Shown here one piece after another: positions 1 to 64,000 of a DNA stretch of 64,000 bases (position 1 is its first letter; every line of letters starts with the position of its first letter). The notes beneath the pieces were generated by a model. It was not told where the DNA came from, made no database searches, and saw only the letters and a list, made by a program, of their open reading frames with translations. Origin of the DNA: Desulfobacteraceae bacterium (GTDB lineage Bacteria > Desulfobacterota > Desulfobacteria > Desulfobacterales > Desulfobacteraceae); the NCBI GenBank assembly GCA_016743945.1, contig JADGFI010000029.1, positions 6,720-70,719 on the forward strand, in the 5' to 3' direction. The translations under genes and the position numbers were made by a program.

Positions 1-69
1 ATTGCTATTTTCTATCAAAGATAATTGGCCGAACCAGAATTTTCCAATTACACGAAAGGAAAATAGTAA

Positions 70-2115
70 ATGCCAAAAATAAACATAATGCTGGTGGATG
101 ATGAAAAACGATTTCTTTCTACGACTAAAAAACTTCTGGAAAGAAAAGGTTATACGGTCGAAACCGCCTCAAGCGGGGTGGAAGCCCTTGAAAAACTAAA
201 AAGCCATCATATCCAGGTGGTTCTTTTAGATGTCAAAATGCCGGGCATGGACGGGATTACAACCCTAAAAAAAATCAAGCGTAATTTTCCTTTGATTGAA
301 GTCATTATGCTTACCGGCCACGGCACTGTGGAATCAGCTGTTGAAGGCGTAAAATTAGGTGCAGCAAATTACCTGATCAAGCCGGCTGATATTGATGATA
401 TTTCAGAAAAAATTTGCGAAGCCTTTGAAAAAAGGCAAACAATCACTACACAAACCGATAAAAGAAAGCACTATTTTAAAAAACTTAAAATTCGCCTTGG
501 AATGGGACTCATGGCGGCTTTCATGCTGCCCTATGCAGTGTTTTTTGCTTATTTTCAATTCGAGTTTAACCTTACTTTAAAAAATACCGGACGGCTTAAT
601 CTGGAAGCCCTTTCAAACTCTCAGAAAAACACCATAGATCTTTTCCTCCAGGAACGGGTTGTTAATATTTTCAGCCTTTTCCACAGCCTTGATTTTAATC
701 TAAATCCTTCCCAGAATAAAATGCAAAATTATCTCGGGGATTTAAGGCAGGTCAATGATGCATTTATCGATGTCGGGTTTCTTAATACCAAAGGTATTCA
801 GACAGGATATGCAGGGGCCTTTCCCGGCCTTAAAGACAAAGATTACAGCAATGAAAACTGGTTTAAAACCCTGGTTAACCAGGAGAGGCATTATTATATT
901 AGTAATATTTATCTAGGATTTAGGAAAAAGCCCCATTTTACCATTGCCGTCAGGCAGATAATTGACGGAAAACCATATATTATGCGATCCACCCTGGACC
1001 CTGACAAATTCCATAGTTTTTTACAATCCATCAGTAACGAAAGGCAGGTTGAATCTGCCTTGATTAATAGAGAAGGACTATATCAAATTGTCGATCCTGC
1101 CCGGGGGCAATTGCTTGGCAAGAGCGAGTATATTCCGCCGATAACAATTCAGTCAGGGGTAATGGAAATCAACGATAAGGGGGGTCCCATCCTCATTGGT
1201 TTTGCATGGCTCAAAGAAACACCCTGGGCGCTTATTGTCAGGCAGCCTTTGAATATTGCCCATGCAAGGTTGTATGAAAGCCGACGTATCATGACCATTA
1301 TCCTTGCCATTGTTTTCTTTGGCATTGCCGCAGGGATATGGTTTGCAAACAGCCGGCTGATAAACGGGGCCCTGGTCATGGTCGAATCAAAAGACGAATT
1401 AAGGCATCAACTTTTTCATGCATCAAAGCTTGCTTCGGTCGGTCAACTGGCCACCGGGGTGGCCCATGAAATTAACAACCCCCTGGCCATAATCGTTTCA
1501 ACCAGTGGGGTTATTCGGGATATGCTCAATCCTGAATTCAAACTGAATCCAAGTCCCGAAGAAATTATCAAAGAAATTGATACCATTGATTCGGCAGCCT
1601 TCAGGGCAAGAACCATCACAAGACAACTTCTATCTTTTGGGCGCAAACATGAACCAAGGTATGTCCCCTGTAATATAAATCAGGTCTTGGATGAAGTAAT
1701 GGCCGGGCTCAAGGAACGCGAATTTAAGGTGGCAGATATAAAAATCAACCGCAATTATGATCCTGGCCTGCCGGAAATCATGCTGGATCACGACCAGATC
1801 CGCCAGGTTTTTTTAAATCTTGTGAACAACGCAGGCGATTCCATTTCAGGGCCTGGGAAAATCACCCTTACCACAACAAGAAATGCCCAGGACATACAAA
1901 TTACGATTCAAGATACCGGGAAAGGAATGTCTGCGGTGCAGCTTGATAAAATATTCAATCCTTTTTTTACGACAAAGGAAGTGGGAAAAGGAACCGGCCT
2001 TGGCCTCAGTGTTTCGCTAAATATTATAGAATCACTTGGCGGAATGATTGATGTTCAATCCCTGGAAGGAACTGGCAGTGCATTTACCATATCCCTGCCG
2101 ATTCACAGGTCATGA
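70..2115 (+). CDS. Hybrid sensor histidine kinase with N-terminal REC domain, TM-flanked extracytoplasmic (Cache-like) sensor, HisKA and HATPase_c
   Basis: REC motifs LVDDE, LLDVKMPG, LTGHG, IKPAD; TM segments; H-box GVAHEINNPLA; N/G boxes NLVNNAGDS, DTGKGM, GKGTGLGLSV. Confidence 0.93.
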   Translation: MPKINIMLVDDEKRFLSTTKKLLERKGYTVETASSGVEALEKLKSHHIQVVLLDVKMPGMDGITTLKKIKRNFPLIEVIMLTGHGTVESAVEGVKLGAANYLIKPADIDDISEKICEAFEKRQTITTQTDKRKHYFKKLKIRLGMGLMAAFMLPYAVFFAYFQFEFNLTLKNTGRLNLEALSNSQKNTIDLFLQERVVNIFSLFHSLDFNLNPSQNKMQNYLGDLRQVNDAFIDVGFLNTKGIQTGYAGAFPGLKDKDYSNENWFKTLVNQERHYYISNIYLGFRKKPHFTIAVRQIIDGKPYIMRSTLDPDKFHSFLQSISNERQVESALINREGLYQIVDPARGQLLGKSEYIPPITIQSGVMEINDKGGPILIGFAWLKETPWALIVRQPLNIAHARLYESRRIMTIILAIVFFGIAAGIWFANSRLINGALVMVESKDELRHQLFHASKLASVGQLATGVAHEINNPLAIIVSTSGVIRDMLNPEFKLNPSPEEIIKEIDTIDSAAFRARTITRQLLSFGRKHEPRYVPCNINQVLDEVMAGLKEREFKVADIKINRNYDPGLPEIMLDHDQIRQVFLNLVNNAGDSISGPGKITLTTTRNAQDIQITIQDTGKGMSAVQLDKIFNPFFTTKEVGKGTGLGLSVSLNIIESLGGMIDVQSLEGTGSAFTISLPIHRS

Positions 2116-2158
2116 TGAAACCATAATTTTTTTTATAATTTAACCAAAAGGAACGCCC

Positions 2159-4234
2159 ATGGGAGAGCAAAAAACAGGAAACAAAAAGAATGAAAACCTA
2201 AAGGTGTTGTTGATTGATGACGAAGATAGGTTCCGGGAAAATCTGGCAAAACAGCTGTCAAATAGGGGTTTTCATGTTCTTGACGCCAGCAACGGCGAAG
2301 ATGCCATTAAAATAATACGTCACGAAAATCCGCAAGTGGTCGTCCTTGACCAGAAAATGCCCGGTATGGACGGGATTCAGACCTTAAAAGAAATAAAAAC
2401 ACTGAGACCCGAAGTTCAGGTCATCATGCATACAGGCCATGGAAGTATTGAATCGGCCCGGGTTACCGGAAAATTTGATGTGTTCTCCTACGTGGAAAAA
2501 CCCTGCGCCATTGATGATTTAATTGCCCAGATCAATGCGGCCGGTGAAGAACGGGTCTATGCGATGGCCAGAAATGAAATCCCGGACGTTCAGAGAACCG
2601 GCCTTAAAAGCTGGCTTGTCGGTGTACAAAATGCCCGTCCGGGTATCATCTTCCTTGGGGCCATCCTTTTTCTGGCCATGGTACTGATGCCCACCCCCCA
2701 AAACCTGACAGGCTTTTTGTCTGCGAAAAAGACCGGAAATATCAGTGAAGACATTGCCGGATATGCAGAATATCAAAAAATGGAAAAAGGCCAGACAATT
2801 ACAGAATATTATGGGAAAAAAGCAAAATTATACACCCAAACAAAAAAAGCAGATGGGACAGTCATTAAAACAGCTCCGGATGTGCAAAAAATTGCCTTTA
2901 GGGCAAAGGTAATGCTTGGAACCCTTCTGGTTGCCGCACTTTTTTGGGCAACAGGCGCTATCCCCATCGGCATTACCGCCCTTCTTGTGGGGGTGTTCAT
3001 GTATTTTTTCGGAATTTTTCCCCCCAGCATGGTTGCAAAGGCCTATGCAAAGGATTCGGTTATTTTTATCTTTGGTGTCCTTGCCTTTGCCGCAGCCATC
3101 AGCAAAACCGGACTGGACCGGCGGATCGGAATTCTTCTGCTGGGAACCAGCACCTCCCTTCGCAAGTTTGCCCTTATCTTTGCACCCCTTCTGGCAGTGA
3201 CCGCCTCGTTTCTTTCCGAACACGCCCTGGTGGCCTTTATTGCACCGATTCTAATGCTGGTGTACATGGGGACCATCAAAGCCGCCGGATTAAAAAAAGA
3301 CAAAAGTCTGATCATCATGCTCATGTTAATGCTGACCTTCACAGCAAATATTGGCGGACCCGGATCACCTGCCGCCGGCGGCCGAAACGCCGTCATGCTG
3401 GGAATTTTTTCAGATTACGGGGTCGACATCTCCTTTGGCCAATGGGTAAAAATGGGACTTCCCTTTGTGCCGGTGATGGCATTGGTCATTGCAGGATATT
3501 TCCTTTTTGTTTTTAGAAACAGCATCAAGGTTAAAAATGTCAATATTGCTGCTGCAGTAAAAAGAGAAGGGGAAAAAATTGGCAAAATGACAATGGATGA
3601 GTATAAGTCTGCAGGCGTGCTGATACTGGTTATCTTTTTATGGATTTTCTTTTCAGGCAAGGTGGGGATGGGGGGACCCATTATCTTATGTCTGGTTCTT
3701 CTAAATATTCTGGGCATCCTTCGCTGGCGAGATATCAACGGTATTCACTGGGATGTGGTGGCGCTATATGCCTCTGCAAGTGCCATGGGGGTGGGGCTTG
3801 CCTCCACAGGTGCCGCTCTTTGGCTTGCAAACAGCCTTATCTCCATACTCCCTGACTTTCTGAGAAGCGGAACCGGGCTTTGCATGTCCACAAGCTTTAT
3901 CACCGGTATTTTAACCAATTTCATGAGCGACGGTGCCACTGTGGCTGCCGTAGGCCCCATCACCGTGCCAATGGCTACCCTTTCCGGGACATCGCCCATC
4001 ATGGTGGGACTTGCAACGGCATTTTCTTCTTCCTTTGCCCACATGCTGATCATCGGCACACCGAATAATGCAATTGTTTACAGTATGGCAAGAGATCCTG
4101 AAACCGGAGAACAGCTGGTTACCATGAAGGATTTTTTCATTCATGGATTTGCTGTTTTTGTGCTGAGCATGATCGTATTGTGGGCATGGGTATTTTTGGG
4201 TTATTGGAAATGGATGGGAGTTGGCACCCTATAA
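2159..4234 (+). CDS. REC receiver domain fused to SLC13/DASS-family anion (dicarboxylate/sulfate) transporter
   Basis: N-terminal LIDDED / VLDQKMPGMDG / HTGHG / VEKPC receiver motifs followed by a multi-TM region with SLC13-like segments (TANIGGPGSPAAGG, TNFMSDGATVAAVGPITVPMA, IIGTPNNAIVYSMA). Confidence 0.88.
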   Translation: MGEQKTGNKKNENLKVLLIDDEDRFRENLAKQLSNRGFHVLDASNGEDAIKIIRHENPQVVVLDQKMPGMDGIQTLKEIKTLRPEVQVIMHTGHGSIESARVTGKFDVFSYVEKPCAIDDLIAQINAAGEERVYAMARNEIPDVQRTGLKSWLVGVQNARPGIIFLGAILFLAMVLMPTPQNLTGFLSAKKTGNISEDIAGYAEYQKMEKGQTITEYYGKKAKLYTQTKKADGTVIKTAPDVQKIAFRAKVMLGTLLVAALFWATGAIPIGITALLVGVFMYFFGIFPPSMVAKAYAKDSVIFIFGVLAFAAAISKTGLDRRIGILLLGTSTSLRKFALIFAPLLAVTASFLSEHALVAFIAPILMLVYMGTIKAAGLKKDKSLIIMLMLMLTFTANIGGPGSPAAGGRNAVMLGIFSDYGVDISFGQWVKMGLPFVPVMALVIAGYFLFVFRNSIKVKNVNIAAAVKREGEKIGKMTMDEYKSAGVLILVIFLWIFFSGKVGMGGPIILCLVLLNILGILRWRDINGIHWDVVALYASASAMGVGLASTGAALWLANSLISILPDFLRSGTGLCMSTSFITGILTNFMSDGATVAAVGPITVPMATLSGTSPIMVGLATAFSSSFAHMLIIGTPNNAIVYSMARDPETGEQLVTMKDFFIHGFAVFVLSMIVLWAWVFLGYWKWMGVGTL

Positions 4235-4253
4235 TATAGGAAGGAATGAGATC

Positions 4254-4742
4254 ATGGAAAAAGAAAAAATAAATCTTTTGATAGTGGACGATGAAGAACA
4301 ATTTTTAAACTCAATCAGCCGAAGCCTTGAATTAAGGGATTTTAAGGTAATTGCGGTTAACAGAGGCGAAAAGGCCATTGAGGCTGCAAAAAACAACCCA
4401 ATAGATATTGCCCTTGTGGATTTAAAAATGCCGGGAATTTCAGGGGAAGAAACCTTAAAGCTGCTCAAGCAGGAACATAAATGGATGGAGGTCGTAATTC
4501 TCACTGGCCATGGTGCAATTGATTCTGCTGTTGAATGCACAAAAAACGGCGCTTATTCGTATCTTCAAAAACCCTGCGAGCTCGATATTCTCCTTAAAGC
4601 TCTGCAGGATGCCTATAAAAAAAAAGTGATGAACAAAAAGCAGATTGAAGAAAAAAAGATGAATGAATTGTTAAGTATTTCCATTTCAAACAGCCCCAGA
4701 CAAATTCTTCGCAAATTAAGAGAAATGGACAAAGGAGACTGA
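4254..4742 (+). CDS. Single-domain response regulator (REC) with short C-terminal extension
   Basis: LIVDDEEQF, ALVDLKMPGISG, LTGHGAI, LQKPCE; ATG at 4254 preferred over the upstream TTG at 4221. Confidence 0.9.
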   Translation: MEKEKINLLIVDDEEQFLNSISRSLELRDFKVIAVNRGEKAIEAAKNNPIDIALVDLKMPGISGEETLKLLKQEHKWMEVVILTGHGAIDSAVECTKNGAYSYLQKPCELDILLKALQDAYKKKVMNKKQIEEKKMNELLSISISNSPRQILRKLREMDKGD

Positions 4743-4763
4743 TATCCGTTCATATTGTCCACT

Positions 4764-4820
4764 GTTCCTTTGGTCAGGTGTGAATTTTTTGCCCCTGGCC
4801 AAAGGGACACCATTTTTTTT
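4764..4820. terminator. Hairpin terminator between convergent genes
   Basis: gttcctttggtcaggtg ... cccctggccaaagggac stem followed by a T run (cattttttttaaaa). Confidence 0.7.
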
Positions 4821-4858
4821 AAAAAAAAACCATAGGGAAGATGCAGTGGCAGATCTTT

Positions 4859-5692
4859 TTATCCCCGTTTTCCACCGAGTTTAAAGCCGGGCTGAACCTG
4901 GATGAGTTTTTTAGTATAGGGGTGTTCGGGGTGCTGGATAATCTTGTCAGCCCTATTGACCTCAACAATATGTCCTTCGTGGATCACGGCAATCCTGTCA
5001 CACAAATAATTGGCCGCTGCCAGATTATGGGTGATAAACAAAAAGGTCATATCAAATCTTTCCCGGATCTCGGTGAGCAGTTTGAACAATTGGATGGCAA
5101 TGGTGGCATCCAGCATGGAGGTGGGCTCATCTGCCACGATAAAGTCCGGATCCAGCACAATGGCCCTTGCAACGGCGACCCGCTGACGCTGACCACCGGA
5201 AAGCTGATGGGGATACCGGTCATAGAAATCATTGCCCGGCGATAACCCTACAATTTCCAGGGTATGCAGCACCTTCTCCCTTTGGCTAGTGGTATTGCCG
5301 AGCCCATGGACCACCAGGGGTTCTGATATCGTCTGGGCAATTGATAAATGGGGGTTCAATGATTGATAGGGATCCTGAAAAATCATCTGTACCTTTGACC
5401 GGTACGCTTTCAGGGATGCGCCCTTTAAGCGGTTGATAGGACTGCCGTTCAAATAGATACTTCCCGAAGTGGGCGCTTCCAGTCGGACCAGAAGACGGCC
5501 GGTGGTGGTCTTACCACTGCCGCTCTGGCCGACCAATCCGAATATTTCCCCCTTTTCAATGGAAAGATCAATGCTGTTTAAGGCCAAAACCTTGTTCTGG
5601 GATTTTGAAAAAAACTGTTTCCGGGGCGTGTACTCTTTGGTTACCCCCTTCATTTCGATCAAGCTCGATTTTTTCGGATGGTTTTTACTCAT
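4859..5692 (-). CDS. oppF: Oligopeptide/dipeptide ABC transporter ATP-binding protein (OppF/DppF-like)
   Basis: Walker A GQSGSGKTT, signature LSGGQRQRV, Walker B DFIVADEPT; C-terminal HPYTKKL. Confidence 0.92.
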   Translation of the reverse strand: MSKNHPKKSSLIEMKGVTKEYTPRKQFFSKSQNKVLALNSIDLSIEKGEIFGLVGQSGSGKTTTGRLLVRLEAPTSGSIYLNGSPINRLKGASLKAYRSKVQMIFQDPYQSLNPHLSIAQTISEPLVVHGLGNTTSQREKVLHTLEIVGLSPGNDFYDRYPHQLSGGQRQRVAVARAIVLDPDFIVADEPTSMLDATIAIQLFKLLTEIRERFDMTFLFITHNLAAANYLCDRIAVIHEGHIVEVNRADKIIQHPEHPYTKKLIQVQPGFKLGGKRG

Positions 5693-6662
5693 TTGCTTTC
5701 CTGGTAATGGTTTCTTCGCAACAAAGGGCCCGATGGGTTTTCGAAAGACTCACCCAATGGGGAATCCCCGCCTTGCAGTCACTGGAGCAGCTTTTACAAT
5801 TAACCGCAAACCTGCACCCCCCGCTTTTAAGGGTTAAATCAGGAGCTTCGCGCATATCTGGAATAATGACAGACGCTTGATTGTCAAGACTCAGATAAGA
5901 TCCCAGCAGGGTTTTTGTATAAGGGTGGCGGGGAGAGGAAAACACCTCTTCACAGGTTCCCATCTCCACAATCTGTCCCCCATACATCACACAGATGTCC
6001 TCACAAACCGATGCCACCACGGCAATATCATGGGAAATAAAAATCAACCCGGTATTCATGGCCTGTTGAATGATCTTTATCTCTTTAAGTATCTGATCCT
6101 GGACAATGACATCAAGGGCAGTGGTGGGTTCATCGGCAATGATGAGCTGTGGGTTGCAGGCCAGGGCCATGGCAATGATCACCCGCTGTTTCATACCCCC
6201 GCTGTATTCGTGGGGGAAATCCTTCATCCGGGCCCGGGGAATTTCCACAAGGTCGAACAATTCCCTTACCCGTTTATCCAAATCATTGGGCGAGATATCA
6301 GACTGATGGGTCACAATGGCTTCAATCACCTGTTCATCCACCCGCATAACCGGATTAAGCGCGTTCATGGCGGCCTGGAAAATCATGGCAATTTCCTTTC
6401 CCCGAACCTTTCGCCATTGATCTTCAGTCAATTGGGTCAAATCCTTGTTCAAAAACCCGATACTGCCGCCCAAAATTTGAGCATTGTCCGGCAAAAGCCC
6501 CATAAGGGTCATGCCGATGGTGGTTTTCCCGCAACCGGATTCGCCTACAAAGCCCAGGGGCCTGCCCTTTTCAAGCTCAAAGGAGATATCATCAACCGCC
6601 TTGAGTATCCCCTCCTTTGTCTGGTAACCGATGCTCAAATTTTTTATGGATAGCAATGCCAT
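5685..6662 (-). CDS. oppD: Oligopeptide/dipeptide ABC transporter ATP-binding protein (OppD/DppD-like)
   Basis: GESGCGKTT, YSGGMKQRV, LIIADEPTTALD; C-terminal Cys-containing Opp domain. Confidence 0.92.
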   Translation of the reverse strand: MALLSIKNLSIGYQTKEGILKAVDDISFELEKGRPLGFVGESGCGKTTIGMTLMGLLPDNAQILGGSIGFLNKDLTQLTEDQWRKVRGKEIAMIFQAAMNALNPVMRVDEQVIEAIVTHQSDISPNDLDKRVRELFDLVEIPRARMKDFPHEYSGGMKQRVIIAMALACNPQLIIADEPTTALDVIVQDQILKEIKIIQQAMNTGLIFISHDIAVVASVCEDICVMYGGQIVEMGTCEEVFSSPRHPYTKTLLGSYLSLDNQASVIIPDMREAPDLTLKSGGCRFAVNCKSCSSDCKAGIPHWVSLSKTHRALCCEETITRKANE

Positions 6663-6666
6663 TGTT

Positions 6667-7560
6667 CTAGGACTGCCCCTCCTTTCTTAACCGTGGGTCC
6701 AAAACTTCGTCCATGGCACGGCCCATCAAATAAAAAGCCAGGGTCAGCAGAGAAATACTTAAGCCCGGCGGAATCAGCCAATAGGGTGCCTGGAACATAT
6801 GGCCCGATTTCCAGACCCATTGGAGCATCATCCCCCAACTGACCTGGGAAGGATCCCCAAACCCTAGAAAAGAAAGGGCGGCTTCCACAAGAATGGCCGA
6901 GGTGACCCGAAAGGTCATGTATAAAAATGCCAGGGGAAGCACATTGGGCATAATATGACGGAAAATAATGCGCAGATGGGAGGCCCCGGCTACCTGGGAT
7001 GCTTCAATAAAGGGTCGCTGTTTCAATGAAAGGGTCTGGGATCTGATAACCCTGGAAACCGCAGGCCAGCGCATGATGGCAATGATAAACACAATAATCC
7101 ATATGTTAAATTGACCGAATAAAGAGGCCAGGATCAGCAGAATAACCAGGGAAGGCATGACCATGATAATATCGGCGGTTCGCATGAGAAAAGCATCCAG
7201 CATTCCGCCGGCATATCCCGAAACCATACCGACCACCGTCCCAATGACTATACTGAAAAAGGCACTGGATAACCCCACGATAAAGGCCACTTTTGCCCCT
7301 TCCAACAGCTGGGCAAACAGATCCCGGCCCACATTGTCCGTTCCCAGCAGATGGGTCAGGCTGGGGCCGGTGGAAACCCTGATATTAGGGTCAATCCCCG
7401 TCATGGGATCATACATGGGATTTATATGGGGAACAAAGAAACTGGCAAGGGCCATGAGCATGAACACCAATAAAATGATCACCCCTGTCTTGCCCAGGGG
7501 ATTTTGAATAAAAATTTTCCAGCTTTTCAAAAAGCGTCGAATATAATGGTTTTTCAGCAT
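6667..7560 (-). CDS. oppC: Peptide ABC transporter permease (OppC/DppC-like)
   Basis: Multi-TM; LGTDNVGRDLFAQLLEGAKVAFIVG and EASQVAGASHLRIIFRHIMPN EAA-loop motifs; start MLKNHY at 7560. Confidence 0.9.
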   Translation of the reverse strand: MLKNHYIRRFLKSWKIFIQNPLGKTGVIILLVFMLMALASFFVPHINPMYDPMTGIDPNIRVSTGPSLTHLLGTDNVGRDLFAQLLEGAKVAFIVGLSSAFFSIVIGTVVGMVSGYAGGMLDAFLMRTADIIMVMPSLVILLILASLFGQFNIWIIVFIIAIMRWPAVSRVIRSQTLSLKQRPFIEASQVAGASHLRIIFRHIMPNVLPLAFLYMTFRVTSAILVEAALSFLGFGDPSQVSWGMMLQWVWKSGHMFQAPYWLIPPGLSISLLTLAFYLMGRAMDEVLDPRLRKEGQS

Positions 7561-7609
7561 AATTACACCTTTTCTTCTATTCCTTTTGCACGGGTTTTGC
7601 CCGGGGGGT

Positions 7610-8584
7610 TCAATAGGTAATCCTCGGATCCAGATAGGCATAGAGAATATCCACAATCAAATTGGCCACCAGCACCACAAGGGCGATCAGAAGAAAGCAG
7701 GCCTGGGCCAGGGGATAATCATTGTTACTCACCGCAAAAATCAGCTCCCTCCCTATGCCGGGCCAGGTAAATATCTGTTCGGTCAGGGCGCCCCCGTTAA
7801 TGGAAAAAGCAAGACTTAAGCCCACACTGGTCACCACGGGAAGGGCTGCATTTTTTGCGGCATGCTTGTTGCGGATCATCTTCTCACTCAAGCCCTTGGC
7901 CCTTGCGGTAATGATATAATCTTCTCTGAGCACACTGAGCATGGACGATCGCATGAGCAGAAGATAAGCGCCAAGGTTGATGATAAAAAGAGTCAAAAGC
8001 GGCAGTATCATATGGTGAATAATGTCCAAAACTTTTTCAAACCAGGAGGCGTTTCCCACCCACAGTTCAGGGGACAAAATACCGCCAAGGGGGAAAAGCC
8101 CCAGCTTGAAGCCCAGAACCCAGAGCAGCAATAGGGCAAACCAGGGTATAAACAGGGTATAGCAGACAAGGGCAGATATGGACATGACACTGTCCAGTCG
8201 GCTTCCTTTATTCCAGGCCGCTATCTTCCCCAAAAATACCCCGGCAAAGGCTGCCAGGATGGTGGAAGAGGTAAACAATAAGATGGTCCACCCCAGCCGT
8301 TCCCTGATAATTTTAAAAACAGGCTCTCCATAGTGAAAGGAAACCCCAAAATTGCCGATAAAAAAATTTTTCAGATAAATCACATATTGTTCCCACATGG
8401 GCTTGTCCAGCCCCATCTGTTCGATGAGATACCGCATATCTTCAGGCGTCAGCATGGGGTCCACCACCTTTGAGATGGGATCCCCTGGAGAAAGCCTGAA
8501 CAAAAAAAATAATGCCGTCATAATCACAAAAAAAATAATTGCAATTTCAACTAATTTACCCAAAATATAGGTCTGGTTTCTCAT
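7610..8584 (-). CDS. oppB: Peptide ABC transporter permease (OppB/DppB-like)
   Basis: FFLFRLSPGDP N-terminus; ITARAKGLSEKMIRNKHAAKNA EAA loop. Confidence 0.9.
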   Translation of the reverse strand: MRNQTYILGKLVEIAIIFFVIMTALFFLFRLSPGDPISKVVDPMLTPEDMRYLIEQMGLDKPMWEQYVIYLKNFFIGNFGVSFHYGEPVFKIIRERLGWTILLFTSSTILAAFAGVFLGKIAAWNKGSRLDSVMSISALVCYTLFIPWFALLLLWVLGFKLGLFPLGGILSPELWVGNASWFEKVLDIIHHMILPLLTLFIINLGAYLLLMRSSMLSVLREDYIITARAKGLSEKMIRNKHAAKNAALPVVTSVGLSLAFSINGGALTEQIFTWPGIGRELIFAVSNNDYPLAQACFLLIALVVLVANLIVDILYAYLDPRITY

Positions 8585-8610
8585 ATCATTTCCAATATTT
8601 TAGAAAAACA

Positions 8611-10362
8611 TCACTGGACGGGTTTGACCACGCACATGGACCAAACATTGCCGATGCCGTCCACCTTGGCCACCCACCCCGTAAAACGTTCGTTAAAGGT
8701 GGCTTCAATGATATGGGGATTGTACAGAGGCAGGTAGGGAATATCTTCCAGAACCATCTCCTGCATTTTCCAGATAAGATCTTTCCGTTTTTGTGTATCA
8801 ACGAGGGCCATCTGATCTTCGGCAATCTTATCGAACGCAAGATTGTGGTATCCGCTCATATTCCAGCCCCGGGGTTTGTCATTTTTAGAATAAAAAAAGG
8901 ATCGCAAATAATCCGGATCCAAATCCAGCTGGCCATAGCCCAGAATAAAGGCATCAAATTCGTGTTTCCCCTTGACCGTATCCAGCAGGGAACTAAAGGC
9001 CATGGGGCGGGCTGAGGCCGGCAGTCCCAATTCCCTGACCCATTCTTGCACCATGGTACCGGCAAATGCCCGCTTGGGGTCATAGTCGGCAGGGGGTGTC
9101 AGGATAACAAATTTCTCCATTTTTTCTCCGGACGGCAACAGGATATCCGATGGGGTAACAATCTTTCCCTCTTCGGTCACAGGTGGCCTGTCCCAGGAAT
9201 ATCCGGCTCCCTTAAGCATTTTGTGGGCCAATTTGATCCGCTGATCATGGTCTTGTCCCTGGCCGTATTTTCGTACCTTGGGGTTGTACCAAAAATGATT
9301 TCCCGAAGGGACAACCGAATGCATGGGGGTACCAAAATTTTGTAAAATCCGTGTCAGGATAAACTCCTTATTGATCACCGTGGCAACGGCCTGGCGAAGC
9401 ACCTTGTCGTTAAAAGGCGCTTTTCTTAAGTTAAAACCCAAATAATACAAGGCACTTTTTTTATTAAAATACAGGTCAATATTGGTCTGCTCCTTGAGAT
9501 CCTTGATATAGCCCGGCTGAATATCCCCCCAATAATAATCGATATCCCCTTTTTTAAGGGCAAGGATGGCCACGTCAGAGGTGCCGTATACTCTGAACAA
9601 AAGGCTGTCCACATAGGGACCCAGCAAATGATTGCCGATTTTGAGACCTTTACCGAAAAAATACCGGTTTCTCTGCATATGGATATAGGCCCCTTTTTTA
9701 TGTTCAACCAAGGTAAAAGGACCCGTGCCAATGGGCTTTTCAATGGCATGATCCTGGAGGGAGCGAAGGGGCTTTTCCTTGGCCAGGGCCTCCCTGGCAA
9801 CGGCTTCCCACTCTCGTTTGGAAACCATGGGCGCTGTCATGACCCGGGACATGAAAATGGCAGAAGGTTTTCTCAGATAAAAAACAACCGTATGGGCATC
9901 AAGGGCTTCAATTTTTTTAATGATATTCCATTTGCTGTAATATCTGGGAATTTTAAAATCAAAAAACAATTGCTTGGTGAACAACACATCTTCACTTGTA
10001 AAATCTGACCCGTCGGACCATTTGGCATCCCGAAGATTCACCGTATAGGTCAGGGCTTCGGGATCAAAAATCGGCTTTCCCTTGGCCAGCCAGGGAATGA
10101 TTTCAAGAGTTTCAGGATGACGATGGTAAAGGGGCTGATAAATCTGGGACAAAATTCTGCGAGAGTTGGCATCGGTTCCAAGCCACAGGTTTAAAGACCT
10201 GGGTTCTTCAGGAAGCCCTATTTTTAAAAACGCTTGTTCACTGGTTTTTTGGCAGGAAGAAAAAAGCCCTGCCATTGCAACCAGCAGTATGGCCAGCAGC
10301 AACAGGTTAAAGCAGAATTCAGCCCGCCACGTTAACCGATAGGTTCCCTTGTTTTGATGCAA
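8611..10362 (-). CDS. oppA: Peptide ABC transporter substrate-binding lipoprotein (SBP family 5)
   Basis: SBP_bac_5-like (EEPRSLNLWLGTD, TYTVNLRDAKWSDGSDFTSEDVLFT); lipobox GLFSSC; probable TTG start at 10362 preceded by GAGGAG, overlapping the 3' end of the upstream gene. Confidence 0.87.
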   Translation of the reverse strand: MHQNKGTYRLTWRAEFCFNLLLLAILLVAMAGLFSSCQKTSEQAFLKIGLPEEPRSLNLWLGTDANSRRILSQIYQPLYHRHPETLEIIPWLAKGKPIFDPEALTYTVNLRDAKWSDGSDFTSEDVLFTKQLFFDFKIPRYYSKWNIIKKIEALDAHTVVFYLRKPSAIFMSRVMTAPMVSKREWEAVAREALAKEKPLRSLQDHAIEKPIGTGPFTLVEHKKGAYIHMQRNRYFFGKGLKIGNHLLGPYVDSLLFRVYGTSDVAILALKKGDIDYYWGDIQPGYIKDLKEQTNIDLYFNKKSALYYLGFNLRKAPFNDKVLRQAVATVINKEFILTRILQNFGTPMHSVVPSGNHFWYNPKVRKYGQGQDHDQRIKLAHKMLKGAGYSWDRPPVTEEGKIVTPSDILLPSGEKMEKFVILTPPADYDPKRAFAGTMVQEWVRELGLPASARPMAFSSLLDTVKGKHEFDAFILGYGQLDLDPDYLRSFFYSKNDKPRGWNMSGYHNLAFDKIAEDQMALVDTQKRKDLIWKMQEMVLEDIPYLPLYNPHIIEATFNERFTGWVAKVDGIGNVWSMCVVKPVQ

Positions 10363-11338
10363 TAATTTTCTCCTCGATAAAATCCACCAGGGTTGACTCA
10401 AGCTTATCATTATTAAACAAGTTGATCCGGGGAATCCCCCCGGGGCTGACACAATTGACCTCAACCAGTTTATCTCCGATCACATCAATGCCCACAAAAT
10501 ACAGGCCGTCTTGAATTAATTTGGGTTTTATTATTTCACAGATATTCATTTGTGCAGGTGTTATCACATGTTTAAAGGCCCGGGCACCTGCGTGAACATT
10601 GGTTCTAAAATCACCGGGAACCGATTGCCTTCCCATGGCACCCAAAACGTCCCCGTTGAGCAGTAAAATTCTGACATCCCCATCATCCTTCACTGATTTT
10701 ATATACTCCTGGACCATAATCGGCGTTCGTTCCGGATAGGGTTTCCCAGCGTGTACATAATAATTGATTAAAGAATTGAGATTCTCCGGCTCCCGGTTAC
10801 TGACCTTGATAACCCCGTGTCCGCCATGTCCGTGTAGGGGTTTTATCACCATGTCACCGCCAAAATCATCAATGATTTTCCTCAACCTTCTGGGGTCCCG
10901 TGACACATGGGTTTCGGGAATAATATCCGGAAAATTTAAGATATAGGCCTTGGAGTTACCATTCACCTGTCCAATGGTATTGTTAATCATGAAGACCTTG
11001 TCGCTGACAGGTCCTAAAAACTCCATGGTTTCATAGAGAAGGGGGGGGTCTTTGCGCAAAAAAAGGACATCCAGGTCTGTTACGGTTTCAAAAATCAACT
11101 CTTCCTTGTCCAGGCACTGGATCAATTTATTCCAGTATTCGGTAATGGAAAGATTTTGCTCAACCGTGATTTGACGCATCCTGGCAACCACTTTATTCTT
11201 ACGGATATAAATATCATGGGGCTCTAAAAAATAGACTGAATATCCCCGTTGGTTACATTCATACATAATATAGGCAGTTGTTTCCCAAACCGGATCAATC
11301 TGCCGCAAATCATCCATCAAAAAACCGATTTCCATCAT
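10319..11338 (-). CDS. gshB: Glutathione-synthetase-like ATP-grasp protein
   Basis: GshB-like N-terminus (IGFLMDDLRQIDPVWETTAYIMYE), ATP-grasp DMVIKPLHGHGGHGVIKV, GDVRILLLNGDVLGAMGR, FVGIDVIGDKLVEVNCVSPGGI. Confidence 0.83.
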   Translation of the reverse strand: MMEIGFLMDDLRQIDPVWETTAYIMYECNQRGYSVYFLEPHDIYIRKNKVVARMRQITVEQNLSITEYWNKLIQCLDKEELIFETVTDLDVLFLRKDPPLLYETMEFLGPVSDKVFMINNTIGQVNGNSKAYILNFPDIIPETHVSRDPRRLRKIIDDFGGDMVIKPLHGHGGHGVIKVSNREPENLNSLINYYVHAGKPYPERTPIMVQEYIKSVKDDGDVRILLLNGDVLGAMGRQSVPGDFRTNVHAGARAFKHVITPAQMNICEIIKPKLIQDGLYFVGIDVIGDKLVEVNCVSPGGIPRINLFNNDKLESTLVDFIEEKIIASKQGNLSVNVAG

Positions 11339-11568
11339 TTGTCTGCCGCAACCTCCATCTAAAAATTATTGGCCCAAAAATATAGGAACCATCCGAAAAC
11401 CACTGACAAATTGCACCCATGAAGATTTGTTCTTTTTATGATAACCCAATGGGATTGTCAAATGCTAATCACTATCTTAACAAACCCAGAGACAAAAGGA
11501 ATCAATTGATGTATCTTGAGTAATTTAGTAAAAACGATAGGAATCATCAAAATATACGGATACGAAAT

Positions 11569-12801
11569 ATGAGCGACACCTTATTCATACAATTTTACGG
11601 CAAGACCAAAAGCGGCTGGTTTGATCTTTGCAACGGATTTTCAGATACCTTTGACCTGTGTAAAAGCAAGGGTGACTTTCTCTGGATGGAACACGAACAA
11701 GACTATGACAAATGGTATGATAAAGATACCTATGGGGATCTCCCGTTGCCCATACAAAGGGGAACCGTCTATGTCTCTGCCAGTTATGTAAACCATCTCT
11801 ACCAGGCCTATATCTGGGCGACCCAGTATCCGGAAATCTCCTTTATTGTGGGGGGACCTGTGGCTTCGGAAAGAGGTGTCGACAAAAAAAGCTGGCAATC
11901 TGTCCATTTCAAGGTGGAGGGTCAATTGCCCCCCAATCTCACCCTCACCGGCCAGTCCGTTGAATCGTTGTTTGGTGTGCCGGAATTTTCAGGCACCTGG
12001 AAGCTTGAGATCCCGGAGGTCATCCCCCAAGACAGCCGGATTTATTTTTCCTATACCCTGGAAAATTTATGCTATTGGAGAAAATGTCCCTTTTGCTCCA
12101 TTGCCCAGCACAGTATGGAGCACTTCAGGAAAAGAGAGCACATAACCCTTGAATTCAAGGACATGGATTTTGCCGGTCATAAAATAGTCCGGCTCAATAC
12201 CGGCTCCATCACCCCGGAACATATCAAACAAATCCTTCCTAATCTCCCCAAGGGCGACAAGATTGAATACCGGTATTTCATGCGAGCGGCAAAGGCGGAA
12301 ACCAATGCCTTAAAACAGGTGGTAGCACAGCTTGACGGAAACATCCCCGCCTCCACCCTGGGGTTCGGCATTGAGTTCCCCTCGGACCGCATGTGGAAAT
12401 ATTTAAACAAGGGAACCCATATGGATGAGGTGCTCGAAACCCTTGAGTTCTGCATGCAAAGCGGTTTCAAGGTCAACGCCAATTTAATTTTGGGCTGGAA
12501 CAACCTGATTGAACAGGACCTTAAAGACCTGGAAGGTTTCATGGACAACCTGTCGGAACAGGCCGTCACCACCCTCCAGCTTCGGTGGCTGTTTGCCCAT
12601 CCCTACACAAAAATTTACGATACCTATGACGGGGTTCAAAACACCATCCGGCTTGGGCCTTTCAATTGCGGGTTCAATGTAATGGTGGATGACAGACAAA
12701 AAGAGTTGAACATGGCCGCCGCCACTATCATCAAGGCCAAATGTGATGCAAAAAAAATTAAGCTGGAAGGCTATAGAAACCTGAAAAAAGGACAATTGTA
12801 G
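11569..12801 (+). CDS. Radical SAM-like protein with CX4CX2C motif
   Basis: ENLCYWRKCPFCSIAQ cluster motif; later GFGIEFPSDRMWKYLNKGT and GFKVNANLILGWNN typical of radical SAM barrels. Confidence 0.75.
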   Translation: MSDTLFIQFYGKTKSGWFDLCNGFSDTFDLCKSKGDFLWMEHEQDYDKWYDKDTYGDLPLPIQRGTVYVSASYVNHLYQAYIWATQYPEISFIVGGPVASERGVDKKSWQSVHFKVEGQLPPNLTLTGQSVESLFGVPEFSGTWKLEIPEVIPQDSRIYFSYTLENLCYWRKCPFCSIAQHSMEHFRKREHITLEFKDMDFAGHKIVRLNTGSITPEHIKQILPNLPKGDKIEYRYFMRAAKAETNALKQVVAQLDGNIPASTLGFGIEFPSDRMWKYLNKGTHMDEVLETLEFCMQSGFKVNANLILGWNNLIEQDLKDLEGFMDNLSEQAVTTLQLRWLFAHPYTKIYDTYDGVQNTIRLGPFNCGFNVMVDDRQKELNMAAATIIKAKCDAKKIKLEGYRNLKKGQL

Positions 12802-12850
12802 CAAGTGCAATGGGGAAGAAGGGTCAGTGGTTCGAAAATCACCGGCCAGG

Positions 12851-13015
12851 GCGGGATGCAGTTCACTGATTGAACAATTTTGACAGGTTCTAAATTCCGC
12901 TGCGCTGAAGGTGAAAAACTCGCTGTCGCTCAAACAGTTTCACCTTTTAACCGCTTCACTGCATTAAGAACCTGTAAAAAATTGCAATCAACGATTCACC
13001 CGCATCCCACCCCGT
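12851..13015. repeat. Long imperfect inverted repeat (palindromic element) between convergent genes
   Basis: Left arm gggatgc..gattgaacaatttt.acaggttct..gctg..aaggtgaaaaact; right arm reverse complement gggatgc..gattgcaattttttacaggttct..cagtgaagcgg..aaggtgaaact; axis near 12928. Confidence 0.75.
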
Positions 13016-13099
13016 CCTCTGCTGAAGATCCCGATCAGCCTTACCATTGAGTTCAAGGAATAACGGGCTTCATCCACCCGCCCTTTGCAACAATAGTTA

Positions 13100-13411
13100 T
13101 CAATCTTGAATTTCTCCTTGGATAGTATTTGCACCGTATCCCAAATGGCGGATCAGGGAATTGGCTATTCTCATCTCAGATGCATCTTTTTGATAATCGT
13201 GACTCTGGGTTAATCCATTTGCAATATGGCGGATCAAATCTGCCAATAACTCTCCCCAGGCATCTCTTTCATCCATTTCAAAATTTGATGCCTCTTCCCA
13301 CATTCCTAATAACATAGACACTTGAATATCTTTGTTTCCGATCCAAACTCGAATCATTTCCATGGCATTTGGATCATCTTGTATGCCTTCGGGTATTTGT
13401 AATTCATTCAT
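13100..13411 (-). CDS. DUF5076-like small protein
   Basis: MNELQIPEG...DPNAMEMIRVWIGNKDIQVSMLLGMWE...AWGELLADLIRHIANG; internal ATG at 13411 preferred. Confidence 0.6.
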   Translation of the reverse strand: MNELQIPEGIQDDPNAMEMIRVWIGNKDIQVSMLLGMWEEASNFEMDERDAWGELLADLIRHIANGLTQSHDYQKDASEMRIANSLIRHLGYGANTIQGEIQD

Positions 13412-13431
13412 TTGTTTTGTCCTTTTTATAG

Positions 13432-14508
13432 CTATTCTGTTGTTAAAAGATAAATCATGCCAAAGCACAGAAAAAAAAGATTTGCCAGCCAGGCCGCAAG
13501 GATTGGCGGCAGGGAGTTTCCATATCCAAGGGACATGAAAAATCCATGGACAAACCAATACATAAAGGAAATGATAATGCCGATGGTGATGGCCCGGGGA
13601 AGACTCTGCCTTGAAAAAGGTCTCATGCCCGTGGCAGCCCCGGTCAGAGCCATGATAAAACAGATAAAGGGAAATGCCATTTTTCCATAGAGATCCACCA
13701 CATAGGTGGTGGCGTCGTATCCTTCGTTTTCCACTTTTTCCACGTATTTTTTTAGCTCGAAAAACCCCATTGCTTCAGATTTTTTGACCAGTTGCCCTAT
13801 ATCTTCGGGTTTGATATTTACGGGAACTTTTTTCGTGTCAAACTGTCGGATATCATATTCTTTAGTTTCATGGTTATAGATTTGCTGGATACTCTTTTCA
13901 AAAATCCAGTTGCCGTCCTTGTAATAGCCTGTTTGTGCATCAAGCCTGTATTCCGGCTGGAACCCTTCGCCCATGGAGATGATGGTGATGCCTGAAACAG
14001 AACGCTTAATCCGGTCATAAAAATTAAAATGGATCAGCTTTTTATCGGACTTGATCCATATGTTTTTTCTGGTCTGGGCAATATTATTATTTTTGTGTAT
14101 GACGGTGTTTTTGATATGGTGTACTTTTATCATGGATATGGGTACAAGAATTTCTCCCAGGAAAAACATGGTAATAGCCAATACCAGACCGGAAAAAAGG
14201 GCCGGTCTTATGAGAAGATAGGTTGAAATCCCCGAGGATTGCAATGCCAGAAGTTCGTTATTCCGGTTCATCAGCCCGAAAACAAAGATATTGGCCAAAA
14301 GAACACTGGCAGGCGCTACCTGCACAAACATGAAGGGGATTTCCAGTATCACATACCACAGGGCACCCACCAGGGTAATATCAGAATTTAAAAATCGATC
14401 CATCTTGGACAGGTATTCAATAAACACAAACAAGACCAAAATAATGGACTGGATAATAAAAAATAGTTTAAACAATTCTTTTAACAGGTATTTATGCAGA
14501 CAGGGCAT
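13432..14508 (-). CDS. lptG: LPS export ABC transporter permease LptG
   Basis: YjgP/YjgQ family: six-TM organisation with large periplasmic domain; MPCLHKYLLKELFKLFF; PFICFIMALTGAATGMRPFSR. Confidence 0.88.
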   Translation of the reverse strand: MPCLHKYLLKELFKLFFIIQSIILVLFVFIEYLSKMDRFLNSDITLVGALWYVILEIPFMFVQVAPASVLLANIFVFGLMNRNNELLALQSSGISTYLLIRPALFSGLVLAITMFFLGEILVPISMIKVHHIKNTVIHKNNNIAQTRKNIWIKSDKKLIHFNFYDRIKRSVSGITIISMGEGFQPEYRLDAQTGYYKDGNWIFEKSIQQIYNHETKEYDIRQFDTKKVPVNIKPEDIGQLVKKSEAMGFFELKKYVEKVENEGYDATTYVVDLYGKMAFPFICFIMALTGAATGMRPFSRQSLPRAITIGIIISFMYWFVHGFFMSLGYGNSLPPILAAWLANLFFLCFGMIYLLTTE

Positions 14509-14512
14509 GGTG

Positions 14513-15694
14513 TTAACTTTTCTTTAAGAACAAGCGTTTAAGGGCATGGGCATTATTCACGATGAATTTGGGCAGCCTGACAGGCCTGTCCTTAGCATTT
14601 CGCATCAAAAGATAGAGTCCGGCGCAGCCCAGCACCACATTGGGCATCCACATCCCTATAAATGGCGGGTAGGCACCGCTTTCTCCCAGGGACCATCCGG
14701 CTGCCAGCAGAAAATAATATAATAAAAAGAAAAAGAGCCCCAGGCTGAATCCGGACGATTTGCGCGTGGAATTAGACTGGACCCCCAGGGGAAAGGAAAG
14801 AAGCCCTAGGGCAATACAGGCAAAGGGAACTGAAAATTTTTCATGAAGTTCCATCAGAGCTTCACTTAACTGAGTTTTGTCCGATATTCCCGAACGGATA
14901 AACTGGATCAGATCCCCAAGGCTTCTTTCATCAATCTGCTTGCTGGTATTACCGATATTTTTGTTCAGGGCAGCCAGGTCAATGATGATGTCATAATTTC
15001 CAAATTTTATATTATTCACAGACCCCTTGTCGAGTTCCACCTGATTGATGGCACCATCATAGAGGCGAATGGTATAGACCCTTTTGTTTTCCGAGGAAAT
15101 AATTTTTCCCGACGGAGCGGTTGAAATACTGACCATTCCTTTGGTTCTTCGGTCTTCGATGACAACATCTTCCAACCCATGGGTTTTGATGTCCACATGG
15201 GCAACATAGATCATCAAATCATCCACCTGGGCATTAAACTGCCGCTCTTGTAATGCCATATCAATACTGGATTGAGCAAATTCAATACTTTTTAGTTTAA
15301 AAGATGCGTTTGCCCAGGGCAATGCAAAGATGGTAACATACAAGGTTAAAATGGTTCCCAAAACACAAAAAACCAAAACCGGGGGGAACAATTTATACAA
15401 AGAAGTGCCGGCAGCCTTTAAGGCAAGAATTTCATTTTCCCCTGACATCCGCATAAAGGTGAGAAGAATGGAAATGGTGACGGACATGGGAATGGTGAAT
15501 TCCAAAAACCTTGGCAGTTTGAAGCCAAGCAGCACCAGAACAGAGGATACCGGAACATTATAGTTCATCACCATATTCGTGATTTCAGGAATTCTGGACA
15601 TTAAAAACACAAATGTCAGAAAAAAAAGACTGCTTAAAAAAGGAAAAAAGAGTTCCTTGAAAATATATTTATTGATGGTATTAATAGAGGTCAC
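14513..15694 (-). CDS. lptF: LPS export ABC transporter permease LptF
   Basis: YjgP/YjgQ family: NKYIFKELFFPF, ELHEKFSVPFACIALGLLSFPLGVQ; 4 bp upstream of lptG. Confidence 0.88.
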   Translation of the reverse strand: MTSINTINKYIFKELFFPFLSSLFFLTFVFLMSRIPEITNMVMNYNVPVSSVLVLLGFKLPRFLEFTIPMSVTISILLTFMRMSGENEILALKAAGTSLYKLFPPVLVFCVLGTILTLYVTIFALPWANASFKLKSIEFAQSSIDMALQERQFNAQVDDLMIYVAHVDIKTHGLEDVVIEDRRTKGMVSISTAPSGKIISSENKRVYTIRLYDGAINQVELDKGSVNNIKFGNYDIIIDLAALNKNIGNTSKQIDERSLGDLIQFIRSGISDKTQLSEALMELHEKFSVPFACIALGLLSFPLGVQSNSTRKSSGFSLGLFFFLLYYFLLAAGWSLGESGAYPPFIGMWMPNVVLGCAGLYLLMRNAKDRPVRLPKFIVNNAHALKRLFLKKS

Positions 15695-15760
15695 CCCGAT
15701 AAATAGGTTCTGGCATGGCAGCCGGGTCCCTCAAAAAATGTTTTGATATGATCATTTCTC

Positions 15761-16132
15761 CTATCCTGTTCGTGTGATAAGATAGACGCCAAAGCAAATA
15801 ATAATCACCCCCAGCCATCTGACAACGCCCATGTTTTCACCAAAAAGTAAAAAACCTGCAAAGGCCGTCACCACATATCCGATGCTTAACAAGGGATAGG
15901 CAAAGCTGACCTCCACCCGGGAAAGCACCATCATCCACACCAGCACACTGATGACATAACAGGTCAATCCGGCAAGAACAAAGGGATTCAGGCTGGCCCG
16001 TATCAAAATAGGGAAAAAATTCTCAAGGGAAAAACTAAAGGATCCAATGACCCGCATCCCCTGTTTTATTGAAATTTGGGCAAAGGCGTTGAGCAACACG
16101 CCGACAATAATCAACGGAATATATTTATTCAT
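15761..16132 (-). CDS. Small EamA/SMR-type membrane protein, probable aminoarabinose-undecaprenyl-phosphate flippase subunit (ArnE/ArnF-like)
   Basis: 123 aa, 4 TM; NAFAQISIKQG, SFAYPLLSIGYV; position directly after arnT. Confidence 0.78.
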   Translation of the reverse strand: MNKYIPLIIVGVLLNAFAQISIKQGMRVIGSFSFSLENFFPILIRASLNPFVLAGLTCYVISVLVWMMVLSRVEVSFAYPLLSIGYVVTAFAGFLLFGENMGVVRWLGVIIICFGVYLITRTG

Positions 16133-16149
16133 TCTGGATCTCCACTCGT

Positions 16150-17802
16150 TTAAAATAGGACAAAGGCAAATCCGTTGCTGCCTGTGGAATCTAAAAAAAC
16201 AGGCTCGGGCAAATTTGTTTTAATCCGATCATAATTTCTCTGGTTGATAACAAGGGCAACTTTTTGTGTCCCCCTATTCTCCCGGACCAGTTGGTAAAAA
16301 TCTTCATAGGTTACCAGTCGGGTTTTGGCCCCTTTTTGCCCAAGCCCATAGGTTAATTCACCGGGATCCAGCATGAACACATCATCTCTTTTGAGAAACC
16401 AGCAAACAGCCCGCACCGGTGTTGAGGGTGAGAAAACAAGGGTCTCTTTATTGATCCGGGTCTGATTCCTTTGGATAAGGGCACCGGGATTTTTTCTCAA
16501 GGCAGTTTTATCGGGAACAAGAAATGGGGCAAAAAGATATAACAACAAAGGGGCCGCTGCAACCAGGAGTATTTTTTGGGTATGCTCTCGGGCGTTTAAA
16601 CTTGTTTTCAGCAAAAGGAAAAAAGCAATCAAGGCCGCAAAAAACAGGCCTCCCTTCCACTGATTTACATAGGCAAAGGGAGCAAGGGGCTCTATCATAC
16701 CGGTTTGTAAAATGACCAGGGCGATTATAAGAAGCCCCACAAGCCCCATTAACCCCATCACCCCCTTGTCAAACCAGGCGCTCTTTTGGGTTTCCAAATA
16801 GCGATCAAGGCCCGTTGCCAAAAGAATTCCCAGGGCAGGAAAAATGGGCAAAAGATAGGTGACAAGTTTTCCCGAAGAGATGGAAAACAAAAGAAAGGGA
16901 AAAACAAACCAGCAAAGCGCATACCGCAAGAAGGGTGTTTTCATCCCTTTTTGTCCAAGACCCGCAATCGCTGCAGGCGTAAAAAATGTCCAGGGGAACA
17001 GGATGCCCGGAAGCACCAGGAAAAAGTAAAAAAAGGATTCTTCATGCTGGGCCCCCCCCTGGGAAAGGAACCGTTTGACATGCTCGTTCCAAAAAAAGAA
17101 ATTCCAAAAATCCTGTGCCTTCAAATGGACAAGCAAAGCCCAGGGCAATATGACGACCAGGGCTACCAGAATGGGTATCCATGACATGGTGAAGATTCTT
17201 TTATAGTCTCGTTCCCATAAAAAAAAGGGGACGATGACACTAACGGGGACTGCAAAGGCAAGAAACCCCTTGGTCAAAAACGCAAACCCGCAAAAAATTC
17301 CGGCAATGACCATATACCCTCGATGGGAACCAGGGTGATCCCGGCAGGACCAGGCCAGAAAAAAGAAGCCGATGCAGGCCGTCAGAAAAAAAGAAAACAT
17401 CCCGTCAAGGAGGCTGAACACCCCAAGCCCATACACCATAAAAAAGGTCAGAAAAACACTGGTTGCCAAGATGCCCTTTCGCCTGCTGTTTAAAAACCGC
17501 TGGGTTAAAAAAAAGACCATCAGGGCAGAGAACCCGGCACTTAAGGCCGAGGTGATCCGGACAGAAAAGGCGGTTTCCCCAAAAAATTTAATGGCAAGCC
17601 CGTTGAGCCAATACCCCATGACCGGTTTTTCAAAATAGAGCAACCCGTTGAGGCGGGGAACAATCCAGTCTCCGGAAGCCACCATTTCCCTGGGAATTTC
17701 GGCATAGCGGACTTCATCGGGAATCACCAGGGGCCTGATCCCCAGGGGAAAAATATAAAGGCCTAAAAAAATGAACAAAATGAGATAAATGACGCTTTTC
17801 AT
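16150..17802 (-). CDS. arnT: ArnT-like lipid A aminoarabinose transferase (GT83 family membrane glycosyltransferase)
   Basis: Multi-TM; PLVIPDEVRYAEIPREMVASGDWIVPRLNGLLYFEKPVMGYWLN; position in arn operon; start MKSVIY at 17802. Confidence 0.87.
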   Translation of the reverse strand: MKSVIYLILFIFLGLYIFPLGIRPLVIPDEVRYAEIPREMVASGDWIVPRLNGLLYFEKPVMGYWLNGLAIKFFGETAFSVRITSALSAGFSALMVFFLTQRFLNSRRKGILATSVFLTFFMVYGLGVFSLLDGMFSFFLTACIGFFFLAWSCRDHPGSHRGYMVIAGIFCGFAFLTKGFLAFAVPVSVIVPFFLWERDYKRIFTMSWIPILVALVVILPWALLVHLKAQDFWNFFFWNEHVKRFLSQGGAQHEESFFYFFLVLPGILFPWTFFTPAAIAGLGQKGMKTPFLRYALCWFVFPFLLFSISSGKLVTYLLPIFPALGILLATGLDRYLETQKSAWFDKGVMGLMGLVGLLIIALVILQTGMIEPLAPFAYVNQWKGGLFFAALIAFFLLLKTSLNAREHTQKILLVAAAPLLLYLFAPFLVPDKTALRKNPGALIQRNQTRINKETLVFSPSTPVRAVCWFLKRDDVFMLDPGELTYGLGQKGAKTRLVTYEDFYQLVRENRGTQKVALVINQRNYDRIKTNLPEPVFLDSTGSNGFAFVLF

Positions 17803-18713
17803 GGAGCCTCTATCCTTGTTCCTTTTGATTGAACGGCAACCTTTCCTTGGCGACCCGCTATTTCTTTTTGAATGACAGGACACTTTTCCTGGGGCACAAA
17901 TTTAGCGAGCAGATTTCCCAGGGGGAGGATGCAAATATTTCGGGCGACGGCCTGTTTGATAAAGTTCTCAAAAAGGTCCCGGCAATAAATCCCTTCCGCT
18001 TCGGCATGTATGGTCAAAACATTGAGCTGACCCGGTTTTATCAATGAAAGTAAAAATTGATTATAGGTTGCATGGGTTAAGCCCTTGCGGCCGATGATTT
18101 CATCATAGGTGGGCAAGGTAACCGGAATCTGGGGCAGGCCGATTTTATTTTTTTCCAGGATCGGCAAAAAAATATGGGATCCCCGGGTGTCGCTGTTATA
18201 GGAGAACAAAAGATTTTCTTTAATTTCAAGCACCGTATCATTGCAGATCCAACCAGGAGATGCCGAACAGGTAGGGCGTTTCCCGGTGATGGCTTCCAGG
18301 CTTTCACACCCCTTGGAAAGGTCCGCGAGAATTTGTTCCCGGCTCATGTTAAGGATGTGGGCCTGCCACTTATAATGATCCCAGGCATGGAGACCTATTT
18401 CATGGCCGGCCAGAGAAGCTGAGCGAATGATATCGGCACATTTTTTCCCGATAACCGGCCCGGGTAAAATAGTTCCCTTTAAAAGGATATCCCACCCATA
18501 AAGATTCGGGGCGGAGGAACGCAGCATCTTTTTTAAAAAATCGGGCTTCAGCAGCCTGAAGATGTGCCGCCCCATGTTATCGGGCCCCACACAGAAAAAA
18601 AAAGATGCCGCAATTTTGTGCAACTCAAGAATTTTCAGTAGATGGGGCACCCCTTTTTGGGTGCCTCGATGGGTGTCCACATCAATTCTCAGGCCAAGAA
18701 CAGTTTCAGGCAA
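17799..18713 (-). CDS. arnD: ArnD-like polysaccharide deacetylase (4-deoxy-4-formamido-L-arabinose-phosphoundecaprenol deformylase)
   Basis: [35 protein letters not shown]; overlaps arnA and arnT. Confidence 0.9.
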
Positions 18714-20694
18714 TATCCTTGTCTCCTACTTCTTTACGAAGGAAAAAATCCAGGGTTTCCTCTATGGACTGTTCCATTTGAACAAAGGGGACCCAGTCCA
18801 GATATTTCTTGGCATTTGCAATACTGGGTTTTCTGTGCTGAACATCCTCATATCCTTTGCCGTAAAAAGATTTGCTTTCAATTTCACGGATCCCGGCAAA
18901 GGGAGGGAAATGGTGGCGGAGGGGATGCTTTTCAAATTTTTCCACCAGGGTATGGGCAAGCTCTTTGATGGATGCCTCATTATCCGGATTACCGATATTG
19001 ATAATTTTATGGTTGCACCGATTGTCTCGATCTTCAATCATTCTAAACAGGCATTCAACCCCGTCCTTAACATCGGTGAAACATCTTTTTTGTTCCCCGC
19101 CATCCACCAGCTGGATGGGGGTTCCTTCCACAAGGTTCAAGATCAATTGGGTGATGGCCCGGGAGCTTCCGATGCGGGCAGAAGACAGGCTGTCCAATCT
19201 GGGCCCGATCCAGTTAAAGGGTCTGAAAATGGTAAATTCGAGCCCTTCGGTCTGACCATAGGCATAGATCACCCTGTCCAGAAGCTGTTTGCTGCATGAA
19301 TAAATCCAGCGCTGTTTTCGGATGGGTCCCAGCACCAGTTTTGAATTGTCCTCGTCAAAATTCTCATCATCGGACATGCCGTAGACCTCGGAGGTGGAGG
19401 GAAATAAAATCCGTTTCTTGTATTTGGCGCAATAGCGCACGATGCGAAGATTTTCTTCAAAATCAAGTTCAAACACCTTGAGGGGATTTCGGGTGTATTC
19501 AGCAGGTGTGGCAATGGCCACCAGGGGAAGGATGATATCACATTTTTTCACATGGTATTCGATCCATTCCCGATGAATGGAGATATCCCCTTCATGGAAA
19601 TTAAACCCGGGTCGACCCATGAGTCTTTCAAGGCTGTTGGAATGCATGTCCAATCCGTGAACTTCATACTCACCGCTCTCAAGAAGGCGTTCACTTAAGG
19701 CATTTCCGATAAACCCGTTTACCCCGAGGATAAGAACCTGTTTTTTCCGGGAGGCTTCAATTGCAACACTTATATTGGCACCAAACTTCATACCGCAGGT
19801 CAGTCGCAATTCCTTGGCAAGCTGCTCTCCGTTTAAGGTAATTCCAAACTCTAACTGGCCTGCATTTACCCGAATGGCACCCGTCTTGCCGGCGATTTCA
19901 AAGGGGGCCAGAGACAGAATGGTTCCGGGAGCGACATCATGGTCTACTGGGGACACAGCAACATCCCAGAAAATAATTTTCCGGTTGCCGACAAAGGAAA
20001 AAGCGCCCGGGTAAGGTTTGGTAACACCCCTGACAAGGTTTCTGATGGTATCAGAAGCGTCATCCCAGTTAATCTGGCCGTCCCTGGGCGTTCTTTTGCC
20101 AAAATAAGAGGCTAGGGCGGAATCCTGAGCTTTCCTTTCCTGCCTGTTTTCTTTGATCAAAGGCAACACCTCATCCAGAAGCGCCGGCAGAGCCTGGGCC
20201 GCTTTACGGTGAAGACTGTGTGCCGTGTCTGAGGCTAAAATATCAATGTCTTTTTGGGCAACGATGTCGCCGGCATCGGGCTTTTTGGTCATATAATGCA
20301 GGGTAATGCCGGTCCTAGTTTCTCCGTTGACAATTGCCCAGTTAATGGGGACCCGCCCGCGGTAGGCCGGCAGTTTGGACCCATGCAGATTCAAGCACCC
20401 CTTTGCAGGAATGCCCAATATATTTTCTCCCAAAAGATTGCGATAGTAAAATGAGAAAATAATGTCCGGTGCAAGGGCTTTGATTTTTTCTTCCCAAATG
20501 GGATGGTTTGCATCTTCCGGGGCATATACGGGGATGTTGTTTTGGGCACAAAGATCTGCCACAGATTCAAACCATATGTTTTCATCCGGGTTATCCACAT
20601 GGGTAAAAACAGCGGCAATATCAAAATTATTTTTTAAAAGGGATTTAATCCCGGTACAGCCGATGTCATGATAGGCAAAAACAATGGTTTTCAT
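18706..20694 (-). CDS. arnA: Bifunctional UDP-L-Ara4N formyltransferase/UDP-glucuronate decarboxylase ArnA
   Basis: N-terminal formyltransferase ([35 protein letters not shown]), C-terminal SDR ([28 protein letters not shown]). Confidence 0.95.
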
Positions 20695-20852
20695 ATTTAA
20701 AGGTCTCTTCTTTAAGATTTAAAATGTTTATTTTAATAGTGTCAATACTATATTTAATTTTTATTGAATACGTCACTATACTCTAATCTGTAATTAATGT
20801 GAATCAAGGTTCGATGATAATTTAAAGTTTTTTCCTACCGGAAAGTACAGGT

Positions 20853-21830
20853 TTATTGTCCCCTTTTTGTTGCTGCTGGATTCCGGCTGTCCTTATCCAC
20901 AACATTACAGACGCTGTAGCGCGGCCTGGCCCTTACATCATTATAAACACGGCCCAGGTATTCGCCCAAAAGTCCCAACGCAAGAAACTGAGCACCAATG
21001 AGAACAAAAAGAACGGCAAACAGGGTAAACACGCCGTCGGCAGCCCAGACCGCCCCGAACATTAACCGCATCACCATCAAAAAAAAACCAAAGCCAATCC
21101 CCAAAAGAGAAATCACACCGCCGATAATACTTAACAACCGCAGGGGGAAAGTTGTCATACAGGTCAGCAGATCAAATTGAAGGGAGATAAGCTTTAAAAC
21201 ACTGTATTTTGAATCACCACCGGACCGTTCTGCATGGGTCACCATGATCTCGGTTGTTGATCTGGCAAAGCTGTTTGCCAAAACAGGAATAAAGGTGCTT
21301 CTCTCCGGACAGCTGAGAACGGCATCGATGATATGTTTTTTATAGGCCCTTAGCATGCACCCGTAATCATTCATCATGACCCCGGTCACTTTCTGAACTG
21401 TTTTATTGATGATAAAAGAGAATAATTTTCTAAAACTGCTGTCCTGCCTGTTTTTCCTGACACTGCCCACAACATCATAGCCCTTTTGTATCTGATCCAC
21501 CAGATTGGGAATCTCTTCGGGCGGATTTTGCAAATCCGCATCAAGGGTAACAACAATATCCCCCTTTGCCTGTTCAAACCCCGCCATTATAGCCGAATGC
21601 TGCCCATAATTTCTATTGAGAAGCACCCCTTTTATAATGCTATGGTCCTGATTTGCAGCAGCAGATATAATATCGGCGGAACCATCATGGCTGCCGTCAT
21701 CAATCAGGATGATTTCGCAGGGCGCATCCATTTTTCCACACGCCCCAATACATCTTTCAATGAGCTCCGCCAAGTTTTGGGCCTCATTAAATACCGGGAT
21801 TACAATTGAGATGAACGAATTTTCCTTCAT
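20853..21830 (-). CDS. arnC: ArnC undecaprenyl-phosphate 4-deoxy-4-formamido-L-arabinose transferase
   Basis: GT2: [38 protein letters not shown]-terminal TM pair; start MKENSF at 21830. Confidence 0.9.
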
Positions 21831-23005
21831 TTTTTCAAGACCTTTTTGATTGTATTCACCACCCGATGGACATCCTTTTCTGTCATGTCCGGAAAAAGTG
21901 GCAAAGAAAGAATTCTTTTTGAGTTCCATTCGGTATTCACCAAGGCACCAGGGGGTATATCCAGGGTGTCCCGGTAATACTTTTGAAGATGAACTGCTCT
22001 AAAATGAAGTCCTGTCCCAATATTATTTTTCTTGAGCTCCTCCATGAACTGGCCCCTTGTCATTGCGGCCTTTTCAATATCAAGCCTTACAATAAAAAGA
22101 TGCCATGAATGCCCTGCCTCTTCCGGAGGGGGGGCAAGGGGAATAATTTGATCAACATCCTTTAAAAGTTCAAGGTATAAGCGCGCAAGGGCTTCACGCT
22201 TTTTGTTGAATACTGCGATCCTTTTTAACTGGGAGATGCCCAGGGCTGCCAGCATATCCGGCAGATTGTATTTAAATCCCGGTTCAATCACCTGGGCCTG
22301 GGGCAGCCTTCCCTGGGTGTTTCTGTCAAAGGAATCAACCCCCAGACCATGGAACTTAAGCCGTTGTATCCTTTGAATCAATTCACTGTCATCTGAACAA
22401 ATCATCCCGCCCTCACCGGTTGTGATGTTTTTTATGGGATGAAATGAAAATACACTGGTGCCAAAGGCCCCTGTTGGAACCCCTTTATAGGAAGACCCCA
22501 ATGCATGGGCAGCATCTTCAATAATCTTTATTTTATGGTCACGGGCAAGTTGTTTCAAAGGATCCATGTCAACACTGGCCCCGGCAAAATGAACCGGGAT
22601 AATCAGTTTTACTCGTTTTGACAGGCAGTTTTCCACGCTGTCTTTGGTTATCATGAGCGTATCTTTGTCAACATCCGCAAAAACAGGGGTTGCCCCTGCC
22701 AGGGTAATAAGGTTCACCGTTGATACCCAGGTCATGGAAGGGGTAATCACCTCATCCCCTTTTCCGATGCCAAGTGCCTTTAACAGAAGATGCATGCCCG
22801 CTGTTGCCGAAGTAAGCCCGACAGCATAGGGGCTGCCTGTATACTCACACATATTTTTTTCAAATTCAGCATTTTTAGATCCAGTGGTAATCCAGCCGGA
22901 TGTTAACACTTCATTAACGGCCAAAATATCCTGGGCATTAATGGAGGGTCTTGAAAATGGTAAAAAATCGTCCGATAATGGAGAATTTGTTTTTTTAAGC
23001 GTCAT
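21827..23005 (-). CDS. arnB: ArnB UDP-4-amino-4-deoxy-L-arabinose aminotransferase (DegT/DnrJ/EryC1 family)
   Basis: [60 protein letters not shown]-lysine region. Confidence 0.92.
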
Positions 23006-23280
23006 ATTTTTTTAATCATCCTAATCTTTTATACCCAAACAAAAATACAATTTTAATTGCGTTTCAAATAGTTTGCCGGGTATAGTATGATATATTTTCA
23101 TATTTTTCTATATAATTTGTAATTTTCCAAAGGAAAAACACACAGGCTGTCATTTCCTGAGGACCATCATTTTTTTTAAAACATTTAATGTGACCCCAGT
23201 TGATCCGGCAAGCGGATCAGGCTGTGTTGACATTATTTTTGAAATGATTATTCTGTCTGGGTATATTTAAGGAGGACATC

Positions 23281-25635
23281 ATGGAAAAAACCACCCCGGC
23301 CCAACAGCTCAGAGCATTTGTCAGCCTTGATCCGCTACTTGATTTTTGGAAAAAAACACTGGTGCCAGACTGCACCCATATGCGGTCCATGTTTAGGGAC
23401 TTAACGGAGAGAATAGACCAACGCCCTGAACTCCAGGGCTCCATTGAGGATATTGATATCATAGATAAATACCAGGATATCATCAGGCCATTGATGAGTC
23501 CCGTATTTCCGGCTGCTTCCTTTAACCGAGATATTATGGGGGCGCTCACACCCTGTACCTTTGAACCATTTTTCGTGACCCCTGAATTCCAGCGACTGTT
23601 CCTTGACAATGACAATTTTAAAAAATCCACCCTCAAGGAAAACTGTCAAACCCAAACCTCAAAAAAACAATTGAAAATCTATTTTCTTATTTTGGAACGA
23701 ATATACGGATTCGACTGCCAGCGGCTTGAAAGCATAGACATTAAAATTGTACCCGATAAAAAAGATGGGCTGTCCCGTTATTTCGGGGTGACGGCAGATT
23801 TCCAGTTTGTCAGGATAACGCCCCTGAACAGCCCGAAAAAATTGTCCGAAAAAGACCGGGATGACATCACAAACAATCTTACGAATATGGATATCCTGGC
23901 CAAACACATTGATCTTGCCCAATTCGAATTTACAGGTTTTACCATTGTGCGGGCCCTGGATGTAACTCAATCCGAGGTGATTTCTGCCCTTGAAAGGGAT
24001 TTGATTGACCACCACGCCATTTTTTCAGCCGACGGAATCAAGCACATGGAAGCAAGGCTCCAGGTATTATTCCAGCGGCCGGAACTGGCGGTTGGAATCG
24101 GTGCCCTCCAGGGGGACCAGGTGATGATCATCAAAAATGACTGCAACTCTAATATCAACTGCCTCTTTTCCAACTCCCACCATATAAACCTGGAAGCGGT
24201 AAAAGGATCCGTCTGGATGCAGGCGGTTGAAAACAATGCTGTCCTTCGGGTGCCGGATCTGTCCCAAAAACCGGATCTGGTTCCCGCCGAACAACAGGCG
24301 GTTACCGCCGGCATCCGCTCCATGCTGATTTCTCCTTTATCCTACCAGGGAAAAACCATTGGGATTATAGAAGTATTTACCACCACGCCCAATGAGCTAG
24401 GCCCCATCGATGCCATGCTCTTGCAACAGGTCATCCCCATTTTTTGTGTGGCCCTGAAAAGGGGAATGGATGAACTGGACAAGCACGTTCAATCCATTAT
24501 CAAGGAAAAATGCACAGCGGTTCACCCTTCAGTGGAATGGCGGTTTGAACAAGCGGCCATAAGCCATATGGAACGTCTCCGCCAGGGCAATACCACCTCT
24601 CAAATGGAACCCATTATTTTCAAGGAGGTGGTGCCCTTTTTCGGGCAATCCGATATAAGGGGTTCTTCCCTGGCCCGAAACAAGGGAATCCAACAGGACC
24701 TTACCGATCAGCTATCCCTTGCCCTTGGTATCATGGAAGCAGGTTCCAACCTTCGCCCCTGGCCAATTTTACAGGAATATAAATACCGAATCCAAACCAA
24801 AATAGAACAGATTGCAGGCGGGGTTACCGCCAGCGATGAACAGTCTGTTTTTTCACTCTTGAACAAAGAAATAGCGCCCACCTTTGAAGATCTTGCGGGA
24901 CTGGGATCTGATATTGCCCGGCAAATTGACCATTACACCCATTCCCTTGATCCTGTTACCGGCATGATCTACAACAAAAGAAAAGATTATGAAGAAAGCG
25001 TATCAAAACTCAACCAGGCGCTTTCAAGATTTTTAGAACAAGAAGACAGCCTCATTCAGACGGATTTTCCCCATTATTTTGAGAAACGCCAGACCGACGG
25101 CGTGGATTATATGATGTATATCGGTGCCGCCATGACCCAAAGCCAGCAACTTGCCAATTTCCATGTCCAGGACATGACCCTGTGGCAGTTGATGCTGTCC
25201 TGGGGGCTTGCCTGGCATACAAAAAAGATACAACCCGATTTAAAGGTGCCCCTGGATACCTGCCACCTGATTCTGGTCAACCATACGCCGCTGTCCATTC
25301 GATTCCGATTTGATGAAAAACGCTTTGATGTAGATGGTGCCTATGATGTCCGCCAGGAAATCATAAAATCCCGCCTGGACAAAGCCCTGATAAAAGGATC
25401 AGGGGAACGACTCACCCAGCCCGGAAGGATTGCAGTGGTGTATTCCACTCCCGTCGAAGGCAGAGAAATCAGACAGCATATTAATTTTCTTACGAGCATT
25501 GGTAAGCTTGACAATGATCTTGAAATGCTGGACCTGGACGACCTGCCGGATATTCGGGGGTTAAAAGCCCTCAGGGTGGGGGTAAATCTGAAATCCATGG
25601 CCGGCAATAATATCGTTGAGATGAAAACAGGATAA
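23281..25635 (+). CDS. GAF domain-containing signalling protein, 784 aa
   Basis: Central GAF-like region (VGIGALQGDQVMII...AGIRSMLISPLSYQGKTIGIIEVF); no recognisable output domain. Confidence 0.65.
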   Translation: MEKTTPAQQLRAFVSLDPLLDFWKKTLVPDCTHMRSMFRDLTERIDQRPELQGSIEDIDIIDKYQDIIRPLMSPVFPAASFNRDIMGALTPCTFEPFFVTPEFQRLFLDNDNFKKSTLKENCQTQTSKKQLKIYFLILERIYGFDCQRLESIDIKIVPDKKDGLSRYFGVTADFQFVRITPLNSPKKLSEKDRDDITNNLTNMDILAKHIDLAQFEFTGFTIVRALDVTQSEVISALERDLIDHHAIFSADGIKHMEARLQVLFQRPELAVGIGALQGDQVMIIKNDCNSNINCLFSNSHHINLEAVKGSVWMQAVENNAVLRVPDLSQKPDLVPAEQQAVTAGIRSMLISPLSYQGKTIGIIEVFTTTPNELGPIDAMLLQQVIPIFCVALKRGMDELDKHVQSIIKEKCTAVHPSVEWRFEQAAISHMERLRQGNTTSQMEPIIFKEVVPFFGQSDIRGSSLARNKGIQQDLTDQLSLALGIMEAGSNLRPWPILQEYKYRIQTKIEQIAGGVTASDEQSVFSLLNKEIAPTFEDLAGLGSDIARQIDHYTHSLDPVTGMIYNKRKDYEESVSKLNQALSRFLEQEDSLIQTDFPHYFEKRQTDGVDYMMYIGAAMTQSQQLANFHVQDMTLWQLMLSWGLAWHTKKIQPDLKVPLDTCHLILVNHTPLSIRFRFDEKRFDVDGAYDVRQEIIKSRLDKALIKGSGERLTQPGRIAVVYSTPVEGREIRQHINFLTSIGKLDNDLEMLDLDDLPDIRGLKALRVGVNLKSMAGNNIVEMKTG

Positions 25636-25694
25636 AGACTGCCACAGTTCCCCTGCATCTGCAGTTACCTTTAAACTTGGCGCTGTGTTAAATT

Positions 25695-27140
25695 GTGAGG
25701 AAAAATTTTTTACCGATGATCGGAAAAAATAAAAAAAATGGGGTCCGAGAAATCCTTTTAATGGGGGTATTCTGGCGAATCCTCTTCATTGAAGCGGTTT
25801 TGCTTGTCTATTCTCTTTTTTACAGATGGTTCACAGACAATGCCGGACCCTCTGATCTGTTCTGGTATGCCATCCGAATTATCCTGCTTGTGGGAATTAT
25901 CATTATTTTTATGATGGTCACCTTGAAAAAATTTCTCACTGACAAAATCATTACCCCCCTGGAATCCCTTGCAGCTGCCAACAAGGAGATCCAAAAAGAT
26001 TATACCAGGGCCGACAAAATAGATCTGGCAGATGATTCCCCGGATGAAATCAGAACCATTGTCACCTCAAGGGCTGCCATGCTCAAACAAATCCTGGCGG
26101 TTTCCGAAGAACGATTGCATCTGGTCAACTTTATCAAAGAAACATTTGGGCGGTATCTTTCCCAAACAGTTGTGGATGAAATCCTGGCCTCCCCGGAAGG
26201 GCACAAAATCGGCGGCACCAGAAAAGAGGTGACGGTATTGATGTCGGATCTAAGGGGATTTACCAGCCTGTCCGAGGACAGGGACCCCGAAGAAATGGTT
26301 CAATTGCTCAACCGCTACCTTGAAAAAATGTCCAAAATAATTTTAAAATACGACGGGATAATTGATGAAATCATCGGGGATGCCATCCTTGCAGTATTTG
26401 GCGCCCCGAAAAGCCATGGCAATGACCCGGAAAGGGCAATTGCCTGTGCCATTGAGATGCAAAACTGCCTGGCAATATTAAACCAGGAGGTTCTTGAATC
26501 GGGATATCCCTGTCTTGAAATGGGTATTGGTATTAATACCGGCACTGTCATTGTAGGGAATATCGGTTCCGAGGTCAGGATGAAATACGGAATCGTCGGC
26601 GATGCGGTAAATCGGGCATCCAGGATCGAATCCAACAGCGTCGGCGGACAAGTGCTCATTGGTGAATCCACCTACAGCCGGGTAAAACCCACAACAAAGG
26701 TGATGCCGGCCCAGCATATTATGATGAAGGGCATGAAAAAACCCTTGGTTTTTTACTCCGTTTTTGCCATTGAAACCCAAAATTACAACGTCGCGCTCGA
26801 GGCATCTATACCTTCGGATGCCCGACTTGCCATAAAGCTCCCTTTTCAGTACTGGACCATCCAGGATAAGAAAATAAGCGCCCTGCCCCTCCTCGGAGAG
26901 ACAATCGCAATGGATGAAAACAATATTTATGCGACGACCACCCACCCCATTGACCTGTACACAGACATTAAACTGAACTTTGATTTCTGTGTTGAGGCCC
27001 ATTGTTTTGATGATATCTATGCCAAAAGCACGTCAACCCAAATGGGACAGAACCTCCGCCGCACAAAGTTCAGCATTACGGCCATGGATGAAAATGACAA
27101 AACGATCATTAGAAAATGGATGAAAGAAGCAGCCGTTTGA
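25695..27140 (+). CDS. Membrane-anchored class III adenylate/guanylate cyclase with two TM and HAMP-like linker
   Basis: VTVLMSDLRGFTSLSE, IDEIIGDAILAVFGAP, NTGTVIVGNIGSEVRMKYGIVGDAVNRASRIES; GTG start at 25695 or ATG at 25716. Confidence 0.9.
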   Translation: MRKNFLPMIGKNKKNGVREILLMGVFWRILFIEAVLLVYSLFYRWFTDNAGPSDLFWYAIRIILLVGIIIIFMMVTLKKFLTDKIITPLESLAAANKEIQKDYTRADKIDLADDSPDEIRTIVTSRAAMLKQILAVSEERLHLVNFIKETFGRYLSQTVVDEILASPEGHKIGGTRKEVTVLMSDLRGFTSLSEDRDPEEMVQLLNRYLEKMSKIILKYDGIIDEIIGDAILAVFGAPKSHGNDPERAIACAIEMQNCLAILNQEVLESGYPCLEMGIGINTGTVIVGNIGSEVRMKYGIVGDAVNRASRIESNSVGGQVLIGESTYSRVKPTTKVMPAQHIMMKGMKKPLVFYSVFAIETQNYNVALEASIPSDARLAIKLPFQYWTIQDKKISALPLLGETIAMDENNIYATTTHPIDLYTDIKLNFDFCVEAHCFDDIYAKSTSTQMGQNLRRTKFSITAMDENDKTIIRKWMKEAAV

Positions 27141-27265
27141 TAGGAATCAAACGCCATCCCGCCTTTTTCTCCTTGACAAGCAAGCCAAATTGTAATTGGA
27201 TGCCTAGCATATTTTTTCTTCGACAACTTTTTAAACCCATCACATTTAAGGATTTTAGAATCACC

Positions 27266-28123
27266 ATGACTCTTTCATCTTTTTTTAATTCAGGCCTTAA
27301 AAAATATCAGAACAAAATTGCAGGGGCATTTTTCCTGTTTTTCTGCCTGCTGGTATTCTGGCCCCAGCCCGGCACGGCACAGGAAAAAAAAATCACGACC
27401 CCCCTGGGGATGTCCTTTGTCCTTGTTGAGCCGGGAACTTTTATGATGGGCAGTCCTAAAACAGAACGATTTCGAGATGCCGATGAAATCCGTCGGTCCG
27501 TAAAAATTGAGACTGCCTATTATCTGCAAACAACCGAAGTAACCCTGGGGCAATGGCGGGCCGTCATGGGAAAAAAATGGCTTAAAAAACGAAAAGGAAC
27601 CGATGATATGCCGGTCACCCAGATCTCATATTATGATTGCCTTAAATATATCGACATGCTCAATAAGAAGGGAATGGGGGTTTACCGACTCCCCACGGAC
27701 AAGGAATGGGAGTATGCCTGCAGGGCCGGCACAACAACCGCCTACAGCTGGGGAGACGCCATAGACTGTTCCAAGGCCATGTATGGCAATAACCCCAAAA
27801 AAAATGAAGAATGTACCCTTTATTTACGCTCCATAAAAATTGACACCTATGGCCCGGCACCAGTCAAAACCTATGCCCCCAATCCCTGGGGATTTTATGA
27901 TATGCACGGCAATGTATGGGAATGGTGTTCAGACACATATTCCGCCTACCTGTCTGGCCCTACACCTAAAGCATACAATCCTATGGATTCGGATTCCCAT
28001 ATCAGAAGAGGGGGCAGCTGGTATAAATACGGACGATATCTTCGAAGTGCCAATCGCACCTATGCCCACCCAGGCGCAAAACTTCTCACAACCGGTTTCA
28101 GACTCGTCCGAGAGGCAAATTAA
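27266..28123 (+). CDS. Secreted formylglycine-generating-enzyme/sulfatase-modifying-factor (SUMF1) domain protein
   Basis: Signal peptide; FVLVEPGTFMMGSP, RLPTDKEWEYACRAGTTTAYSWGD, GNVWEWCSD, RGGSW; ATG at 27266 preferred. Confidence 0.87.
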   Translation: MTLSSFFNSGLKKYQNKIAGAFFLFFCLLVFWPQPGTAQEKKITTPLGMSFVLVEPGTFMMGSPKTERFRDADEIRRSVKIETAYYLQTTEVTLGQWRAVMGKKWLKKRKGTDDMPVTQISYYDCLKYIDMLNKKGMGVYRLPTDKEWEYACRAGTTTAYSWGDAIDCSKAMYGNNPKKNEECTLYLRSIKIDTYGPAPVKTYAPNPWGFYDMHGNVWEWCSDTYSAYLSGPTPKAYNPMDSDSHIRRGGSWYKYGRYLRSANRTYAHPGAKLLTTGFRLVREAN

Positions 28124-31100
28124 TGCGCGTAAAGATCCTAGGTCTCTTAAAAATATATGAAGAAGAAATCAACCTCCTGCTGTGGACAATGGCCCTTTTG
28201 TTTATTATCCGCAGTTCCGGTGTTATCTTGAACAACTATGCAGAAACCGCTTTTTTAAAACGATACGGGGTTGAATACCTGCCCATTGTCAACATGATCA
28301 ATGCTGTGGCCACCTTTTTTATCACAGGCGTTATGTCGATGTTCCTCGGAAAAATGGCCGGTGCCAGGCTGCTCTACTATGTCTTTATCATATCCGGCGT
28401 CCTTGTAACAATTATCCGGTTGCTGATTCCCTTTGGGTTTGATCTGTTGTATCCACTTCTTTTCATGCTTAAAAGCCAATTTGAACTGCTCCAGGCCTTG
28501 TTATTCTGGAATTTATGCAATGATCTTTTCAATATGCGCCAGTCCAAAAGGCTGTTTCCTATTCTGACGGCAGGAGGCGTGATCGGTCTGATTCTGGGCA
28601 GCGTGGGAACCCCCTATTTTGCCAAAACCTTTAACCTGGACAACCTGCTCTACATGTATCTTTGCACCACCCTCATGGGTGCTTTCATTGTCCAGGCAAT
28701 GGGCCGGAGTTATTCCACCCTTATTTTCCCGGAAAAAATCCAAAAAGAAGGGGCTGTCACCAAGAAGAAACCCTCCATGATCCAGGAGATGAAGGATGTA
28801 TACCCCCTGCTCAAAGACTCGATACTGGTCAAAATCGTGTTGGTGCTGACCTTTATGCCCAATGTGGTCATCCCCATCATGAATTATCAGTTTAACTATG
28901 CCATCAATGACCAGTTTGCCTCGGAAGCGGCCATGATCCAGTTTTTCGGGTTTTTTCGGGGGGGCTTGTATACCATCAGTCTGATCATCCTGCTCTTTGT
29001 GGGCAGGATATACGGACGATGGGGCCTACCCGTAGCCCTGATGTTCCACCCCTTTAATTACATGATTGCATTTTTTGCATTTCTCTTCCGGTTTGATATC
29101 TTCGCCGCCATGTATGCCAGGATGTCCACCAATATCCTGAGAACCACCATCAATATGCCGGCAAACTCCATTTTAATCGGACTTTTCCCGGAATCCTACC
29201 GGAACATGATCCGCCCCTTTTTAAGGGGAACCGTGGTGAGGATGGCGCTGTTTACAGGTTCCACATTAATTTTGATCTCAAGTTCCTATTTCCACCCCAG
29301 GTATTTGACCCTTGTGGCCCTGCCCTTTGTACTGGCCTGGATGGCAGCACCCTTTGTATTGAAATCTAAATATGCCATGATCCTCAAGGATTTGATTTCA
29401 AAAAACCTGTTGGATATAAAGAGCCTTGACCAGGAAGAGCTGGGAAGTATTTTCAACCAGGACAAGGTATTGTCCGACCTGGAAACCTCTTTTTTAGCTG
29501 CCCGGGGAAAAGATGCCATCTGGTATGGCCAATTACTGAAAAATTTTTCACCCATAAAATTGGATCAGCAAATTCTCAACAATCTTGAAAAGCAGGACCC
29601 AATAACCCAACGGACCCTTATTAAAATGATCTCCCCACCATCCCGGGCAAATTCAGCCAAACGATTGATCCGGTTCCTAGACCCGAAAAAACAAGAGGTC
29701 ACCATTGCCATATTAAAACTTGTTTGCCAGAACAATATCAGGGCAATAAATAAGGTGGATTTAACCCCCTATATTAAAAATGAACATCCGGTTGTCAGAG
29801 GATTTGCTGCTGCCTGCCTCTACTCAAGGGATCCTGCGCAGCACCGCCCCATGATTACAACCTGGCTTGGGTCCAAGGACAACAATCTGCGGCAATCGGG
29901 TATTGTCAGTGCAGGCCTGAGCAATGACAGGGAATATATTGACAAGTTGCTTTCCATATTATCGGAAGAAAATATTGACCCCATCATTCCGGACATTATC
30001 AGAGCCCTGTCCCGGTTAAGGGCCAAAGAATTGAATGCCGTTATTTTCTCCTACCTCGCCTATGACCGACCCGATGTCAGAACAGCGGCCCTGGATGCCC
30101 TGGAAATCAATGATGATGTTTCCCTGAAAAAATCCATCCTTCTCCTGGGAGACAACATTGATTCCATCCATGAATTTGCCAAGGAAAAGATACGGACAGC
30201 AGAATTTCAAAACAACAAACTGTTGGTTGAATCCTTAGGAATGCCCAGCACCCGAATTCGAAGGGGCTTGTTTGAACTTTTAGAAACCCTTGACATAAAA
30301 GAGTTTGAAATTTTGATGTTTGCCAAGGAGAATCTGAATAAAAGCTATACCTACCTTGCCATGGAAGAAAACCTGGCCCATCTTCCCCAGGGGAAAATGC
30401 GGGATCTTGCCGGTGAGCACCTGCTGCAAAAAAAAGATGTGGTGCTTGAAAATATTATTCGAGTCCTTGCCATCCATGATCAGACAGGGAGGATGAAAAC
30501 CGCCTGGCGGGGAATTTTTTCACCAGATACCCGACAAAGGGCCAATGCCATTGAATTACTCTCTGATATTCTGGACCGCAAAACCTTTAATTCCATGCTT
30601 CCCCTGCTGGAAAGCCCCACCCCGGAAATGACCCTGACCGAAGGAAGAAAAATAATAAAAATTGCCAAACTGGACCCCCAGGGAAAAGAGGCTCTTTCAA
30701 ACCTGCTGACCTCTGAAGACTGGGTGGATGTTCTCATGGGATTAAATCTGATCAATGAAAATCCCACCCATTACGATGCAAGGAAAATGTTGAATGAGTT
30801 GGAAAATTCAATCAATAAACATATTTTAAAGGAAGTTCAAATGATTTTAAACAACCCTAGGGAAACTTCAGATCCCAATAAAATTAAATCCACGGAAATA
30901 TCCCTGGGAGAAAAAATACTTCTATTAAAGGAAATTGAAATTTTTTCCGGATTGAGTGCTGCCGAGCTTGCCGCCATCGCAGCGGTAACAAAGGAACTGG
31001 ATTATCCCAAAGACAAAACCATCATCAAACAAAACGATGTGGGGGAAACTGTGTTTCTCATCATAAAAGGCCGTGTGGAAGTGATCATGGAACAGGCAGA

Positions 31101-31332
31101 CGGCAAAGAGGTGATGCTGGACCACATTGGATCCGGCGGGGCTTTTGGGGAGATGGCATTGATGGACGACGCCCCCAGATCCGCCACTATAAGGACCATT
31201 GAGCCGTCCAAATTTCTCATACTTCATAAACAGGAATTCAAGGAAACCGCCATGGAATTCCCCCGGATAGCGCTGCAGATATGCTCGGTGTTAAGCCGGA
31301 TTATCCGGGATCTCCATGGTAAATTCAAATAG
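28123..31332 (+). CDS. 1069-aa fusion: ATP/ADP-translocase (NTT)/MFS-like membrane domain, HEAT-like repeats, C-terminal cyclic-nucleotide-binding domain
   Basis: N-terminal ~12 TM; middle helical repeats (HPVVRGFAAACLYSRDP, RPDVRTAALDAL); C-terminal GETVFLIIKGRVEVIME...GGAFGEMALMDDAPRSATIRTIEPSKFLIL typical of cNMP-binding. Confidence 0.82.
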   Translation: MRVKILGLLKIYEEEINLLLWTMALLFIIRSSGVILNNYAETAFLKRYGVEYLPIVNMINAVATFFITGVMSMFLGKMAGARLLYYVFIISGVLVTIIRLLIPFGFDLLYPLLFMLKSQFELLQALLFWNLCNDLFNMRQSKRLFPILTAGGVIGLILGSVGTPYFAKTFNLDNLLYMYLCTTLMGAFIVQAMGRSYSTLIFPEKIQKEGAVTKKKPSMIQEMKDVYPLLKDSILVKIVLVLTFMPNVVIPIMNYQFNYAINDQFASEAAMIQFFGFFRGGLYTISLIILLFVGRIYGRWGLPVALMFHPFNYMIAFFAFLFRFDIFAAMYARMSTNILRTTINMPANSILIGLFPESYRNMIRPFLRGTVVRMALFTGSTLILISSSYFHPRYLTLVALPFVLAWMAAPFVLKSKYAMILKDLISKNLLDIKSLDQEELGSIFNQDKVLSDLETSFLAARGKDAIWYGQLLKNFSPIKLDQQILNNLEKQDPITQRTLIKMISPPSRANSAKRLIRFLDPKKQEVTIAILKLVCQNNIRAINKVDLTPYIKNEHPVVRGFAAACLYSRDPAQHRPMITTWLGSKDNNLRQSGIVSAGLSNDREYIDKLLSILSEENIDPIIPDIIRALSRLRAKELNAVIFSYLAYDRPDVRTAALDALEINDDVSLKKSILLLGDNIDSIHEFAKEKIRTAEFQNNKLLVESLGMPSTRIRRGLFELLETLDIKEFEILMFAKENLNKSYTYLAMEENLAHLPQGKMRDLAGEHLLQKKDVVLENIIRVLAIHDQTGRMKTAWRGIFSPDTRQRANAIELLSDILDRKTFNSMLPLLESPTPEMTLTEGRKIIKIAKLDPQGKEALSNLLTSEDWVDVLMGLNLINENPTHYDARKMLNELENSINKHILKEVQMILNNPRETSDPNKIKSTEISLGEKILLLKEIEIFSGLSAAELAAIAAVTKELDYPKDKTIIKQNDVGETVFLIIKGRVEVIMEQADGKEVMLDHIGSGGAFGEMALMDDAPRSATIRTIEPSKFLILHKQEFKETAMEFPRIALQICSVLSRIIRDLHGKFK

Positions 31333-31340
31333 GGAGTTTT

Positions 31341-32477
31341 TTATTCCTCTTTTAGCAGACGTTCAATGGTATCGGCCAGGTCATCCCTGCCCTGCTGCCT
31401 GAGCAAGGGAATCATGGGCCTGTAAAAGGGCGGCCTTACCCGGATGGTAATATCATATTGTTCAATATCCTTTGGAGTCACCTCATCCTCAACAAAGGCC
31501 CGGGTCTTGTGCAGCACCCCCAGGGCGGTGAGTTCTGTCATGGTCCGGACACATTTTTCACATTTTCCACAGTTCAAACGGTCCGGGACATTGGCAAGGC
31601 AGACCCGAAAATTCTGGAATGCCACATCCCAGTCAGAGACAATTCTTATTTTTGCAAGCCGGGACATTTCATAATCCCGGTGGCGAAGTCTCACCCCAAA
31701 ACTTGAATATTCCGGATCCAGGAGGGGATGGGAGCCGCAGGGATGCAAGTTGGGAATATCATAGGAGGATCCGATGAACATCAGGTTTATTCTATTGCTG
31801 AAGGTATGGGCCATGGCTGCCAGAACAGCCCCAAAAAAACTGTCCAGCCACAGTTCCCGCTCATCACACAAATGACGAATATTGGTATAGACCGGAATCA
31901 ATTGTGTGTCTGCATCCCGGGTAATCTTTGAAATTGCATCCATGGCCCGGTCAAACACATGGTATTTGCTCCCCCGCTCAACCACACCGCCGATATCAAA
32001 GCCGTGGAGGAAAAAACTGTCCCGCACATACCCGGGGTGGGTCTTGGGGTAGTGCAGGCGGTTTAACCGTAGGGCGGCAAGGGAATCCATGCCGCCGGAT
32101 ATAACCATACCGGTCCTGGAAGGGCTCAAAATTGACATATTTTCCCGGGGTTTTGCCTCGATCTTTATGGGAGAATACCGACGGTTGCTTGAACCTTTTG
32201 TCCAGTGGGACAAAATATTCATGGCAACCCCTATCCCTTCTTTGAGAAAGGGACAGATATCTTGATCCAAAAATATTCTTTTCTCGCCCAGATGAAGGGC
32301 CGGCAAAAGGCACCCCACTAAAAATGCATCTGGATTGGCCCCAAATCCTGCGGCAAAGGGAATAGGGGTTTTTATATATACGGTTTGTTCGGGCCGGTTG
32401 CAGTCTTCAAAGATCACCCGGGCTGCGGCCGTAACAAATTCAGAATCCTGGGTCAGATTAAAATCAAGAATTTTCAT
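31341..32477 (-). CDS. PP-loop ATPase-like protein (QueC/adenine-nucleotide alpha-hydrolase-like) with Cys pairs
   Basis: SGGMDSLAAL PP-loop motif; C-terminal NCGKCEKCVRTMTELTALG. Confidence 0.7.
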   Translation of the reverse strand: MKILDFNLTQDSEFVTAAARVIFEDCNRPEQTVYIKTPIPFAAGFGANPDAFLVGCLLPALHLGEKRIFLDQDICPFLKEGIGVAMNILSHWTKGSSNRRYSPIKIEAKPRENMSILSPSRTGMVISGGMDSLAALRLNRLHYPKTHPGYVRDSFFLHGFDIGGVVERGSKYHVFDRAMDAISKITRDADTQLIPVYTNIRHLCDERELWLDSFFGAVLAAMAHTFSNRINLMFIGSSYDIPNLHPCGSHPLLDPEYSSFGVRLRHRDYEMSRLAKIRIVSDWDVAFQNFRVCLANVPDRLNCGKCEKCVRTMTELTALGVLHKTRAFVEDEVTPKDIEQYDITIRVRPPFYRPMIPLLRQQGRDDLADTIERLLKEE

Positions 32478-32506
32478 TATTTTTTTATTTCCATTGGGTT
32501 AAAATT

Positions 32507-33439
32507 TCATCTCTCAACTTTTTTATTCAAGGTGACAAAAGTGACATACTCAATAATCTGTCGGGAAATATCTCGCCCGGTTGCTTCTTCCAACCCCCTG
32601 AACCCTGGAGAATAATTCACCTCAACCACAAGGGGGCGCCCCCCTTTTTCAACGATCATATCCACACCGGCGATTTCAAGACGACAGGCCCTGGCAGCTT
32701 CAAGGGCCAGACCTACCCATTCCTCTGGCGGATCAATGGCAGTTGCCAGGCCATGTTGATGGATATTGGCCCGAAAATCCCCGGGGGGAGGTTCAAGGAC
32801 CATTGCCCCGGCCACACGGCCTCCTATCACCAACAATCGAACATCCTGTCGGCCTTTGGGTGTGATAAATTTTTGAACCAACATCCCCTTCAAAGGATTG
32901 AGATGGGTATCCAGGAATATTGCTGCCTGGGCCCGGGTCTCAATCTTGACCACCCCGTCTCCCCCCATGCCATCCACCTGTTTGGCAATAACGGGAAACC
33001 CGCCCAGATGGTCGGCTGCTTTAAAAAAGCAAGCGGCCTTGGTAACAAAACAGGAATTGGGAACTTCTATCCCGGCAGCGACCAGGGTTTGGAGGGTTAT
33101 ATACTGATTTTTTGCAATGGTTACCCCCTCAATGCCGTTGACCAGGGGAATTTTCATCGTTGCAAAATGGCGGAGCAAAACAAAACCATATTCCCCCATG
33201 GGTGATCCCTGACGAGGCAAAATCACATGGGGAAGAGGACCGGCAAGATCCATAAAAAAACCATCGGACCCGGCAAAACCAGAAGACTGAGCAAAACCGG
33301 TTTTCCCCATGTCCATGGCACAGGTTATTTCATAGGGATTAATGAGCAAAATCTTATGACCCAAATGGGCTGCAACTTCTATAAACCGTTTGTTGGGATG
33401 AAAATCAACGCCGTTGACGGTCATTATTCCGATGATCAA
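32507..33439 (-). CDS. RimK/GshB-type ATP-grasp ligase
   Basis: GGFPVIAKQVDGMGGDGVVKI, DVRLLVIGGRVAGAMVLEPPPGDFRANIHQHG, IAGVDMIVEKGGRPLVVEVNYSPGFRGLEEATG; TTG start overlaps the upstream stop (TTGA). Confidence 0.82.
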   Translation of the reverse strand: MIIGIMTVNGVDFHPNKRFIEVAAHLGHKILLINPYEITCAMDMGKTGFAQSSGFAGSDGFFMDLAGPLPHVILPRQGSPMGEYGFVLLRHFATMKIPLVNGIEGVTIAKNQYITLQTLVAAGIEVPNSCFVTKAACFFKAADHLGGFPVIAKQVDGMGGDGVVKIETRAQAAIFLDTHLNPLKGMLVQKFITPKGRQDVRLLVIGGRVAGAMVLEPPPGDFRANIHQHGLATAIDPPEEWVGLALEAARACRLEIAGVDMIVEKGGRPLVVEVNYSPGFRGLEEATGRDISRQIIEYVTFVTLNKKVER

Positions 33440-35388
33440 TTTCCTTGTCCCCTGCCCTTGTCCCCTGGCCTTGTCAATTGGAGGGTATCAATCATCTTTT
33501 CAGGCATCCACACCCCCATTTCCTTGTTTAGTTTTTCACTAAAATAGGTCAAAATTTTTTTTGTATTGTTCCGACGCGCAATTTTCTGGGTGGCCAGATT
33601 ATCTTCGCTTATAATGGAAAACACCTTGTAATCTTTTACCCTTCGGGTAAGCCCTTCCAATAACTTTGCCCCCACCCCCATGGCACGATACTCCGGCCTT
33701 ACCGAGGTATATCCCCTTTCAACAAAGTTAGAAAAGTCAACCCCGGTCATCTGTTTAAGCCGGTGTATAAAAACGGCTCTGGGGTGTTTTAAACTTGAGT
33801 TTCCAATGATCACCCCATTTTCCATGGCATACCCGATCTTGTAGGCCCGTTCAAGGTTGGATCTGACATGGGTTGTATCCACGGATCCTCCGGCTTCCAC
33901 CATTTTGCAGATTTCATCCAAAACCCCCGGGGGAAGGTCTGCCGGTGATTGATAGAAAAACTGCATTTGGGTTCCAAGGGAAATAACCCCATGATTTGTC
34001 ATGTCGGCCCGGATACACCCCAATGACTTCCGGGTAAACTGGCTCAGATAAACCAGCAGATTGCTGGTATCCCCGAGAACTTTCCAAAAGGGGATCCCCG
34101 GCAAAGGCTTAACCCTGGCATATTCCATGAGCCCATGGGGCATTGCCGGACTGAACGAGTTTCCTTGATTCAAATTTGAATCTGAATCTTGGGTTCCGGC
34201 TTGATTTGTATTTTGGAAGGAATGGACAATATTGGGGTTATTTACAATAAATTTTGCCTGAAGGCTGTTTTCCCTGAACAGATTCGGCCATGACACATGA
34301 TTCCAAATGCCAAGCTTGGATGCCTTCCACAATGTCTTTTCATATATGTTGGTGCTGTTTGTCTCTTTTTCCCATAGGATCAGTCTAAGCCCGGCTGAAA
34401 AAAGATCAGACAATTTATGATCCTCTTCGAGAAAGGGTTCCCCCATTCGGACCTGCATACTGAAAAACACCGAGGATTGTTTTATTGAAAACCAGTGGGC
34501 CAGATGCCGGTACATCCTGGCCCAGGAAACCGCATTTCCTTTCTCCTGGGTTTTTGGATTCACTTTTCCCCAGTCCCCGGCAAGGGGTTCTGAAAAAAAA
34601 GATGCCTGGCCAAACACAAAGCCCTGGACCCCCAGAGACCGAACCTGGTCTTCCAAAAAAACTGCGAGTAAAACAGGATCTTTAAAAAAAAACGGATTCA
34701 CCAAGATCACTCGCTCCGGGGTTAAATATGGATCCAGGGGCAGGGCGTCAAAATCCGGCAAAATAGTGTGGGGATCAAGTTTTATGCCATGGGTCTGGTT
34801 GAAATAATCGACCAACGGGCCAAGGCACCTGGAATCCTGATTCCAAATGAGATGGTCAAAGTAGTGGGAATCTAAAAAATCCAATCTGATGTTTGCCATT
34901 GCCAGGACCCCAACCCCGGGATATCGGGATTTAATGTAAGCGGCCATTGTCTGTGCGGCAACCACCTGATCCTGGGAAGAAACAAAAAAAATTACACTGC
35001 CGGGATCATGCTTGAAAAATTGTCTCTCAAGACCTTGTTCACACAACAGCGCAAAGGGGCTGCGGTCACCAGCCCCGTCCCTTGGGGTACCAGCCCAAGG
35101 AGGAACATGGAGAATCGAGGACAGGCAGGTGTTAATTTTATGTTTACACGATAGAAAACTATGGGGGTCATAAAATTCTTTTCCCGTAAGTTTTTTTATC
35201 ACCCCACGGGTTTCACAAACCGAAAAAAGATGGCTCCGATAAAAATCAAGATTTGCATCATAGAAACAGGGATTAAGCCCGGAACCTGCCAGACTCCCTG
35301 TCACCACGGCCGCACCCCAACAGGGGTATACAGGGCTGACAGTCGGTGGATGAATCAATAAAATAGTCGGTGATATCATAGGAACCAA
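33436..35388 (-). CDS. Large protein: N-terminal region resembling a B12-binding/radical-SAM scaffold lacking the cluster cysteines, C-terminal GNAT acetyltransferase
   Basis: N-term TILLIHPPTVSPVYPCWGAAVVTGSLAGSG and PDFDALPLDPYLTPERVILV; C-term YTSVRPEYRAMGVGAKLLEGLTRRV GNAT motif A. Confidence 0.6.
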   Translation of the reverse strand: MVPMISPTILLIHPPTVSPVYPCWGAAVVTGSLAGSGLNPCFYDANLDFYRSHLFSVCETRGVIKKLTGKEFYDPHSFLSCKHKINTCLSSILHVPPWAGTPRDGAGDRSPFALLCEQGLERQFFKHDPGSVIFFVSSQDQVVAAQTMAAYIKSRYPGVGVLAMANIRLDFLDSHYFDHLIWNQDSRCLGPLVDYFNQTHGIKLDPHTILPDFDALPLDPYLTPERVILVNPFFFKDPVLLAVFLEDQVRSLGVQGFVFGQASFFSEPLAGDWGKVNPKTQEKGNAVSWARMYRHLAHWFSIKQSSVFFSMQVRMGEPFLEEDHKLSDLFSAGLRLILWEKETNSTNIYEKTLWKASKLGIWNHVSWPNLFRENSLQAKFIVNNPNIVHSFQNTNQAGTQDSDSNLNQGNSFSPAMPHGLMEYARVKPLPGIPFWKVLGDTSNLLVYLSQFTRKSLGCIRADMTNHGVISLGTQMQFFYQSPADLPPGVLDEICKMVEAGGSVDTTHVRSNLERAYKIGYAMENGVIIGNSSLKHPRAVFIHRLKQMTGVDFSNFVERGYTSVRPEYRAMGVGAKLLEGLTRRVKDYKVFSIISEDNLATQKIARRNNTKKILTYFSEKLNKEMGVWMPEKMIDTLQLTRPGDKGRGQGN

Positions 35389-35478
35389 TATTTGTTAAAA
35401 AAGACCTTGCCGAAAAGGGCAACGATGACAGACAAAACCATGACAAACAACACCACGCCCCCCCCCAAAAAAAACACC

Positions 35479-35724
35479 TTATTTACGGAAGTGATAATTC
35501 CATCCCTTATCACGCATACATCGACGGGAATGGTCTATTTCCTCGCCTTCTCTGTACTCTTGCAATCTTTCTATTGAATAGGCCCTGGCTTTTTTTTCAC
35601 ATTCACTCTGGTCTTCATAAAATTGAGCCTTTGATTTTTCCGGGTGCTCGGCAACATATTGATAGCAGCCGCTTATGCACAAAGACAAGACACCCATCAA
35701 TCCTGAGAACACTATTTTTTTCAT
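35479..35724 (-). CDS. Small putative lipoprotein
   Basis: MKKIVFSGLMGVLSLCISGCYQ signal/lipobox; start at internal ATG 35724. Confidence 0.6.
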   Translation of the reverse strand: MKKIVFSGLMGVLSLCISGCYQYVAEHPEKSKAQFYEDQSECEKKARAYSIERLQEYREGEEIDHSRRCMRDKGWNYHFRK

Positions 35725-35883
35725 CTTTTTTAAACTCCTGTTCAACCTTTTATTTAACAAGGCCCCTTTATTTACCAGTACCATTGCATACGCCTTAAAG
35801 AATCATAATCTATCAACCCCGCTTCATAAAATCAACGGCAAACAGATCTTGATCTATAATGCTGCTCATAAATTCCCAACAGA

Positions 35884-36429
35884 TTATTTTACGTGTTCCG
35901 TGATCACAACCGATATTTTTTTTCGGATCAATTGCCCCTGGCTCTGGATGGATAGAAGAATGCTGTTTTCCCCAGGGGAAAGTTTACCGCCATAAAGCCC
36001 TGGTTTGTCCTTGCCTGCAGAATAGTCTTTCCTTTCGGCCATGGCAATTTTTGCAAGTGGAAACAGCCGCCTGGAAAACCGGGTTCGTGGCGGGATAACC
36101 TCATTGGGAATACGCTTTTCCCGTACCTGGGTTGGTTCAATCCCCTTAAACACAAACCCGCCCCGATTTTTTTCATCATAGATATACAGGGTCTTATTCC
36201 AGTCAATTTCGATGCTCTCATCTGATTTGTTTTCAATTTCCAGCATAAAGGATGAAAAATAACGGGCATCTTCCCTGGCAGGCGCAAAACTTGCGGTAAA
36301 GGCTTGGGTCTCAATCGTCTTTGATACCGGACTGCTGGCATATTCATAGACAGCAGCCGAACATCCTAAACCGCCCAGCATCATGGTGACAATAATCCCT
36401 ATGGCAAACCTGACAACTCCATATTTCAT
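35884..36429 (-). CDS. Putative lipoprotein of unknown function
   Basis: Signal peptide with GLGCSA lipobox; beta-rich body. Confidence 0.6.
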   Translation of the reverse strand: MKYGVVRFAIGIIVTMMLGGLGCSAAVYEYASSPVSKTIETQAFTASFAPAREDARYFSSFMLEIENKSDESIEIDWNKTLYIYDEKNRGGFVFKGIEPTQVREKRIPNEVIPPRTRFSRRLFPLAKIAMAERKDYSAGKDKPGLYGGKLSPGENSILLSIQSQGQLIRKKISVVITEHVK

Positions 36430-36690
36430 GGCATCCCTCTTTATTTAAATCTTCAGTTGGATTGATAACGCACGATACCACTATTTGTATTCAAAGTTTA
36501 AAATGAAGTCAAGACCAAGAGAGTAATTTGCAGGGTGATCCCATGTTAATCTTTATTGACTTTGGTATTTAAAAATGTTTTTTTTCATGAAAAATAATTG
36601 AGCCATGAATGTGTGTGAGATAATCTGACAACTTCAATGGCTAAAAGTTAAGCGTGCAGCGCCTAATTTTTTAACATAAAAAGGACCACT

Positions 36691-37056
36691 ATGGCTGATC
36701 TATATCTTTATGAGGCGATTCTCGACAGCATCCACCATCGCATTGTGTTTGTGGACAACGATCATATCATCCGATATTTAAACCGGAAAGCTAAAGACTG
36801 GTTTTATAAAAAACGTGGATATGCCGACCTTGTTGGGAAATGCCTGTTTGACTGTCATCAGTCGACTTCGCAAAAAGAACTCCTCGGGCTTTACCATCGT
36901 TTGCAGCAGGGTGAAAATGAGGTATTTGTAAAGATTACCCCGGAGAATGAGAAGGCCTCCATGGTGGCAGTTCGTGGTCCGGCCGGCCAGTTGCTCGGGT
37001 ATTTTGAACGGTTCGAATCACTCGCGCCAAAGATTCCCTCCGGCCAGAATGTATAA
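36691..37056 (+). CDS. Small stand-alone PAS domain protein
   Basis: ILDSIHHRIVFVDNDHIIRYLNRKAKDWF...LVGKCLFDCHQ...VAVRGPAGQLLGYFERFESL PAS-like. Confidence 0.7.
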   Translation: MADLYLYEAILDSIHHRIVFVDNDHIIRYLNRKAKDWFYKKRGYADLVGKCLFDCHQSTSQKELLGLYHRLQQGENEVFVKITPENEKASMVAVRGPAGQLLGYFERFESLAPKIPSGQNV

Positions 37057-37328
37057 ATTTTGTGAAATCACTTCTGCTGAAGAATCATTCAGAAGATTTT
37101 TAATGATAAAATAAATCCGAGCCGATGGGGATTATGGTTTGATTTTGAGGTTCTATCGAGGTAATATGTATTTTGACTAGATCCCTGTCTTTTATTGTTT
37201 ATTTTTAGGGATAAAAAATACATATTTTAGGCAGAGAACTTTGTCAATATTTTTTAGTTATTTCATATAGTTATATTTTAAACGTTTAGAAAAACTTAAC
37301 TCAAAAAGTTGAGTCAAAGAGAGAAAAG

Positions 37329-37709
37329 ATGACAAAAATTGCTATAATTCGTTGTGAAAAAAATGAAACAAGATGCCCTTTAACAAATTGTTTAAAATGT
37401 GTTGCTGAAAGAAAGGAAGGTTTTGCCGGATATGATGACTGCATGCTCACTGGTGTTTTTACGTGTCAGTGTCCGGGTGACAATATAGCAGACTTGGCGA
37501 AAATACTTAAATCAAAAGGAGCAGAGGTTATTCATTTTTGTACCTGTACGTTTGCAAAAAAAACAAATGACGGCTGGGATGCGACTCATAATGGTTTTTG
37601 TGAAAATATAGATGTTTTGATTGGACAAGTGAATGCGGCTTCCGGTCTTCCATGTGTCAAGGGGACTGCACATTTGCCCAATGGCTATGAACCAAAGATT
37701 TGGAAATAA
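37329..37709 (+). CDS. CGGC-domain-like cysteine-rich protein
   Basis: IIRCEKNETRCPLTNCLKC, TGVFTCQCPGDN, VIHFCTCTFAKK. Confidence 0.7.
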   Translation: MTKIAIIRCEKNETRCPLTNCLKCVAERKEGFAGYDDCMLTGVFTCQCPGDNIADLAKILKSKGAEVIHFCTCTFAKKTNDGWDATHNGFCENIDVLIGQVNAASGLPCVKGTAHLPNGYEPKIWK

Positions 37710-37811
37710 TCATCGATGAAAGCCAGCAACAGCTGGCTTAATCAAAGATCTCGTCGTCCAGTAGATCACAATTTTGTAAAAAATTCCAAAAAGTTGCTGG
37801 AATTTTGATGT

Positions 37812-38858
37812 TCAAATCAAAATGATGCTTTCCTGGGGGAGCTGAATTTTTATGGTTTGCCCTGGCCTGTAATTGTTTTCGTTTCTACCATAAAGAACAA
37901 TCGGTAACTGAGCGTTTAAAACAATTTCAGTATAGTAGGGTTTTAGCCGGACCGTTTCTATAGTTGCCGACAAAATATTTTCTTTATTGTCCAATTCTTT
38001 ATTATTTGGTTCTTTATTATTTGGGGCGTCACTGATGACCAAAATATTTTCCGGTCGTATGGCTGCAATCACATCTCCTTTTAGCTGATTTTTCTTAACA
38101 AGCGTTGTTTTGCCTATGTTGAGAGTGTTGCCGTCACTAACCGCTTTAAAAATATTTTGTGTTTTTAGAAAATCCGCAGTGAATTTCGTTTCAGGTTTTT
38201 TCATAAGCGCCTGGAGAGTTCCGGTCTGAACGATCCTGCCCTCATTCATGATCGTGATCTTGTCAGCAACGTCGGACGCCTCTTCAAAATTATGACTGAT
38301 ATGAATAAAGGTACTATGGGTCTCTCTTTGCAGCCTGCGAAGTTCTCTGGCCATGGTGCTTCTCAGGTTTTCATCAAGGGCAGACAGTGGCTCGTCCATC
38401 AAAACAATACTTGGTTTTGTTGCCAGGGCACGGCCCAAGGCTACCCGCTGTTTTTCACCCCCGCTCAGGTGAAGGGGCATCCTGTGCCGGATAGATTCAA
38501 TTTTAAGACTTGCAATTATTTCATCAACAATCTTATGAATATTTGATTTGGGCATATTTCTGGCTTCAAGACCATAGGCCAGGTTTTTTTCCACAGACAG
38601 GTTCGGAAATAATGCGTAATCTTGAGGAACATAGGCAATATTACGTTCCTCAATGGGGAGGGATAAAATATCCTCACCATTTACAAAAATTTTTCCACTG
38701 ACAGGACTGTATATGCCCACGATATATTCTATCAATACGCTTTTACCAGCTCCTGTGGGACCCAGTATGACATGATATTCACCCGTCTCAACGGTCAGAT
38801 TAATCCCACGTAATTTAAAATCACCCAGATTACCATTCAAATTTTTTATTTCTATCAT
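37812..38858 (-). CDS. ABC transporter ATP-binding protein, molybdate/tungstate/sulfate-type with C-terminal TOBE-like region
   Basis: GPTGAGKSVL, LSGGEKQRVALGRAL, VLMDEPLSALD; RPENILVI; start MIEIKN at 38858. Confidence 0.86.
   Translation of the reverse strand: MIEIKNLNGNLGDFKLRGINLTVETGEYHVILGPTGAGKSVLIEYIVGIYSPVSGKIFVNGEDILSLPIEERNIAYVPQDYALFPNLSVEKNLAYGLEARNMPKSNIHKIVDEIIASLKIESIRHRMPLHLSGGEKQRVALGRALATKPSIVLMDEPLSALDENLRSTMARELRRLQRETHSTFIHISHNFEEASDVADKITIMNEGRIVQTGTLQALMKKPETKFTADFLKTQNIFKAVSDGNTLNIGKTTLVKKNQLKGDVIAAIRPENILVISDAPNNKEPNNKELDNKENILSATIETVRLKPYYTEIVLNAQLPIVLYGRNENNYRPGQTIKIQLPQESIILI
37980..38024. repeat. 15-bp tandem repeat (2 perfect + 1 degenerate copy) inside the ABC ATPase gene
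   Basis: ttctttattatttgg at 37995-38009 and 38010-38024; degenerate ttctttattgtccaa at 37980-37994; encodes PNNKE-PNNKE-LDNKE. Confidence 0.9.
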
Positions 38859-38868
38859 AACCCTTTCC

Positions 38869-39780
38869 TTACCAGATATACCCTTTGGCACCAATCCGGT
38901 GCATTAAATAAACAGAAAAAAATCCAATTATGACAAGCACATATGCAAGGGCAAAGCCATATTCCACATTCCCGTATTCGATTTGGGACCAGACTGCTAC
39001 GGAAAGCCAGTCTGCCTGGTCTATCTTTAAAAATTTAACCAAATCGGAAAACCTTGAGGCAGGCAGTTCACTAAATGTTCCGCAAAAAAACAGAACAGCA
39101 CCGAATTCTGCCATCGTACGGGTCCAGGCAAGTATGATGCCAGCTGCTATCCCGCCCTTTGACAGGGGAAGCGTTATTGTTTTGAAGGCTCTCCAGCGGC
39201 TGCTTCCCAAAGAGCGCGCAACAATCTCAAAACGTGGGTTTATACTGTCAAACGTCGCTTTCCAGGCACTGACCCCAAAGGCAAAGGACAACACCATGGA
39301 GGCGATTATCATGCCCGGGAATATACTGTGGGCAAACCTGAAACCCATCCATTTTTGCAGTTGAAAAAGCGGTCCGTGATTGAGCAACACAATCAGGCAA
39401 AGACCCACCGAGGAGGCTGGCAGCACAATAACCGATGAAAAAAGAATTTCTATGGCTGTTTTTCCCGGTATTTTAAATGTTGAAAGTGCATAGGCAGTTG
39501 GGATACCGGCCAAAGACACCAGGATGGTTGTTATAACCGTTATTATCAGGGTTAGATTGAGTGATTTCCAGAAATAGGCATCTTTCCAGAATCCGCCTGC
39601 AAACTCGTTCCTCCCGGTTTGCGGGTCTCCCCAGACATTTGTCAGCTCCCGGGTTTCAACGGCCGCCTGATTAACGCTCAGCTGGTCGATATTGCTCACG
39701 AACAGGTAGGCGGAATAAGAAAACATCAGGATGGCAAACCCATAGAAAAAAGATTTGAAAAGCATTCTTTCACCAAACAT
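38869..39780 (-). CDS. ABC transporter permease (ModB/CysW/WtpB-like)
   Basis: EIVARSLGSSRWRAFKTITLPLSKGGIAAGIILAWTRTMAEFGAVLFF EAA loop. Confidence 0.85.
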   Translation of the reverse strand: MFGERMLFKSFFYGFAILMFSYSAYLFVSNIDQLSVNQAAVETRELTNVWGDPQTGRNEFAGGFWKDAYFWKSLNLTLIITVITTILVSLAGIPTAYALSTFKIPGKTAIEILFSSVIVLPASSVGLCLIVLLNHGPLFQLQKWMGFRFAHSIFPGMIIASMVLSFAFGVSAWKATFDSINPRFEIVARSLGSSRWRAFKTITLPLSKGGIAAGIILAWTRTMAEFGAVLFFCGTFSELPASRFSDLVKFLKIDQADWLSVAVWSQIEYGNVEYGFALAYVLVIIGFFSVYLMHRIGAKGYIW

Positions 39781-40576
39781 GACTTTTTCCTCCTATAATT
39801 CTCATGGCACTCATTGCAGTGACGGCCATGAGGATACAGACAATGGTCATTGAAGTAACCCAGCCCATCATGCCGCCATTCCAATCCAGATAAATGGCAA
39901 AAGGCATGATATCTGTTTTCCCTTCGGTGGCGCCCACAAAAAGCATCAAGCCTTCCCATTCTGCGGCGGCCCTGGCCCAGACAACAATCATGCTGGTGAT
40001 GATACCGTTTTTTGCCATGGGAAGAACAACCTTAAAAAATGTTCTGAAATTAGACGCTCCCAGACTCCGGGAGACAGATTCAAACCGGGGCGGGATCATG
40101 TCAAAACTGGCCTTCATCAACCGTGCGCAAAAAGCCGCTGTCACCGTAAATTGAACCAGCAGCACCCCATATACATTTCTGCCGATATAAATACCATAAT
40201 AATCACTTATCCAGTCAAAGGGAAACCGTGTGGTAATGCCGAACAAAAAGGCGCCTATGATTGCAGGAGAAACAACGATTGGCAGGTCAATAATACTGGA
40301 AAAAAAATAGTGGCAGGGAAACTTGAAGCGGGACAATGCATATCCTGTGGGGATTCCCACCAGCATTGCAAAAAAGGACGAGACCGCAGATGTCCATACC
40401 GTAAGCCAGAAACGCTGCCACATTCTCGAATTTGTAAAAAAATACAGGGTGTCGCTCCACCCAAGATATAGCCAATTGCCCAGAATCATCAGGACATATA
40501 ATGATACAGCAGTAATGGCCAGGAAGATACATAGCGCCGGCCACCATTTATCCCGAAACCGCATGGAAAAACTCAT
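39770..40576 (-). CDS. Second ABC transporter permease (CysT/ModB-like)
   Basis: ESVSRSLGASNFRTFFKVVLPMAKNGIITSMIVVWARAAAEWEGLMLF. Confidence 0.85.
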   Translation of the reverse strand: MSFSMRFRDKWWPALCIFLAITAVSLYVLMILGNWLYLGWSDTLYFFTNSRMWQRFWLTVWTSAVSSFFAMLVGIPTGYALSRFKFPCHYFFSSIIDLPIVVSPAIIGAFLFGITTRFPFDWISDYYGIYIGRNVYGVLLVQFTVTAAFCARLMKASFDMIPPRFESVSRSLGASNFRTFFKVVLPMAKNGIITSMIVVWARAAAEWEGLMLFVGATEGKTDIMPFAIYLDWNGGMMGWVTSMTIVCILMAVTAMSAMRIIGGKSHVW

Positions 40577-40648
40577 TGTAAATCACCTTGAAAAAAGGGG
40601 TTGCATATCAAATTGATAGGTGTCTTGCTTGCATATGCCTGCCTGTAT

Positions 40649-41596
40649 TTAGTTGCCCGCCCTGTTTGTTTTCCGCTGCCTTTCTACCTCATTTGCCAGG
40701 CTGCCCACAAATTCCTGGGTAAGGGGAAGGCTCAGGTCTTTAACCGCCTTTGCGGCATTTACCAGATATGCCATGTCTCGGTCTGTTTTATTATCCAGGC
40801 AAAACCCATCTTTGTCGGTAAGAATATCAGGATCAATTGTATAGGCATGTTTGTGAAAAATTTGGCGGCCTTTATCGGATAGAATAAAATCTTTTAATTG
40901 TTGGGCTTCTTTTTCATACCGGGCAAATTTGAGTACCCCCACGGGCAACCTTATAATTCCACGATATTCAGGCTCAATGGGTATTATTTCAACATCTTTG
41001 AGATAAAGGACTGCGGTGGTTGACCATACGATGGTTGCATCAATGGCATTGTGCTGGGCAGCATTGCCCAGTTCCGGAATACACTTGGCACTTAAAACGG
41101 CATTTTCTTTTACCTTGTCCCATATACCGGCCTTTTCAAATGTTTTCTTATGCCAGATACCAATGGCACATGAACGCGGATTGCCTAACCCTACTCTTAC
41201 TCCGGGTCTTGCCAAATCTTTGATTGTCTTGATATTGGCCGGGTTTCCCTTGGGGGTTATCAGAACCGTAACAAAATAGGCGGGGATGTCTGTTTTAGGA
41301 TTATAGTTGTTTACAAACCCTCTTTGCACTGCCTGGAGCAGATAAAATTCTTCTCCGGGCATAAACAAATCACCTTGCCGGGATCGGGTTATGTCAGCGA
41401 TAAAATAGCCCGAACCCTTATATGAAAAATTGACCTTAACCTCTGGGTTCTGTTCTTCAAAGACTTCTTTGATCTCGTTTAAGGAAGATCGTTGTCCTAC
41501 GCCTGCATGAAAGAGCATTTCCTTGTCATCACAATAGGCCTGGCTGGTTAATAAAAAAAAGGAAATTATCAAGCACACCCCAAAATTTTTAATCAT
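40649..41596 (-). CDS. ModA-like periplasmic molybdate/tungstate (or related oxyanion)-binding protein
   Basis: Signal peptide; LFHAGVGQRSSLNEIKEVFEEQNPEVKVNFSYKGSG; PGVRVGLGNPRSCAIG; ATIVWSTTAVLY. Confidence 0.8.
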   Translation of the reverse strand: MIKNFGVCLIISFFLLTSQAYCDDKEMLFHAGVGQRSSLNEIKEVFEEQNPEVKVNFSYKGSGYFIADITRSRQGDLFMPGEEFYLLQAVQRGFVNNYNPKTDIPAYFVTVLITPKGNPANIKTIKDLARPGVRVGLGNPRSCAIGIWHKKTFEKAGIWDKVKENAVLSAKCIPELGNAAQHNAIDATIVWSTTAVLYLKDVEIIPIEPEYRGIIRLPVGVLKFARYEKEAQQLKDFILSDKGRQIFHKHAYTIDPDILTDKDGFCLDNKTDRDMAYLVNAAKAVKDLSLPLTQEFVGSLANEVERQRKTNRAGN

Positions 41597-41772
41597 TTAT
41601 ATACTCCTAATATTACTATGTTTAGATCCTGTCGTTCCCCTTGTCCTGACAAACACGCCCTTGGAAAAAGGTGTCAAAAAAAATTATAGATCTCCTGTGG
41701 CAAAGAGTGAATTAATCATTTTCTGGTTAGTATTCGTTCTTTTCAAACAATTTTATATCAAAAAAATAGTAA

Positions 41773-41807
41773 AACTTACCAAAAACGACTACAACTTACC
41801 AAAAACG
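41773..41807. promoter_or_regulatory. Two 15-bp direct repeats with 20-bp period in a divergent intergenic region; candidate operator
   Basis: aacttaccaaaaacg at 41773-41787 and 41793-41807. Confidence 0.55.
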
Positions 41808-41942
41808 GAATAGTTGTCAAGCAGTTTCTTTTGTCGTAACATAAGAGAGCTTCCCAGGCGACTTTATGGACTATCCTTAAAAAAATTTTCCCGGGGCTTG
41901 GTGCTAAGGACAAACCACAAAAAAAAAGACAGGAGACTTTGG

Positions 41943-42386
41943 ATGAATAGTTTGCGGATGATACTCAACCAGATCAAAAAAATCCGTGGTATTGCCAACG
42001 ATGCCCAATTGGCGGATCAAATTGGAGTGCCCGTGCATACCCTTCGCAGCTGGGTACAAAATAACAGTATTCGCAGACAGCTTATTATCTATTGTACACA
42101 GCATGATATCAGCCTGGATGAAGTGATGTTCAATAAAAAAAAATTTCACCGTGATCACTGCGAAAATTGCAAACAAAAGGAGTCGTGTGATGAATACCGC
42201 AATGTGGTTGACAGCCCGTTGACCATTGGCGAAGGACAATTGGAGCCACGCACGATTATCTTTAATACAAATTCTTCCCATAGTGTTCAGGTGGAATTGT
42301 ATTGTGATGACCAGATCAAGTCCAATTGCCTTTTGGATTTAAACAAGATAGATAAACTTGTGGTTAAACTGCAATCCTCTGGATGA
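41943..42386 (+). CDS. Small HTH (phage CI repressor-like) DNA-binding protein with a Cys-containing linker
   Basis: NDAQLADQIGVPVHTLRSWVQNNSIRRQLIIYC HTH; HCENCKQKESCDEY cysteine motif; ATG at 41943. Confidence 0.65.
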   Translation: MNSLRMILNQIKKIRGIANDAQLADQIGVPVHTLRSWVQNNSIRRQLIIYCTQHDISLDEVMFNKKKFHRDHCENCKQKESCDEYRNVVDSPLTIGEGQLEPRTIIFNTNSSHSVQVELYCDDQIKSNCLLDLNKIDKLVVKLQSSG

Positions 42387-42463
42387 TTTTGACTGGACCG
42401 CTGGTTCAAAAAAAGGTATAGTTATAGGCTAATTTGCAAATTATATAAAAAAACAAATAGATA

Positions 42464-42492
42464 TTGACAAAATAAAGAAATAATTATAAAAT
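42464..42492 (+). promoter_or_regulatory. Sigma70-like promoter for the rplU operon
   Basis: TTGACA (42464-42469), 17-bp spacer, TAAAAT (42487-42492). Confidence 0.6.
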
Positions 42493-42544
42493 TAAGAGTT
42501 TTTTGAAATTGCAAAAAGTATTGAAATAATAAGGAGAGTTTAAC

Positions 42545-42856
42545 ATGTACGCAGTTATCAGAACCGGAGGAAAGCAGTACAAGGTTCATGAAGAACAGAT
42601 TCTGAAAGTTGAAAAACTTGAAGGTTCTGAAGGTTCTCAAATTGAATTCGATGATGTCCTCATGTATTCAGACGGTGAAGTGGTTACCCTTGGGACCCCT
42701 AAACTTGAAAATGCCACCGTAAAGGCACACATACTTGAGCAGGGTCGGGGCAAGAAACAACTGGTTTTTAAGTATAAACGCCGAAAAGGCTATCGGAAGA
42801 TGCAGGGCCATAAACAGCATTATACAGAAATTAAAATCGAATCTATTTCAGCCTAG
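42545..42856 (+). CDS. rplU: 50S ribosomal protein L21
   Basis: [48 protein letters not shown]. Confidence 0.98.
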
Positions 42857-42870
42857 GAAGAGAGGACAAG

Positions 42871-43125
42871 ATGTCACATAAAAAAGCAGCAGGCAGTACC
42901 AGGAACGGACGCGACTCAGCTGGTCAGCGTCGCGGCGTTAAGAAATTCGGCGGAGAAATGATTTCAGCCGGGACGATTATTGTAAGACAGGTTGGCACCA
43001 AGATCCATCCGGGCAACAATGTGGGTATGGGAAAAGACTACACCCTATTTGCTAAAATGGACGGTGTGGTGACCTTTGAACGAAAGGGTCGCGACAAGAA
43101 AAAAGTCAGCGTTTATGTAGCGTGA
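42871..43125 (+). CDS. rpmA: 50S ribosomal protein L27
   Basis: [29 protein letters not shown]. Confidence 0.98.
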
Positions 43126-44117
43126 AATTTGTAGATGAAGCAATCATTACCGTCACTTCTGGTAAAGGTGGACCCGGATGCATGAGTTTCCGAAGGGAAC
43201 GCTACATTGAGTTTGGCGGTCCTGACGGTGGTGATGGCGGTAATGGCGGCAGTGTAATTCTTAGAGTGGACCCGGGACAACGGACACTCTACGAGTATCG
43301 CCGCCAAAAATTGTTCAATGCCAAGAATGGGGCTTCCGGACTTGGCAAACAAAAGCATGGCCGAAACGGAAGTCACACATATTTAGATCTCCCTCCTGGC
43401 ACCCTGGTTTCCGATGCAGAAACCCTTGAACCCATTATTGATCTGACCCTTGAGCATGCGGAACACATTATCGCAGAAGGTGGCCGGGGAGGACAGGGAA
43501 ACAAGCGGTTTGCTTCCGCCACTAACCGGGCACCCAGATTTTCCCAACCGGGAATTCCCGGAATCGAAAGAAAACTGAAGCTGGAATTAAAGCTTCTGGC
43601 AGATGTGGGTATTGTGGGACTTCCCAATGCAGGGAAATCCACTCTGATCTCCGTCATGTCCTCTGCCCGTCCCAAGATTGCAGATTACCCGTTTACCACC
43701 CTTACCCCGACCCTTGGCATGGTAGAACCCACTTTTGGGGAACCCTTTGCCGTGGCAGACATCCCCGGCCTCATTGAAGGAGCCCATGAAGGCATCGGTC
43801 TTGGCATCAAATTCTTAAAGCATATTGAACGGACCGGAATTTTAATTCATCTCATTGATGTGGGAGGAATTGACCCGGAAAATCCCCTTGAAGCCTTTAA
43901 CATGATCAACAAAGAGCTGACCATGTACAGCAAACGCCTGGCCCAGAAAACCCAGATTGTGGTACTCAACAAAATGGATCTTGCCGGCGTGGAAAATCGG
44001 GTGGACAGTTTTAAAGCAGCCCTGCCAAATCTTCAGGTTCTTACCATTTCAGCAGTTACCGGCAAGGGCGTAAAACCGTTGGTCAAACTGCTCGCTTCCA
44101 AACTTCAAAAAGAGTAA
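43122..44117 (+). CDS. obgE: Obg family GTPase
   Basis: [51 protein letters not shown] start overlaps rpmA stop. Confidence 0.97.
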
Positions 44118-44120
44118 GTC

Positions 44121-44783
44121 ATGGAAGCAGGACTTTTTGGAGGGACGTTCAATCCACTTCATAATGGTCATATTGGTATTATTAAATATGTGAAGCAAGC
44201 CTTTCACCTTCAAAAAATTTTTTTATTCCCCTCTGCCACCCCCCCACACAAATCAATAATCGATCTGGTCCCAGCCCGGGACCGGCTGGAAATGGTAAAG
44301 GGGTGGGCCGAAAACCGGGAAGGGTTTTATGCCTCGGATATTGAATTGAAAAGAAAAGGCCCTTCATTTACCATTGATACCATTAATGAGTTAAAGAATG
44401 GCGCCTTTAAAAAACCCCATGGTTCCCGGCTTCATTTTTCCCTTTTAATGGGGTCAGATGCATTTTTTGATATCATTACCTGGAAAAAACAAAGCCTGAT
44501 TTTTCAAACGATTCCTATTATTGTCATGCTCAGGGGAGACCGAACCGGGATTGACCCCATTGCATCCTTTATTGACGAATACATCTCAAAAGGATACAAA
44601 TTGGATAAAGGCCTGACTCAGTTTACCCATGAACACCTGCAGCCGGTCCGTATTTGCAATGTCCCTAAAATCGACATTTCTTCAACCATGATACGGGCAC
44701 GGGTAAAAAAGAACCAGTCCATCAACGGACTTGTCCCGGCAAATGTCGAGAACATTATCAAGAAAAAGGATTTATATAAATGA
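44121..44783 (+). CDS. nadD: Nicotinate-nucleotide adenylyltransferase
   Basis: GLFGGTFNPLHNGHI; IDISSTMIRARV. Confidence 0.94.
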   Translation: MEAGLFGGTFNPLHNGHIGIIKYVKQAFHLQKIFLFPSATPPHKSIIDLVPARDRLEMVKGWAENREGFYASDIELKRKGPSFTIDTINELKNGAFKKPHGSRLHFSLLMGSDAFFDIITWKKQSLIFQTIPIIVMLRGDRTGIDPIASFIDEYISKGYKLDKGLTQFTHEHLQPVRICNVPKIDISSTMIRARVKKNQSINGLVPANVENIIKKKDLYK

Positions 44784-45190
44784 CACCCCCCATGGACCCG
44801 ACAGAAGAATACACCCCCTATTTTACCCCTATTTTTGAACGTAAGGCCAAATCCATCACCGCAATTGATGTCCGTAAGATGACCTCCTATACCGATATGA
44901 TCGTTATTGTTGAAGGAGACTCAGGGCGCCAGGTGACCTCACTTGCCGAACATATCATCAAGGCCTTGAAAAAAGAGAAAATCAAGGTGTTTGGTATGGA
45001 AGGGATCAAGGAAGGAGAATGGGCACTATTGGATTATGGCCATATCATCATCCATGTATTTGAGTCCAAAGCAAAAGATTTTTACGATTTGGAAGGGCTG
45101 TGGAGTGATGCCCCGAGGATTGATCTCTCCCGGTTCGGCTCCATCCTTGACCCGAATGATGACGGAGACAACGAAGATGACGACGACTAA
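44780..45190 (+). CDS. rsfS: Ribosome silencing factor RsfS
   Basis: DVRKMTSYTDMIVIVEGDSGRQV; GEWALLDYGHIIIHVF. Confidence 0.93.
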   Translation: MTPPMDPTEEYTPYFTPIFERKAKSITAIDVRKMTSYTDMIVIVEGDSGRQVTSLAEHIIKALKKEKIKVFGMEGIKEGEWALLDYGHIIIHVFESKAKDFYDLEGLWSDAPRIDLSRFGSILDPNDDGDNEDDDD

Positions 45191-46754
45191 AAAAAAACCG
45201 GTCAATATTCTGATGATCCTGGATGGGTGGGGGATCAGCGCTGCAAGGGAGGGGAATGCGGTTGCCCAGGCACCCACGCCCTTCCTGGACACCCTTCTTA
45301 AAACCTTTCCCAACAGCCAGCTTGCCTGCTTTGGCAATGCAGTGGGCCTTCCTCCGGGCACCATGGGCAATTCAGAAGTCGGGCACATGAACATGGGTGC
45401 CGGGCGTAAGGTATTCCAGGATTTTGTCCGGATCAATACCGCCATAGAAGACAAAAGTTTTTTTGAGAACCCGCAACTTAAAACCGCCATGGGAACCGCC
45501 AGGAAAAAAGATAAGGGGGTGCATCTTCTGGGCCTTTTGTCCGACGGCGGGGTTCACAGCCATCTTTCCCATCTGTTTGCCCTCATTGACATGGCGAAGC
45601 TAAACGGGATTAAAAACCTTTATGTCCATCCCATTCTTGATGGCAGGGACACCTCTCCCAAAAGCGGCATCACCTATATCAAAAAGCTCCAGGCCCACCT
45701 TGACGCTGTGGGAATCGGAAAGATCTCAAGTATTTGCGGCCGTTATTGGGCCATGGATCGTGATACCCGATGGGACCGGGTGGAAAAAGCCTATTGTCTC
45801 TATACCGCAGGGGAAGGCAGACAAGCAAAGGACCCCATCCAAGCGGTCCAGGATGCCTATGATGCCAAAGAGACCGATGAATTTATAAGGCCTGTTTTTT
45901 TTGAAAGCGTTGCCGACGACAGCAAAGGCCAGACTGACAATGGTCAAGAGAATAAAGGTGTCATCCAGGATGGAGACGCTCTGATTTTTTTCAATTTCAG
46001 GGCGGATCGGGCCAAGGAAATCACCCGGGCCTTTATTGAAAAAAAATTTGGCGGATTTAAACGGCAGCAACACCCGACCCTGTCCTCTTTTGTTACCATG
46101 ACCCGGTATGACCAGACCTTTCATCTTCCCACCGCCTTTGGCCCTGAGCATTTGGCTAATGTTTTTGGAGAAGTGTTAAGCCGTCAGGGGCAAAACCAAC
46201 TCAGAATTGCCGAAACAGAAAAATATGCCCATGTCACCTATTTTTTCAATGGGGGAAATGAGGCTGTTTTTGAAGGTGAGCAGCGGATAATGATCCCTTC
46301 CCCCAGGGAGGTTGCCACCTATGACCAAAAACCTGCCATGTCTGCCAATGAAGTGGCCGAAACGGTTTGTGAACAAATCCGTTCCCATAAATTTGAATTC
46401 ATTGTGTTAAATTTTGCCAACATGGACATGGTGGGTCATACCGGCATTTTAGATGCGGCCATACAGGCCTGCGTGACCGTGGACAGATGTGTACAAACAG
46501 TAGTAAAAGCCATATGGGAAACCAATGGCACAGCCTTTATCACAGCGGACCACGGAAATTGTGAACAGATGATCGCCGAGAATGGATCCCCCCATACCGC
46601 CCATACCTTGAACCCGGTCCCTTTTATTCTGGCAGGAGAACGGTTCAAAGATACACCGGTTACAAACGGAATTTTGGGGGATATTTCGCCCACGATCCTC
46701 AAAGCCCTTGGCATCCCCCAACCCGCGCAAATGACAGGAACCTCTTTAATATAA
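45177..46754 (+). CDS. gpmI: 2,3-bisphosphoglycerate-independent phosphoglycerate mutase
   Basis: LMILDGWGIS, GNSEVGHMNMGAGR, HPILDGRDTSPKSG, ITADHGNCEQM; ATG at 45177 overlapping rsfS. Confidence 0.96.
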   Translation: MTTTKKKPVNILMILDGWGISAAREGNAVAQAPTPFLDTLLKTFPNSQLACFGNAVGLPPGTMGNSEVGHMNMGAGRKVFQDFVRINTAIEDKSFFENPQLKTAMGTARKKDKGVHLLGLLSDGGVHSHLSHLFALIDMAKLNGIKNLYVHPILDGRDTSPKSGITYIKKLQAHLDAVGIGKISSICGRYWAMDRDTRWDRVEKAYCLYTAGEGRQAKDPIQAVQDAYDAKETDEFIRPVFFESVADDSKGQTDNGQENKGVIQDGDALIFFNFRADRAKEITRAFIEKKFGGFKRQQHPTLSSFVTMTRYDQTFHLPTAFGPEHLANVFGEVLSRQGQNQLRIAETEKYAHVTYFFNGGNEAVFEGEQRIMIPSPREVATYDQKPAMSANEVAETVCEQIRSHKFEFIVLNFANMDMVGHTGILDAAIQACVTVDRCVQTVVKAIWETNGTAFITADHGNCEQMIAENGSPHTAHTLNPVPFILAGERFKDTPVTNGILGDISPTILKALGIPQPAQMTGTSLI

Positions 46755-46766
46755 GCGAAAATTTTT

Positions 46767-47276
46767 ATGTTTGAACCTATCAGAGACTTTATTACCGGAC
46801 GAGAAATTGACAATGTGGGATCTGAAGCCAGCCGTCAGATCTTTGAAAAATTTTTAGTGGAAATAAAAGGATTCAGGAAACAAGAAATTCGAGTGGATGA
46901 AGCGCTTGTTGTCCAATTCAAGGGACAAGACTATGTCTCTGCCATTGACCTGATTGTCTTCTGCAAGACCAGGCCTTTTATGGCAATCACCTGTGTGGCA
47001 GGTTCCATTGGGTCTTATGAACGGGAAATCTTGTCAGGTGCCCGGCTGGTGTATGAATTCCAGGTTCCCTTTGCCGTTTCCACCGATGGCAGAAATGCCG
47101 TTATCATGGATACGGTTTCCGGAAAAACCATTGGCAAGGGACTTGATGCTATTCCCTCCAGGGAAGCGGCCGAAAAACACATGGCATCCATTCAAGATAC
47201 CCTTTATTCCCCGGAAAAAAGAAAGCTGGAAATGATCATCTACCGCTCCTTTAATATGGAGAAAATCAATCGATAG
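46767..47276 (+). CDS. HSDR_N-like (type I restriction enzyme R N-terminal domain) small protein
   Basis: 169 aa; ASRQIFEKFLVEIKGFRKQEIRV...YVSAIDLIVFCKTRPFMAITCVAGSIGSYEREILSGARLV. Confidence 0.55.
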   Translation: MFEPIRDFITGREIDNVGSEASRQIFEKFLVEIKGFRKQEIRVDEALVVQFKGQDYVSAIDLIVFCKTRPFMAITCVAGSIGSYEREILSGARLVYEFQVPFAVSTDGRNAVIMDTVSGKTIGKGLDAIPSREAAEKHMASIQDTLYSPEKRKLEMIIYRSFNMEKINR

Positions 47277-47307
47277 TATTAGAATCCGATAGTGTAATCC
47301 TTGGTAT

Positions 47308-47366
47308 AAAAAAGCGAGGTCAAAAGAAAGAAACGCTTCCTTCTTCCATTGCCCTCGCTTTTTACT
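47308..47366. terminator. Hairpin terminator between convergent genes
   Basis: aaaaaagcgagg (47308-47319) ... cctcgcttttt (47353-47363), perfect arms with A/T tails. Confidence 0.78.
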
Positions 47367-47418
47367 TTTATAGACTTTAATTTTCCTAGGTTTATATTTT
47401 TTTTGGGGATTTGCAGCC

Positions 47419-48096
47419 CTAAGCCCTTGAAACTTCTTTGTTACAATGCTTACAAAGGGTGGCCCTTTTTTTAATAATTTCCGCGCAATAGGGGCACTCC
47501 CTTGTATAATGACGTTCATGGAGCTGTTCAATGGCCTTTTTCACCCCTGCCACGAGAACCGGCGTGGGAAATTTATGGTTCATCAAATGCTCTGCTGCCT
47601 CTGAATCCCCCAGTTCCCCGACCATCTCAGCAGCCTTAAGTCTCGCCTTGGGTGGAATTTTTGGATCCAGCACAACCTTTAAAATCTCATCCCAGTCCTT
47701 TGACATATAATAATCGGTCAATAGGGAAAAAGTCTGTTTGGCCAATTCTCTCTGGGCCTCCTGCTGAATCAAGACGGCATCATCCAGTATTTGGCCCTTT
47801 GCACCCATGGGACTGAATACGGGCATATATTCAAAATTTTTCTGACCCGGTTCATTGATACACCGATAGGATGCCGTCTGTTCCATAGCCTCCTGGAGGT
47901 GATCCCAGCCTTTTTTGTACGAAGGGCAGTCATCATTAAAACAGATGAACAGGTAGGGGGTTCCCCAACCCAGCCCATCGGAAACTGCGACCTGGGGAAC
48001 TTCCCACAGGGTCATTCCCTGGTCACAATGGGGACAATGGGGTTTATCCATCTTCATATATAATTCAAGCAGTTCTTCTTTGGTTTCAAATGCCAT
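47419..48096 (-). CDS. Zinc-ribbon-containing protein of unknown function
   Basis: CPHCDQGM near N-terminus; CPYCAEIIKKRATLCKHCNKEV at C-terminus. Confidence 0.65.
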   Translation of the reverse strand: MAFETKEELLELYMKMDKPHCPHCDQGMTLWEVPQVAVSDGLGWGTPYLFICFNDDCPSYKKGWDHLQEAMEQTASYRCINEPGQKNFEYMPVFSPMGAKGQILDDAVLIQQEAQRELAKQTFSLLTDYYMSKDWDEILKVVLDPKIPPKARLKAAEMVGELGDSEAAEHLMNHKFPTPVLVAGVKKAIEQLHERHYTRECPYCAEIIKKRATLCKHCNKEVSRA

Positions 48097-48185
48097 TATT
48101 TATTCTCCTATTGGTGGTCTGAATATGGTTTCTGCATATTTTTAAGACTACCAAAATAAGCATAAGCCTTGGCTTGTCAAACTGC

Positions 48186-50195
48186 TCATTCAATAACGGC
48201 CAGCACGTCACCCTTGGCAACGGAATCGCCACTTTTATAATTGACGGCAACGACCACACCGCTGGCAGTGGCTGGCAGGGCATTTTCCATTTTCATGGCT
48301 TCAATCACCACAACGGTTTCCCCTTCACTGACTGCATCACCGACATTTTTTTCATACTTGATGATCATACCGGGCATGGGAGCATTCACCGATGTTCCCG
48401 ACGTAGCAGCCGGTGCCGGAGCAACTGCCATGGGTGCCGGTTTAGGAGCTACCGGGGCCGTCGCCTTTGCGCTAGGGGCGGGTGCCGCAGGGACCGGGAC
48501 GGCAGCGACTGGAGCAACTGGGGCTGGAGCGGCGTAGGTGATCACGGGAGATCCGCCGACCTCATCAACCCCCACCTCAAAGTATTCTCCTTCAACAAAA
48601 ACATTAAACGTCCTTGAATATTCACTTTTTTCCGGAATATTGGCGGCAGTTGTTCGCTCTATCAGCTCCCCTGCTTTTGCCTTTTTAATCATGGCTGTCT
48701 GTTTTTCCACATCCTCCAGGGTGATGGGCTTGAGGCTGTCAGGCACCTCTTCCTTGCCGTATTTTTGCAGCAAATATTTTTTACCGGTCACAGGGAACAG
48801 GGCGTAGAGGATGAGGTCCTCATCATCCATGGCTAAACTGCCAATCTGTTCTCTTGCCTTTTCAAGCTCCGGCTCCAATACCTCCGCCGGACGACAGGTA
48901 ATGGGTTTTTCTCCCCTGTCATATCCTTTCAGGGCTTTTTTCTGAACTACCGGGTCAATGGGAACAGAAGTTTTACCATAGAGGCCATAACACAGATCCT
49001 TTACCTGGGCCGTCACCATTTTGTACCGTTCTTCCTTGGTATCAAAAAGAACATTATTAACCGTCTGGATCCCTACAATCTGGCTGGTGGGGGTGACCAG
49101 GGGAACCTGGCCCAGTTCTTTTCTCACCCGGGGCAGTTCTTTATAGACCTCATCAATTTTATCCAGGGCATCCATTTCCCGCAGCTGGTTCACCAAGTTT
49201 GACAGCATACCGCCCGGGGTCTGGTGGAGCAATACATTGATATCGATCATGGAGACCTTGGTATCATCCAGCAAATGTTTGTATTTGGGAAGCACCTCTC
49301 GTTCAAGGATATTGTTGATCTCTGCCAGGCGCCGTATATCAAAGCCGGTATCCCGATTTGTGCCGAGAAGAGACATGACAAGGGGTTCAATGGCAGCATG
49401 GGAGGTTCTGTAGGCATAGGGGGTCATACAGGTATCTATGATATCAACTCCTGCCTCAATGGCCTTAAGATGGGCCATGGGGGACATGCCCGAGGTAAAA
49501 TGGCTGTGAAGGTGGATCAGAGGTTTGACATTGGCCTTTAATGCCTTGACCAGTTCATATGCATCATAGGGTGACATCAACCCTGCCATATCCTTAATGC
49601 AGATACTGTCAGCCCCCATGTCTTCCAGATCTTTGGCCTTCTGAATATAATAGTCCAGATTGTAAACCTCTCCGCCCAGCCGGGCTTCGGTAAGGGTATA
49701 GCAGATACACCCTTGAAAATGGGCGCCGCATTCTTTGATCACCGGAACCACGGTTTCAAAATTTCGATAATCATTTAGGGCATCAAAGGTTCTGAAAACC
49801 TCCAGCCCGTTATCAACGGTCTTTTTCACAAACAGCCTGGCCACATCATCGGCATAATTTCGATATCCCACCAAATTCTGACCCCGAAGCAGCATGGAAA
49901 AAGGGGTTTTCTTGAAATACCGTTTCAAAGTCCGAAGCCGTTCCCAGGGATCTTCACCCAAAAACCGATGCATGGTATCAAAGGTGGCCCCGCCCCATAC
50001 TTCAACGGCCCAGAATCCGATCTCATCCATTCGTTCAGCAACGGGAATCATGTCTTCTGTTCTGCCCCGGGTGGCAAACAGCGACTGATGACCATCCCGA
50101 AGGGACAGGTCCTGGACTTTTACCGGATTTGCGGCGGCAGGTCTGTCTTTGTCATAGTTCATTTGGGCCATTTCGACTTGATTATGATCACTCAT
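48186..50195 (-). CDS. Biotin-dependent carboxyltransferase (pyruvate carboxylase subunit B / OadA / transcarboxylase 5S-like) with fused biotinyl domain
   Basis: VQDLSLRDGHQSLFATRGRTEDM; C-terminal Ala/Pro linker and VVVIEAMKMENALPA biotinylation motif. Confidence 0.92.
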   Translation of the reverse strand: MSDHNQVEMAQMNYDKDRPAAANPVKVQDLSLRDGHQSLFATRGRTEDMIPVAERMDEIGFWAVEVWGGATFDTMHRFLGEDPWERLRTLKRYFKKTPFSMLLRGQNLVGYRNYADDVARLFVKKTVDNGLEVFRTFDALNDYRNFETVVPVIKECGAHFQGCICYTLTEARLGGEVYNLDYYIQKAKDLEDMGADSICIKDMAGLMSPYDAYELVKALKANVKPLIHLHSHFTSGMSPMAHLKAIEAGVDIIDTCMTPYAYRTSHAAIEPLVMSLLGTNRDTGFDIRRLAEINNILEREVLPKYKHLLDDTKVSMIDINVLLHQTPGGMLSNLVNQLREMDALDKIDEVYKELPRVRKELGQVPLVTPTSQIVGIQTVNNVLFDTKEERYKMVTAQVKDLCYGLYGKTSVPIDPVVQKKALKGYDRGEKPITCRPAEVLEPELEKAREQIGSLAMDDEDLILYALFPVTGKKYLLQKYGKEEVPDSLKPITLEDVEKQTAMIKKAKAGELIERTTAANIPEKSEYSRTFNVFVEGEYFEVGVDEVGGSPVITYAAPAPVAPVAAVPVPAAPAPSAKATAPVAPKPAPMAVAPAPAATSGTSVNAPMPGMIIKYEKNVGDAVSEGETVVVIEAMKMENALPATASGVVVAVNYKSGDSVAKGDVLAVIE

Positions 50196-50272
50196 TATAG
50201 TTTTCTCCTGAAAAATATCACTCGTATTAAATAATTATGTTTCTTCTGGTAACAGCTTTCGTTAAAGCGGCC

Positions 50273-50494
50273 CTATTTAAACATTCGCAGTTGCATCATG
50301 GTACTGCCCTGCATCAATGCCTGGCGGCCGGTTATTCCCCATAAATTCATCCGGGGAGCGGGTCCTGCCTGGGCGGCCCTCCCCTGGGGAACTATTTGAG
50401 CAGATGCAAAATTCTCGCCCCCGGCAACCACTTCACCGGTTTTGATAAAAGCGGTTACAGCTGCCATGGCAGCGGCTAATTTTTTTTTCTCCAT
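50273..50494 (-). CDS. 73-aa Ala-rich small protein embedded in the carboxylase operon
   Basis: MEKKKLAAAMAAVTAFIKTGE...; RBS-like GAAAGGGG upstream; between two carboxyltransferase genes. Confidence 0.6.
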   Translation of the reverse strand: MEKKKLAAAMAAVTAFIKTGEVVAGGENFASAQIVPQGRAAQAGPAPRMNLWGITGRQALMQGSTMMQLRMFK

Positions 50495-50511
50495 TCTTTA
50501 TTCCCCTTTCT

Positions 50512-52065
50512 TTATACCGGAATATTTCCGTGTTTTTTGGCCGGCCGCAGTTCCCTTTTTGTGGCCATGGCCTCCAGGGCATCAATGAGCCGGGGCCTTG
50601 TTTCCGACGGCACAATCACGGCGTCCACATAGCCTCTTGCCGCTGCACAATAGGGATTTGAAAATTGCTCATTATATTCGTCAATCTTTTCCGTCCGTTT
50701 GGCAACAGGATCTTGTGCTCCTTTGATTTCTCTGGCATGAATGATATTGGCCGCGCCTTCAGCTCCCATGACGGCAATCTGAGCCGTGGGCCATGCAAAG
50801 GCCATGTCAGCCCCCAGGTGCCGTGAACACATGGCAATATAGGACCCGCCGTAATCTTTGCGTGTGATCAGCAATAACTTAGGGACCGTGGCCTCGGAAT
50901 AGCACCAGAGCAGTTTGGCACCATGGCGGATAATCCCCCCCCATTCCTGGTCACTTCCGGGCAAATAGCCGGGCACATCGGCAATGGTGAGCATGGGAAT
51001 ATTAAAGGAATCACAAAATCGAATAAACCGTGTGGCCTTATCCGATGCATCAATATCCAGGCAACCGGCCATGTTATTGGGCTGATTGGCAATGATACCG
51101 ATACTGCGGCCATTGAGTCGGGCAAAGCAGATCACGATATTTTTGGCAAAATATTGGTGGGGCTCAAAATACTGCCCGTCATCCACAATGGAGGTGATGA
51201 CATCCTTTATATTATAGGACCGATTGGGATTATCCGGTATGATGGTATCCAGGGACGCGTCCATACGATTGGGGTCATCGGTTGGGACCGTCATGGGTGG
51301 ATCTTCCATATTATTGGCGGGCAGATAGGACAGCAGTTTTCGAATATTTAGAATGCAGTCTTCATCGGACTCGCATGCAAATTGGGCCACACCGGATTTT
51401 TCATTGTGGGTCATGGCCCCTCCCAACGCTTCAAAGGAGATCTCTTCTCCTGTCACCGCCTTTATCACACTGGGACCTGTGATAAACATATAGCTGGATT
51501 CTTTTACCATAAAAATAAAATCGGTCATGGCAGGTGAATAGACAGCCCCACCAGCTGTGGGCCCCATGATGGCAGAAATTTGGGGGATCACGCCGGAAGC
51601 GGCTGAGTTGCGGAAAAAAATTTCCCCATACCCGGACAGGGCATCAATCCCTTCTTGAATTCTGGCCCCTCCCGAATCATTCATACCGATAATAGGGGAC
51701 CCTGTTTTCAGGGCCATATCCATGACCTTGCAGATTTTTTTGGCTTGCATTTCCCCCAGAGATCCGGCCCTTGCCGTAAAATCCTGGGCATAGGCAAAAA
51801 CAATACGGCCATCCACCTTTCCGTGGCCTGTGATCACCCCATCGGCAGGAATCTCTTTCTCTTCCATCCCAAAATTGGTGCACCGGTGGGTGACAAACAT
51901 ATCCACCTCCCTAAAACTTCCCTTGTCAAACAGAAGGTCAAGCCGTTCCCTGGCATTGAGTTTTCCATTTTCCCGGCGCTTTGCCAGGGCCTTTTCGCCT
52001 CCCATTTCGAGGATAATTTTTTCTTTTAACTTCAGTTCCTGGATCTTATCTGCTGTAGCTCCCAT
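50512..52065 (-). CDS. Acyl-CoA carboxyltransferase subunit (methylmalonyl-CoA/propionyl-CoA type; transcarboxylase 12S-like)
   Basis: ALAKRRENGKLNARERLDLLFDKGSFREVDMFV; MNDSGGARIQEGIDALSGYGEIF; IVSIADVPGYLPG-like region LTIADVPGYLPGSDQEWGGIIRHGAKLL. Confidence 0.93.
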   Translation of the reverse strand: MGATADKIQELKLKEKIILEMGGEKALAKRRENGKLNARERLDLLFDKGSFREVDMFVTHRCTNFGMEEKEIPADGVITGHGKVDGRIVFAYAQDFTARAGSLGEMQAKKICKVMDMALKTGSPIIGMNDSGGARIQEGIDALSGYGEIFFRNSAASGVIPQISAIMGPTAGGAVYSPAMTDFIFMVKESSYMFITGPSVIKAVTGEEISFEALGGAMTHNEKSGVAQFACESDEDCILNIRKLLSYLPANNMEDPPMTVPTDDPNRMDASLDTIIPDNPNRSYNIKDVITSIVDDGQYFEPHQYFAKNIVICFARLNGRSIGIIANQPNNMAGCLDIDASDKATRFIRFCDSFNIPMLTIADVPGYLPGSDQEWGGIIRHGAKLLWCYSEATVPKLLLITRKDYGGSYIAMCSRHLGADMAFAWPTAQIAVMGAEGAANIIHAREIKGAQDPVAKRTEKIDEYNEQFSNPYCAAARGYVDAVIVPSETRPRLIDALEAMATKRELRPAKKHGNIPV

Positions 52066-52115
52066 GGGTCAATCCCTTCCTTTATATTTAAGCGCTTCTT
52101 TTATTTCCTGTAAAC

Positions 52116-52865
52116 TTATGTTTCCGACACACTAAACCGCCACGCACAAAACCAGTCATCCGGATGGTCATCGGGCGGACAACCGATGCACTGGGTTTTA
52201 ATCCGTGAATCCATGGCCCTTGCGAAATAGGCATACTCCACCAGGCCTGCAGATTTACACGGATAGTCATCCAATTTTTTCTTTGCTCTTGCCGTCTGGA
52301 CCCGGCATTTATTCATCTGAAATACAAAACTTTGAGGTCCCTCGTCAACAATTGATTGTGTATTTATGAGCGAATACATCCTGAAATTCAAGGCCTTTTT
52401 CAATCCAGCAAGCCCCGGGGCATGGCCCAGGTTTAAAAATTTCTTAATGGCATGGGCTTCATAGGGAGAAAACTTTGCCCAGCAGGAATCATTACACCGT
52501 TTGGCATCATTCATCCCATGTTCAAACTCCACTGCCTGGAACCAGACCCCGTCATTGACAAGCCAATTTTTTGCCACAGCCGCCATCAAGCCGTCCATGG
52601 CATCCACATCAAGGTCCAATAATGCCTTGGGCAACCCTTTTTCCATTTCAAACCCCAATTCCCCTGACAGACGTTTCATACCGATTCCCACACTGTTCTT
52701 GGTTGCCTTGTCCAAAACACACAGGGCTTTTTCCATGCCCATTTGGTGCCGGACCTCTGAAAACCAAAGACCATAATGAACGACTATTCGGGTAAACATG
52801 TCCACCACAAAACTTGCCTTTTCTTCTTTACTGAGAGATAGATGATCATCACTGGTATCTGTCAT
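52116..52865 (-). CDS. DUF6125-like cysteine-containing protein
   Basis: YGLWFSEVRHQMGMEKAL..., MNKCRVQTARAKKKLDDYPCKSAGLVEYAYFARAMDSRIKTQCIGCPPDDHPDDWFCAWRF. Confidence 0.55.
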   Translation of the reverse strand: MTDTSDDHLSLSKEEKASFVVDMFTRIVVHYGLWFSEVRHQMGMEKALCVLDKATKNSVGIGMKRLSGELGFEMEKGLPKALLDLDVDAMDGLMAAVAKNWLVNDGVWFQAVEFEHGMNDAKRCNDSCWAKFSPYEAHAIKKFLNLGHAPGLAGLKKALNFRMYSLINTQSIVDEGPQSFVFQMNKCRVQTARAKKKLDDYPCKSAGLVEYAYFARAMDSRIKTQCIGCPPDDHPDDWFCAWRFSVSET

Positions 52866-53218
52866 GGGAAAAACTCCTTTATATAATGGTGGGCCATGCC
52901 CTTGTTGATGGTTGGCTCATATCTAATAAATCAGCACATATCTTGTCAAGTAACTTAGTAAAATCCATGGAAATTCTTATTTTATTTTCTCTGAAAGCGG
53001 ACCTAGGCATACAACAACATTCTTTATCATTGCTTTTAAAAACAATAGACGTTAAAATGAAATTATCGTGATTTTCTTACATTTTTACCACCAATGCAAG
53101 GTTAATCGGGAATGTTAACAAAAAGATATTTTACAGACCAGATAAGGCCAGCGACTTGTTCTGTAATTTGTGTATTCCTCACTCCCCCATATCAAAACTT
53201 TATTTTAAGGAATAATAA

Positions 53219-53965
53219 ATGACATCGGGGTATCAACACAGGGTACTGGTTGTTGATGATGACGACCTGATCGGCAAATCCATTTGCCGGCTGCTTAAAA
53301 TAGAAAACCTTGAATCCGTATATTCCAACAGTGGTGAATCGGCCCTGGAGAGTCTTAAAACAGCGGGGCAACCCTTTTCCCTGATTATCTCCGATCAACA
53401 AATGTCCGGTATGCAGGGCACCCAATTCCTTGAACATGCCAAACGACTAAATCCAGAAACCATTCGTTTTTTAATAACCGGGCATTCAGAAATACAGACC
53501 ATCATCAATGCCGTGAATAAAGGCGCTGTCCAACGGTATATCGCAAAGCCCTGGGACAACAAAGAAATGGTCCAGGCCATTTGGTATGGCATTGGACAAT
53601 ATGAACGGTTTCTGGAAGATAAAGCACTTATCACCCTTGCAAAAAAACAAAATGCCAAGTTATATGAATTAAATTGTGAACTCATGGAAACGACAAAAGC
53701 CCATACCAAAGAACTGCTGGTCATTGATGCTGAAATTGAAGCGATTGAAACACAACTCAAAGAATTGAACCTCCATACAACCGTAAGCTCCCCTGGGACC
53801 ATGGAAGAATTGCAAAAAATTGTCGCCCCCTTCTGTGAAAAAGGTCAGGAAATGCTCAACGAGCTGTTCGTACAAGCCATAACCGGATTGTTCAACGACT
53901 TTAATGACCTGTCTCTGGGAAACGGATTTGAGATGCCTTCCCTTGACAAAAGGAAGGCGCCATGA
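53219..53965 (+). CDS. Response regulator with canonical REC and helical C-terminal extension
   Basis: VLVVDDDDL, LIISDQQMSGMQG, LITGHSE, IAKPWD. Confidence 0.88.
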   Translation: MTSGYQHRVLVVDDDDLIGKSICRLLKIENLESVYSNSGESALESLKTAGQPFSLIISDQQMSGMQGTQFLEHAKRLNPETIRFLITGHSEIQTIINAVNKGAVQRYIAKPWDNKEMVQAIWYGIGQYERFLEDKALITLAKKQNAKLYELNCELMETTKAHTKELLVIDAEIEAIETQLKELNLHTTVSSPGTMEELQKIVAPFCEKGQEMLNELFVQAITGLFNDFNDLSLGNGFEMPSLDKRKAP

Positions 53966-56457
53966 CAGCGCCGGTAAAACCCAAAATTCTCATTCTTGAA
54001 AACAATGGGACAAGAAGCGACCATGCCAGGGCAATCCTTACCAGGGAAGGCTGGGATGTCCATTGCGAAAACGTCTCAAAAACTGCCCTTCAGCGGTTGG
54101 AGGAATCTAAAGTCACCCCCTTCAACCTGTTTATCTCCAACTTCAAATTACCCAAGATGGAAGGAGATGACATACACAAAAATGCAAAATCGATTTCCCC
54201 CCTGACCCAACGGATGCTTATGGTACCGGCAGACGAACCGGACATGGTTATCCGAGCCATTAACAAGGGAGGCATTAATTCGTGCATTGTTTATCCCTTC
54301 CAGGATGAAGACCTCATCAACCAGGCAAAACACTGCCTGGTCCAATTTCAACGGTCCATGAAACGTCAGCAATTAAAACGAATCACCCGCCATCAGAACA
54401 AGCAGCTGTTTCAAATTGCCCAGAAAATGAAAAAAAAAAGCGCGGCATGCCTGAAACTCATTGGCGAAAAAAAAGCAAAAACCCTCATGCACCGCTCTAA
54501 TCTGAGAAAAGCCCTCAAACAAAAAAAAGGAAATCAAAGCATCGCCCTTGGGGAACTACTGGATCAAAACAATATCCCGGTGACCCCCGAATCCCTTGAA
54601 AATGAATTTTTTATACTTTGCGACCATATAAAAGCCTTATTTGACAGCATCACTTCAAAAACCGACCTTAATCCGGTTGTCCTTGATTTACAATCCCTTG
54701 TTTTAAGGGAAGGCCAGACAATAGTGTCGGTAGATGACGCTGCCATTGCTGCTGCCGAGGCGGTCCCATCGGATCTCATCCATAAAATCTTAAAATTAGC
54801 CCTTACCTCGAAACCAGGCCCTGTCACTTGTGCCCCTCTTGAAAAAACCAGTACAAAAAATGATGATAAAGGGGCCTTCTTAAGCGCATATTTTAAAATT
54901 TCAATCTCAAAGGATAAAACAGCGGCATCCATTCAAAGGATTAAAGGGATGGAACTTCCCGAGATACCCCTCTCAAGCCTTCTAAATTTTCTGCGCGACC
55001 AGGAGATCACCTTTGGCATCATTGAAGATGAGGCCATTGAAGCCTGGATTTCAAGTCTGGAAACAGGAGAGCAAGAACTTATAGTGGCAAAGGGAGAAGC
55101 GTCTGTATCCGGCAAGGATGGTCACATAAAGTTTCACTTTGAAAACGAGTTTACAAACCCCGGTAAAATAAAGGAAGACGGTGCCATCGATTTCAGAGAT
55201 CGAGGCGCAATTCCCTATGTTCATAAAGGCGACCTCCTGGCAGAAAAGACACCGGCAAAGAAAGGGAAACAAGGAATGGACGTCTTTGGCAACCCCATCC
55301 TTATTGAAGAGCCCCTGGACCCGATTTTTATTTTTGGCAGCGGTACTCAGATCAAGGAAGAACAAGAGCTTACCTTATATGCAGCTCTGGACGGTCAGCC
55401 CCATGTGGATGCCATGGGCAATATCACGGTCAATCCGGAATTGATGATTAAAGGCGATGTTGACTTTGAAACCGGCAACATTGATTTCAATGGAAATATC
55501 ATTGTCAACGGAATAGTTAAAGAAGGATTCACGGTCAAAGGCATCAGTCTTACTGCCCAGGAAATAGAAGGTGCGACAATTGAATTGTCCGGTGATCTGT
55601 ATATCTCTGCGGGTATCACAGAAACAACCATTACCTCGGTGGGAAATGTCCATGCAAAATTTATTAACCATTCAAGTGTCTCAGGATTTGGCGACCTTAT
55701 CATCCAACGAGAAATTATTGATTCAGACATTACCATCTCCGGTGCCTGCCAAAATCCTGCTGGACATATCATTTCTTCAAAAATCATTGCAAAACAAGGG
55801 GTTGACGCCGGCAAGATAGGAACAAGTTCATCCAAACCAGCCCTCTTAAAGATTGGGGTGGATGAACACATACAAAAGCAAATCCAAAAAATTGATAACC
55901 ATCTGGAAAAATCCCTAGGTCTTTTGCAGGAACTAAAGGGGAAAATTAAATTAATCGAAATCCAGGACCAGGGACTGTATGAGCAGATCACACAACGAGC
56001 CCAGATCCAGGAAAAAGCCCAAAACGAAACCAAAGAAATCACACAAGCCATTCCATTTTTAAAAAAGGACAATGATGTGGCAGGCTTACAGAAAGCCACC
56101 ATTCAGATAAAAAAATTATCTGAAACAGCAGAAACGGCAGAACAGGAACTCAACAAAATATTTGGAACCCAGGACCTCTACGCCAGACAAATAGATCAAT
56201 TAAAAGAACAGATAAATCATATTGAAAAACAAAACAAAAAATATGTTCTTGAAAAAAAAGGACTCCAAGAATTTGCCACTAAAACGCCCCCCCTTCCCCG
56301 GCTTCTCATCAATGGAAAAATCATCCAGGACACCACCGTCCAAGGGCCCAATTCCAGCATTACCATAAGAGAGGATCTGTCCAGATCACAAATCCAGGAA
56401 AAGTCCATGATGGAAGACGGACAATATTTTTACGAAATGAGTGTCTCGGATTTATAA
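53962..56457 (+). CDS. Degenerate receiver domain fused to FapA/DUF342 domain
   Basis: Pseudo-REC (LILENNGTR, FISNFKLPKMEG, VPADEPD, VYPFQDE); FapA region RDRGAIPYVHKGDLLAEKTPAKKGKQGMDVFGNPI and GDVDFETGNIDFNGNIIVNGIVKEGFTVKG; long coiled-coil. Confidence 0.85.
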   Translation: MTAPVKPKILILENNGTRSDHARAILTREGWDVHCENVSKTALQRLEESKVTPFNLFISNFKLPKMEGDDIHKNAKSISPLTQRMLMVPADEPDMVIRAINKGGINSCIVYPFQDEDLINQAKHCLVQFQRSMKRQQLKRITRHQNKQLFQIAQKMKKKSAACLKLIGEKKAKTLMHRSNLRKALKQKKGNQSIALGELLDQNNIPVTPESLENEFFILCDHIKALFDSITSKTDLNPVVLDLQSLVLREGQTIVSVDDAAIAAAEAVPSDLIHKILKLALTSKPGPVTCAPLEKTSTKNDDKGAFLSAYFKISISKDKTAASIQRIKGMELPEIPLSSLLNFLRDQEITFGIIEDEAIEAWISSLETGEQELIVAKGEASVSGKDGHIKFHFENEFTNPGKIKEDGAIDFRDRGAIPYVHKGDLLAEKTPAKKGKQGMDVFGNPILIEEPLDPIFIFGSGTQIKEEQELTLYAALDGQPHVDAMGNITVNPELMIKGDVDFETGNIDFNGNIIVNGIVKEGFTVKGISLTAQEIEGATIELSGDLYISAGITETTITSVGNVHAKFINHSSVSGFGDLIIQREIIDSDITISGACQNPAGHIISSKIIAKQGVDAGKIGTSSSKPALLKIGVDEHIQKQIQKIDNHLEKSLGLLQELKGKIKLIEIQDQGLYEQITQRAQIQEKAQNETKEITQAIPFLKKDNDVAGLQKATIQIKKLSETAETAEQELNKIFGTQDLYARQIDQLKEQINHIEKQNKKYVLEKKGLQEFATKTPPLPRLLINGKIIQDTTVQGPNSSITIREDLSRSQIQEKSMMEDGQYFYEMSVSDL

Positions 56458-57297
56458 ATCAGTCCCAAGGATCGAATCATACAACCCCAGATAATGCTGC
56501 CCCTCCTCGGTCCTCCCCCTTTTCAGACAGCCATTGCCGTAAATCTGGCATTTTTTTTCTAAAACACTTGCCGCCATTCGTTCTTGTTCCATGGAAAGGC
56601 ATCCAGATTGAATCAGACCCACAATGGAAGCGATTCTATATTTATCCTGGGAATGATGGGACGACAATTGATCCTCGTGACCGCCGTGCTTTATGGTGCA
56701 AGGTTTATCAATTAAAAAAATGGGAGTGTCTATTGCGATGCGAAGCCAGAGATCATAATCTTCACAAACCGGGAAATCTTCATTAAACCCCCCCTTTAAT
56801 TCAAAAAATTTTTTGCGGATCATCACGGCAGATGGGCTCACCAAACACAGATGAAGAGAAGGCTCAAAAATCATACCCGATGGTTTTTGATGTTTGATCT
56901 TGGGATTGACCCTTCTGCCCTTGCGTATCCAGATCTCCTCTGTTTGACAGACGAGGGCGTCTGGACGCTGGGCAAAAAAATCGATTTGACAAGAAATTTT
57001 ATCGGTTGCCCAGGCATCATCGGAATCCAGAAACGCAATAAACTCACCATGACTTCGTTTAATCCCTAAATTTCGCGCAGCACTCACCCCACGATTTTTC
57101 TGGGTGAACACCTGGATTTGATTCCCATACCCTGCCAAAAGATCCGGGGTATTATCTGTGGATCCGTCATCAATAACAATAATCTCGATTTGGTCATGGG
57201 TCTGGTCCAGTACCGAATCAATTGCAGTTTTCAAGGTCCAGGCCCGATTAAAGGTGGGGATGATAACACTGACCAGGTTTTTGTAAATTGGCTTCAT
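56452..57297 (-). CDS. Glycosyltransferase family 2
   Basis: VSVIIPTFNRAWTLKTAIDSVLDQTHDQIEIIVIDDGSTDNT; FIAFLDSDDAW. Confidence 0.92.
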   Translation of the reverse strand: MKPIYKNLVSVIIPTFNRAWTLKTAIDSVLDQTHDQIEIIVIDDGSTDNTPDLLAGYGNQIQVFTQKNRGVSAARNLGIKRSHGEFIAFLDSDDAWATDKISCQIDFFAQRPDALVCQTEEIWIRKGRRVNPKIKHQKPSGMIFEPSLHLCLVSPSAVMIRKKFFELKGGFNEDFPVCEDYDLWLRIAIDTPIFLIDKPCTIKHGGHEDQLSSHHSQDKYRIASIVGLIQSGCLSMEQERMAASVLEKKCQIYGNGCLKRGRTEEGQHYLGLYDSILGTDL

Positions 57298-57455
57298 ACA
57301 ACAACTTATACCATGGGATTTTTATATGGTAAATCCCCATTAATAACCCCATGTTGTTTTTGTCTTTCCAAACCGATTTGGCAGGAGTATAAGAAGGAGG
57401 TCCTCGCCGTTGATCATCGAGGAAAGGACAATAATCAATAAGTTGAGAGGGCAGG

Positions 57456-58367
57456 ATGCAACCCGAAAATCATAAATTTGATCAGCCTTTCAAGGCCTGT
57501 TTTTTCATTTTGGGATATGCTCTCTTAATGTCAGGCTTAGGCTGTTGTATTAAAACGATTTCCAAGGGACTTCCCTTTGAAATGATCGTGTTCTTTAGAA
57601 ATTTGTTTGCGCTGATACTGCTTTTGGGCATGGGCTTTGGCCGGGGTCGGCCCCTTACAGTGTCCACCCAGGTATTTGGGTTCCATTTCATGCGGTCTGT
57701 TTTCGGTCTTGGCGCCATGTACTGCTATTTTTACACCCTGGGAAAAATGCCCCTGGCCGAAGCCACCCTGCTGTCCTATACATCCCCTCTTTTCATGCCT
57801 TTTTTTGCATTGGTCTGGCTGCATGAAAAAGTTTCTTTGAAAAATTGGATGGCAATTCTTATCGGGTTTTTGGGAATTTTTCTGATTCTCAAACCCGACA
57901 GCAATATTATCAACATGACCTCTTTTGTGGGTATTGGTGCCGGGATATGCGTGGCCCTTGCGGCGGTGACGATTCGCAGGATGTCTGATACAGAGTCCCC
58001 CGGGACCATGGTTTTTTATTTCACCCTGATTTCTACTTTTGTATCAGCCCTGCCCCTTTTCTGGGCCTGGCAATGCCCCACCCTCTCCCAGTTTCAATTA
58101 TTAATGGGCATGGGTGCAGTGGCGGTTGCTGGTCAATTTTTCATGGCCAAGGGATACTCCATTGCACCAGCGGCCCAGGTAGGACCCTTTACCTACGCCA
58201 CTGTTGTTTTTTCTTCTATTTGGGGGTGGGTATTCTGGAAAGAAGGATTGGATATCTACTTTTTTTCCGGGGCGGTTCTGATCTGTTTTTCAGGAATTTT
58301 TGCCAGCCGAAGCCACCGGGCAAGGGCTATAACACCCTCACCCGATGGCCCGGCGCATCACGCGTGA
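57456..58367 (+). CDS. EamA/DMT family transporter
   Basis: 10-TM; FEMIVFFRNLFALILL, PLAEATLLSYTSPLFMPFFALVWLHEKVS. Confidence 0.88.
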   Translation: MQPENHKFDQPFKACFFILGYALLMSGLGCCIKTISKGLPFEMIVFFRNLFALILLLGMGFGRGRPLTVSTQVFGFHFMRSVFGLGAMYCYFYTLGKMPLAEATLLSYTSPLFMPFFALVWLHEKVSLKNWMAILIGFLGIFLILKPDSNIINMTSFVGIGAGICVALAAVTIRRMSDTESPGTMVFYFTLISTFVSALPLFWAWQCPTLSQFQLLMGMGAVAVAGQFFMAKGYSIAPAAQVGPFTYATVVFSSIWGWVFWKEGLDIYFFSGAVLICFSGIFASRSHRARAITPSPDGPAHHA

Positions 58368-59359
58368 ACAGTTTGCAAAGCCTGATAAAGGATCTCACCT
58401 ATATCCCAGACCTTGACCCCCATTTCACTTTCATATTGTCTCAAATTGATCAGGCAGATGGGACAGGCAACGATAATATCCTTTCCCATTTGAGCCAGTT
58501 CCTCCATGCGAATACGTGAAATTTTATGGCAAAGGTCGCCAAATGCATATTCCACCGGCCCCCCACAGCATCCCGTATTTTTGCCGCTGTTTTCCGGTTC
58601 AGCGATATTTAATTCTAGTCGGTGGGCCAGGGTACGAATAGGCGTTATGATTTCAAGATCACGTGACATGACACATGAGTCATGGATCACAAATTCTGAC
58701 GGAAGATTATTGGAAGAAAAGGGTAAATTCGCCATATTTTTTTCGACCAAAATTTCAGTATAATGGCGGATATTCAGATCAAATTCAGGCAAAAGTTCGG
58801 GGAATACCCGCTTAAGCATAAAGGTGGTATGAGGATCCAGTGTGATGATGTTTTTTACGCCGTTACGAACAAATATCTGGTACACGTTTTGAACATGCTC
58901 AAGAACCTGGGCATCAAGCCCCAAGTCGTGAAGGAGCACGCCGCTGTATGGCTCTTCCCCATAAAGATATCCAGGAAATACGCCAGATGAGGTCAGGGCC
59001 AGGACCACTCCGTTTAGAACCTGTTCTCCTCTTTTTCGGATATCACTCTCACCCCTTGCCTTCATGCGGATGATGGGTTCGCCAACCATATTGTTGCCGG
59101 CCCGGATCAAGGAAGGCACGCCTGGTAATTCCAGAAAAGGCTTCACCATGGGGACCATGCTGGTGGTTTGAATGACATAGGGCAGCATCTGATACATGCG
59201 TCCGGTGTAAATAATGGTGTCACCCCCCTTGGGAAGTCCAAGATCAGCTGCCCAACCGGACCAATAATCTCGGGTAAAGCCCAGGGGATCACCGGTACGC
59301 CGAATATTTTCTTTCAATGTTGCCAGGGCCTGGGAAACCAGAGCTTTAGACTTTTTCAT
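58358..59359 (-). CDS. CCG-domain (heterodisulfide reductase/GlcF-like) protein
   Basis: CCGGPVEYAFGDLCHKISRIRMEELAQMGKDIIVACPICLINL; LGLDAQVLEHVQNVYQIFVRNGVKNIITLDPHTTFML; start MKKSKAL at 59359. Confidence 0.8.
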   Translation of the reverse strand: MKKSKALVSQALATLKENIRRTGDPLGFTRDYWSGWAADLGLPKGGDTIIYTGRMYQMLPYVIQTTSMVPMVKPFLELPGVPSLIRAGNNMVGEPIIRMKARGESDIRKRGEQVLNGVVLALTSSGVFPGYLYGEEPYSGVLLHDLGLDAQVLEHVQNVYQIFVRNGVKNIITLDPHTTFMLKRVFPELLPEFDLNIRHYTEILVEKNMANLPFSSNNLPSEFVIHDSCVMSRDLEIITPIRTLAHRLELNIAEPENSGKNTGCCGGPVEYAFGDLCHKISRIRMEELAQMGKDIIVACPICLINLRQYESEMGVKVWDIGEILYQALQTVHA

Positions 59360-59693
59360 TTGATTTTCCCTCCACAAGAGTCTGAGAAACAAGTGTGCGG
59401 CCCGTCTGGATGAGTTCACCAATTTCAAGGCTCTGCCCCTTACTCTTGCAGACCACCTCACACCGCCCGCACTGAAGACAGCTGTAAAGACAATACGCCA
59501 TGGCGTCATCCAGTTCCAGATTCCCTTTCAAAAGATATTTGATTATCTGTAGCCTGCCAAAAGAAGACAAAGATTCCACTCCATGGGATGCCTGGTAGGT
59601 GGGGCAGACATCCACGCAGAACCGACAGGATCTGCATTTTCCAATTTCCTTGATCAAATTTGCTTTAATACGTTCTCGCTCACTCACATCCAC
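59346..59693 (-). CDS. 4Fe-4S dicluster ferredoxin-type protein
   Basis: CRSCRFCVDVCPTYQ and CLQCGRCEVVCKSKG. Confidence 0.85.
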   Translation of the reverse strand: MDVSERERIKANLIKEIGKCRSCRFCVDVCPTYQASHGVESLSSFGRLQIIKYLLKGNLELDDAMAYCLYSCLQCGRCEVVCKSKGQSLEIGELIQTGRTLVSQTLVEGKSNEKV

Positions 59694-61096
59694 CCCTCCA
59701 AATTCCCTCGGTTGAGGATATTGTTCGGATCAAATGTTTTCTTAAGATTCACCAGAAAATCGTAATAGGTTTGACCGTATTTTTCCTTAAGAAAACCGAC
59801 ACGCTGTGATGTGAGACCCCATTCTCCACCGCATCCGCCATAGCGGGCATTGAGGGACTCGGTTTTATTTCTCACCTCCATGGTCACATCCTTTTTCACC
59901 TGGTCAGGAATGTCCTTGGTGGGAATAAATGCATAGGCATGGATGGTTGGCGCACCGATGTGGCCAAAGGAATAGAATTCATTTCCTTTGTAGGAATCCA
60001 GGTTAAGAATAGTCTCTTTGGCTTCGAGAAATGCCTCTTTGAGTTTATCAACAGGAACAGTGATTTCACTTCCAAAGGTTGCACCCAGGCGATACACATA
60101 GTTGCCGGCCTCGGCCCGGCTGCTCCAGATTTTACCCCACTCGTCAGCATCTTCCACGATTCGTGCTTCTTTTGGAGATGTTTGCTTTAAAAAATCAAGA
60201 AATACCTTGGCCTTTGCCCGACAGCCTTCTGGAGTGGCGGAATGAATGGTCATCATGGCCACGGCCCCTTCGGGGGGTTCGAGCCCCACGGCATTGAATC
60301 CCACAACAGTCGATTTTTCATCCAGGTATTCAAAGAAAAGAGGTGTTGGAATTCCTTTGGCATACATAGCCATAACCGTATCAAGAATATCCTCGGTGCT
60401 GTTATAATAGGCCACGATGTTTTCCAGACAGGGTGCTGGAATCAATCGCATTCGAATCCGGGTGATGACACACAAAAGGCCTTCGGACCCCACCAGAAAT
60501 TTGGTGATTTCGATTCCTGCCGGTTTCCGGGTGGACTCGGTTCCGGTTTTGAGGATATCGCCGTTGGCCAGCACGACTTCCATTCCCAGAACATAGTCTC
60601 CGGGTTTTCCAAGACTTGCATCAACCGCATGGGCACTGGTGTTAACTGAAATGGAACCCCCAATGGTTGCAATGGGTTCACTTCCCGGGAACACCGGCAA
60701 AAGTGCATTATATTCGGCCAGGGCCTTGCGCAGTTTGCCAATGTGCATCCCGGGCTCGACTTCAAAATACCCCCTCTCTGGATAGGCCTTGAACTCCTGC
60801 ATTCGTCCCATGTCCAGAACAATGCAGTTGGTTTTGGGCCGCCCCAATCCGACAAGGGAAGTTCCAGAACCATGGGTATGGACGGGTATGTCATTATCGT
60901 TGGCATATTTCAATACGTGGGAAACATCCAGGCTGCTTCCCGGCCGAACTACTGCCAGGGGAATATTCTGGGATTCAACATCCCAGGGCATGGTGTCTTT
61001 TGCATAAGCCATGAGCGTGGGACCATCGGCAAAGGTATTGTCTTCACCAATGAGTGCTGCAAGTGCTTTTTGTAATTGTTTCTGATCTATGGTCAT
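59684..61096 (-). CDS. FAD-binding oxidoreductase (GlcD/D-lactate dehydrogenase family)
   Basis: DIPVHTHGSGTSLVGLGRPKTNCIVLDMGRM; PVFPGSEPIATIGGSISVNTSAHAVDASLGKPGDYVLGMEVVLANGDIL; C-terminal PNNILNRGNLEGW; start MTIDQKQ at 61096. Confidence 0.9.
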   Translation of the reverse strand: MTIDQKQLQKALAALIGEDNTFADGPTLMAYAKDTMPWDVESQNIPLAVVRPGSSLDVSHVLKYANDNDIPVHTHGSGTSLVGLGRPKTNCIVLDMGRMQEFKAYPERGYFEVEPGMHIGKLRKALAEYNALLPVFPGSEPIATIGGSISVNTSAHAVDASLGKPGDYVLGMEVVLANGDILKTGTESTRKPAGIEITKFLVGSEGLLCVITRIRMRLIPAPCLENIVAYYNSTEDILDTVMAMYAKGIPTPLFFEYLDEKSTVVGFNAVGLEPPEGAVAMMTIHSATPEGCRAKAKVFLDFLKQTSPKEARIVEDADEWGKIWSSRAEAGNYVYRLGATFGSEITVPVDKLKEAFLEAKETILNLDSYKGNEFYSFGHIGAPTIHAYAFIPTKDIPDQVKKDVTMEVRNKTESLNARYGGCGGEWGLTSQRVGFLKEKYGQTYYDFLVNLKKTFDPNNILNRGNLEGWM

Positions 61097-61136
61097 GATT
61101 TTTCCTTTATTATAAACATCAGAATATCTGATTTTT

Positions 61137-61817
61137 TCAAACCTGTTTAACGCCGGTGTAAACGGCAAAATTATCGTATTCAAAAAAAGAGTTCACTTCA
61201 TGGAACCCGGCAGCCGTCATCCACGCCAGCTGGTCCTTTAGTTTGGAAGGCTGATCCTGGGCCATTCTTTCTAAAATTTGTTCTAGGGTATCTCCTTTTA
61301 TGCCGGTGCCTTGAATATGTTTCAACCATTTATCCTGAAAAATAGCATCCATTTTAGGGGTGTCTCCCAAGATAAGATCGGCATGGATAAATGACCCACC
61401 CGGCAGCAAATGGGTATGGATCAATTGAAATAGCTGCTTTTTTTCCCCATGGGTCAGGTGGTGAACAGACATGGCCGAAACAACCAATCCATATTTCCCC
61501 TCGGGCAATTGCAAAGCGTAATCCATGGCGTAGTAGCCCTTGACCCTGTCATCGTTCTGGAACCGTTTTTCAGCCTTTTGAAGCATTTGTTCGGAAAGGT
61601 CCACCAAATGAGCCTGGGCGTTTGGAAAAAATTCCAGGATAAAAGCTGTGACAAGGCCGGTTCCAGCTCCTAGGTCAAGAAAGGTGAAGGGTTCAGTTTT
61701 CTCAAACGGAATCAATTCCACAAGCGTATTATAAAAATCGTCAAAACAGGGGATCACCTTTTGCCGATGGAGATCGTAAGTAGCAGCTCCCCTGTCAAAG
61801 AGTTCTTGGATTTTCAT
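61137..61817 (-). CDS. SAM-dependent class I methyltransferase
   Basis: FTFLDLGAGTGLVTAFILEFFPNAQAHLVDLSEQML. Confidence 0.87.
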   Translation of the reverse strand: MKIQELFDRGAATYDLHRQKVIPCFDDFYNTLVELIPFEKTEPFTFLDLGAGTGLVTAFILEFFPNAQAHLVDLSEQMLQKAEKRFQNDDRVKGYYAMDYALQLPEGKYGLVVSAMSVHHLTHGEKKQLFQLIHTHLLPGGSFIHADLILGDTPKMDAIFQDKWLKHIQGTGIKGDTLEQILERMAQDQPSKLKDQLAWMTAAGFHEVNSFFEYDNFAVYTGVKQV

Positions 61818-63193
61818 AGCGTCATAAGTTCCAGTATTTCCTGGACATTGTCCATATTTTCAAGGTTTTCTACCCGTTTTAAAAGGGTTTCCTGCCGGTC
61901 CTGGTCAAATTTGAGCCCTGAAAAATCAATGCAGCGTTTAAATTTTTCCCGGCACATTTCCATGCCCATGGGTCTGGCCGGATTCCCCAGGGGAATCTTA
62001 ATCTTTGCCTCCCTAGTTTCACCACCCTTGAGTGTTATTTTCATCCGGGCATTAAAAATATCATTGGCCGCTAAATCCTGGGAGGCAATCACATGGATTT
62101 TATCCGCAAGCGCTTTCACATCTGGATCTGAAATTGCCTCGGCCTCAAAATGATCCAAAAAGACCTCTCCTTTCACAAGGGCGGTGGCCACGGTGTAGGG
62201 GATACTGAATTGGGCATCCACCTGGGGAGTCCTTCCCGGATTAAAGGGTTTGCCCACCATCTGCTTTACCATGGGGGAGGCAATCACCTGAATTTGCGTG
62301 ATATCATCCAGCCGGTCCAGAAGACCGGATCTCAGTTCCAGGGCGGCATCAATTGAAGAATGGGTCATCCGGCATGCCGGATAGGGTTTTATGCTTAAAT
62401 CCAGAATGGTATAATGATCTCCCAGAGCACGGGTGACCGGTTCAGGATCATATTCACCCCGTTCATACAGAGGATAAAATCCATATTCACCCGTTAGAAA
62501 TGCCTGGCTTCCGGTGATACCCTTCTGGGCCAGAAAAGCCGAAGTAACACCGGCCTGGGCTGCGAATCCAGGTTGCAGCCTTTTTACCAGCCGGCCTTCG
62601 ACCAGGCCCTGGGCATTTCCTGCAGTCTGGCTGTATACAATCCCCAGGGCATTGGCCATTTGCTCCGCATCCAGCTTGAGAAGCTTTCCAACGGCGGCTG
62701 CCGCACCGAAACCGCCACAGGTAGCGGTCCGAATCCAGGAAAGGGGCCGTGAAACTGCAAGGCTCAAACGGCAGATAATATCCACGCCCAGGACGATGGA
62801 TGTAATCAATTCAGGCCCGGTCACTTTATCTTGTGTTTCCGCAGCAGCAAGGGCCGCAGGAAGAATATTCACAAAGGTGTGCAGGGCTGAAGCATCCAGG
62901 GTATCATCAAAATCCAGGGCATGCATCATGGTGCTGTTGGCAAGAGCTGCCAGGGGGGGAGTTGTTTTATGGCCGGATACCATTATGGTGGCTCCTTGCC
63001 CCCCCCCCCATTGACCTGCCAGGTCAGCAACTGCATTGCAGCCCGGCGCAAGGCTCCCGGGGATACTAACGCCCAGAGAATCAATTATCATTTGTTTGCA
63101 GTACTGGACAACCTCATGGGGCAGATCCTCAAATCGTGTATCGGCCAGATATCTGCTGAGCTGATATTCAATAGGTGGTGTTTCCATCGTCAT
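61814..63193 (-). CDS. MmgE/PrpD family protein
   Basis: DLPHEVVQYCKQMIIDSLGVSIPGS; STMMHALDFDDT; KRLQPGFAAQAGVTSAFLAQKG. Confidence 0.88.
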   Translation of the reverse strand: MTMETPPIEYQLSRYLADTRFEDLPHEVVQYCKQMIIDSLGVSIPGSLAPGCNAVADLAGQWGGGQGATIMVSGHKTTPPLAALANSTMMHALDFDDTLDASALHTFVNILPAALAAAETQDKVTGPELITSIVLGVDIICRLSLAVSRPLSWIRTATCGGFGAAAAVGKLLKLDAEQMANALGIVYSQTAGNAQGLVEGRLVKRLQPGFAAQAGVTSAFLAQKGITGSQAFLTGEYGFYPLYERGEYDPEPVTRALGDHYTILDLSIKPYPACRMTHSSIDAALELRSGLLDRLDDITQIQVIASPMVKQMVGKPFNPGRTPQVDAQFSIPYTVATALVKGEVFLDHFEAEAISDPDVKALADKIHVIASQDLAANDIFNARMKITLKGGETREAKIKIPLGNPARPMGMEMCREKFKRCIDFSGLKFDQDRQETLLKRVENLENMDNVQEILELMTL

Positions 63194-63240
63194 TAATCTT
63201 TTCCGTAAAATTTTATTATATTTTTTCGTACTTGCCAAGG

Positions 63241-64000
63241 TCATTTACCTGCTGAAAAATGGGTCTCTCTATGGGTAAATAATCCCAGGGTATATCGATA
63301 AAGGGTATCCGGAATTCTACACCATGAGATAAACAAAACAATGATGAACCCAGCGACGTCCGTAGGCCATCCCGGATAGATCAGACATCCCCCTCCGATA
63401 AAGAGCAGGATTTGAACAATCAGGGTCAGTTTGCCTCCCAGATAATTTTGGGCTGCACTGGCCAGGGCCATTACCCCGAAAAATGCGGTAATACTGACCA
63501 GAAAAATCTGACCCGGCGTACCGATCAAAAGAAGGGCATTATTGTAAACAAACATATAAGGGATAATAAAGATAACCAGGGCCAGGCGGCAGGCCGTAAA
63601 CGCCGTTTTCATCATGGGCGCATCTGCAATGCCCGCGGCCACAAATGCATCCGGTGCCATTGGCGGCGTGATACCGGCGATACAGGCAAAATAAAACACA
63701 TACATGTGAGCCGCCAGGGGGTAAACCCCAAGCTTTGTCAATGCCGGCACAACAAGAATTGCCAGGACGATGTAGGCTGCCACCGGGGGAACCCCCATGC
63801 CCAGGATAATGGAGGCTATCATGGTCAAGAAAAGAAGTATGAAAAGGTTACCGCCGGACATTTTGATGAGAAGTCCAGACATCATCAATCCAAGCCCTGT
63901 CAGGGTTATCATTCCAAGAACCACACCTCCCAGGGTCAATATTGCAATAACAGGAAGGGCGGTAAGCGCACCGCTGATCAGGCCGTCTATGATTTGTTTG
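63241..64000 (-). CDS. TRAP transporter large permease (TRAP fusion/DctM-like), C-terminal part; 5' end outside window
   Basis: Multi-TM; MIASIILGMGVPPVAAYIVLAILVVPAL; ACIAGITPPMAPDAFVAAGIADAP; frame stays open from 63939 to 64000 (KQIIDGLISGALTALPVIAILTLGGV). Confidence 0.85.
   Translation of the reverse strand, partial: KQIIDGLISGALTALPVIAILTLGGVVLGMITLTGLGLMMSGLLIKMSGGNLFILLFLTMIASIILGMGVPPVAAYIVLAILVVPALTKLGVYPLAAHMYVFYFACIAGITPPMAPDAFVAAGIADAPMMKTAFTACRLALVIFIIPYMFVYNNALLLIGTPGQIFLVSITAFFGVMALASAAQNYLGGKLTLIVQILLFIGGGCLIYPGWPTDVAGFIIVLFISWCRIPDTLYRYTLGLFTHRETHFSAGK

Follow-up and report, generated by a model that had tools for sequence, protein, structure and literature searches.

A Conserved Gene System of Sulfate-Reducing Bacteria and Their Relatives That Probably Makes and Transports a Small Peptide-Like Molecule

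Introduction

In terms of enzyme kinds, a described counterpart of the locus studied here is the asnO-ngg pathway for the osmolyte N-acetylglutaminylglutamine amide (NAGGN), which likewise combines a GNAT, an ATP-grasp ligase, a PP-loop amidotransferase and a hydrolase-type gene, and whose operon layout (PMC8070244) matches the compact form of the locus described below. Among PP-loop enzymes, the QueC family (PF06508) includes QueC, QatC and Cap9. YxQxHxxE, VPxRN and YPDC serve as QueC substrate motifs (PMC13329287), and the QueC-family enzyme Cap9 acts on proteins (PMC13279940). Membrane proteins of NTT-HEAT-cNBD architecture are presented, in the relevant passages of a 2017 report, as widespread and uncharacterised (PMC5381601). 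Here, we describe a larger conserved system of sulfate-reducing bacteria and their relatives in which genes of these kinds occur together, and which probably makes and transports a small peptide-like molecule.

Results

The window, i.e., the whole 64,000-nucleotide stretch of Desulfobacteraceae DNA that was analysed, contains a minus-strand trio encoding, in this order, a GNAT protein, a RimK-family ATP-grasp ligase and a PP-loop enzyme (Table 1). An earlier note had singled out this trio, and a check of the open reading frames bore out its observations: the three frames, the 4-bp TTGA overlap of the GNAT and RimK genes (33436-33439), the 29-bp gap between the RimK and PP-loop genes (32478-32506), and the SGGMDS and NCGKCEKC motifs were all present. 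In 43 fetched loci, the PP-loop gene was always on the same strand as the GNAT gene and the RimK gene was so in 37 (median distances to the GNAT gene, 921 and 20 bp, respectively); because of this linkage, the order of the trio cannot be attributed to chance. All three genes were kept together in 37 fetched loci, and co-encoding in relatives, which the earlier note had asked about, is thus real. Same-strand linkage to the GNAT gene holds for the PP-loop gene in 43/43 of these loci and for the RimK gene, which is absent from loci in other classes of the phylum, in 37/43. Nor is the trio the whole unit, since the most widely conserved set consists of the NTT-HEAT-cNBD, GNAT, PP-loop and glutathione-synthetase-like (GshB-like) genes.

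Table 1. Coordinates and properties of genes in the window
Feature	Coordinates	Strand	Remarks
ABC ATPase	4859..5692	-	
ABC ATPase with oligo_HPY region	5685..6662	-	
ABC permease, DppC/OppC-like	6667..7656	-	
ABC permease, DppB-like	7610..8584	-	
SBP_bac_5 solute-binding protein, dipeptide-type ABC importer	8611..10464	-	
Glutathione-synthetase-like ATP-grasp (GshB-like)	10319..11338	-	co-occurs with trio; adjoins trio in several relatives
Class III nucleotide cyclase	25695..27140	+	17/43 loci
FGE-sulfatase-domain protein	27116..28123	+	putative signal peptide; 1-bp overlap with NTT gene; 26/43 loci
NTT(TLC)-HEAT-cNBD membrane protein, 1069 aa	28123..31332	+	convergent with trio; PP-loop gene 8 bp away
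PP-loop enzyme, 378 aa	31341..32477	-	SGGMDS and four-cysteine site; no Pfam/NCBIfam family
RimK-family ATP-grasp ligase, 310 aa	32507..33439	-	PF08443, TIGR00768
GNAT protein, 650 aa	33436..35388	-	likely start 35379; C-terminal GNAT, N-terminal cobalamin/radical-SAM-like

The call of a GNAT fusion in the earlier note falls short in Pfam (17 bits against a cut-off of 20.7) but is supported by the predicted structure of the 650-aa protein, which is matched by GNAT structures with E values of about 2e-6 to 1e-4. The GNAT domain (C-terminal, residues about 460-640) is kept in all homologues, and the acyl-CoA motif R568-x-x-G571-x-G573, which is conserved, fits the R/Q-x-x-G-x-G/A pattern of the superfamily. 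As modelled, the domain is fused behind a cobalamin-binding/radical-SAM-like region that is missing from many members. The radical SAM motif C-x2-9-C-x2-C, used as a test for CxxxCxxC, was found neither in this protein nor in the homologues listed, and an active radical SAM enzyme was rejected on this ground. Judging by sequence, the ATG at 35379 is the more likely start, since a relative (L042) aligns from residue 4.

The RimK-like assignment proved solid. The protein scores 117.8 bits with PF08443 and, with the alpha-L-glutamate ligase model TIGR00768, 157.9 bits, above the subfamily cut-off of 143.4, while lying far under the equivalog cut-offs for S6-specific, MptN, LysX and CofF enzymes; a relative in locus L069 matches TIGR00768 with 187 bits. 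Active-site metal residues of the ATP-grasp fold are retained.

In the PP-loop protein, four cysteines make up a site spaced C293-x9-C303-x2-C306-x2-C309. When 40 PP-loop sequences were compared, SGGxDS was present in 37 and the cysteine site, with a first spacing of 8-12 (mostly 9), in 39, while each of the three QueC substrate motifs was present in none. The score with PF06508 is 12 bits (gathering cut-off, 22), no close solved structure was found, and the PADLOC models, used as a test for QatC/Cap9 defence proteins, gave no match up to E 0.1. A QatC/Cap9-like role in anti-phage defence was rejected for the lack of PADLOC matches and of the substrate motifs.

Over its entire length, the GshB-like protein can be aligned with the glutathione synthetase of E. 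coli (2e-36), but it stays under three curated GshB cut-offs (260.8 vs. 272, 235.7 vs. 299 and 274.9 vs. 408 bits), and its substrate region is partly different (SPTCIREIE vs. SPGGIPRIN in E. coli). Glutamate-cysteine ligase (GshA) families PF04262 and PF04107 are both absent from the window's genome; in 39 family genomes, PF04262 was found in none and PF04107 gave one partial match. In a search with a further model, PF08886, no control gave a match. Ordinary glutathione synthesis was rejected for the sub-cut-off GshB scores and the absence of GshA in the PF04262 and PF04107 searches.

All three domains of the NTT-HEAT-cNBD protein exceed their cut-offs (TLC, 26.9 vs. 21; HEAT, 43.5 vs. 27.7; cNMP-binding, 78.3 vs. 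27.5 bits). The ABC importer genes, like the FGE and cyclase genes, are missing from some loci. No Pfam family matches the two small genes upstream of the trio (35479-35784 and 35884-36429), which also belong to no recurrent family in clustering and were for this reason excluded from the system. Genes for ribosomal protein L21 and Obg lie near some loci, a case of ordinary synteny. Among the Pfam and NCBIfam matches obtained, none was to a MurL epimerase model.

Genomes were sampled within the phylum, and co-occurrence was calculated for 242 genomes of the class, leaving out PP-loop homologues of lower identity (19-46%), which mostly occur in other contexts. PP-loop, GNAT, NTT-HEAT-cNBD and GshB-like families were found in 48, 47, 52 and 49 genomes, respectively; 54 genomes had any of them and 44 had all four. 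Every pair of families co-occurs at Fisher p < 1e-38, a value uncorrected for shared ancestry. In the window's own family, all 19 carriers have all four. The families co-occur even without adjacency, as in G133 and G195, where the GshB-like gene is on another contig or megabases off.

The locus is compact in the phylum's other classes, with NTT-HEAT-cNBD, GNAT and PP-loop genes on one strand with short overlaps, a GshB-like gene beside them or nearby and, usually, an N-formylglutamate-amidohydrolase-type (FGase, PF05013) gene. The latter adjoins the locus in G459, G499, G616, G628 and G141, shares a contig with the GshB-like gene, ~6 kb away, in G004, G059, G069, G120, G139 and G212, and is absent from the window's genome. 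Additions in Desulfobacterales are the RimK gene, the cysteine-less cobalamin/radical-SAM-like N-terminus of the GNAT protein and the dipeptide-type ABC importer; a nucleotide cyclase and a secreted FGE-domain protein are frequent further additions. In G106 and G225, the GNAT/PP-loop pair is absent and an ATP-grasp protein adjoins RimK, as if it substituted for the pair in amide-bond formation. Frames of 929 and 1649 aa in G412 were considered as fusions and dropped as open-frame artefacts, since the longer of the two overlaps an intact NTT frame.

Discussion

We consider the chances evenly balanced that the system non-ribosomally synthesises, transports and turns over a small molecule that is N-acylated, amide-linked and probably glutamyl, its transport being linked to a cyclic nucleotide. 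What we observed is the domain content, the retained catalytic motifs, the order and co-occurrence of the genes and the lack of two GshA families; the reactions, product, direction of transport and role of the cyclic nucleotide are what we infer. The trio would be the synthesis arm, its product likely built without ribosomes on glutamate or a glutamyl peptide. The GNAT domain would acylate an amine, with acyl-CoA as the donor. The PP-loop enzyme may use ATP to adenylate a carboxylate or carbonyl before coupling to ammonia or an amine, as in QueC-, AsnB- and GMPS-type enzymes. The GshB-like ATP-grasp and, in Desulfobacterales, the RimK-like ligase would each add an amino acid, most likely glutamate for the latter, via an acyl phosphate. 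RimK-family enzymes can also modify proteins. The dipeptide-type ABC importer would take up the compound or a relative of it, the NTT-HEAT-cNBD protein would move or sense it under control of a cyclic nucleotide supplied by the nearby cyclase, and the FGase-type amidohydrolase may break it down in some lineages. The sequences hold no feature that would specify the acyl group, the amino acids or the linkage.

A more specific version, which we rate as less likely than not, is a new pathway in which the GshB-like ligase receives its substrate from the GNAT and a new PP-loop subfamily and the NTT-HEAT-cNBD protein carries or senses the metabolite under cyclic-nucleotide control, making this a new ligase-plus-transporter module that is neither a NAGGN nor a glutathione variant. 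The interpretation in the earlier note is partly supported: an amide-linked small molecule suits the enzyme types, while a protein tag gained no support and, in agreement with the note, neither did a precursor peptide. The genes do not separate into characterised pathways, and they are syntenic in relatives.

An osmolyte resembling NAGGN would need a GNAT to acetylate, an ATP-grasp to join a second amino acid, a PP-loop enzyme to amidate the end and an amidohydrolase to recycle, and the compact form does offer three matching enzyme kinds plus a hydrolase gene. This product is nonetheless unlikely: the families differ (Ngg model TIGR03103, 29.3 vs. 569 bits, ATP-grasp part only), which rules out membership in the NAGGN pathway itself, and neither Pfam nor NCBIfam places a glutaminase or asparagine synthase domain in the PP-loop protein. 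Distinctly unlikely is a glutathione-like low-molecular-weight thiol, finished by the GshB-like enzyme from a glutamyl-cysteine analogue that the GNAT and PP-loop proteins provide. The end-to-end alignment, one narrowly missed cut-off (260.8 vs. 272) and the lack of GshA in the PF04262/PF04107 searches favour it; the three missed GshB cut-offs, the divergent substrate region and a cluster without a cysteine-handling enzyme speak against it.

That a protein is modified, through RimK-type glutamylation, GNAT acetylation or QueC-like N-terminal conjugation, is suggested by relatives of RimK and QueC that act on proteins, but we find it improbable, as the loci hold no conserved partner protein, QueC substrate motifs and PADLOC matches are absent, and peptide transport genes and the FGase are better suited to a small molecule. 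We doubt still more that the molecule made and recovered is a peptide-like metallophore, with the FGE-domain protein maturing it outside the cytoplasm and the ABC transporter bringing it in. Matches of the solute-binding protein include nickel- and opine-metallophore-binding proteins, and the FGE protein, with its putative signal peptide, matches PvdO with 82 bits; however, all of these matches are far under cut-off, the solute-binding protein is matched best by a general oligopeptide family, an outer-membrane receptor was not noted, and compact loci of other classes have neither importer nor FGE gene on the fetched stretch. It is very improbable that the genes are neighbours by regulation or history and serve separate pathways. 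The RimK, FGE, cyclase and ABC genes are indeed lacking in some loci, but the four core families are gained or lost jointly across 242 genomes, in varied arrangements.

What these results define is a concrete gene system, patchy in its distribution among sulfate-reducing bacteria and their relatives, for which we prefer the non-ribosomal synthesis and transport of a glutamyl-type small molecule as the probable role. The gene set and its PP-loop component are unnamed in the family libraries, solved structures and literature searched, in keeping with the earlier note's view of a candidate undescribed system. The PP-loop enzymes add a subfamily, unnamed in the libraries searched, whose four-cysteine site is QueC-like, and NTT-HEAT-cNBD membrane proteins gain a defined genetic context that can be tested by simple deletions.

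Compared with NAGGN synthesis, the enzyme kinds are alike and the families are not; the GNAT-ATP-grasp fusion and glutaminase domain of that pathway are missing here, and transport and cyclic-nucleotide-binding parts are added. With the QueC family, the PP-loop protein has SGGxDS in common, a C-terminal C-x9-C-x2-C-x2-C site close to the zinc site C-x8-C-x2-C-x2-C of QueC, and N- and C-terminal extensions that resemble those of QatC; it differs in its sub-cut-off score and missing substrate motifs. The GshB-like protein is similar to glutathione synthetase (1gsa) over its full length. The N-terminal part of the GNAT protein has the overall fold of TsrM-type cobalamin radical SAM enzymes, but the homologues scanned lack their cysteine motif. 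Finally, the NTT-HEAT-cNBD proteins described in the passages of PMC5381601 have a three-domain architecture identical to that of the window's protein; whereas those passages make no mention of such genes, the protein described here is tied to specific ligase genes.

Layout and identity of the trio proteins

The earlier note treated three minus-strand genes as an operon of their own. Their reading frames and spacing were confirmed, with an overlap of 4 bp followed by a gap of 29 bp. The window spans positions 6720-70719 of its contig. Among the relatives found, the closest named ones are Desulfobacteraceae and Desulfobacula MAGs.

Features of the window, with the basis of each assignment
Feature	Position	Strand	Basis
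P0001, GNAT protein	33436-35388	-	predicted-structure matches; weak sequence matches
P0002, RimK-family ATP-grasp	32507-33439	-	curated cut-off passed
P0003, PP-loop protein	31341-32477	-	SGGxDS, four-cysteine site; weak structure matches
NTT protein, ~1070 aa, TLC + HEAT + cyclic-nucleotide-binding (cNBD) domains	28123-31332		recurrent trio partner (clustering)
FGE-sulfatase-domain protein (FGE)	27116-28123		recurrent trio partner (clustering)
Nucleotide cyclase	25695-27140		recurrent trio partner (clustering)
Glutathione-synthetase-like (GshB-like) ATP-grasp	10319-11338		recurrent trio partner (clustering)
Dipeptide-type ABC importer	4859-10464		recurrent trio partner (clustering)

Judged by its sequence, P0002 is a RimK-family ATP-grasp: it scored 157.9 bits against a curated family cut-off of 143.4 bits, could be aligned to solved S6 glutamate ligases, and retains the metal-site residues. 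P0001 gave only weak GNAT matches at the sequence level; with its predicted model (pLDDT 86.5), GNAT structures were matched with E near 2e-6, and the N-terminal part matched TsrM, a cobalamin radical SAM enzyme (6wte, E 2e-5). The radical SAM cysteine motif was found in none of the listed homologues, and many homologues are GNAT alone, at about 180 aa. Thus, what is conserved is the GNAT function, to which a degenerate N-terminal part has been added.

P0003 reached no family cut-off in Pfam or NCBIfam, and a sequence search of solved structures gave no match. For its very confident model (pLDDT 93.1), all of the nearest structures were weak matches (E at least 0.086); GMP synthase, TilS and other PP-loop enzymes headed them, and asparagine synthetase ranked lower. 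Of 40 homologues, 37 contain SGGxDS and 39 the four-cysteine pattern (C293-x9-C303-x2-C306-x2-C309 in P0003; first spacing 8-12 among the homologues, mostly 9), all four cysteines being invariant in the alignment. Paired divergent homologues (38-44% identical to P0003) at L079, L089, and L090 (genomes G005, G164, and G073) are the same enzyme family in a different context; the L090 pair has a Wzt-like polysaccharide ABC ATPase on one side and a sulfotransferase on the other, and the L089 pair lies on either side of a PGA_cap protein. A PP-loop-like segment also occurs within an 821-aa protein (L081:5609-9847), near a gene with radical SAM and F420H2_quin_red domains.

The unit is larger than the trio

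Genes of 52 loci, called by a simple longest-ORF rule, were clustered to find recurrent trio partners. At the 43 loci with a PP-loop gene, GNAT was on the same strand in all 43 and RimK in 37; the fetched stretch carried NTT at 36, FGE at 26, GshB-like at 25, and cyclase at 17. At L067, a single strand carries NTT, GNAT, RimK, PP-loop, and GshB-like genes together with a solute-binding protein, permeases, and ATPases. The three genes are co-encoded in relatives, but the unit, with its recurrent partners, is larger. NTT-HEAT-cNBD proteins are already known, and are described as uncharacterised in PMC5381601.

Other arrangements were also seen. In L080:5761-12144 (G505), 66 bp separate an NTT-HEAT-cNBD gene from a gene for a 430-aa distant homologue of the PP-loop protein, with a radical SAM gene next; neither GNAT nor RimK was matched on that fetched stretch. 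In the window, a plus-strand gene (11569-12801), divergent from the GshB-like gene, encodes a protein of 410 aa whose radical SAM match is below threshold and whose family recurs in eight clustered sequences. A minus-strand ABC transporter operon (37812-41596; SBP_bac_11 binding protein, permeases, ATPase) has a molybdate/tungstate-like layout.

Co-occurrence and the conserved set

All four queries were run against the same 242 genomes of the window's class. Sampling covered one phylum throughout, and many of the genomes are MAGs. Matches were found in 48 genomes for PP-loop (at least 50% identity), 47 for GNAT, 52 for NTT (strong), and 49 for GshB-like (strong); 44 genomes had all four families and only 54 had any. 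Each pair gave Fisher p < 1e-38, values that ignore phylogeny. In the window's own family the distribution is patchy, and each of the 19 carriers has the full set of four; this speaks against simple shared ancestry.

In G616, G628, G603, G499, and G459, which share a class other than the window's, and in G412, from yet another class, a single strand carries NTT, GNAT, and PP-loop. GshB-like is next to them or nearby, and these compact loci have no RimK; in the first five, GNAT stands alone (177-197 aa). This makes NTT-HEAT-cNBD, GNAT, PP-loop, and GshB-like the set with the widest conservation. It is in Desulfobacterales that RimK and the radical-SAM-like N-terminus are seen.

A PF05013 gene (N-formylglutamate-amidohydrolase family) adjoins the system in G459, G499, G616, G628, and G141, and shares a contig with GshB-like, ~6 kb away, in G004, G059, G069, G120, G139, and G212; it is absent from the window's genome. 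G106 and G225 have no GNAT/PP-loop pair, and their RimK adjoins another ATP-grasp protein. An ATP-grasp_3 protein (459-469 aa) beside RimK at L107:10584-11963 and L108:1990-3399, in genomes without the pair, is possibly a replacement ligase.

Proposed mechanism and comparison with known systems

GNAT would acylate an amine, and the PP-loop enzyme may adenylate a carboxylate and join it to ammonia or an amine. GshB-like and RimK-like ligases would add amino acids, the PF05013-type enzyme could cleave an N-acyl-glutamyl compound, and the importer might recover peptide-like compounds. The NTT protein, through its cyclic-nucleotide domain, and the nearby cyclase may couple transport to signalling. 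Searches with PF04262 and PF04107 found no glutamate-cysteine ligase in the window's genome. This absence, and the tracking of GNAT/PP-loop by the GshB-like gene, suggest that GNAT and PP-loop provide or modify the GshB-like substrate.

Within the literature searched, no paper on this gene set was found; one may exist beyond it. P0003 plausibly works like QueC-type enzymes, yet falls outside QueC by score and by the substrate motifs of PMC13329287. Although the gene set does not belong to its families, synthesis of N-acetylglutaminylglutamine amide (PMC8070244) employs a similar set of activities.
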